Shown here: one piece after another, positions 1 through 40,246 of the stretch
Layout of the letters: every line of letters begins with the position of its first letter
How positions within the stretch are numbered: position 1 is the stretch's first letter
Notes under the pieces: generated by a model
Databases searched by the model: none
The model's input: the letters and a program-made list of their open reading frames with translations, nothing else
Told to the model about the DNA's origin: nothing
Assembly: GCA_013215915.1 (NCBI GenBank)
Contig: JABSON010000004.1
Span: 1 to 40,246, forward strand
Source: Campylobacteraceae bacterium
Lineage (GTDB): Bacteria; Campylobacterota; Campylobacteria; Campylobacterales; Arcobacteraceae
Reading direction: 5' to 3'
Length of the DNA stretch: 40,246 bases
Made by a program: the position numbers and the translations under genes

Positions 1-71
1 GGAAGTCAAGCTCTTCATCGCTGATAATACTGCAGGGTCCCCTTGACGGAAACGTAGGCCGTTGCCAGATT
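1..71 (+). rRNA. rrf: 5S ribosomal RNA, 3' portion (truncated by window start)
   Basis: ggaagtcaagctcttcatcgctgataatactgcagggtccccttgacggaaacgtaggccgttgccagat matches the 3' half of bacterial 5S rRNA in layout (loop B/C-like GGAAGTCAAGCTCTTCATCGC, terminal GCC..TTGCCAGA); followed by a hairpin and T-run. Confidence 0.85.
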
Positions 72-85
72 TAAGTAATTTTTAC

Positions 86-137
86 AAAGCTTTATCTTAT
101 TCAACTATTGCAGTTGTTTAAGGTAAAGCTTTTTTTT
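86..137 (+). terminator. Probable rRNA operon terminator
   Basis: aaagctttatctta ... taaggtaaagcttt inverted repeat (one G-T) enclosing caact/agttg, followed by a T9 run. Confidence 0.7.
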
Positions 138-255
138 TGCTTTTTTTTTACTGTTTTCTTCTATTGATTAGAATTTCATTCTATTTTTACTGTTTATCTT
201 CTTATTAATTGATTAATTGATATACTCCACCTAAATAATTTATATTTGGAGAATA

Positions 256-1101
256 ATGCAAAAAGATATATCAGAATCTTTTCTTGATAATAAAAGAATA
301 AAACTTATTAACGAGCTATGTGGCTTAAGTGAGTCTACTATAATTAAAAATAAAATTGATGTATGTTTTAATACTCTTTTACCGCTACTTGATTTAAATA
401 CTCAAAGACTCTTAAATTTCATTAATGAGATTGATAATGTTTTAGATAAAAATGATGAAAATATAGATTTATATTCTTTATCATCAAAAAAAGTTTTTGT
501 AATAACTAATGATGAAGACTTGATAATTGCAGTTGAAAAGATAAAAAGATCTAAAATTATTGGCTTTGATACAGAGCAAAAACCAATATTTAAAAAAGGT
601 GCTAAAGCTTCTAAGATTGCAATTATTCAAATAGCTGATAAAAACAATGCATATATATTTCAAATACAACAAATCAATGATATCTCAAGTTTATTATCTA
701 TTTTATCTTCTTCAAAGATTACAAAAGTAGGTATTGGTTTAAAAAATGATGTAAATGTATTATATACTGAATTCAAAATAAATTTAAATTCTTATATAGA
801 TTTTGGGATATTATTTAAATCTAAGTTATTTTATCAAAATGATTTAGGCGCAAAAAAAGCTACATTATTATTTTTAAATCAGAAATTACAAAAATCAAAA
901 AATACTTCAAGATCTAATTGGGAAAATAAAGATTTGAGTTCATCTCAAATTAAGTATGCAGCAGAAGATGCAGCTTGTGTATATGATTCTTTTTGTGAAA
1001 TGTTAAAACAACATGAGTTTTTAATAAAAATACTTCCTAAATACTTTCAAGAAAACTATAATAAGAATATGTATATAAATGAATTAAATGGAGTACATTA
1101 A
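256..1101 (+). CDS. 3'-5' exonuclease domain protein (DEDD, RNase D/WRN-exo-like)
   Basis: ORF 281 aa; GFDTEQKP...SKIAIIQIAD (Exo I), GIGLKNDVNVLY (Exo II), YAAEDAACVYDSF (Exo III Y..D). Confidence 0.8.
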   Translation: MQKDISESFLDNKRIKLINELCGLSESTIIKNKIDVCFNTLLPLLDLNTQRLLNFINEIDNVLDKNDENIDLYSLSSKKVFVITNDEDLIIAVEKIKRSKIIGFDTEQKPIFKKGAKASKIAIIQIADKNNAYIFQIQQINDISSLLSILSSSKITKVGIGLKNDVNVLYTEFKINLNSYIDFGILFKSKLFYQNDLGAKKATLLFLNQKLQKSKNTSRSNWENKDLSSSQIKYAAEDAACVYDSFCEMLKQHEFLIKILPKYFQENYNKNMYINELNGVH

Positions 1102-1758
1102 ATGATTAATCATAGAAATAAAAATAAATTAAAAAAAGATAGAAATAAAACTATGACAGAACAAGTTTATGAGAAACTTGAGAATTTAATTGTTTTTTGT
1201 GAAATTGAACCTGGATCTATTTTAACAGAAGCAGAAATAGCAGAAATTGTAGGAGCTGGGAGAACTCCAGTACGAGAAGCTTTAAGACTTTTATCAAAAA
1301 GGTTTTTAGTGAATATTTCTAGAGTTGGTATTGTAATTCCTGAAATGAATTCAAGAGTACAATTACAATTATTAGAAGTAAGAAGAGTAATATTAAAATT
1401 ATGTATGGAATGTGCTGTTAAAAGATTAACTGAAATAGATAAAAAGAATATTCAAGATTTACTTGATACAATTGATGAACAAGATGATGTAGAGTTTTTA
1501 CATTGGCTTAAAAAAAGACAAGAAGTATTAGCTAAATGCTCTAAAAATGAATTTATATATGAAGAACTACGTAATGCTCAAGGTTTATCTCGACGTTTTT
1601 GGTATTATTATGCAAAAAAAGAAGATCATTTAGAAGTTAAAAAATTACATAAACTAATTTTACAAGCAGTATATGATCAAAATGAGAAAAATGCATTAAA
1701 ATATGTTGATGATATGATTGATTATATAGAAGAATTTGTAAAAAGACACTACGTTTAA
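1102..1758 (+). CDS. GntR family transcriptional regulator (FadR/FCD-like)
   Basis: N-terminal wHTH VYEKLENLIVFCEIEPGSILTEAEIAEIVGAGRTPVREALRLL is the classic GntR signature. Confidence 0.88.
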   Translation: MINHRNKNKLKKDRNKTMTEQVYEKLENLIVFCEIEPGSILTEAEIAEIVGAGRTPVREALRLLSKRFLVNISRVGIVIPEMNSRVQLQLLEVRRVILKLCMECAVKRLTEIDKKNIQDLLDTIDEQDDVEFLHWLKKRQEVLAKCSKNEFIYEELRNAQGLSRRFWYYYAKKEDHLEVKKLHKLILQAVYDQNEKNALKYVDDMIDYIEEFVKRHYV

Positions 1759-1766
1759 TCCAATAT

Positions 1767-1808
1767 ACTTAAAATATACTTAATATATATCTTAAGTATA
1801 TTTTAAGT
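1767..1808. promoter_or_regulatory. 17-bp perfect dyad upstream of ridA; candidate GntR operator or terminator-like hairpin
   Basis: acttaaaatatacttaa-tatatatc-ttaagtatattttaagt; perfect inverted repeat, no T-run after it on the + strand. Confidence 0.5.
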
Positions 1809-1889
1809 AAACTACTTGTAAACTTTTCTTATCTTATTTTTATAAATAAAAGTATTTGTAAAATAATATTTAATAAGCTAAGGATTCCA

Positions 1890-2273
1890 ATGAATAAAAA
1901 AACTCCAGTAAAAACAGACTTATTTGCTTCAAAAGCTCCATTAGAATGGGCAATTGTTGCTAACAATACTTTATATACAGCTCAAATTCCTATTAATAAA
2001 GAAGGTGCAGTGGTTGTTGGTGGTATAGAAGCTCAGACTAGACAAACAATGGATAACTTAGTTCATACTTTGGAGTGTGCTGGTGTAACATGTAATGAAG
2101 TTTTACAAGTTATGATTTATGTTACAGATAGATCTTATTTGGCAATAGTAAATAAAGTTTATGCTGAATACTTTGAGGCTCCTTTTCCAAATAGAGCTGC
2201 GATTGTAGTTGCTGGACTTGCAAGAGAAGAAATGTTAGTTGAACTTGTAGTTTACGCTCAAGCTAGTAAATAA
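1890..2273 (+). CDS. RidA family protein (enamine/imine deaminase-like)
   Basis: 127 aa; AGVTCNEVLQVMIYVTD and PNRAAIVVAGLAREEMLVELVVYA motifs with the conserved Arg. Confidence 0.9.
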   Translation: MNKKTPVKTDLFASKAPLEWAIVANNTLYTAQIPINKEGAVVVGGIEAQTRQTMDNLVHTLECAGVTCNEVLQVMIYVTDRSYLAIVNKVYAEYFEAPFPNRAAIVVAGLAREEMLVELVVYAQASK

Positions 2274-2294
2274 TAAAAATATTAAGGAAAATTT

Positions 2295-3743
2295 ATGACA
2301 TATAATTACGAAGAAAGTTTATATATTAATGGTTCATGGGAAAAAGGTGTTTCAACTATTGAAAACATTAATCCATCTGATATCTCAGATAATATTGGTA
2401 ATATTGCACAAGCTAGTAGTGAACAAGTACATAAAGCAATTCAAGCTGCAAAAATAGCTCAACCTATTTGGGAAAAAACTCCTTTAGAAACAAAATTAAA
2501 TATTTTACAAAAAATTGGTGATGAACTAATTGAAAGATGTGAAGAATTAGGTGAACTACTAGGAAGAGAAGAAGGAAAATCTAAAGCAGAAGGTAAGGGA
2601 GAAATTTATAGATCTGGACAATTTTTTCAATATTATGCTGCTGAAGTTCTAAGACAAATGGGTGAAAATGCCTTATCAGTTAGACCTGGTATTGATATTG
2701 ATGTAACTAGAGAAGCTGTTGGAGTTATTGGTATAATCTCACCTTGGAATTTTCCAACTGCAACTGCTGCTTGGAAAATAGCACCTGCTTTAGCTTTTGG
2801 AAATGCAATTATTTGGAAACCAGCTAATTTAACTCCTGCTTCTGCTGTTGCTTTAACTGAAATTATTTCAAGACATGGTTTACCAGATGGTACATTTAAT
2901 CTTGTTTTAGGATCAGGTTCAATTGTTGGAAATGAACTTATTAATTCAAAAGAAATTGATGCAATTTCTTTTACAGGATCTGTTGAAACTGGAAGAAAAA
3001 TTGCTATTGCTACTGCTGCTAATTTTGTTAAGTGCCAGTTAGAAATGGGAAGTAAAAATGCTTTAGTTATTGCTGATGATGCAGATATCTCTACAGCTGT
3101 AGAATCTACAATTGCTGGTTCATTTTCAGGAACAGGGCAAAAGTGTACGGCATCTTCAAGATTAATTGTTACAGAATCTATTCATGATGAATTTGTAGCT
3201 GCTCTTGTAAAAAGAATGGGAGATTTAAAAGTTGGACATTATTTAGAAGATGGTATTTTTATGGGACCAGTTTCTTATAAAGTACAATTTGATTCAAACT
3301 TCAAATGGATCGAGCGAACTAAAGAACTTGGTGGAAAACTAGCTTTTGGTGGTGAAAAACTATCTATGAAAACTGAAGGTTATTTTATGAGTCCAACACT
3401 ATTTGTTGATACAAAAAATGATTGGGATGTAAATCAAGAAGAAGTATTTGCTCCAATGGCTTGTGTGATTAAAGTAAAAGATTTAGAAGAAGCTATTAAA
3501 ACTTGTAATGATACTAGATTTGGTTTAACTGCTGGAATTATTACTCAAAGTTTAAAAACTGCTGCAATCTTTAAAAAATCTGCACAAAGTGGTTGTGTAA
3601 TGGTAAATTTACCAACTGCAGGAACTGATTACCATGTTCCATTTGGAGGAAGAAAAGAATCAAGTTTTGGACCACGTGAGCAAGGTTCTTATGCTAAAGA
3701 ATTTTACACTATTGTAAAAACAACATATCAAAAACCTTATTAG
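2295..3743 (+). CDS. NAD(P)-dependent aldehyde dehydrogenase family protein
   Basis: 482 aa; PWNFPTATAAWKIAPALAFGN, FTGSVETGR, LEMGSKNALVIADDAD (catalytic Glu), GQKCTASSRLIV (catalytic Cys). Confidence 0.93.
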   Translation: MTYNYEESLYINGSWEKGVSTIENINPSDISDNIGNIAQASSEQVHKAIQAAKIAQPIWEKTPLETKLNILQKIGDELIERCEELGELLGREEGKSKAEGKGEIYRSGQFFQYYAAEVLRQMGENALSVRPGIDIDVTREAVGVIGIISPWNFPTATAAWKIAPALAFGNAIIWKPANLTPASAVALTEIISRHGLPDGTFNLVLGSGSIVGNELINSKEIDAISFTGSVETGRKIAIATAANFVKCQLEMGSKNALVIADDADISTAVESTIAGSFSGTGQKCTASSRLIVTESIHDEFVAALVKRMGDLKVGHYLEDGIFMGPVSYKVQFDSNFKWIERTKELGGKLAFGGEKLSMKTEGYFMSPTLFVDTKNDWDVNQEEVFAPMACVIKVKDLEEAIKTCNDTRFGLTAGIITQSLKTAAIFKKSAQSGCVMVNLPTAGTDYHVPFGGRKESSFGPREQGSYAKEFYTIVKTTYQKPY

Positions 3744-3751
3744 GAATTATT

Positions 3752-4741
3752 ATGTATAAAGATCAAATAATTATCGATGGTTTGCAATATTGTTATTGGG
3801 ACCGTTCTTATTTTGAAAGTTTGCAAAGAAGTGGAATTACTGCTGTTCATGTAACTCTTGTGTATCATGAAATGGCTAGAGAAACTTTAAGTAGATTTGC
3901 ACAATGGAATAAATATTTTGAGTTATATTCTGATTTAATTATGCCTATCATGAATATGACTGATGTAAAAATTGCTAAAGAAAAGAAATTAGTTGGAATC
4001 TTTTTTGGTGCCCAAAATTGTAGTCCTATAGATGATGAAATTGGTTTAATTGAAGTAATGAGAAAACAAGGTTTACTTATCATGCAATTAACTTATAATA
4101 ACCAAAGTTTATTGGCTACTGGTTGTTATGAAAAACATGATAATGGAATTACTAGGTTTGGAAAACAAGCTATAGAAGAAATGAATAGAGTTGGTATGAT
4201 TATAGATATGAGTCATAGTTCTGAAATATCAACTTTAGAAGCAATTGATTTATCTTCAAGACCTATTTGTATTTCACATGCAAATCCAAATTTTGCGCAT
4301 AAGGCATTAAGAAATAAATCAAATGAAGTTATAAAAGCCTTATGTAAAAGAGGTGGACTATTAGGATTCTCTTTATATCCTTTTCATTTACCAAATTCAA
4401 GTAAGTGTACGTTAGAAGATTTTACACAAATGATTGCAGATACTGCAGATATGGTTGGAGTTGAACATTTAGCACTTGGAAGTGATTTATGTTTAAATCA
4501 GCCAACAGAAGTTTTAGAATGGATGCGAAATGGTAAATGGTCAAAAGCTATGGATTATGGTGAAGGAAGTGCATCAAATTCAGGATGGCCTGATGATTTA
4601 CCTTGGTTTAAAGATGAAAAAGGAATGGAAAATATTTATAATGGCCTTTTAAAACAAGGTTTTAAAGAAAAAGAAGCTAATCAAATTCTTGGCGGGAACT
4701 GGTTTAACTTCTTAGAGAGCGGTTTAAAAGCTCAAAATTAA
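3752..4741 (+). CDS. Membrane dipeptidase (peptidase M19 / renal dipeptidase) family hydrolase
   Basis: 329 aa; GLLIMQLTYNNQSLLATGCYE, GMIIDMSHSSEISTLEA, RPICISHANPN, HLALGSDL. Confidence 0.88.
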   Translation: MYKDQIIIDGLQYCYWDRSYFESLQRSGITAVHVTLVYHEMARETLSRFAQWNKYFELYSDLIMPIMNMTDVKIAKEKKLVGIFFGAQNCSPIDDEIGLIEVMRKQGLLIMQLTYNNQSLLATGCYEKHDNGITRFGKQAIEEMNRVGMIIDMSHSSEISTLEAIDLSSRPICISHANPNFAHKALRNKSNEVIKALCKRGGLLGFSLYPFHLPNSSKCTLEDFTQMIADTADMVGVEHLALGSDLCLNQPTEVLEWMRNGKWSKAMDYGEGSASNSGWPDDLPWFKDEKGMENIYNGLLKQGFKEKEANQILGGNWFNFLESGLKAQN

Positions 4742-4796
4742 TCTTTTAAAATTAACTTTGAGTCATTTTATCAAAATACCATGATAAGGATATAAA

Positions 4797-6347
4797 ATGG
4801 AAACTTTGAATAAAGATAATATTAATATAGAAGAAATAGAGAAAAAAGAAAAAATTGATAAAACAGCACTATTTTTAAGTTCGGGATTTTTAGTAGCTTT
4901 TGTTGCATTAGCTTTAATTGATTCAAAACTTTTAACAAGTATAGTAAATACAGGTTTTGGATGGTCTGCAAAAGTTTTTGGAGCTTATTGGCAATTTTTA
5001 TTATTTGCTACATTTATTGTAGGAATTGGACTTGCTTTAGGAAGAACAGGATCTGTAGTTTTAGGTAATTTAAAGTCTCCTGAAATGAGTACATTTCAAT
5101 GGATGGCTATTATTTTATGTACATTATTAGCAGGTGGTGGAGTGTTTTGGGCAGCAGGTGAACCAATTGCTCACTTTGTATCTCCCCCTCCATTTTATGG
5201 TCCTGAAGCTGATGTTTTCCAAAAAGCAGTTAATGCTTTATCTCAGAGCTTTATGCATTGGGGATTTTTAGCTTGGGCAATTTTAGGTACATTAACTACT
5301 ATTGTATTAATGCACTTGCATTATGATAAAGGTTTACCTTTAAAACCTAGAACACTTTTATATCCAGTATTTGGAGATAGAGCTATTCATGGACCCTTAG
5401 GTTCTATTGTTGATGCTGCATGTATTGTTGCAGTTGCAGCTGGAACGATTGGACCAATTGGATTTTTAGGTTTACAAATTTCTTATGCATTAAATGCTTT
5501 ATTTGATATTCCAGATGGTTTTACAACTCAATTAATTATTATTATAATTGCTATTGTAATTTATACTGTATCTGCTTTAACAGGAGTTACAAAAGGTATA
5601 CAAATTTTAAGTAGATGGAATGTAATTTTAGCTGTTTTTTTAATGGCATATATTTTTATATTTGGACCAACTGCTTTTATTATTGATGCTTATATTCAAG
5701 GTGTAGGTTCTGTATTACAAAACTTTATTCCTATGGCTACATTTAGAGGTGATACTTCTTGGTTAAGCTGGTGGACAGTATTCTTTTGGGGTTGGTTTTT
5801 AGGATATGGACCAATGATGGCAATATTTATTGCTAGAATATCAAGAGGAAGAACAATTAGAATGTTAATTTTAGCTGTTAGTATTTTTGCTCCATTAATA
5901 ACAATGTTTTGGTTTACAATTGTAGGAGGAGCTGGTTTATCATTTGAAATTGCTCAACCTGGTTTAATATCAGAAGCATTTAAAGGTTTTAATTTACCAG
6001 CAGCATTATTAGCAATTACACAATCTTTGCCTTTTCCAATAATTACATCAATATTATTTTTAATTTTGACAACAGTGTTTATTGTAACAACAGGTGATTC
6101 AATGACATATACAATGAGTGTTGTTGTAAGTGGTAATACTGAACCACATCCATACTTAAGAGTATTCTGGGGAGTATTAATGGGAGTATTAGCAATTGTT
6201 TTAATTTCAATTGGTGCAGGTGGGATATCTGCTTTACAATCATTTATTGTAATAACAGCAGTACCCGTATCTTTAATACTTTTACCAGCATTATGGAATG
6301 CACCACAAATTGCAATTAAAATGGCAGATGAACAAGGTTTAAAATAA
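4797..6347 (+). CDS. BCCT family transporter
   Basis: 516 aa, ~12 hydrophobic helices; WWTVFFWGWFLGYGPMMAIFIARISRGRTIR matches the BCCT TM8/amphipathic-helix signature. Confidence 0.93.
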   Translation: METLNKDNINIEEIEKKEKIDKTALFLSSGFLVAFVALALIDSKLLTSIVNTGFGWSAKVFGAYWQFLLFATFIVGIGLALGRTGSVVLGNLKSPEMSTFQWMAIILCTLLAGGGVFWAAGEPIAHFVSPPPFYGPEADVFQKAVNALSQSFMHWGFLAWAILGTLTTIVLMHLHYDKGLPLKPRTLLYPVFGDRAIHGPLGSIVDAACIVAVAAGTIGPIGFLGLQISYALNALFDIPDGFTTQLIIIIIAIVIYTVSALTGVTKGIQILSRWNVILAVFLMAYIFIFGPTAFIIDAYIQGVGSVLQNFIPMATFRGDTSWLSWWTVFFWGWFLGYGPMMAIFIARISRGRTIRMLILAVSIFAPLITMFWFTIVGGAGLSFEIAQPGLISEAFKGFNLPAALLAITQSLPFPIITSILFLILTTVFIVTTGDSMTYTMSVVVSGNTEPHPYLRVFWGVLMGVLAIVLISIGAGGISALQSFIVITAVPVSLILLPALWNAPQIAIKMADEQGLK

Positions 6348-6360
6348 ATAAATTTTATAA

Positions 6361-6388
6361 AAAAGAAGTAATATAAATTACTTCTTTT
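6361..6388 (+). terminator. Hairpin between the BCCT gene and the 804-aa ORF (terminator/attenuator-like)
   Basis: aaaagaagtaat-ataa-attacttctttt; 12-bp perfect stem, TTTT at its 3' side. Confidence 0.5.
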
Positions 6389-6404
6389 ATTACTGGAGAG
6401 ACAT

Positions 6405-8819
6405 ATGAAATTAATAAATAATTTACCACTTAGAGAATCAAATGATGTTATGAATTTAAAAAGAATGGGTGCTATGCATCAATCTAGAATATCCTTTACA
6501 AGGACTTTAGTTAGAAAAATGGCTAATGAACATTGGACTGTAAAAAAAAGCTTGTGGGATTTATGTGAAAATGGTTATGGTACTGTTATTTATGAGTTAA
6601 AAACTCCAAATAGTATTTATAATTTAGTAGTTTTTTCTAATTATATTGAAGATCATGAAAGAAATGATAGGGTAATTGCAGAAAAGTGGGATGTTACTTT
6701 TACTTTGATTGATGGTGAAGTAAGCTCAAAACTTTTAAAAATGTTAAAAGATAATGTTCCTTTACAAGAAGCAGGAAGAAATACAAATAGAGCAATGGTA
6801 TTAGCTCGTGCTAATAAAAGTGTAAGAGTATTTAATCATATTGTAGAATCTTTATCCTGTGGTAAACAACCTGATTCTCTTGAATTATCTAAAGTTGGTT
6901 ATATTTTAAGAACAACAGCTGTATATGGTAGTGGTAAATTTGGTATTACAGATTTTGATAATTTAAAAGATAAAGTAGATTTCTCTCAATCTTTTTCTGC
7001 AGAAATGTGTGCTGTTTATATACTTAGACAATTTTCTCTTGATTTAGTTAATTATTTAGCTAAAAACAAAGGAAAAAATAAAGCCGTTACTTTAGATAAA
7101 AATATTCAAAGATATTTAGGAATAGGGAATGCAACTGGGCTTGGAATGGCACCTTATTTAATTAAACATCCCAAAGTTGTTGATAATTGGTTATATCAAA
7201 GAGAATCAGCACTTAGCAAAGTATCATTAGAAAAAATTACAAAAGAAAAAATAAGAGAAATCAAAAAATATTTATATAGAGCAAAACAGCATCTTAATGA
7301 AGTTGTTACTATTAATGAAAATCAAAAAAAATTAAATATAATTGCAGCAAATGAAATTGATTTAATTATTGAAATAATTGAAAATTCTTTAGCTTCAAAC
7401 AATATTTGGGCTAAAATAATTAAAGATATTAAACAATTTTCTTATGAATCTCAAGAATGTACTATTTCATCTTTAATTGAGTTATTTCCATCACTTGTAG
7501 ATGAACATTCTACAAAAATGACAATTGATGAACAAGCTTTAGAGTTAACAGATATTTCTTTATATGATTTAAAGATAATATTAAGAGAAAAATATTCTTG
7601 GGCCATTAATATTGATTTCACAAAAGATGATAACAATTACTGGTTTTGGTATGTATCACAAGATAAAGAAGAACCAAGGTTAGGAATTAGAAATGTTGAT
7701 AATGGTAGTGAGTTAGAACAACCATTAGATATTGCAAGACAAGCAAATAAACTTTATAATAAAATTAAAGATATGAATAATGAAGATACTATTAGTAAGT
7801 TTTTATTATTAAATCCTGAATTTACATCTATTACTAGAAGAGTTTGGACTATGGGTCATTGTGTAATGGGTGAAATTCAAGCTAATGTATTAGCAAAAGA
7901 TTTTTTACCAATGGATTTATTAAGAGCTAAACTAGCTATGTTTGGCGCTACTAAATTTGATCCAAGATCAGATAGATGGGTACAAGTTACTTTTTACCAA
8001 AGTGCACCATTATTAGATGAAATTCATGCGAATGAATGGTTATTCCCTTTATTAGAAAAAAACAAAGATGATAAACTTGATTTTAATGATAATAAAATTT
8101 GTGTTTCACAAACTGAATTAAAAACTTTATGTGCAAAAGCATTTAATGGATTAAAATTAAAAGCAGGGGAAGCGGATGTAATTGCTAAAATGGTTGTTGA
8201 ACTTGAACTTGTTGGATTAAGAGGAGTTGATCATTTTATTGAAGCCTTAGATCATTTAAAAGATGATAATACTTTAAATGTAAATATTACATCAAGTGAA
8301 AATAAGATATCAGTAGATTTAGGATCTTGTAGTGTATTATGTCATTTACAAATTGTGTTAGCTTATTCAATTGAGCATATGAAAAATAATGATTATGTAC
8401 TTCTTGAAATTAAAAATTGTTATAACAAATGGTTAAGTTATACTCAGCTAAAAAGATTATCAAGTAAAGAATTAAATGCTAAATTTTACTGGACAAGTTC
8501 AAGCGATAATAAAAGTATTGAATATTCTATTCATAAAAATGAAGAATTTCCAAATGTAAAAATTTCAAATAAACCTTTATTTGAAAAAAATACTTTAATT
8601 ATAGAAATTTCAAAAAATAAAATATCTAATAATTATTTTGATTTAGATTATGAAAACATTAAAGCTATTAGCTTAAAAGACTCTTATAATAATTCTTTGG
8701 ATTCAGGTATTTTACTTGAAAAAGATTCTTGGAATAAAATAAAAGAAGTTGCAAAAGGTATATTAGTTGAGTCAAGTGAGAAATCAAAAAATGATGCTGG
8801 TGGAGTAGTTACACTATAA
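6405..8819 (+). CDS. Conserved protein of unknown function, 804 aa (C-terminal part possibly DUF3726-like)
   Basis: Long ORF with GGAGAG Shine-Dalgarno-like site, in line with the operon. No family recognised for the N-terminal ~560 aa; TELKTLCAKAFNGLKLKAGEADVIAKMVVELELVGLRGVDHF resembles DUF3726-type N-termini from memory. Confidence 0.85.
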   Translation: MKLINNLPLRESNDVMNLKRMGAMHQSRISFTRTLVRKMANEHWTVKKSLWDLCENGYGTVIYELKTPNSIYNLVVFSNYIEDHERNDRVIAEKWDVTFTLIDGEVSSKLLKMLKDNVPLQEAGRNTNRAMVLARANKSVRVFNHIVESLSCGKQPDSLELSKVGYILRTTAVYGSGKFGITDFDNLKDKVDFSQSFSAEMCAVYILRQFSLDLVNYLAKNKGKNKAVTLDKNIQRYLGIGNATGLGMAPYLIKHPKVVDNWLYQRESALSKVSLEKITKEKIREIKKYLYRAKQHLNEVVTINENQKKLNIIAANEIDLIIEIIENSLASNNIWAKIIKDIKQFSYESQECTISSLIELFPSLVDEHSTKMTIDEQALELTDISLYDLKIILREKYSWAINIDFTKDDNNYWFWYVSQDKEEPRLGIRNVDNGSELEQPLDIARQANKLYNKIKDMNNEDTISKFLLLNPEFTSITRRVWTMGHCVMGEIQANVLAKDFLPMDLLRAKLAMFGATKFDPRSDRWVQVTFYQSAPLLDEIHANEWLFPLLEKNKDDKLDFNDNKICVSQTELKTLCAKAFNGLKLKAGEADVIAKMVVELELVGLRGVDHFIEALDHLKDDNTLNVNITSSENKISVDLGSCSVLCHLQIVLAYSIEHMKNNDYVLLEIKNCYNKWLSYTQLKRLSSKELNAKFYWTSSSDNKSIEYSIHKNEEFPNVKISNKPLFEKNTLIIEISKNKISNNYFDLDYENIKAISLKDSYNNSLDSGILLEKDSWNKIKEVAKGILVESSEKSKNDAGGVVTL

Positions 8820-8836
8820 ATATGTAAAGGTTAAAA

Positions 8837-11074
8837 ATGATTATTGATATAAAAACAATAAAAACAGCAGGTGGATGGGGTGCTTTAAAATCATCTGGTC
8901 ATTTTATTATAAAAGAAGGCTTTTTTAAAACCTTTAAAACTCTCTTATCTGCAAATCAAGTAGATGGTTTTGATTGCCCAGGTTGCGCTTGGCCAGATCC
9001 AAAAGAAAAAGATAGATCAATGAATGAATACTGTGAAAATGGTGTAAAAGCAATATCTTTTGAGACTACAGATAAAAGAGTATCAAAAGAGTTGTTTGAT
9101 AGATATACAGTAAAAGAATTAAATGAATTTGATGTTCATAAGATAACTAATCAGGGACGATTAAGTGAACCTTTTTATTATAATAAAATCACTGATAAGT
9201 ATGAAAGTATATCATGGGAAAAATCTTTCTCAATTATAGGAAGACATTTAAAAAATTTAAATAAAGCAGATGATGCAATATTTTATACATCAGGAAGAAC
9301 ATCTAATGAAGCTGCATTTTTATATCAGTTAATGGGAAGAATGATAGGTACTAATAATTTTCCAGATTGTTCAAATATGTGTCATGAAAGTTCTGGTGTT
9401 GGAATGAATGCCTCAATTGGTATTGGAAAAGGTACCGTTGATTTAGAAGATTTTGATAAAGCAGAGTTAATTATGATTTTTGGTCAAAACCCAGGTACTA
9501 ATCATCCTAGAATGTTAAGCGAATTAAAAAAAGCTAATGAAAGAGGTGCTAAAGTTATTAGCATTAATCCTTTAAAAGAAGCAGGTTTAGTATCATTTAT
9601 TCATCCTCAAGACATAGAACAAATGATTACAAACAAAGCTCAATCTATAAGTACTCATTATTACCCAATAAAAATGGGTTCTGATATGGCACTTATTCAA
9701 GCTATTATAAAATATATTTTAGAAAATTTTGAAAATGATATTGATAAAGACTTTATAAATGAACATACTTCAGGTTTTGAAGAATACAAAAATGAAATAT
9801 TATCAAAAGATTGGGATACATTAATTAAACAAAGTTCATTACAAAAAGATGAAATTGTTGAAATAGCCAAATTGTATATGACTTCAAACAAAACTATTTG
9901 TTGTTGGGCTATGGGTTTAACTCAGCATGCTCATGGAGTTGCTACAATTGAAGAAGTAATGAATTTACTTTTACTTAAAGGCAATATAGGTAAAGAAGGA
10001 GCAGGTGCCTGTCCTGTAAGAGGACATAGTAATGTTCAAGGAGATAGAACAGTAGGAATTGCAGAGGCTCCAAAAGAAGATTTTTTAAAGAAAATTGATA
10101 AAGTTTTTAATTTTACATCTCCAAGATCTCATGGTTATGATGTTGTTCATGCAATTCAAGCGATGCATGAAGAAAAAAACAAAGTATTTATAGGACTTGG
10201 TGGAAATTTTGCAGCAGCAGCGCCAGATACAAAATATACTTATGAAGCTTTAAGAGCCTGTAATTTAACAGTTCATATTTCTACTCATCTAAATAAAAGT
10301 CATTTAATCTGTGGTAAAGAAGCTTTAATTCTTCCTTGTTTAGGAAGAACAGAATTAGATATACAACAAAGAGGAGTGCAAGAAGTTACAGTTGAAGATT
10401 CAATGTCAATGGTACATTCTTCAAAAGGAAAAAATATTCCAGCAACTAGAGATTTAAAATCTGAACCAGCAATAATTGCAGGAATTGCAGATGCTACTTT
10501 AGGTAATAATAAAGTAGATTTTATAGATTTAATTTCTGATTATTCAAAAATTAGAGAAAAAATAGAAGAAGTATTACCTACTTTTAAAAATTATAATGAA
10601 AATATAAAAAAACCAGGCGGTTTTGAATTATATAATGGTCCTAAAAATAGAGTATGGTTAACGCCTAATAAAAAAGCTAATTTTTTAATTAATCAGGCAC
10701 CTGATTTGGAACTAAAAGAAAATCATTTAATTCTAATGACAATGAGATCTCATGATCAGTTTAATACTACTGTGTATGAAAAAGATGATAGATATAGAGG
10801 AATAAAAGATCAAAGAGAAATAATATTTCTAAATCCAAAAGATATAAAGAAGTTAAATTTTAAGAATGGAGATTTAGTTAATATTACTTCTCATTATTCT
10901 GATGAGGTAAATAGAGAAGTTAAAAACTTTAAAATTATTTCTTATGATATTAAAGAAGGTTGTGCCGGTGCATATTTTCCAGAAGCAACACCTTTAGTAT
11001 CTTTAAATCATCATGATTCAAAGAGTTTTACACCTTCTTATAAATTTATCGATATTACATTAACTAAAGTATAA
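8837..11074 (+). CDS. FdhF/YdeP-type molybdopterin oxidoreductase
   Basis: 745 aa; GGWGALKSSGHFI, CPGCAWPDP, FYTSGRTSNEAAFLYQLMGRMIGTNNFPDCSNMCHESSG, GQNPGTNHPRML, molybdopterin dinucleotide-binding-like C-terminus (TMRSHDQFNTTVYEKDDRYRGI). Confidence 0.9.
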   Translation: MIIDIKTIKTAGGWGALKSSGHFIIKEGFFKTFKTLLSANQVDGFDCPGCAWPDPKEKDRSMNEYCENGVKAISFETTDKRVSKELFDRYTVKELNEFDVHKITNQGRLSEPFYYNKITDKYESISWEKSFSIIGRHLKNLNKADDAIFYTSGRTSNEAAFLYQLMGRMIGTNNFPDCSNMCHESSGVGMNASIGIGKGTVDLEDFDKAELIMIFGQNPGTNHPRMLSELKKANERGAKVISINPLKEAGLVSFIHPQDIEQMITNKAQSISTHYYPIKMGSDMALIQAIIKYILENFENDIDKDFINEHTSGFEEYKNEILSKDWDTLIKQSSLQKDEIVEIAKLYMTSNKTICCWAMGLTQHAHGVATIEEVMNLLLLKGNIGKEGAGACPVRGHSNVQGDRTVGIAEAPKEDFLKKIDKVFNFTSPRSHGYDVVHAIQAMHEEKNKVFIGLGGNFAAAAPDTKYTYEALRACNLTVHISTHLNKSHLICGKEALILPCLGRTELDIQQRGVQEVTVEDSMSMVHSSKGKNIPATRDLKSEPAIIAGIADATLGNNKVDFIDLISDYSKIREKIEEVLPTFKNYNENIKKPGGFELYNGPKNRVWLTPNKKANFLINQAPDLELKENHLILMTMRSHDQFNTTVYEKDDRYRGIKDQREIIFLNPKDIKKLNFKNGDLVNITSHYSDEVNREVKNFKIISYDIKEGCAGAYFPEATPLVSLNHHDSKSFTPSYKFIDITLTKV

Positions 11075-11125
11075 AAGCCTAAAACTTTTATACTATAGTT
11101 TAATAAAGTTTTAAATAAATTCAAC

Positions 11126-11131
11126 TATAAT
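11126..11131 (+). promoter_or_regulatory. Candidate -10 element of the tRNA promoter
   Basis: TATAAT located 15 nt before the predicted tRNA 5' end. Confidence 0.5.
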
Positions 11132-11146
11132 GTTAAAAAATTACAA

Positions 11147-11222
11147 GCTTGCATAGCTCTAACGGTAGAGCAAGTCCATGGTAAGGACGAGGTTACAGGT
11201 TCAAATCCCGTTGTGAGCACCA
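11147..11222 (+). tRNA. tRNA-Thr(GGU)-like gene, structurally divergent, CCA encoded
   Basis: gcttgca-ta-gctc-taacggta-gagc-a-agtcc-atGGTaa-ggacg-aggtt-acagg-ttcaaat-cccgt-tgtgagc-a-cca folds as a cloverleaf with a canonical T-loop and anticodon GGT, but has A27.G43 and A51.C63 mismatches. Confidence 0.75.
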
Positions 11223-11255
11223 TTTTTATTAAATACTCTTAATTAAATGACACTT

Positions 11256-11966
11256 TTAATTTATAACTTTAAATGCTTCTTCTAAATCTAGTGTTCCTTC
11301 ATAGAATGCTTTTCCTACAATAACACCAGCAATGTTTCCATTATCTTGACAAGATGTAATATCATTTATATCTTTTACTCCACCAGAAGCAATTGTATCA
11401 ATTCCTGAGGCTAATGCTATCTCTTCCGTAAACTCAACATTTACTCCGCATAACATTCCATCTTTTGAGATATCAGTACAAATTATAGCTTCAACACCAG
11501 CTGATGCAAATTCACGTGCAAGATCAGTTGCTTTCATAGTTGAAACTTCTGCCCATCCTTCAACTGCAACCATTCCATTACTTACATCAATTCCAACAGC
11601 AATTGGATATTTTTTTGCCATATCTTTTACAAATTGTGGATCTTTTACTGCAATTGATCCTAAAATTAGTCTATCAACTCCTAATTCTATATACATTTTG
11701 ATAGTTTCCTCATCTCTGATTCCACCACCTAATTCAATTTTTAAATTACAGTTTTCTCTGATTTTCTTAATTTGATCTAAGTTTGCAGGTTCTCCTGCAA
11801 AAGCTCCATTTAAATCAACTATATGTAACCATTTAGAACCTAATTCTTCAAATCTTTTAGCTACTTGCCAAGGTTCATCAGAATAAATCTTAGCACTTTC
11901 CATAAGACCTTTACTAAGTCTTACAGCTTTCCCATCTTTTAAATCAATTGCTGGTAATATTTCCAT
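11256..11966 (-). CDS. hisA: 1-(5-phosphoribosyl)-5-[(5-phosphoribosylamino)methylideneamino]imidazole-4-carboxamide isomerase
   Basis: [42 protein letters not shown]; typical HisA. Confidence 0.96.
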
Positions 11967-11988
11967 TTTAACTCCTTTTATATATACT

Positions 11989-12594
11989 TTATAATTTTGA
12001 AAAGTTTTTTAGTATTTGAATTCCATTATTATGTGATTTCTCAGGATGAGGCTGAAAACCATAAATATTATCTTTATTTACAGCTGATGTGAATTTATAC
12101 CCATATTCAGTTTCACCAATAATATTATTTTCAGTAGTTTTTACATGAAATGAATGTACAAAATATAAATAAGGATCTTCTAAACCTTCAAATAATTTTG
12201 AATTATTATTTATGATTTTATTCCATCCTACATGAGGAATTTTTATATCTTCATGCATCTTTGATTTATCAAATTTAATAACTTCTCCATTTATTAAAGA
12301 TAAACCTTCTGTATGTCCAAACTCTTGCGATGATTCAAATAATAATTGCATTCCTAAACATATACCAATCATAGGTTTACCAGTTTTTGCAAAATCATAG
12401 ATTGCATTTCTCATACCTGTTTCATTTAGGTGAGCCATTGCATCTGCGAAAGCTCCAACTCCAGGAAGTATTATTCTATTAAAGTTTTTTAACTCATCAG
12501 GATTTTTCACTATTTTAACTTTTGTGTCTAATAATGAACAAGCATTATAAACACTAGCTAAATTCCCCATATTATAATCAATTATACCTATCAA
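11989..12594 (-). CDS. hisH: Imidazole glycerol phosphate synthase subunit HisH
   Basis: [51 protein letters not shown]. Confidence 0.96.
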
Positions 12595-12753
12595 AATTTA
12601 CCCTTTTTATAAAAATATATTATACTTAAATTATATAATATTTTAATATTTTTGATTTCAAAAATATTTAATTTAAAATAAAAAAGAAACATTGTAAATT
12701 ATCCATCTTTTATAAAAATAATGATATAAACTATTCTAATTAAAAGGAATAAA

Positions 12754-13965
12754 ATGACAATAAATAAATTAGTGGTTTTAAGTTTGGCTGCTTGTACTTC
12801 ACTTTACAGTGCCGGATATAAAATACCAGAACAATCTCTTAATGCTGTTGCTTTAAGTGCAGCATATATTGCAAATGCAAATGGTGCCGATGCGGCTTAT
12901 TATAATCCTGCAAATATGGTCTTTTCATCAATTGAGAATGAATTAGAAATAAATTTAACTTATATCTCACTACCAGAAATGGGTTTTTCATCTACAGAAC
13001 ATTCAAAAGCTGAAGAGTTTTTAATACCAACTTTACATTATATTCTACCAACTAATTTAAAAGATATTAAATTTGGTATATCTTTTGTAGCTCCAGGTGG
13101 ATTATCAAAAAGATGGGATACTCCAATTGGAAAAACTTTTTCAAAAGAATTTACACTTGAAATATTAGAATTAAATCCAAGTATTTCATATAAAGTAAAT
13201 GACAACTTTGCAATTGGTGGTGGTTTAAGATTAATTAAAACTCATGGTATTGTTAAAAGTGCTGCTCCTTTAAATGGTGCCGTAAGAGATATGGAAGGTG
13301 ATGATTTATCATTAGGTTATAATTTAGCACTTACATATAAAGCTTCAAAAAACACTACATTAGCTGCAACATATAGATCAAATGTGAATTTAAAAATTGA
13401 AGGTGATGCCAAATTAAGTACTATTGATCCAAGACCTAAGTCAAATGTTAATTCTTCTGCCTCAGTTGAAATTCCCTTACCTGCTGCTTTAAATTTAGCA
13501 GTAGCACATACGTTTAACAAGTTAACAGTTGAAGCTGTATATGAAAGAACATTTTGGTCAACATATAAAGAATTAGATTTTGAATATAATAAAACAATTA
13601 CAAATCCAACTTTAAAAGGTGCTTTTGATGTTTCAAAAGATAAATCTTGGAAAGATACTAATACTTATAGAGTAGGATTAACTTATCAAGCAAGTCCAAA
13701 ATTAACAATAATGGGTGCTATTGGGTATGATGAAACACCAGTTCCTAATAAAACAATTGGTTTTGAACTTCCAGATGCTAATTCAAAAATTATCTCAACA
13801 GGATTTAAATATAAATTAAATAATAAATCTACATTTGGTTTAGCTTATTTATTATCACTTAAAGAAGATAGAAAAGTAAATTTAGTTAATGAAAAACCAT
13901 TTTCAGGTGAATTCTCAAATTCAAAAGTATCATTATTTACAATTGGTTATAACTACAAATTCTAA
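12754..13965 (+). CDS. Outer membrane protein transport protein (OmpP1/FadL/TodX family)
   Basis: Signal peptide then GYKIPEQSLNAVALSAAYIANANGADAAYYNPANMVF; beta-barrel pattern; C-terminal F. Confidence 0.9.
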   Translation: MTINKLVVLSLAACTSLYSAGYKIPEQSLNAVALSAAYIANANGADAAYYNPANMVFSSIENELEINLTYISLPEMGFSSTEHSKAEEFLIPTLHYILPTNLKDIKFGISFVAPGGLSKRWDTPIGKTFSKEFTLEILELNPSISYKVNDNFAIGGGLRLIKTHGIVKSAAPLNGAVRDMEGDDLSLGYNLALTYKASKNTTLAATYRSNVNLKIEGDAKLSTIDPRPKSNVNSSASVEIPLPAALNLAVAHTFNKLTVEAVYERTFWSTYKELDFEYNKTITNPTLKGAFDVSKDKSWKDTNTYRVGLTYQASPKLTIMGAIGYDETPVPNKTIGFELPDANSKIISTGFKYKLNNKSTFGLAYLLSLKEDRKVNLVNEKPFSGEFSNSKVSLFTIGYNYKF

Positions 13966-13970
13966 AAAAT

Positions 13971-14003
13971 TAATAATATAAAGATATTATCTTTATATTA
14001 TTA
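13971..14003. terminator. AT-rich hairpin downstream of the first FadL gene
   Basis: taataatataaagata-t-tatctttatattatta inverted repeat after the stop codon; no obvious T-run. Confidence 0.4.
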
Positions 14004-14106
14004 AATACATTTATATTGACTATATACAATATATTAATTATTTTTATTTACTTTATACATATTTTTTCTGTGTTATTATTATGCACACATAAAAAAGGAT
14101 ATTATA

Positions 14107-15444
14107 ATGAATAAAACAATCTTAAAACTAAAATATATTGTATTTTTTACAATAGTTTTATTATTCGCAGCTTGTTCTAGTGAAAATGAAGGAAAGAATT
14201 CAGTTGGAAATAATTTTGTTGAAGCAAAAGTTTTAAATGAAGTATCAGCATCTACAAATTTAGCATATATACAAGCTTCTTTTAAAGCAAATGCGACTAA
14301 TGCATTCTCATATAAATCAATTAAGATCAAGTATAAAACAAAAAATCAAGAAGGAAATGAGGTGTTAGCTTCAGGTATTCTTATTTTACCAACACCAACT
14401 CAAGCATATCTTGATTTTTTAAAATCAAATGGAAAAACTTTCTCTATTTCAACCATTGTTGAAAACCACGGTACAATATTTACAAATGCAGAAGCTCCTA
14501 GTAATGAAATAACTACTGTTGGTTCATCAATTCAAGGAACTGCTTTATTAATGAGTGGATTTGCAGGATTCGCTGTTGTTATGCCTGATTATTTAGGTTA
14601 TGGAGACTCTAATGATTCATACCATCCTTATATCCTTAAAAAAACATCAGCTAAAGTTTCTATTGATATGCTAAGAGCAAGTGTTGCATATATGACAAAT
14701 AATAATATAATATTTAATGGTCAAGTATATATATCAGGTTATTCTGAAGGTGGTTATGTTGCCATGTCAATGGCAAAAGAATTAGAAGAAAATTATTCTT
14801 CATCATTTAATGTAAAAGCACTTGCAGCTATGGCTGGTCCTTATGATGTAAAAGCATTAGCAGATAAAGAAATTGATGAAACTAGAACAATGGAGTATCC
14901 AGCATTTTTAGCTTACCTTTCACATTCTTATACAAAAGCATATTCTAACTTAAGTTTAAAAGATTCTATTGTTTATCCTAATACTGATATTTTTCATAGT
15001 TTTTTTGATGGAAGTAAATCGGGAACTGTAATTAATCTTTCTTTAGGAATTGGTGATCAAACAAATGGTGGATATAAAGTTGAAAAAGCTGATAAGTTAT
15101 TTAACATAGATTTTATTAATGATTATAAATCTAATGTAAATAACGCCTTTAAAGTTAGATTTTTAGAAAATAATGTTTTTGATTGGACTCCCAGAAGTAA
15201 AGTAAATCTTATTCATTGTAAGGATGATGAAATTGTTCCTTTTTCAATGTCTCAAACTGCATATGATAAGTTTATTTCTAATGGTGCAAGTTCAACTAAT
15301 ATTACATTAAGTGAAATTCCTAGCTCTGTATTAGTACAGCAGATTGATGCTACACATCCTTTTGTACATAGTAATTGTGGTTCAACTGCTTATGGTGCAG
15401 CTGTATCATGGTTCTCAAAAATTAGAAGTGGAGAAATAAAATAA
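14107..15444 (+). CDS. Alpha/beta hydrolase lipoprotein (secreted lipase/esterase-like)
   Basis: Lipobox LLFAACSS; GYSEGGY nucleophile elbow (GxSxGG); VMPDYLGYGDSNDSYHPY; late Asp (CKDDEIVPFSMS) and His (THPFVHSNC). Confidence 0.85.
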   Translation: MNKTILKLKYIVFFTIVLLFAACSSENEGKNSVGNNFVEAKVLNEVSASTNLAYIQASFKANATNAFSYKSIKIKYKTKNQEGNEVLASGILILPTPTQAYLDFLKSNGKTFSISTIVENHGTIFTNAEAPSNEITTVGSSIQGTALLMSGFAGFAVVMPDYLGYGDSNDSYHPYILKKTSAKVSIDMLRASVAYMTNNNIIFNGQVYISGYSEGGYVAMSMAKELEENYSSSFNVKALAAMAGPYDVKALADKEIDETRTMEYPAFLAYLSHSYTKAYSNLSLKDSIVYPNTDIFHSFFDGSKSGTVINLSLGIGDQTNGGYKVEKADKLFNIDFINDYKSNVNNAFKVRFLENNVFDWTPRSKVNLIHCKDDEIVPFSMSQTAYDKFISNGASSTNITLSEIPSSVLVQQIDATHPFVHSNCGSTAYGAAVSWFSKIRSGEIK

Positions 15445-16676
15445 TGAAAAATGTATTATTAAAACTAAGTCTTTTAAGCATAAGTGCTTCAAGTATTTTA
15501 TTAGCTAGTGGATGGAGACTACCTGAACAGTCATCTTCATCTGTGGCTTTAAGTGGAGCTTTTATATCAAATTCATATGATGCTAGTTCATCATATTATA
15601 ATCCTGCAAATATGAGTTTTTCAGAAAGTAAAAATTCTCTTGAATTTTCACTTACTTATATTAAATTATCAAAAGTTAAATATAAAGATTCAAATACAAG
15701 TAGAAACTCTAAATCATTAGGAGAAGAATTTGCTGTTCCAAGTATATTTTATTCTTCAAAAAATTATGATGGTTTTAGATATGGAGCATCGTTCACAGCA
15801 CCAGGAGGTTTATCAAAAAGATGGAACTCCCCTTATTCTAAAAAATATGCTCAGGAATTTACTTTAAAAATATTAGAGTTTAATCCCGTTGTATCCTACT
15901 TAGTAAATGAAAACTTTTCTATTGCTGGTGGACTTAGAATATTATATAGTGAAGGAATAGTAAAAAGTGATGGCTCAGATGTTGGAAGCCCTGCAAAAAG
16001 GGAGATGGAAGGTGATACACTTGAATATGGATATAACTTAGCCTTAGCATATAAACCAAATAATAATACTAATGTATCTTTAACATATAGATCAAATATA
16101 GATATAAAAGTAGAAGGTAATGCAAAATTATATTTAAGTGGCACAAAAGTATATGATGGTGGAGCTAGTGTAGAAATTCCATTACCTGCTGTTTTAAGTT
16201 TATCGACTGCATATACATATAATTATATTACTGTTGAATTAGTATATGATAGAACATATTGGTCAGTATATAAAGAACTTGATTTTGAATATAAAAGTTC
16301 AATTCCATTAGTTCTAAAACCATCGTTTGATAACCCAGGATCAAAAAATTGGAAAGATACAAATGCATATAGAATAGGTTTAACATATAATTATTCATCT
16401 AATTTAGATTTAATGTTTGGTTTTGCAATTGATGAAAACCCTGTTCCTTCTAAATATTTAGGATTTGAACTTCCAGATTCAAATGCGAAATTATACTCAT
16501 TAGGTTTTAATTATAAAATAGATAAAAAGTCAGCAATAGGTTTTGGGTATTTATATGATAAAAAAGAAAAAAGAACAGTATCTAATGTAGATGAATCAGG
16601 TAATACATATATAAATGGAACATTTAAAGATGCATCCGCTCATTTACTATCTATAACATATAACTTGTCATTTTAA
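15444..16676 (+). CDS. Outer membrane protein transport protein (FadL family), translationally coupled to the lipase
   Basis: GWRLPEQSSSSVALSGAFISNSYDASSSYYNPANMSF; ATG overlaps the preceding stop (TAATG). Confidence 0.9.
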   Translation: MKNVLLKLSLLSISASSILLASGWRLPEQSSSSVALSGAFISNSYDASSSYYNPANMSFSESKNSLEFSLTYIKLSKVKYKDSNTSRNSKSLGEEFAVPSIFYSSKNYDGFRYGASFTAPGGLSKRWNSPYSKKYAQEFTLKILEFNPVVSYLVNENFSIAGGLRILYSEGIVKSDGSDVGSPAKREMEGDTLEYGYNLALAYKPNNNTNVSLTYRSNIDIKVEGNAKLYLSGTKVYDGGASVEIPLPAVLSLSTAYTYNYITVELVYDRTYWSVYKELDFEYKSSIPLVLKPSFDNPGSKNWKDTNAYRIGLTYNYSSNLDLMFGFAIDENPVPSKYLGFELPDSNAKLYSLGFNYKIDKKSAIGFGYLYDKKEKRTVSNVDESGNTYINGTFKDASAHLLSITYNLSF

Positions 16677-16737
16677 GTAGATAATAATGTCTTAAATAAG
16701 AAATTTTTAAACTAAAAGCTTATTAATCTTTTTGTAT

Positions 16738-16760
16738 TATATTAAACTAAGTTTAATATA
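16738..16760. promoter_or_regulatory. Near-perfect dyad upstream of the third FadL gene
   Basis: tatattaaact-a-agtttaatata; 11-bp arms, 1-nt spacer. Confidence 0.35.
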
Positions 16761-16838
16761 GTACTCTAATTGATTATTTTATATAATATCTATATTATAT
16801 ATATAATTACTTAAATAAAAAATTAAAAAAGGATTAAA

Positions 16839-18071
16839 ATGAGTTTAAATAAATTTATTGCTCTTAGTCTTGCTGCTGCAACTGCTGCTTATGCTGCTGC
16901 GTACAAGATTCCTGAGCAATCATTAAATGGAACAGCTTTAGGTGCTGCTTATGTTGCTAATGCACATGGTGCAGATGCTTCGTATTACAACCCAGCAAAT
17001 ATGGTTTTTTCATCTGATGATAACGAACTAGAACTAGGATTATCTTTTATATCTGCTTCTGAAATTGATTTTGAATCAAATATGCCTAATACATCAAGTT
17101 CATCTGAAAAAGAAAATGTAATAATTCCTACATTACACTATATTATCCCATCATCTATTAAAAATACTAAGTTTGGTGTATCACTTGTTGCACCTGCAGG
17201 ATTATCAAAAAGATGGAATGCTCCTTTTGCAAAAAAATATGCAGAAGAATTTACTCTAAAAATTGTTGAATTAAACCCTACTATTGGATATAAAATCAAT
17301 GATAAATTGGCAATTGGTGGTGGTTTAAGATTTATATATACTAAAGGTGTAGTTAAAAATCAAGCTTCTAATGGAGCAGTACTAAGAGATTTAGAAGCTG
17401 ATTCATTTGATTATGGTTATAATCTTGCTTTAACATATAAACCAGTTAAAAATACAGTATTAGCTATGACATATAGATCATTTATTGATATTGAAGTAAA
17501 TGGAACAGGTAAATTAAAATATTTAGGACAAAACTATAATGGAGATGCTTCAATTAAATTTCCATTACCAGCTGCTTTAAATATTGCAATTGCACAAACT
17601 TTTGGAGATTTAACTGCTGAGTTTGTATATGAAAGAACATATTGGTCTGAATATCAAGCAATTGATTTTAATTATTCTAAAGAACTAAATAAAGTTGGAT
17701 CACCATATTCATTTTATGATGCTTTTGATGCTCCAAGAGATAAAAACTGGAAAGATACAAATTCTTATAAATTAGGTCTTACTTATAAAGCTAATGATTC
17801 TTTAACTTTAATGGGTTCTTATGGAATTGATGAATCTCCTGCTCCAACTGAAACTTTGGCATTTGAACTTCCTGATGCTGATGCAAAAGTTTATTCTTTA
17901 GGTTTTGATTATAAATTTAATAAAACTTCTTCTTTTGGAATGGCTTATTTAGTTTCTATTAAAGATGATAGAAAAGTTATAATTGAAAATAAACCTTTCG
18001 CAAATGTACCAGGTGAATTTAAAAACTCTTCTGTTGCATTATTAACATTTGGTTATACTCACAAGTTTTAA
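16839..18071 (+). CDS. Outer membrane protein transport protein (FadL family), third paralog
   Basis: YKIPEQSLNGTALGAAYVANAHGADASYYNPANMVF; same barrel repeats as the other two. Confidence 0.9.
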   Translation: MSLNKFIALSLAAATAAYAAAYKIPEQSLNGTALGAAYVANAHGADASYYNPANMVFSSDDNELELGLSFISASEIDFESNMPNTSSSSEKENVIIPTLHYIIPSSIKNTKFGVSLVAPAGLSKRWNAPFAKKYAEEFTLKIVELNPTIGYKINDKLAIGGGLRFIYTKGVVKNQASNGAVLRDLEADSFDYGYNLALTYKPVKNTVLAMTYRSFIDIEVNGTGKLKYLGQNYNGDASIKFPLPAALNIAIAQTFGDLTAEFVYERTYWSEYQAIDFNYSKELNKVGSPYSFYDAFDAPRDKNWKDTNSYKLGLTYKANDSLTLMGSYGIDESPAPTETLAFELPDADAKVYSLGFDYKFNKTSSFGMAYLVSIKDDRKVIIENKPFANVPGEFKNSSVALLTFGYTHKF

Positions 18072-18077
18072 TCTTAA

Positions 18078-18647
18078 TTAAAAAGAAGCATCTGCTAAAC
18101 ATATAGCAAATAAAACTTCATTATTTTTGGAACATACTTTAAAAGCTTCTTTTAAAGTTGTTCCAGAATTTATAAAATCATCTACTAATATAATTTTTCT
18201 ACTTTTAACATTCTTTAATTCAAAACATTTTGGATTATTTTCTCTAAACTTATAATTTTTACCTGAATACTTTACTATTGTATTAGATCTTAAATGGTTA
18301 TATATAGGTTTTATGTACTTCGAGTTTAATTCTTTTGCTAAGATAGCAGAATAAGCATATTCTAGCCTTGTATGGTCATCAATTGGAATAGCTAGTACTT
18401 CTTCTGTAAATGAGAATTCTTGTGCAAATTTTTTGTATGTTAGTCTAGCTAGTATTTTTAAAACTCTATCTCCAAAAAAATTATATTTTGTAGATAATAA
18501 ATTCTCAATTTCTTCATATTTATAAAAAGAATAAACTTCTAAACCTTTTTTTATTTTACGATGATATATTGTTGGTTTTAGATGTATAGATTGACAAGTT
18601 TTACAGATTATTGAAAAAGACCAGTTTTCACAAAGAATGCATTTCAT
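18078..18647 (-). CDS. ComF family phosphoribosyltransferase-like protein
   Basis: CxxC...C metal-binding N-terminus (MKCILCENWSFSIICKTC) and PRPP loop KIILVDDFINSGTTLKEA. Confidence 0.85.
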   Translation of the reverse strand: MKCILCENWSFSIICKTCQSIHLKPTIYHRKIKKGLEVYSFYKYEEIENLLSTKYNFFGDRVLKILARLTYKKFAQEFSFTEEVLAIPIDDHTRLEYAYSAILAKELNSKYIKPIYNHLRSNTIVKYSGKNYKFRENNPKCFELKNVKSRKIILVDDFINSGTTLKEAFKVCSKNNEVLFAICLADASF

Positions 18648-18748
18648 TACAAATACTTTTTATTAAGTATAATATAAGATGTATAAAAGATTATTGATTT
18701 TATGTAAGTAGTAAATAAATTAAGTTAGAGTTAGTAAAAAAGAAAGAG

Positions 18749-18784
18749 AAGTAAAACTTGAATAAATAGTTTCAAGTTTTACTT
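18749..18784 (-). terminator. lepA terminator
   Basis: aagtaaaacttgaa-taaatagt-ttcaagttttactt; 14-bp stem just after the lepA stop. Confidence 0.65.
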
Positions 18785-18790
18785 ATTAAA

Positions 18791-20578
18791 TTAGATTTTA
18801 AGTACTGCCATAAATGCTTCTTGTGGTACATTTACTCTACCAATAGCTTTCATTCTTTTTTTACCAGCTTTTTGTTTATCTAATAATTTTCTTTTTCTAG
18901 AAATATCTCCACCATAACATTTAGCAGTTACGTTTTTACCTGTTGATTTTACAGTCTCACGAGCTATAATATTAGATCCAATTGAAGCTTGAATAGCAAC
19001 TTCAAATAATTGTCTAGGAATTAATGCTTTTAATGCTTTAATAAACTCTCTACCTTTTGATAAAGCTTTATTTTCTGGAACAATAATTGATAATGCATCA
19101 ACTACTTCTCCTGCTACTTTAATATCAAGTTTTTGTAAAACACCAGGTCTGAAACCAATTGGTTCATAATCAAATGATGCATAACCTTTTGTAGTAGATT
19201 TTAATCTATCATAAAAGTCTAATACAATTTCATTCATTGGAATATCGTAATCTAATAATACTCTAGTACCAATATAATCCATTTTATTTTGGATTCCTCT
19301 TTTATCATTAAGAAGTTTAATAACATTTCCTAAAAATTCATCTGGAACTAAAATCGTAGCTTTTACATATGGTTCAAAAATTGTTTCAACATAATTAGGA
19401 TCTGGTAATTCACTTGGATTTTGAATATTAATTGTAGTTCCATCTTTTTTAAGAACTTCATATACTACAGTTGGAGCTGTAGCAATTAAATCTAAATTAA
19501 ATTCTCTCTCAAGTCTTTCTTTAATAACTTCCATATGCAACATACCTAAGAAACCAGCTCTAAATCCACTTCCAAGTGCTACAGAACTTTCTGGTTCATA
19601 AGAAATAGATGAATCATTTAATTTTAATTTATCTAGAGCATCTCTTAAATCTTCAAATCTTTCAGTATCAATTGGGTAAAGTCCCGCAAATACAAAAGGT
19701 TTAGCAGGTTCAAAACCATCAATTGTTTCAGATGTTGGATTTTTTGCATCAGTAATAGTATCTCCCACTGCAATAATATCAACAGTTTTAATACCTAATA
19801 CAACAATACCAATCTCACCAGTTTTAATTTCATCAGTACTTTCTCTTTTTAAAGGATGTGGGTACATTAATGATAATACTTGTTGATCATAACCTGTATT
19901 CATCATTCTTACAACTTGACCTTTTTTAATACTTCCATCATAAACTCGTACAAGTGCTAAAGCACCTAAGTAGTTATCAAACCAAGAATCATAAATTAAA
20001 GCTTTTGTAGGTGCTTCTTCATCTCCAGAGGGTGAAGGAATTCTTTCTACAATTGAATCAATTAAATCTTTAACTCCAAGTCCAGTTTTTGCAGAAATTA
20101 GATTATTATAAGTACAATCCAGCCCAATTGCTTCTTCTACTTCTTCTAATACTCTATCTGGATCAGCAGAAGGTAAATCAATTTTATTAACAACAGGTAA
20201 TAGTTCTAAGTCATTTTCCATTGCAATATAAACATTAGCAATTGTTTGAGCTTCAACACCTTGAGTTGCATCTATAATTAATAAAGCACCATCAGATGAA
20301 GCTAAAGATCTTGATACTTCATATGAAAAATCAACATGACCTGGAGTATCAATTAAGTTTAGTGTATATTCTATATCGTCTTTTGTATACTTAAGTCTTA
20401 CACTTTGAGCTTTAATTGTAATACCACGTTCTTTTTCTATGTCCATAGTATCCATTAATTGTGCTGACATATCTCTATTTGCAACTGCACCACATTCTTG
20501 AATAATTCTATCTGCTAGAGTAGATTTTCCATGATCAATATGTGCAATAATTGAGAAGTTTCTTATTAGTTTTTGCAA
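18791..20578 (-). CDS. lepA: Elongation factor 4 (LepA)
   Basis: [45 protein letters not shown]-terminal [25 protein letters not shown]. Confidence 0.98.
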
Positions 20579-20689
20579 GCTTTTTCCTAGTATCTATTTT
20601 ATAGGAATATTTAGTTTTTCGCTAATTCTATTCCTATTATTGTTTTGAATAATTATAATAGTTTTCGCGAGTATATCTAATTTGAGGTT

Positions 20690-20719
20690 AAAGCCAAATT
20701 ATTATATTAATTTGGCTTT
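20690..20719 (-). terminator. Terminator downstream of the first OmpA-family gene
   Basis: aaagccaaatta-ttatat-taatttggcttt; located 3' of the ompA-like gene on the - strand. Confidence 0.6.
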
Positions 20720-20732
20720 TTTTCTAAGAAAT

Positions 20733-21749
20733 TTATTTAGTGAAAATAACTTTTACTCTTCTATTTTCAGCTCTACCTTCTAGTGTATCATTAGTAGCAA
20801 CTGGATTTGTTTCACCATAACCAATAGCTTCTAAATTGTCTTTTTTAACATCTAAAGCGATTAATTCATTATAAATTGAAATTGCTCTCTTTTGAGATAA
20901 TTTTAAGTTGTAAGAATCTTTACCTCTTGAATCAGTATATGCAGCAATAATTACTTTTTTATCAGAATCTTTTAAATAATTTGCAAAAGCATTTAATAAA
21001 TTAGAATAGTCTTTAACCATTACATCAGAGTCTGATTTAAAATTGATTTTTAGTTCAATTGATTTAATACACCCATTCATATCAACTTTTGCATTTTTAG
21101 GAGTAGTTAAACATTTATCATTTTTATTATAAACACCATCTTTATCATCATCATAAAGAACAACTGGCATAATTTTCTTTTGTACTACTTTTTTAGGTTC
21201 TTCTTTTACAATAATTGGTTTACTTGCTTTTTCACCAAATGAAAATGCTAATCCAGCAGTATAAAGTAAGTTATTATCTCCATGATCTGTTTCAATTGTA
21301 TGTCTTAGGTCAAATTTTAAAGCAGTTCTATCTGATAACTTATATTTATACCCTATACCATAGTTTCCAAATAATGAATTTTCATTTCTATTTTCAGTAG
21401 AAAAATTTTCAACTCCTGCACCTACTAAAGTATAAATTGAAGAAGAACTACTAATTGGATAATCTTTAATAACATTTACGAAAACTCTTAATACAGAAGT
21501 TTTATCATTTGAATTTTTAAAATCTACTTTTTTAATACTATTTAAAAAACCAATTTCTACTTGATCAATAAATGAATCTTCAACATTAACGCCTAGACTT
21601 AAACCAGCCTCAGGATAATTTCTTTCTAAATCTAAATTACCTTCTGTATATACGCCACCAACTAATAACGTTACTTCATTATTATATGAAGTATTTGCCG
21701 CTAATAACATAGAAGCACTTAAAATAGTCGAACTAATTATTTTTTTCAT
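20733..21749 (-). CDS. OmpA family outer membrane protein with thrombospondin type-3-like repeat
   Basis: N-terminal beta-barrel, DDDKDGVYNKNDKCLTTPKNAKVDMNGC, OmpA_C AAYTDSRGKDSYNLKLSQKRAISIYNEL...GYGETNPVATNDTLEGRAENRRVKV. Confidence 0.93.
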   Translation of the reverse strand: MKKIISSTILSASMLLAANTSYNNEVTLLVGGVYTEGNLDLERNYPEAGLSLGVNVEDSFIDQVEIGFLNSIKKVDFKNSNDKTSVLRVFVNVIKDYPISSSSSIYTLVGAGVENFSTENRNENSLFGNYGIGYKYKLSDRTALKFDLRHTIETDHGDNNLLYTAGLAFSFGEKASKPIIVKEEPKKVVQKKIMPVVLYDDDKDGVYNKNDKCLTTPKNAKVDMNGCIKSIELKINFKSDSDVMVKDYSNLLNAFANYLKDSDKKVIIAAYTDSRGKDSYNLKLSQKRAISIYNELIALDVKKDNLEAIGYGETNPVATNDTLEGRAENRRVKVIFTK

Positions 21750-21858
21750 TATTTTTCCTTTTTTTTATTATAATAAAACAAAGCTTATAATATATTAAAT
21801 TATTTGTATATTTAGTAATTTTAGAAGAAATATAAATTTAATTATCTTATCTTCATTG

Positions 21859-22899
21859 TTATTTTTTTATTACTGCACTTACTCTTCTATTGTACGCTCT
21901 ACCTTCTTTTGTAAAATTACTAGCAATAGGATCTTGCTCTCCATAACCAATAGCTTTAAGTCTAGATTCATTAACATTTAATTTTATAAGTTCCTTAATT
22001 GTAGAATCAGCTCTTTTTTGCGAAAGTATTAAATTGTAGGGGTGACTACCTTTTGAGTCTGTATATGCTTTAATTATTACATTATAAGTAGGGTTGTCAT
22101 TTAAGAATACTGCAAATTTAGTAAACTTATTTTTATATTTTTTATTGATCTTATCAGAATTACTTTCAAAATTAATTGCTAAATTAACCGATATAATACA
22201 ACCAACATTATCAACTTTTGCACCATTTGGTGTATTTTTACACTGATCATATTCATTTAAAACTCCATCATTATCAATATCATTATTAACAATAATTTTT
22301 TCTTCAACAATTTTTTCAATAACTTCAGCTTTTACTACTTTTTCTTCTTCATATATTTTAAGAATTCTTGATCTTGGGACCGTTATTACTTTTGATCCAA
22401 AAGGAATAGAAATAGCTAAAACTAAAGATACATTGTCTTTTTCTCCACTTACTTTAAGTATATGTCTTAAATCAGCTTTTAAAATTCCATAATCATTAAT
22501 TTTATGTTTATAACCAATTCCATAATCAGCAAATATGCCACCTTCATAATCATTTAATTCATTATTAACATGTTCATTTCCTAATCCAATTAAAGCAAAA
22601 AATGTTGAATCATCATTTTTACTTAAATTAAATATAGCATTTAAGGTAGTTCTCGTAATTTTTGTTTTTTCAGAAGTGTTTTTATATGAAGTGTTTTTTG
22701 ATTGTAAATGCGATAGTTCAATCTGGTCAATAAAAGAATTCTTAAAGTTTTTACCAATAGCAAGACCAAAACTTAATTGCTTTTCTATTTTTGTGTCAAG
22801 TGTTTTGGTTACTGCACTAAGAAGTGAAATCTCATAATCTTTATTTTCAGCAACAATATTTGAGATTAAGATTAAAAATACAAATATAATTTTATACAT
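21859..22899 (-). CDS. OmpA family protein (tandem paralog)
   Basis: DIDNDGVLNEYDQCKNTPNGAKVDNVGC and KAYTDSKGSHPYNLILSQKRADST...GYGEQDPIASNFTKEGRAYNRRVSAV. Confidence 0.92.
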   Translation of the reverse strand: MYKIIFVFLILISNIVAENKDYEISLLSAVTKTLDTKIEKQLSFGLAIGKNFKNSFIDQIELSHLQSKNTSYKNTSEKTKITRTTLNAIFNLSKNDDSTFFALIGLGNEHVNNELNDYEGGIFADYGIGYKHKINDYGILKADLRHILKVSGEKDNVSLVLAISIPFGSKVITVPRSRILKIYEEEKVVKAEVIEKIVEEKIIVNNDIDNDGVLNEYDQCKNTPNGAKVDNVGCIISVNLAINFESNSDKINKKYKNKFTKFAVFLNDNPTYNVIIKAYTDSKGSHPYNLILSQKRADSTIKELIKLNVNESRLKAIGYGEQDPIASNFTKEGRAYNRRVSAVIKK

Positions 22900-22963
22900 A
22901 ATAAACCTTTTTTTAGAAATAATAACATATATTATTTTAATATGTTATTATTTTCTTCTTAGT

Positions 22964-23893
22964 TTAGATAAATATTGTATTTACTGATTGATTATTATGA
23001 ATTCTATGAATTGCTTCACCCATAATTGTAGCTGCTGTTAATACAGTGATTTTTGAATGATTTTGTTTTAAAGGAATAGTATCTGAGATTACTAATTCAT
23101 CTAAATCTTCACTCTCTAAGTTTTTATATGCTTTTCCTGACAATACACCATGAGTACAACAAGCCATTACAGAAGTTGCCCCTTTAGCTTTTAATGCCGC
23201 TGCAGCTTTAACTAGTGTTCCAGCAGTATCAACCATATCATCAACTAAAATTACATCTTTACCTTTAACATCACCAATAATGTTCATAACTTCAGATTCA
23301 TTTGCTTTTTCTCTTCTTTTATCAACAATTACTAATTCTAAACCTAGTTTTGAAGCATAAGATCTAGCTCTTGTAACTCCACCAATATCTGGACTAGCAA
23401 TAATTGGATTTTTTAAGTTTTTCGCTTTAATATAATCTACAAATAAAATTGAACCAAATAAATTATCAGCAGGAATATTAAAGAAACCTTGGATTTGTGC
23501 AGCATGTAAATCAAGAGTAATAATTCTATTAATTCCAGCTTTTTCTAGTAAATCAGCAACTAGTTTTGCAGTAATAGGAACTCTTGGAGCTGCTTTTCTA
23601 TCTTGTCTTGCGTAACCATAATAAGGTACAACAGCAGAAATAGATTTTGCACTTGATCTTTTAAATGCATCTATCATAATTAATAGTTCCATTAAATTAT
23701 CATTTGTTGGTGCACATGTAGGTTGAATAATGTAAACATCTTCACCTCTTACACTTTCAGTAATTTGTACTGAAATTTCACCATCTGAAAATTGTTTAAG
23801 ACTTGCGTCTCCAACTTCTACATTTAAATATTTACCAACTTTGTCTGCAAATTCTCTATTAGCTGTACCGCTGAACAGTTTAAAACCACCCAT
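22964..23893 (-). CDS. prs: Ribose-phosphate pyrophosphokinase
   Basis: FSDGEISVQITESVRGEDVYIIQPTCAPTNDNLMELL, YARQDRK, VILVDDMVDTAGTLVKAA. Confidence 0.97.
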   Translation of the reverse strand: MGGFKLFSGTANREFADKVGKYLNVEVGDASLKQFSDGEISVQITESVRGEDVYIIQPTCAPTNDNLMELLIMIDAFKRSSAKSISAVVPYYGYARQDRKAAPRVPITAKLVADLLEKAGINRIITLDLHAAQIQGFFNIPADNLFGSILFVDYIKAKNLKNPIIASPDIGGVTRARSYASKLGLELVIVDKRREKANESEVMNIIGDVKGKDVILVDDMVDTAGTLVKAAAALKAKGATSVMACCTHGVLSGKAYKNLESEDLDELVISDTIPLKQNHSKITVLTAATIMGEAIHRIHNNQSVNTIFI

Positions 23894-24055
23894 AAAATTC
23901 CTTTTATTTATTTATGTTTATCTGCGATTATAGCAAAAAAATGCTTGATTATTTTTATTTTGAGAATGTTTTTTGAATTATTATTAATTAGTATTATTTA
24001 AGTAGTATAATTTAGGATTAAAATCCTAAATTATGTTTGTTTTCGTTATTTATTG

Positions 24056-25090
24056 TTATTTTGTGCCAGTAATCCATGATGATCCAATTACTTGTTCACC
24101 TCTATAAAATACAGCCAATTGACCAGATGCAACACCAAATGATGGATTATCTAAAGTAATATTAGCAATTCCATTTTTTATTACAACTTTACAAGTAGCT
24201 GTTGGAGATCTATATCTTAGTTTAACTCCACATTCAAAGTCTGTTTCATCTGAATACATATTTAAGTCATTTGCAGTAACTTCATTTACTTCAAGAACTT
24301 CTTTTTTACCAACAACAATAGTATTATTTTTTGGATTTAATTCTTTTACAAAATGTGGCTCGTGAGCACCGTTTACAATAAATCCTCTTCGTTTACCAAT
24401 TGTATAATGCATATAACCTTTATGAGAACCAACAACATTACCCTGGGTATCTAAAACTTTTCCTGGTAAATCAATATTTGCATGTTTTTTAATTACATCA
24501 GTATAAACAGTTTCCACAAAACAAATTTCTTGTGATTCATTTTTTTCAGTAATTTCTCTATAAACAGAAGAAAGAGTTGCGGCAAATTTTATAATATCTT
24601 CTTTTTTATAAGTACTTAAAGGAAACATCATATGTTTTAAAGCTGATTTGTCTACTTGCGATAAAAAGTAACTTTGATCTTTTGATTTATCATCAGCTTC
24701 ATAAAGGAATTCACCATCAGTTTTTGCATAATGTCCAGTTGCTAAAAACTCACATCCCTTATCTTGTGCAAATTTAAGCATTGCACCAAATTTAATCTGT
24801 TTATTACATTTAACACATGGGTTTGGAGTAGTACCTTCTAAGTATGATTCTACAAAATAATCATAAATCTCAGCAGTAAATTTATCTGCTAAATCTAATA
24901 CATGATATTTAATATTTAAAAACTTAGCTACATCTTCTATAAAACCTAAGTTTCTTTCATGGTAACCATCCTTTCTATTATGAAGTTTTAAATAAACACC
25001 TTCAACTTCGTAACCTTCTTTTTGTAACATGTATGCAGTAACTGATGAATCAATTCCTCCACTCATACCTACCATTACTTTTTTTTTCAT
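24056..25090 (-). CDS. mnmA: tRNA-specific 2-thiouridylase MnmA, copy 1 (NPCVKCN type)
   Basis: VMVGMSGGIDSSVTAYML, TPNPCVKCNKQIKFGAML, ATGHYAK, KDQSYFLSQVD, QEICFVE, YTIGKRRGF. Confidence 0.93.
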   Translation of the reverse strand: MKKKVMVGMSGGIDSSVTAYMLQKEGYEVEGVYLKLHNRKDGYHERNLGFIEDVAKFLNIKYHVLDLADKFTAEIYDYFVESYLEGTTPNPCVKCNKQIKFGAMLKFAQDKGCEFLATGHYAKTDGEFLYEADDKSKDQSYFLSQVDKSALKHMMFPLSTYKKEDIIKFAATLSSVYREITEKNESQEICFVETVYTDVIKKHANIDLPGKVLDTQGNVVGSHKGYMHYTIGKRRGFIVNGAHEPHFVKELNPKNNTIVVGKKEVLEVNEVTANDLNMYSDETDFECGVKLRYRSPTATCKVVIKNGIANITLDNPSFGVASGQLAVFYRGEQVIGSSWITGTK

Positions 25091-25100
25091 TATTTATCCT

Positions 25101-25343
25101 TTTTAAGGGAATAGTAACTGCTTCTCTATTTTGCCAAAACTTATGGGGAATAATTAGTTTTTTAGTATTCACTTTTTTAGAAGCGAAAAATATTATATCT
25201 ATATCCAGGGTTCTAGGCGCATCTTGAAAGGACCGCTTTATTCCATATCTTATTTTAAGCCTCTGTAATTATTTAAAAAAATCATTACGACCTAAATTAG
25301 TTTTAAGTGCGATTATAGCATTAAAAAAAGTATTTTACTCAAG
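25101..25343 (-). pseudogene. Decayed duplicate of the 3' end of folK
   Basis: Close nucleotide match to 26722-26966; encodes RYGIKRSFQDAPRTLDIDIIFFASKKVNTKKLIIPHKFWQNREAVTIPLK, with an in-frame TAA (25269-25271 on the - strand) and a 1-nt length difference further upstream. Confidence 0.88.
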
Positions 25344-25394
25344 AAAATAAAGTGTGGATTGACAAGGAGGGAAGGGGAAAATTATAAGTAAATC

Positions 25395-25432
25395 AAATAG
25401 TATTAATTTTTTTAACACTATTAATACTATTT
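25395..25432. repeat. Inverted repeat in the mnmA1-mnmA2 spacer
   Basis: aaatagtattaat-12 nt-attaatactattt, 13-bp arms. Confidence 0.6.
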
Positions 25433-25502
25433 TAGAAATTGTAGTTTGTTTATTTATTATAAAATCTTATTAGGAATATTCTAGTGTTTTTTTACTTAAT
25501 AT

Positions 25503-25536
25503 CATTGGAGATAGTAAACTATCTCCAATGTTTTTT
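25503..25536 (+). terminator. Hairpin with T6 on the + strand, between mnmA copies
   Basis: cattggagatag-taaa-ctatctccaatg followed by TTTTTT; 12-bp perfect stem. Confidence 0.6.
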
Positions 25537-25554
25537 AGAATTTATATCGTATTT

Positions 25555-26658
25555 TTAATTAAAATAATTACTTATAAATCCACCACCTAAACAAAACTCA
25601 CCATCATATAAAACAAGACTTTGTCCAGAAGTAACAGCTCTTTGCGGCTTATCAAATTTAACTATAACTTTGTCATCATTAATTTCTATAACTGTACAAG
25701 CTTGTTTTTGTTGACGATAACGAACTTGTGCCATTAGTTTATCACCAATTTTAGCTGGTTCATCTAATACCCAGTGCATATGACTAGCTTCAACATTTTG
25801 GTTCATAAGTAAAGGATGATTAGTATCTTGCACAATTGTTAATGTATTATTTTCTAAGTCTTTTTTGGCTGCATACCATGGGTTATGTATGTGGTTAGCA
25901 GATTCTGTCTCTTTCATTCCACCAATACCAATACCTTTTCTCTGACCTAGTGTGTAACAAATAAGACCTTTATGTTTACCTATTACTTTTCCGCCTTCAT
26001 CAATAATATCTCCAGGAATTGCTTTTAAATGTTGAGTAATAAATTCATCAAATTTTTGTTTACCAATAAAACATATACCAGTACTGTCTTTTTTATCACT
26101 TACAGGTAGGTTATGTGCTTTGGCTATTTCTCTAACTTCTTTTTTTGTAAGATCTGCTAAAGGAAACATAGCTTGTGATAGTTGTTTACTTGATAAAGCG
26201 TGTAAAAAGTAAGTTTGATCTTTTGTATCATCTTTAGGAGTTGATAATACATGACGATCATTATGCATTTCTATTTTTGCATAATGTCCAGTTGCAATCA
26301 TATCAGCACCCATTTTTTTTGCTTCATTTAAAAATACAGTAAATTTAATCTCACGATTACAAAGAATATCTGGATTAGGAGTAAGACCTTTTTTTAAACC
26401 TTCTAAAAATACATCAAATACTTTAGTTCTGTATTCTTCTACAAAATCTATACCTTTTACTTCAATTCCTAATAACTTACCTACTTTAATAGCATCTTCA
26501 AATTCTATACGATTAGGACATTGACTACCTTTAATACCGTAGTCCCAATTTCGCATGAATAAGCCTGTTACTTCATATCCTTGCTGTTTTAACAGTAAGG
26601 CAGTAACAGAAGAATCAACACCACCAGACATACCTACAACAACTTTTTTTTTGTTCAT
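25555..26658 (-). CDS. mnmA: tRNA-specific 2-thiouridylase MnmA, copy 2 (NPDILCN, E. coli-like type)
   Basis: VVVGMSGGVDSSVTALLLKQQGYEVTGLFMRNWDYG, TPNPDILCNREIKFTVFL, ATGHYAK, STGICFIGKQKFDEFI, YTLGQRKGIGIGG. Confidence 0.93.
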   Translation of the reverse strand: MNKKKVVVGMSGGVDSSVTALLLKQQGYEVTGLFMRNWDYGIKGSQCPNRIEFEDAIKVGKLLGIEVKGIDFVEEYRTKVFDVFLEGLKKGLTPNPDILCNREIKFTVFLNEAKKMGADMIATGHYAKIEMHNDRHVLSTPKDDTKDQTYFLHALSSKQLSQAMFPLADLTKKEVREIAKAHNLPVSDKKDSTGICFIGKQKFDEFITQHLKAIPGDIIDEGGKVIGKHKGLICYTLGQRKGIGIGGMKETESANHIHNPWYAAKKDLENNTLTIVQDTNHPLLMNQNVEASHMHWVLDEPAKIGDKLMAQVRYRQQKQACTVIEINDDKVIVKFDKPQRAVTSGQSLVLYDGEFCLGGGFISNYFN

Positions 26659-26712
26659 TTTTTTACCTTTAACATTTCTTTTTCAAGAAATTATTTACAA
26701 CCATTTGTTGTT

Positions 26713-27189
26713 TTATATATGTTTTAAAGGAATAGTCACTGACTCTCTATTTTGCCAAGATTTATGGGGAATAATTAGTTTTTTAGTATTCACTTTTTTT
26801 GAAGCAAAAAATATTATATCTATATCCAAGGTTCTGGGCGCATCTTGAAAGGACCGCTTTCTTCCATATCTAATTTCTAAGCTCTGCATATTTTTCAATA
26901 ATTCTTTAGGGCTTAGATTAGTTTTAAGCGTGATTATACCATTTAAAAAGTCTTTTTGATCCAAGAAACCAAAAGCAGGATTTTGTAAAAGTGGTGAAGT
27001 TTGTAAAATATCAAATCTTGTATCTTGTATTAGACATAAAAGTAACTTATTAAAAGTCTGTTTCACATCACCAACATTTCCCCCAATTCCTAGGGTTACT
27101 TTATATCTTTTTGTACTTTTTATGTTTATAGTTCTTGGATAAGTACTAGAATAAAAAAGGATTAAATCTTTTGTTAGTTTTTTTTTCAT
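26713..27189 (-). CDS. folK: 2-amino-4-hydroxy-6-hydroxymethyldihydropteridine diphosphokinase
   Basis: TLGIGGNVGDVKQTFNKLL, TSPLLQNPAFGFLDQKDFLNGII, RSFQDAPRTLDIDIIFF, IPHKSWQNRESVTIPL. Confidence 0.92.
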   Translation of the reverse strand: MKKKLTKDLILFYSSTYPRTINIKSTKRYKVTLGIGGNVGDVKQTFNKLLLCLIQDTRFDILQTSPLLQNPAFGFLDQKDFLNGIITLKTNLSPKELLKNMQSLEIRYGRKRSFQDAPRTLDIDIIFFASKKVNTKKLIIPHKSWQNRESVTIPLKHI

Positions 27190-27200
27190 ATTTCTTTCTT

Positions 27201-27237
27201 AAATATAATCTTTAGTAGAGAACTAAAGATTATATTT
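27201..27237 (-). terminator. Hairpin downstream of the M24 peptidase gene
   Basis: aaatataatctttagt-agaga-actaaagattatattt, 16-bp stem. Confidence 0.5.
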
Positions 27238-27295
27238 TCTTAATTTTGTTTAAAAATATATTTTCACAATAGAGAAGTATTTACTTGTGTATATC

Positions 27296-28321
27296 TTATA
27301 TAATTACAGCTCTTCCGTTTTCAATACAAACAGTATCTTCAATTCTAACTCCAAATTCACCAGGAAGATAAATACCAGGTTCAATTGTAAAAACCATATT
27401 TTCTTCAATTATTATTTCACTACTTCCATGTATAAATGGAAATTCATGTATATCTAAACCAACACCATGTCCAGTTGAATGAATATATTGTTTTCCATAA
27501 CCAGCTTTTGTAATTACAGATCTTGTATAATTATCAACATCAGAAGCTTTATCACCAACTCTAATTTTAGAAATAGCGTTTCTTTGTGCTTTTAAAACAA
27601 TATCGTAAATTTTTTGATGTTTTTTCTTTGTAAACTTTTGATCTCTTCCAAAATTAAAGTTCTCAAAATCAACATGTGAAGTAGATGTTCTATCTGAACA
27701 ATATCTTTTATATTTAATACCTGCATCTACAAGTAATAAATCACCTTTTTGAAGTTTTGTTTTTGTAGGTAGAGCATGAGGTTTAGCAGCATTAGCATTA
27801 ATACCAATAATTGGAGCAAAACTAGTATTATATAAAGCTTTGTGAGTCATTTTTTCATAAGCTTTAAAATATAAAGCTTTTTCATCTTTATTCTCACCCT
27901 TAGATCTAATATATTTAGCAAGTTGGGTAAACCCTTCTAATCCAATCTTCGCTGCTTTTTTTAACAAAAGTATTTCTTCATCGCTTTTAATCATTCTTTT
28001 TAATTGCGAGAATTTTTCTTTATTTTTAAATTCTGTTTTTACTTTTGAAGCAATTTTTAAATATAAAGCATGAGAAAAGTCATTTGCATCATAAATAATC
28101 TTTTTAACTTTATTTTTATTTAAAATCTTGATTGTTTCTTCAATTATATTAGAAGATTGAATAACTAAAGTACCTTTAGTAGCCGCTTTTGCTTCAATAG
28201 TATATCTAGCATCTGTTATAAAAATCTTGTCATTCCCTAATTGTAAAAAAATTACATTATCACATGAATAGCCACATTCATAGTATATTGCATTTTCATT
28301 TTTTAAAATAAAATTCTTCAT
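27296..28321 (-). CDS. M24 family metallopeptidase (Xaa-Pro aminopeptidase-like)
   Basis: GDLLLVDAGIKYKRYCSDRTST, STGHGVGLDIHEFPF, NMVFTIEPGIYLPGEFGVRIEDTV. Confidence 0.93.
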   Translation of the reverse strand: MKNFILKNENAIYYECGYSCDNVIFLQLGNDKIFITDARYTIEAKAATKGTLVIQSSNIIEETIKILNKNKVKKIIYDANDFSHALYLKIASKVKTEFKNKEKFSQLKRMIKSDEEILLLKKAAKIGLEGFTQLAKYIRSKGENKDEKALYFKAYEKMTHKALYNTSFAPIIGINANAAKPHALPTKTKLQKGDLLLVDAGIKYKRYCSDRTSTSHVDFENFNFGRDQKFTKKKHQKIYDIVLKAQRNAISKIRVGDKASDVDNYTRSVITKAGYGKQYIHSTGHGVGLDIHEFPFIHGSSEIIIEENMVFTIEPGIYLPGEFGVRIEDTVCIENGRAVII

Positions 28322-28395
28322 GTTAGCCTTTTTGATATTAGATTAATTATAAATTAAATATAATCATAGCTTAAAAATATAAAAGGATAGATAAT

Positions 28396-28896
28396 ATGAA
28401 AATCGCAGTAATACAAGGTCCAAACCTTAATATGTTAGGTGTACGAGAACAAAATATTTATGGACCAATGACTTTAGATCAAATTCATGAACAAATGAAA
28501 GCTACAGCTGCACAAAATGGTGTTGAATTAGAATTTTTCCAATCAAACTTAGAAGGTGAAATTGTTGATAGAATTCAAGAATGTTTAGGTGAAACTGATG
28601 GTATTATTATTAATCCAGCAGCATATTCTCATACTTCAATTGCAATTAGAGATGCACTTCAAGCTGTATCTTTACCAACAGTAGAAGTACATATTTCAAA
28701 TATTTACAAAAGAGAAGAATTTAGACAAACTTCAATTACAGCAGCAGCATCAACAGGTGTTATTACTGGATTTGGACCATTTGGTTATCATTTAGGTTTA
28801 TTATCTTTAACTCAAATAATTTCTGAAATTAAAGCAATGGAAGAAGCTCAAGTAGCTCATGAATCTCAAAAGCCTCAAGAGCAAGCTCAAGCATAA
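28396..28896 (+). CDS. aroQ: Type II 3-dehydroquinate dehydratase
   Basis: [57 protein letters not shown]. Confidence 0.97.
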
Positions 28897-30116
28897 TGAA
28901 AATTTTAAAAGCATCATGGTTAATAACTTCTGATGATACTAGCAGCATTATAAAAGATGCTGCTATTGTATATAATGAAAAGATTATTGATTTAGGTACA
29001 TATGAGTATATAAAAGAAAAATATAGTGAATTAGATGTAGAAGACTTAGGGGCTAACTCTGTACTTTTACCGGGGCTTATTAATTCACATGTTCATTTAG
29101 AGTTTTCAGCTAATACTACAACACTAGAATATGGTGATTTTATGAAATGGTTATATTCTGTTATTAAAAACAGAGAAACATTAGTAGAAAAAGCAAGTTC
29201 TGAATTAATTTCTAAAAAACTTAAACTAATGCTTAAAACTGGTACTACAACTATAGGTGCAATCTCGTCTTATTCATATGATTTAGATGCTTGTGTAAAA
29301 AGTTCTTTAAATACAGTATTCTTTACAGAAGTAATTGGATCAAAAATGGAAATGGCAGATACTTTATTTGCAGATTTTACATCAAGATTAAACCAAGCAA
29401 AAAAGAATAAGTCTAAAAACTTTATTCCTGCAATTGCGATACACTCACCTTATTCAGTTCATCCATTTTTAGTAAGAGAAGCTATTAATATAGCAAAAGA
29501 AGAAAACTTAGCTGTTTCTACACATTTTTTAGAATCAAAGGATGAATTAAAATGGTTAAATACAAGTACAGGTTCTTTTGTAGACTTTTTTAAGAATTTT
29601 TTACAACAAGATAAATCATTATGTCAGCCATTTGAGTTTTTAAATTGTTTTAAACATATAAATAATTTATCATTTACTCACTGTGTTGAAGCAAATGATG
29701 AAGAATTAGAACAAATTAAACAAATGGGTGGAATTATTAACCACTGTGTTACATCTAACAGATTATTAAATAATACAAAACTTAATTTAGATAAACTTTC
29801 AGTACCTTATTCAATTGGAACAGATGGTTTAAGCTCAAATAATTCTTTATCTATGTTTGATGAACTAAGAAATGTTTTATTAATGCATTCAGACAAAGAT
29901 ATTAATGTTTTTGCAAAAGACTTAATAAAAGCAGCTACTAAAAATGGTGCTTTAGCTTTGGGTCTAAATAAAGGTGTATTAGAAAAAGATTATGATTCTG
30001 ATATTATAAGTATAACTTTACCTGATGAGGTTGAAAATGAAGAGTTTTTATGTACTCAGGTAATATTACATGCAAAATTAGCTAAAAAGATTATTATAGG
30101 AGGAACAAATGTTTAA
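28896..30116 (+). CDS. Amidohydrolase/deaminase family metal-dependent hydrolase (aminofutalosine deaminase-like)
   Basis: LLPGLINSHVHLEFSA, AIAIHSPYSVHP, FTHCVEANDEEL, SIGTDGLSSNNSLSMFDELR; start overlaps the aroQ stop. Specific substrate is inferred. Confidence 0.82.
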   Translation: MKILKASWLITSDDTSSIIKDAAIVYNEKIIDLGTYEYIKEKYSELDVEDLGANSVLLPGLINSHVHLEFSANTTTLEYGDFMKWLYSVIKNRETLVEKASSELISKKLKLMLKTGTTTIGAISSYSYDLDACVKSSLNTVFFTEVIGSKMEMADTLFADFTSRLNQAKKNKSKNFIPAIAIHSPYSVHPFLVREAINIAKEENLAVSTHFLESKDELKWLNTSTGSFVDFFKNFLQQDKSLCQPFEFLNCFKHINNLSFTHCVEANDEELEQIKQMGGIINHCVTSNRLLNNTKLNLDKLSVPYSIGTDGLSSNNSLSMFDELRNVLLMHSDKDINVFAKDLIKAATKNGALALGLNKGVLEKDYDSDIISITLPDEVENEEFLCTQVILHAKLAKKIIIGGTNV

Positions 30117-30996
30117 ATTTTTTAAATGGATTTTTACACCAATTACGTTTACTTTAGATTTTATTACTAAATATTTTAAAACAATCGTATTTTTAACAAT
30201 AGTATATTATTTCACTGTAGGTATTGATGATAATACAGGTGAGAAAACTAATACTATTGCAAATTTACAAAAAATAGAATTATATGGTCCTATTATGAAT
30301 GCAGATAAAGTATTAGAGAATATTGAATTAGCAAAAACTAATAAAAATATTAAAGGTGTTTTATTTGTAGTTAACTCACCAGGAGGAGCCGTTTCACCTT
30401 CTGTTGAATTAATGTATGCTATTAAAGAATTAAAAGAAATTAAACCTGTTGTTGCATATGCAGCTGGAACTATGGCTAGTGGTTCTTATTATGCTTCTAT
30501 ATATGCAAATAAAATATATGCAAACCCAGGTTCTATGATTGGTTCAATTGGAGTTATATTCCAAGGTGCTAATGTAGAAGAATTAATGCAAAAAATTGGT
30601 ATTAAAACTCAAACTGTTAAAGTAGGATCTTATAAAGAAGCAGGAACTCCTACAAGGGCTTGGAATAATTATGAAAAAGCAGAACTAGATAAAGTAATCA
30701 ATGATACATATGATATTTTTATTACTGATGTATCAAATGCTAGAGGACTTAAAAAATCTGATCATAAAATATATGCGGATGCTCATATATTTACTTCAAG
30801 ACAGGCAAAAGTAGTTGGTTTAATTGATGAGGTAGGAAATATTACAGCAGCTAAAAAATACTTATATAAAATCTCAAAAGTAGAAAAACCATCTTGGAAA
30901 AAACAAGATAAATTTGATGCTTTTATGGATAAGTTAATTTCAGAAGTCGTAAGTGGTTTTTCTATTAATTTTCAAGGATCTTTAAAAGCTTATTAA
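30109..30996 (+). CDS. sppA: Signal peptide peptidase SppA (S49 family)
   Basis: FVVNSPGGAVSPSVELMYAIKELK, AAGTMASGSYYASIYANKIYANPGSMIGSIGVIFQ, KVGSYKEAGTPTR. Confidence 0.94.
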   Translation: MFKFFKWIFTPITFTLDFITKYFKTIVFLTIVYYFTVGIDDNTGEKTNTIANLQKIELYGPIMNADKVLENIELAKTNKNIKGVLFVVNSPGGAVSPSVELMYAIKELKEIKPVVAYAAGTMASGSYYASIYANKIYANPGSMIGSIGVIFQGANVEELMQKIGIKTQTVKVGSYKEAGTPTRAWNNYEKAELDKVINDTYDIFITDVSNARGLKKSDHKIYADAHIFTSRQAKVVGLIDEVGNITAAKKYLYKISKVEKPSWKKQDKFDAFMDKLISEVVSGFSINFQGSLKAY

Positions 30997-31014
30997 CTTA
31001 AAAGATTTAGATAT

Positions 31015-31050
31015 AAAAAAGGGAGTTTACATATGTAAACTCCCTTTTTT
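31015..31050. terminator. Bidirectional terminator between sppA and ackA
   Basis: aaaaaagggagtttacatatgtaaactccctttttt is a perfect 36-nt palindrome between convergent genes. Confidence 0.85.
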
Positions 31051-31061
31051 AATGAGTAAAG

Positions 31062-31095
31062 AAAAAGATAAGTTATTAATCTAACTTATCTTTTT
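31062..31095. terminator. Second bidirectional terminator
   Basis: aaaaagataagtta-ttaatc-taacttatcttttt, 14-bp stem adjacent to the ackA stop. Confidence 0.75.
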
Positions 31096-31098
31096 ATA

Positions 31099-32301
31099 TT
31101 ATAAAGCAGATACTATTTTATAAGTATCATTAGCAATTACATATTCTTCATTTGTAGGAATTACAAATATTCTTGCAGCAGAAGAGTTTGTTGCAATATC
31201 TTTAGCAACGCTAGATCTTTTGTTGTTTTTAGTAGGATCTATAATTAAACCCATTCCATCTAATCCTGCACATACAATTTCTCTAATAAGTGCTGAGTTT
31301 TCACCAATACCACCTGTGAAACATAAAGCATCAATACCATCAAGAGCTGCCACATAAGCTCCAACATATTTTTTGATATTATAAGCTACCATTTCAACAG
31401 CTAATCTACACTTATCATCACCATTTTTCATACCTTCAAGAACTTCTCTTAAATCTGATGATTTTCCCGAAATTCCTAAAATACCTGATTTTTTATTCAT
31501 AATGTCTAAAGTCTCATCAATACTAAGACCTTCTTGTGTCATCATATATGAAATAGCTCCTGCTCCAACATCACCAGCACGTGTTCCCATCATAAGACCT
31601 TGAACTGGAGTTAAACCCATAGATGTATCAATACATTTGCCATTTAATACAGCAGATACAGATGAACCGTTTCCTAAATGACATACAATAATTCTAGTAT
31701 TGTGTTTTTTATCTAACATACCTTGAGCTTCATTTGAAACAAAAAAGTGGCTAGTTCCATGGAAACCATATTTTCTAATACCATGTTTTGAATATTGTTC
31801 ATATGGTAATGGATACATATATGCATAATCAGGCATTGTTTGATGGAATGCTGTATCAAACACAGCGACATTTGGAATACCTGGCATTAGATCTTGACAA
31901 ATTTCCATTCCCATAATATTGGCAGGATTGTGTAAAGGTGCTAAAGGAATAAGTTTTCTCATTTCTTCAATAACAATTGGTGTTACAATAGTTGATACTG
32001 AAAATTTCTCACCACCATGAACTGCTCTATGTCCAATAGCTTCAATTTTATTAATTGAAGCTATTACTGCACCTTCACCTTCGGTTAAAGTTTTAAGTAC
32101 TAATTCAATAGCTTCTTTATGAGTTGGCATAGAAATTTCTTTTTTGATTTTTCCATCTTCTTTAAATTGATGTGTTAAAACACCATCAATACCAATTCTT
32201 TCACAAATTCCAACAGCTAAAACCTCTTTATTAATCGGGTTCATTAACTGATACTTTAACGACGAACTTCCTGCATTTAAAATGAAAACTAACATAAACA
32301 T
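31099..32301 (-). CDS. ackA: Acetate kinase, copy 1
   Basis: VFILNAGSSSLKYQLMNP, GHRAVHGGE, FDTAFHQTMPDYAYMYPLP, KYGFHGTSH, GLMMGTRAGDV. Confidence 0.95.
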   Translation of the reverse strand: MFMLVFILNAGSSSLKYQLMNPINKEVLAVGICERIGIDGVLTHQFKEDGKIKKEISMPTHKEAIELVLKTLTEGEGAVIASINKIEAIGHRAVHGGEKFSVSTIVTPIVIEEMRKLIPLAPLHNPANIMGMEICQDLMPGIPNVAVFDTAFHQTMPDYAYMYPLPYEQYSKHGIRKYGFHGTSHFFVSNEAQGMLDKKHNTRIIVCHLGNGSSVSAVLNGKCIDTSMGLTPVQGLMMGTRAGDVGAGAISYMMTQEGLSIDETLDIMNKKSGILGISGKSSDLREVLEGMKNGDDKCRLAVEMVAYNIKKYVGAYVAALDGIDALCFTGGIGENSALIREIVCAGLDGMGLIIDPTKNNKRSSVAKDIATNSSAARIFVIPTNEEYVIANDTYKIVSAL

Positions 32302-32372
32302 TCCTTTTATATTATTTGAAATTTAATCTTTAGTAAATAGCCAAGATACTAAAAACAACAGTCTTTAAATCC

Positions 32373-33368
32373 TTATTCTACTTGAGATGCAGTAATTGCA
32401 ACTAAATTTGAAATATCTTCTACTGAACAACCTCTTGATAAATCATTTACTGGTTTATTTAAACCTTGAATAATTGGTCCATGAGCTGCAGCATGTGCAA
32501 ATCTTTGAACTAATTTATATCCAATATTTCCAGCTTGTAAATCAGGAAAAATTAATATATTTGCTTGTCCTGCTACTTTTGAATCAGGAGCTTTCTTTTT
32601 AGCAATTGCAGCAACAATTGCAGCATCAGCTTGCATTTCACCATCAAAAGCAAAATCAACATTTCTCTCTTTTAAAATTTCAACAGCTTTTGTAACTTTA
32701 TCAACCATTGGATGTTTTGCGCTTCCCATAGTAGAGAATGATAACATTGCAACTTTTGGTTCAATTCCAACAACATTTTTAGCAGTAGCAGCAGTAGAAG
32801 CTGCAATATCAGCTAACTGTTCGCTTGTAGGATCTGGTAATACAGCACAATCACCAAATAATAATAAACCGTTATCACCAAATTCTTTATCTTGTGTTTC
32901 CATAATAAAAGAAGAAGATACAGTTTTAATTCCAGGAGCTGTTTTAATAACTTGAATAGCTGCTCTTAAAACAGATGCAGTAGGAGAATTTGAACCAGCA
33001 ACAACACCATGGGCATGTCCTAATCTAACCATCATACAAGCAAAAAATCTTGACTCAGTAGACATTATTTCTTTAGCGTCATCATAAGATAAACCTTTTT
33101 TTGCTCTTAATGCAACAAGTTCATTAGTATATTCTTCTAAAGAATCAGATGTTAATGGATCAATAATTACAGCACCTTCAATATTTGCACCAGCAGTTTT
33201 TGCATCAGCTAAAACTTTTTCTATGTTACCAATTAAAACAATTTTCGCAGTTTTTTCTTCTAGTACAATTTGCGCTGCTAATAATACTCTTTCATCTTCT
33301 GACTCTGGAAGTACGATTGTTCTTAATTCTTTTTTTGCATTTTCTTTGATTTTGTCTATTAAACTCAT
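32373..33368 (-). CDS. pta: Phosphate acetyltransferase (short form)
   Basis: RTIVLPESEDERVLLAAQIVLEE, HAHGVVAGSNSPTASVLRAAIQVIKTAPG, ANILIFPDLQAGNIGYKLVQR. Confidence 0.95.
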   Translation of the reverse strand: MSLIDKIKENAKKELRTIVLPESEDERVLLAAQIVLEEKTAKIVLIGNIEKVLADAKTAGANIEGAVIIDPLTSDSLEEYTNELVALRAKKGLSYDDAKEIMSTESRFFACMMVRLGHAHGVVAGSNSPTASVLRAAIQVIKTAPGIKTVSSSFIMETQDKEFGDNGLLLFGDCAVLPDPTSEQLADIAASTAATAKNVVGIEPKVAMLSFSTMGSAKHPMVDKVTKAVEILKERNVDFAFDGEMQADAAIVAAIAKKKAPDSKVAGQANILIFPDLQAGNIGYKLVQRFAHAAAHGPIIQGLNKPVNDLSRGCSVEDISNLVAITASQVE

Positions 33369-33592
33369 ATTTTATTTCCTTTTGTATTTGTATTGAAATT
33401 AATTAATCAAACTTAAAATATAAACTTCTATATATAATTTTAGTAAATAATAGAAGAAATGTATATAATAATAGAGATTTAAATAATAAATAATGTAAGT
33501 GTGAAGAATAGTAATAGAATATTGACCTTTTTAAGGTGATAATTTTACTATTTTTATGCTTATGTACAAGAATTGTACATTAACAAAGGTGA

Positions 33593-34780
33593 TTAAACCT
33601 TTGTTAATTTATATGTATCTCTTGCAATAACAAGTTCTTCATTTGTAGGAATAATGAAGATTTTAGTTTTAGAGTTATCAGTATTGATTTCTCTGTTTTC
33701 GCTATTTCTAACTTTATTTTTTTCTTTATCTAAAGAAATACCCATAAAGTCTAAACCTGAACATACTTTTTCTCTAATTAAATCAGCATTTTCACCAATT
33801 CCCGCTGTGAAACAAATTGCATCAACTCCACCTAAGATACCTGCATAAGAACAAATATATTTTTTAATTCTGTTACATTTCATATCAATTGCTAATAATG
33901 CTTTTTCATCACCATTAGTAGAAGCTTCAATAATTTCTCTTAAATCAGAAGAAATTCCAGAAATACCTAATAAACCAGATGATTTATTTAAGTAGTTAAC
34001 TAACTGCTCAGCAGACATTTCTTTTTTCTCCATAAGGTAAGCTAAAACAGCAGGATCTAAATCACCAGATCTTGTACCCATAACTAAACCTTCTAAAGGA
34101 CTTAATCCCATAGATGTATCAACTGATTTACCATCTTGAACAGCACAAATAGATGAACCATTTCCTAAGTGACAAACAATTACTTTTGAATTCTCTTTAT
34201 TTAACATTTTTGATGCTTGATCAGAAACATAATAATGAGAAGTTCCATGGAAACCATATTTTCTTACACCATGATTTTTATAATCATCATATGGTAATGC
34301 ATACATGAAAGCAGCTGGTTCCATAGTTTGGTGGAAAGCTGTATCAAATACTGCTACATTTGGTTTAGTAGGCATTAATTCTTTACAAATATTAATTCCA
34401 ATAATGTGAGCTGGATTATGTAAAGGAGCTAAAGGAATTAAAGATTCTAATTTAGAAATTACATCATTATCGATAATTACAGATTCAGAAAAGAATTCTC
34501 CACCATGAACAACTCTGTGTCCAATTGAATCAATTTCTTCAATTGAATCAATAACTTTACCTTCGCCTTGAGTTAATGACTCAAGCACAATTGAAATTGC
34601 TTCTTTATGTGTTGGCATTGCAAGATCTTTTTTAATTTTAAGATCATTAGCTTCGTGAATTAATCTTCCATCAATTCCAATTCTCTCACATAGACCTGAT
34701 GCCAAAACTTCTTGTGATTCTGGGTTCATTAATTGGTACTTTAATGAAGACGAACCAGCATTTAAAATAAATACTAACAT
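33593..34780 (-). CDS. ackA: Acetate kinase, copy 2
   Basis: VFILNAGSSSLKYQLMNPESQ, GHRVVHGGE, FDTAFHQTMEPAAFMYALP, KYGFHGTSH, GLVMGTRSGDLDPAV. Confidence 0.95.
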   Translation of the reverse strand: MLVFILNAGSSSLKYQLMNPESQEVLASGLCERIGIDGRLIHEANDLKIKKDLAMPTHKEAISIVLESLTQGEGKVIDSIEEIDSIGHRVVHGGEFFSESVIIDNDVISKLESLIPLAPLHNPAHIIGINICKELMPTKPNVAVFDTAFHQTMEPAAFMYALPYDDYKNHGVRKYGFHGTSHYYVSDQASKMLNKENSKVIVCHLGNGSSICAVQDGKSVDTSMGLSPLEGLVMGTRSGDLDPAVLAYLMEKKEMSAEQLVNYLNKSSGLLGISGISSDLREIIEASTNGDEKALLAIDMKCNRIKKYICSYAGILGGVDAICFTAGIGENADLIREKVCSGLDFMGISLDKEKNKVRNSENREINTDNSKTKIFIIPTNEELVIARDTYKLTKV

Positions 34781-34843
34781 GTATTATGTCCTTTTTATGT
34801 ATAACTTTTTTTTTAGTATAATTTGTTATGATTTAAAACTTTA

Positions 34844-35461
34844 TTAAATCTTGACTTTATGCATATTTTTTAGCTTTAAAAATATCAAAGAGGTCATAAT
34901 TGTATCATTTAGAGCATCATGTTTTCCAAAATTTGGTATTTTTAAGTCGTCTAAAATTGTATTAAATCTTAAATCTACATTAGATTGAGGTATTTTTTCA
35001 ATTTTGTAGTCATGATATATGGCTGATACTTCATAAGTTTTATTAGGTAAGTTTATACCAATAATATCTTTTAAATATTTATTTACCATCTTAATATCAA
35101 ACTCTAAATAATAACCAACTAGTTTTTTATTGCCAACAAAATTAATAAAGTCTCTAATAACTTCATCTATATTCTCTGCATTTTGTACATCACATTCTCT
35201 AATATGGTGTATTTTTATTGAGTTCTCATCTAAATTCTTTTTTGGTTTAACAAATCGTTCAAATTTTTTACTTGATACTATTTTATTATCTTTTATTAAA
35301 ACGGCAGCTATAGAAATAATGTCGTCTACTTTGGGATTTAAACCAGTAGTTTCACAGTCAAAACATATGTATTCATCTGTCTCATTTTCATCAAATAAAT
35401 AAGAATAATTTTGATCTTTTAAATTCTTTTTATTAAAATAGTTTTTAACTTTTCTAAGCAT
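34844..35461 (-). CDS. 3'-5' exonuclease, DnaQ-like DEDDh
   Basis: YICFDCETTGLNPKVDDIISIAAVLI (Exo I), YYLEFDIKMVNKYL (Exo II), KHDALNDTIMTSLIFL (Exo III). Overlaps the upstream ORF by 8 nt. Confidence 0.88.
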   Translation of the reverse strand: MLRKVKNYFNKKNLKDQNYSYLFDENETDEYICFDCETTGLNPKVDDIISIAAVLIKDNKIVSSKKFERFVKPKKNLDENSIKIHHIRECDVQNAENIDEVIRDFINFVGNKKLVGYYLEFDIKMVNKYLKDIIGINLPNKTYEVSAIYHDYKIEKIPQSNVDLRFNTILDDLKIPNFGKHDALNDTIMTSLIFLKLKNMHKVKI

Positions 35462-37295
35462 AATTTAACTTATAATGAAGCTCTAGTTTTTTCTTTAATT
35501 TATTAACAATTTTAAAACTATCTTTTAATAAATCTTTTTGCATAGTATTTAAATTTTTTGGATTAATATAATTATTTATATGCCTAGCTTGATCTAATTT
35601 ATCTAATCCCGATTGTAGTTTTATTGTTGATAAAAAGTTAAAAGCTTCTATTAATTCTTTTGAAAACTCATCTTCTAGAACTCCAATTTTTTCTAAAGCT
35701 TTAATTCTTTTAATAGTATTAGTTTTAAATAACTTATGTTCAAGGCTTAAAGATCTAATACCTTGAACCAAAATAAATATTCCACCTTTTTTAATATCAA
35801 TTTCATTTGAATGTTTTTCATTTATATTATCTAATACAAAACCATCAAAAAATCCTAAAGGAACAGAAAAATCCATTATTACTTTTGCAAAATGCATATA
35901 AAAAGTTTGTGAAGTTGAACCTATTTTAAATATATATTCTTTTAATTCTTTTAGTAATTCTTTATTACCTGATACACATAAAGCATCATAGAAAATTGCT
36001 AAGTTCATAAAACTTTCAGCAGTTGGAGAAGTAATCCATGAAAATATTAAATCTTTAAACTCTTTTTGTGATCTACACCAATAAGGGTTTGATATCATAA
36101 TATTGCCATCACACCTTGGATACCCAAAATCTACTAAAGTATCTATATATTTCTTAGTAAACTCTTCTATTTCTATTTTACTTAATGTACAGGAATCAGA
36201 AATTATTAAAGCATTGTCTTGATCAGTTTTAAGTACTTGTTCTCTTCTTCCTTCACTTCCCATAACTAGAAGGGCAGAATTAGAAATTAACTCAACAGGA
36301 GCTAAGATATGAAATAATTTATCTAAAACTCTTTTATTTAATTGAGATATTAAATTAGATATAAAATCAATTTTCACGCCTTTAGCATTTAAGGATTTAA
36401 TGATTTTAATAAATGATTTAGAAGCTGACTTTAATTCTTCAACTGTATCTGCTTTATCAATTTCATTTGAAACTGAAAAAGTATTTGTTGCAAAAAATGA
36501 AGATAAAGATATTTGATCAATGATTCCAATGATCTCATTTTTATCATTTTTTACAACTAGTCTTTTAATCGAGTGTTTTGCCATAATTAATTGAGCATTA
36601 AATAAATAATCATTTTCATATACATAAATAAGCCCTGAATTAGAAATTTTACCAACTTCTTCCTCATAAGACATTCTATTTAAAATTACTTTTTCTCTAA
36701 AATCAGAATCAGTTACAATAAACATATTTTTGTTTTCATCTTCTAATAGTAGGGTAGGAACTTTTTCTCTTTTAATTATTTTGGCAGCTTCATAAATAGA
36801 AGTATTAAAAGGTACAATTACACTTTTATGAATTGTTGCATCTTTTACAGAAGCCAACATAATATTTGATAATTCTTTATTTTTTTCATTATGAATATTA
36901 TTATTTAGTTTTTGAGAAATAGATTGAAAAAAGTAACTCTCTAAATCTTTATTTTCTCGTAATACTTTTATAAAAACATTTCTTGGAAGTACATAACAGA
37001 TTGTTTCTTCCGCTGTTATATAATCATGTTTTGAATAATTCTCTAATAAAGACATTGCATCAAATATATCATTTGATGTATGAAGTGTATTTACTTCATC
37101 ATCAGATTTTTCTTGTACAAGACCTTTTATTATAAAATATAAGAATTCAGGTTTTTGTGATTTTGTTTGAATTATTTCATCTTTTTTTAAATAAATAATA
37201 TCAAGGTTTTTAGCAAAAATCTCAAGTTCATTTTTACTTAGTTTTTCAAAAGGGTGGATAGATTGTATAAAATTTTTAGCTTCATGTATTTCCAT
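35454..37295 (-). CDS. Cyclic-nucleotide-binding/CBS/DUF294 putative nucleotidyltransferase
   Basis: cNMP-like N-terminus (LKKDEIIQTKSQKPEFLYFIIKGLVQE), CBS pair, and nucleotidyltransferase motif LLVMGSEGRREQVLKTDQDNALII. Confidence 0.87.
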   Translation of the reverse strand: MEIHEAKNFIQSIHPFEKLSKNELEIFAKNLDIIYLKKDEIIQTKSQKPEFLYFIIKGLVQEKSDDEVNTLHTSNDIFDAMSLLENYSKHDYITAEETICYVLPRNVFIKVLRENKDLESYFFQSISQKLNNNIHNEKNKELSNIMLASVKDATIHKSVIVPFNTSIYEAAKIIKREKVPTLLLEDENKNMFIVTDSDFREKVILNRMSYEEEVGKISNSGLIYVYENDYLFNAQLIMAKHSIKRLVVKNDKNEIIGIIDQISLSSFFATNTFSVSNEIDKADTVEELKSASKSFIKIIKSLNAKGVKIDFISNLISQLNKRVLDKLFHILAPVELISNSALLVMGSEGRREQVLKTDQDNALIISDSCTLSKIEIEEFTKKYIDTLVDFGYPRCDGNIMISNPYWCRSQKEFKDLIFSWITSPTAESFMNLAIFYDALCVSGNKELLKELKEYIFKIGSTSQTFYMHFAKVIMDFSVPLGFFDGFVLDNINEKHSNEIDIKKGGIFILVQGIRSLSLEHKLFKTNTIKRIKALEKIGVLEDEFSKELIEAFNFLSTIKLQSGLDKLDQARHINNYINPKNLNTMQKDLLKDSFKIVNKLKKKLELHYKLNYA

Positions 37296-37373
37296 TTTTC
37301 TACCTTTTAGTATAAAAATCTCTTAGTACAAATGTAGTTAATTTAATTATGCAATTAAATACATTTAAACTAA

Positions 37374-37402
37374 AAAACTAAAGAGCTGGGCTCTTTAGTT
37401 TT
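37374..37402 (-). terminator. actP terminator
   Basis: aaaactaaagagc-tgg-gctctttagtttt, 13-bp stem just past the actP stop. Confidence 0.75.
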
Positions 37403-37423
37403 AACTTATATATATTTAGTTTT

Positions 37424-39082
37424 CTAATGATCAACTGCACCATCAGAACCAAATCCAGTCTCAGCTCTAACTTTTTGAGCTTCGAATGCTTTGATTTCTT
37501 TTTTAGCACGTTCTGACTTATCAGTAATTGAGAAGTACCAAATTGAAAAGAACGCCACAGATACAGAGAATAATGCTGGATGTTTATAAGGGAAAATAGG
37601 ATCTTCGAATCCTAAAACAGATACCCAAACAACAGGACCTAAAACAACAAGTCCAATAGCAGTTAATAATCCCATAAGTCCGCCAATAAATGCACCTCTA
37701 GTTGTTAATTTAGACCAATAAATTGATAAGAAAAGAATTGGGAAGTTAGCTGAAGCTGCAATAGCAAAAGCAAGACCAACCATGAAAGCAATATTTTGAT
37801 GCTCAAATGCAATTCCTAGAACAACACCAACAACACCAATTACAATTACAGCTCTTTTAGAAACTTTCATTTCCATTTCTTCATTAGGTTTACCATTACA
37901 AATTACATTTGCATAAATATCATGAGATATTGCAGATGCTCCCGCTAAAGTAAGTCCTGAAACAACCGCTAAAATAGTAGCAAATGCAACAGCTGAAATA
38001 AATCCTAAGAAGATATCTCCACCAACAACATGTGATAAGTGAATAGCAGCCATATTATTTCCACCAAATAATTTACCATCTGTAAAGTATTGCATAGCAT
38101 CAACATCACTTGAGTTTAAGAATACAATTGCACCTAAACCAATAACTGCAATAACAAGATAGAAGTAACCAATAAATGCAGTTGCATAAACAACAGATTT
38201 TCTAGCTTCTTTAGCATTTCCAACTGTGAAGAATCTCATTAATACATGAGGTAAACCAGCAGTTCCTAACATTAAAGCAAGTCCTAATGAAATAGCAGAA
38301 ATAGGATCAGAAATAAATCCACCTGGTTCCATAATAGCTTGACCATCATTATGAACTTCTACAGCTTTAGTTGCTAAAAGAGTAAAATCAAAATTAAATT
38401 CTTTTAAAATCATAAATGCCATAAAAGTAACACCAGATAATAATAAAATAGCTTTAATAATTTGAACCCAAGTAGTTGCAAGCATACCACCAAAAGTTAC
38501 ATAAATAATCATCATTACACCAACAAGGATTACAGCATATTCATATTCAAGACCAAATAAGACTTGAATTAATTTCCCAGAACCAACCATTTGAGCAATT
38601 AAATATAAAGTAACAACTGATAATGAACCAAATGCTGCTAAAATTCTAATTTCTTTTTGACCTAGTCTAAATGCTGCAATATCAGCAAAAGTAAATTTAC
38701 CTAAGTTTCTTAATTTCTCAGCCATTAAGAATAAAATAACAGGCCAACCAACTAAAAATCCTACTGCATAAACTAAACCATCATAACCTTTTAAATAAAC
38801 TAAACCAGATAGTCCTAAAAAAGATGCAGCTGACATATAATCACCAGCAATAGCCATACCATTTTGGAAACCTGTAATTCCCCCACCAGCTGTATAAAAA
38901 TCACTTGCTGATTTTGTTTTTTTAGCTGCCCAATAAGTAATTCCTAAAGTTGCGCCTATAAAAATAAAGAACATTATAATTGCAGGAATATTTATATCTC
39001 TTTGTGCTGCTTCAAATGTTGTATCACCACCAGCAAAGGCTGCAATTGTGAATAATGAAATTAATGATATAATTTTTAACAT
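37424..39082 (-). CDS. actP: Cation/acetate symporter (SSS family, ActP-like)
   Basis: [83 protein letters not shown]; typical ActP. Confidence 0.93.
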
Positions 39083-39396
39083 TATAATAAATCCTTTACG
39101 TCTTCTTTAACTTTGTTCGTTAAGTCTTCAAACTCACCATTTGCACGTCTTACATATATTAGAGTTGTAATAAAACTAATAATAATAATAGCGGCTGCTA
39201 TTGGAAAAGCAATAGTCATTACACCATCTCCAATTCTCGTTCCTAAAAGTGTAGGTTCGAATGCAATTGTTAATATAAATGCATAAAACATTACTAATAC
39301 AAAAATAGAAAGTTTTATAGAAAAACTATTTCTTTTTTTTATCAGTTCTTGATAACTTGGATTAGCTTTGATTTTTTCAACTAATTCATCATTCAT
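39082..39396 (-). CDS. DUF485 family small membrane protein
   Basis: 104 aa, [37 protein letters not shown]; directly upstream of actP with overlapping stop/start. Confidence 0.88.
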
Positions 39397-39576
39397 GATA
39401 ATTCCTTTTATAAATTTCTAATGAAGAAATATGACTCTTCTTTTTTTAGATCTTTATTAATTATACTTATAATTAATAATAAGTAGGACTGAAAAAATAA
39501 TATATGCAACTTTGCTATTTTACTGCTATTTTAAGTAACTTAATGAAACATAGTACATAGCATTAAAATAGCATTT

Positions 39577-40209
39577 TTAAGAAGTGTAAAAAGTAGTTTT
39601 TGTAGGAGTCATTTTTTTAAGCTTTAAAAACATCATGGCTGTCATTATTGCATCATTTAAAGCATCATGTTTCCCTAATTCAGGGATATCTAGGTTTTTC
39701 ATAATAGTGTCAAATTTTAAATCAATAAATTCGTATTCTGTTGTCTTTTTTTTTGTTCTATAATACATTGATGAAACTTCAATTGACTCATTTGGTAACT
39801 TTATACCTAAATAATCTTTAGTATATCGTGAAATAATCTTAATATCAAAATTTATATAGTAACCAATAATAGGTCGAGATCCTATAAAATTAAGAAGTTC
39901 ATAAATAGATTCTTTAGGGTCTTTTGCATTTTCTAAATCAATTGGACGTATGTGATGAATTTTAATAGATTCTTTTTTATTATTGTTTTTAGATTTTAAA
40001 AAAACATTAAATGTTTTTCTCATAATGATTTTATTATCTCTTATTAAAACAGCAGCAATAGATAATATTTCATCTTTTTTAGTATTTAAACCTGTTGTTT
40101 CGCAATCTAAAGATATATATTCACCTTCTATATATTCATCAAATAAGAATAAAAACTCCTTATCTTTTAATTTACTCTTTTGCCATTTAATCATTAAGTT
40201 TTTAAACAT
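39577..40209 (-). CDS. 3'-5' exonuclease, DnaQ-like DEDDh, paralog of 34844-35461
   Basis: YISLDCETTGLNTKKDEILSIAAVLIRDNKII, YYINFDIKIISRYTKDYLGIKLPNESIEVSSMYY, KHDALNDAIMTAMMFLKLKKM. Confidence 0.88.
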   Translation of the reverse strand: MFKNLMIKWQKSKLKDKEFLFLFDEYIEGEYISLDCETTGLNTKKDEILSIAAVLIRDNKIIMRKTFNVFLKSKNNNKKESIKIHHIRPIDLENAKDPKESIYELLNFIGSRPIIGYYINFDIKIISRYTKDYLGIKLPNESIEVSSMYYRTKKKTTEYEFIDLKFDTIMKNLDIPELGKHDALNDAIMTAMMFLKLKKMTPTKTTFYTS

Positions 40210-40246
40210 TATAAAATCATTTCAATTCTTAAAACATATGAAATAA

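Follow-up and report, generated by a model that had tools for sequence, protein, structure and literature searches.

A conserved Campylobacterota operon with its own BCCT importer: a candidate variant of the homarine degradation pathway

The closest described counterpart of the operon analyzed here is probably the catabolic route for homarine (N-methylpicolinate), a compound abundant in algae. Homarine concentrations were later corrected downward (PMC8269262 / PMC10134881). According to a 2026 paper on R. pomeroyi, an AraC-type regulator adjoins mgdABCD, and Mgd participates in homarine catabolism (PMC13390433); the same paper cites a conserved homarine pathway using N-methylglutamate dehydrogenase, reported in 2026 (Nat Microbiol, doi 10.1038/s41564-026-02313-7). 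Enzymes of the DpkA family make N-methyl amino acids from keto acids and methylamine (PMC6110843), and in the dimethylglycine operons of Pseudomonas and Vibrio a pepD gene precedes dgcAB (PMC12093977).

The window, the whole 40,246-nucleotide stretch analyzed, is a contig of a Campylobacterota metagenome-assembled genome (G000:C334, 93% complete) whose closest named relative is an Arcobacteraceae MAG. A sequence-only reading of this DNA had proposed seven same-strand genes with mostly short gaps; all seven open reading frames were recovered on the + strand at the positions it gave, with intergenic gaps, from GntR to YdeP, of 131, 21, 8, 55, 57 and 17 bp. Its family assignments were matched throughout (GntR plus FCD, Ribonuc_L-PSP, Aldedh, Peptidase_M19, BCCT and TIGR01701). 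The features are as follows.

1102-1758, + strand: GntR/FCD-family transcription regulator, probable operon regulator (Pfam GntR 2.7e-13, FCD 1.2e-07)
1767-1811, no strand: candidate operator, a 45-bp imperfect palindrome between GntR and RidA, whose four TTAAGT/ACTTAA half-sites span 42 bp
1890-2273, + strand: RidA-family enamine/imine deaminase (Pfam Ribonuc_L-PSP 3.3e-22)
2295-3743, + strand: aldehyde dehydrogenase, ALDH (Pfam Aldedh 2.6e-148)
3752-4741, + strand: M19-like amidohydrolase lacking the HxD and bridging-Glu metal ligands (Pfam Peptidase_M19 1.8e-67)
4797-6347, + strand: BCCT-family importer with the non-canonical TM8 motif FFWGWFLGYGP (Pfam BCCT 7.5e-151)
6405-8819, + strand: 804-aa fusion, whole gene, made of a ~550-aa part and a DUF3726 part
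6405-8060, + strand: first ~550 aa of the fusion (N-terminal), an orphan family; probably the large subunit or domain of a ring-attacking enzyme
8061-8819, + strand: C-terminal part of the fusion, DUF3726 (PF12525 2e-12), apparent remote relative of the Ldh_2/DpkA fold
8837-11074, + strand: FdhF/YdeP-family molybdoenzyme, optional last gene (TIGR01701 914 bits)

Upstream, an RNase D-like exonuclease gene (256-1101) that lies outside the conserved block ends with its stop codon immediately before the GntR ATG; a tRNA-Thr (11147-11222) sits just 3' of the block.

Genomic neighborhood analysis reveals that this arrangement is a conserved block far beyond chance, because the same five genes recur in 5/5 Campylobacterota lineages with an 804-aa gene and in Vibrio. 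Of the genomes covered by ~750 look-ups, some of them counted more than once, just six Campylobacterota genomes, spread over five genera, carry the 804-aa gene, and RidA-ALDH-M19-BCCT-804aa forms one run in all five lineages that carry it. GntR stands upstream of the block in all of these genomes except one; in three of the other lineages a GntR gene 64-68% identical to that of the window lies 5' of RidA, and a second copy occurs in one lineage. The Vibrio campbellii locus (NZ_CP050465, L010) shares the order RidA-ALDH-M19-BCCT-550aa-DUF3726, with the first five genes 56-78% identical; it differs from the window in having LysR in GntR's place, the 550-aa and DUF3726 genes separate, and no YdeP. 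Outside Campylobacterota, tblastn finds the N-terminal two thirds of the 804-aa protein in 168 plasmid or chromid records, and versions of the block with LysR regulators are spread over alpha-, beta- and gammaproteobacteria. ALDH, M19, 550-aa and DUF3726 genes are co-present in 15/15 core loci, and a plasmid search with ALDH alone (E up to 1e-150) returned 80 records from the same organisms as the 550-aa family. Conservation of the neighborhood, the lack of which in any other genome the sequence-only reading had named as one refuting outcome, is strong (five Campylobacterota lineages, Vibrio, and alpha-, beta- and gammaproteobacteria). Its seven-gene operon holds for the RidA-ALDH-M19-BCCT-804aa block; YdeP is an optional member.

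In a tree of ALDH, M19 and the 550-aa family, the Campylobacterota copies cluster as sister to Vibrio within a gammaproteobacterial branch, and given this placement the simplest reading of the sequences is that the Campylobacterota operon was acquired from a Vibrio-like donor. Two genomes of the same genus as the window genome (G298 and G299) carry neither the operon nor a tRNA-Thr beside hisA. A recent island at the tRNA was considered and set aside: the operon is 93-96% identical to that of the sister genome, the same as hisA/hisH, and gives no sign of very recent transfer.

The importer belongs firmly to the BCCT family (Pfam 503 bits against a gathering score of 27) and scores 335 bits against the glycine-betaine model NF047988, below its equivalog cut-off of 650. 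Its TM8 reads FFWGWFLGYGP where glycine-betaine BCCT proteins have a WAWWISW-type box, and motifs of this type are common to all operon-linked BCCTs except the archaeal protein. An ortholog is encoded in 11 of the 15 sister loci, and the remainder have an ABC importer, mostly of glycine-betaine type. The transporters beside the block are all BCCT or ABC proteins, mostly glycine-betaine-type, which indicates a betaine substrate.

The next clue to the chemistry is the distribution of RidA. Sister operons outside the window genus that are without an Ldh reductase encode RidA orthologs 58-86% identical to that of the window. Eight loci have RidA only, eight others have Ldh only, and none has both; a Sulfitobacter locus, with an annotated RidA and no Ldh, is a ninth RidA case. 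This split tracks phylogeny closely, mostly separating alphaproteobacteria from the rest, and thus represents few independent events. The Ldh protein of the alphaproteobacterial operons, encoded there by the last enzyme gene, is nearest to the delta1-piperideine-2-carboxylate reductase DpkA. Because RidA and Ldh are mutually exclusive and both act on imines or enamines, the sequences make it very likely that the pathway contains an imine/enamine intermediate. In Ruegeria TM1040, Phaeobacter and Aliiroseovarius, sox BDAG genes for an N-methyl-amino-acid oxidase and a GlxA/AraC regulator adjoin the operon. By identity this oxidase is no closer to N-methylglutamate dehydrogenase than to sarcosine-oxidase-like copies, and its soxD and soxG models score below cut-off. 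Searches of the window genome gave no match to Ldh and, for the oxidase alpha subunit, nothing beyond a GcvT-like match; this fits a pathway ending in RidA, weakly so given 93% completeness.

The 804-aa gene is real, as the sequence-only reading had it, but is not a single unknown: two proteins are fused, and residues ~567-633 match DUF3726 (PF12525), the only domain recognized in a Pfam scan. Elsewhere the two halves are adjacent genes of ~550 aa and ~190-250 aa, the fused form being confined to Campylobacterota and one Mesorhizobium. In 19/19 loci, among them a haloarchaeal one and those of a divergent rhizobial set, the 550-aa gene is followed by a DUF3726 relative (weakest E 0.007). An alignment of 18 members of the 550-aa family (A1; 24-67% identity to the window protein) shows 35 fully conserved positions, with Arg and Gly frequent among them, and a GxGN-rich loop. 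The members have no Pfam family in common and no convincing PDB relative, no relatives were found in viral contigs and phages, and the AF2 model of this part (pLDDT 35) is unusable.

Aligned by hhalign with the Ldh of the alphaproteobacterial operons, DUF3726 scores 35.1 (probability 38%); the best of 150 column shuffles reaches 18.9, reversal of the profile gives 11.7, and the other families tested reach at most 18.7. The top 27 Foldseek matches of its low-confidence model (pLDDT 46) are all Ldh_2-family proteins (E 3e-05), and two DUF3726 members match Ldh_2 weakly (best E 0.0097). The resemblance to Ldh_2/DpkA (PDB 1wtj/2cwf) is at the level of fold: Ldh_2/DpkA proteins have 335 aa as against ~190-250 aa, and their SHG catalytic motif is not clearly seen in DUF3726. 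Profile and model comparisons thus suggest that DUF3726 is probably a shrunken Ldh_2-type protein. The 550-aa and DUF3726 pair is likely the putative ring-attacking enzyme. That it forms a new class of ring-opening enzyme, common to bacteria and haloarchaea, in which a protein of uncharacterized fold, together with an NAD(P)H subunit resembling a degenerate imine reductase, opens the pyridinium ring by reduction or hydrolysis and no recognized oxygenase takes part, is a doubtful proposition.

The remaining enzymes belong to familiar families, with departures at informative positions. The models nearest to ALDH are 2-oxoglutarate-semialdehyde and 2,5-dioxovalerate dehydrogenases, all below their cut-offs (NF042993: 475 bits, cut-off 770). 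The M19 protein scores 228 bits against the Pfam family (gathering score 26), whose profile aligns only from position 36 onward. The binuclear-metal ligands of M19 dipeptidases, HxD and the bridging Glu, are not present: at the corresponding sites the five Campylobacterota sequences all read DGLQY and GAQN (GxQN across the clade), all 18 sequences have equivalent changes, and of the dipeptidase metal site only half remains. This loss throughout the operon-linked clade leaves the chemistry of the protein uncertain, weakens the case for an ordinary amidase or dipeptidase, and speaks against the amide-bond hydrolase of the sequence-only reading. The closest PDB structure, 2i5g, is an M19 amidohydrolase of the same subfamily without HxD and is presumably the dgc-operon protein. 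The pepD of the dimethylglycine operons is likewise an M19-type gene linked to methylated-amine catabolism, in another operon and with other partners.

YdeP is a clear member of the FdhF/YdeP family (TIGR01701, 914 bits, cut-off 582). It follows the block in 3/5 Campylobacterota lineages, is missing in G093, and could not be followed in G099, where the contig breaks off within the 804-aa gene; none of the proteobacterial operon versions examined has it. In a search of seven genomes, the only close orthologs were those immediately 3' of this operon, present in three of the genomes. Alignment to E. coli FdhF (1aa6) shows that YdeP has Cys at the Sec position, Cys-His on Sec-His, and the Arg in PVRG; of the N-terminal four-Cys [4Fe-4S] motif, just CPGC and, further on, EYC can be made out in the sequence, and PDB alignments begin at residue 103 or later. 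An optional gene with a formate-dehydrogenase signature is a poor candidate for the first catabolic step, the role in which the sequence-only reading had considered it, and its absence from every proteobacterial version examined and from G093 led us to reject that role. The searched genomes also hold other FdhA-like genes, so a putative role in formate disposal is only a guess from sequence.

We infer that the operon serves to import and degrade a heterocyclic, betaine-like osmolyte with an N-methyl group, homarine being the most probable one, and that it represents the conserved homarine pathway in a Campylobacterota form; we give this reading a probability of about 0.55. The betaine-type transporters, the oxidase and AraC-type neighbors in roseobacters, and the role in homarine catabolism ascribed to Mgd in the literature together point to homarine, which is somewhat favored as the substrate. 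The catabolic operon with its own importer for such an osmolyte, as proposed from the sequence, is thus supported by the conserved block and the BCCT and ABC betaine-type transporters, and homarine, named there as a candidate, emerges as the best one from the oxidase neighbors and the reported pathway. The word "undescribed" was probably too strong, a conserved homarine pathway having been reported in 2026 (cited in PMC13390433). The reported pathway and the block probably share the same core enzymes, five of them with a regulator, and an oxidase beside them in roseobacters. The window operon is most likely a new Campylobacterota form of it, having GntR for LysR, RidA for an Ldh-type reductase, a fused 550aa-DUF3726 gene and an added YdeP. 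The operons of Aminobacter and Aliiroseovarius each consist of five enzymes and one regulator. The homarine operon has reportedly been named homABCDER, five enzymes and one regulator, a composition that matches that of Aminobacter.

In the proposed pathway, expression would be substrate-inducible and BCCT would bring in the homarine-type compound. The 550aa-DUF3726 enzyme (here the 804-aa fusion) would attack the ring, which would open to an aldehyde still bearing the N-methyl-enamine nitrogen. ALDH would convert this aldehyde to the acid, and the M19-like protein may help ring opening or remove a one-carbon (formyl) piece. RidA would then hydrolyze the remaining N-methyl imine/enamine of 2-oxoglutarate to 2-oxoglutarate and methylamine; in alphaproteobacteria, a DpkA-like reductase in its stead would yield N-methylglutamate for the N-methyl-amino-acid oxidase. 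YdeP might oxidize released formate. The order of steps, the choice of ring-opening protein and every catalytic assignment are inferred. Domain searches of the operon proteins recognized no oxygenase, and against this scheme stands the loss of one ring carbon, needed for N-methylglutamate, which is easiest by oxidative cleavage. Against homarine itself, soil and rhizobial bacteria carry the operon too, and in such settings homarine, to our knowledge, is not known to be common.

The same operon type could instead serve another N-methylated carboxylate betaine (trigonelline, proline or pipecolate betaine, or an unnamed osmolyte), with importer, imine step and ALDH as proposed and a different carbon skeleton, a possibility we hold only tentatively. 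The importers, of glycine-betaine or BCCT type in most settings, agree with it, as do several neighborhoods: the Pseudomonas MPC6 locus lies in a betaine-catabolism island beside BCCT and muconate-cycloisomerase-family genes, the Shinella locus beside genes for a P5C reductase and a betaine ABC importer, and the G099 locus beside putA-putP, while the divergent paralogous set of rhizobia (IclR-550aa-DUF3726-like-M19-ABC) shows that the family's substrate range extends beyond a single compound. The DpkA-like reductase and N-methyl-amino-acid oxidase, however, fit an N-methylglutamate-type product. As for trigonelline, its route (tgnABCDE) uses a luciferase-like monooxygenase and a flavin reductase, enzymes unrelated to this block, and the proteins of the window operon contain neither a luciferase-like nor a flavin-reductase domain. 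A very improbable reading dispenses with catabolism altogether and sees an osmoprotection or acid-stress cluster of BCCT uptake and YdeP, its enzymes being housekeeping neighbors; both families do have stress roles (TIGR01701/PRK09939), and E. coli YdeP is linked to acid resistance, yet it is ALDH-M19-550aa-DUF3726 that stays together over several phyla, whereas transporter type and YdeP vary.

A different chemistry for an overlapping substrate is also conceivable, if unlikely. Homarine or a relative would be opened without C-C cleavage, the pyridinium being reduced or hydrated by the 550-aa protein and the Ldh-like DUF3726 to N-methyl-2-aminomuconate semialdehyde (or a reduced form); ALDH would give the diacid, which RidA would deaminate in the manner of 2-aminomuconate deaminase. 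This would be an oxygen-independent parallel to 2-aminophenol breakdown, run from the picolinate side. Two papers describe a RidA-family 2-aminomuconate deaminase (PMC6742747) and the partial turning of 2-aminophenol pathway substrate into picolinic acid (PMC3790839); the operon's lack of a recognized oxygenase and an Ldh_2-like fold of DUF3726 that, judging from model and profile, could bind NAD(P)H agree with it. Its product, however, is C6, whereas the reported Mgd link implies N-methylglutamate (C5), and ALDH scores only 301 bits against 2-hydroxymuconic-semialdehyde dehydrogenase as compared with 475 bits against 2-oxoglutarate-semialdehyde dehydrogenase. Should the assignment to the homarine pathway be correct, homarine breakdown would extend to Campylobacterota and would have two interchangeable endings, RidA giving 2-oxoglutarate and methylamine or a reductase giving N-methylglutamate. 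The 550-aa and DUF3726 pair would be isolated as one testable, likely ring-attacking enzyme, with the Ldh-like fold as a clue to its chemistry.

Regulation of the operon may involve the palindrome behind the GntR gene. Promoter and terminator scans gave matches no more numerous than in shuffled sequence. The half-site cluster at 1767-1808 has P ~0.0014 against local-composition simulations, suggestive of the 45-bp palindrome as a candidate GntR operator, and a similar half-site cluster lies 5' of an OprD-like porin gene inserted in the L018 operon.

Downstream of the operon in the window lie a tRNA gene, a row of outer-membrane proteins and genes of acetate/propionate metabolism:

11147-11222, tRNA-Thr(GGT), immediately behind the operon
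12754-18071, row of three outer-membrane proteins of the FadL/TodX type
31099-32301 and 33593-34780, two acetate/propionate kinase genes
37424-39082, ActP-type acetate symporter, beyond the kinase genes

Two congeneric genomes without the operon have no tRNA-Thr next to hisA; in one of them (G298), a mutS-like gene occupies that place instead. Relative to the sister genome, the FadL/TodX row has diverged further than the operon has: DNA identity is 80-85% for the row and 93-96% for the operon. A secretory-lipase-like alpha/beta hydrolase sits between its first and second members, and the whole row is possibly a locus for the uptake of hydrophobic substrates.

Related loci elsewhere carry their own variations:

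L018 (Campylobacterota lineage with a GntR-type operon), 15238-16407, OprD-like porin gene between GntR and RidA
L018, 4584-5225, second GntR gene close to the far end of the block
L025 (Phaeobacter inhibens DSM 17395), 12600-13500, Ldh-type reductase gene, apparently in two pieces with an offset
L020, 9980-13390, and L029, 5291-8669 (Sinorhizobium/Neorhizobium), IclR-like, 550-aa, DUF3726-like, M19 and ABC set

The 550-aa protein of the rhizobial set is divergent (about 25% identity), and this set probably serves a different substrate. The OprD-like porin is a candidate route by which the operon substrate enters across the outer membrane; its insertion and the second GntR copy were found in this one lineage. 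In DSM 17395, the reductase gene may be frame-disrupted; it is unannotated in that record, in contrast to strain 2.10.
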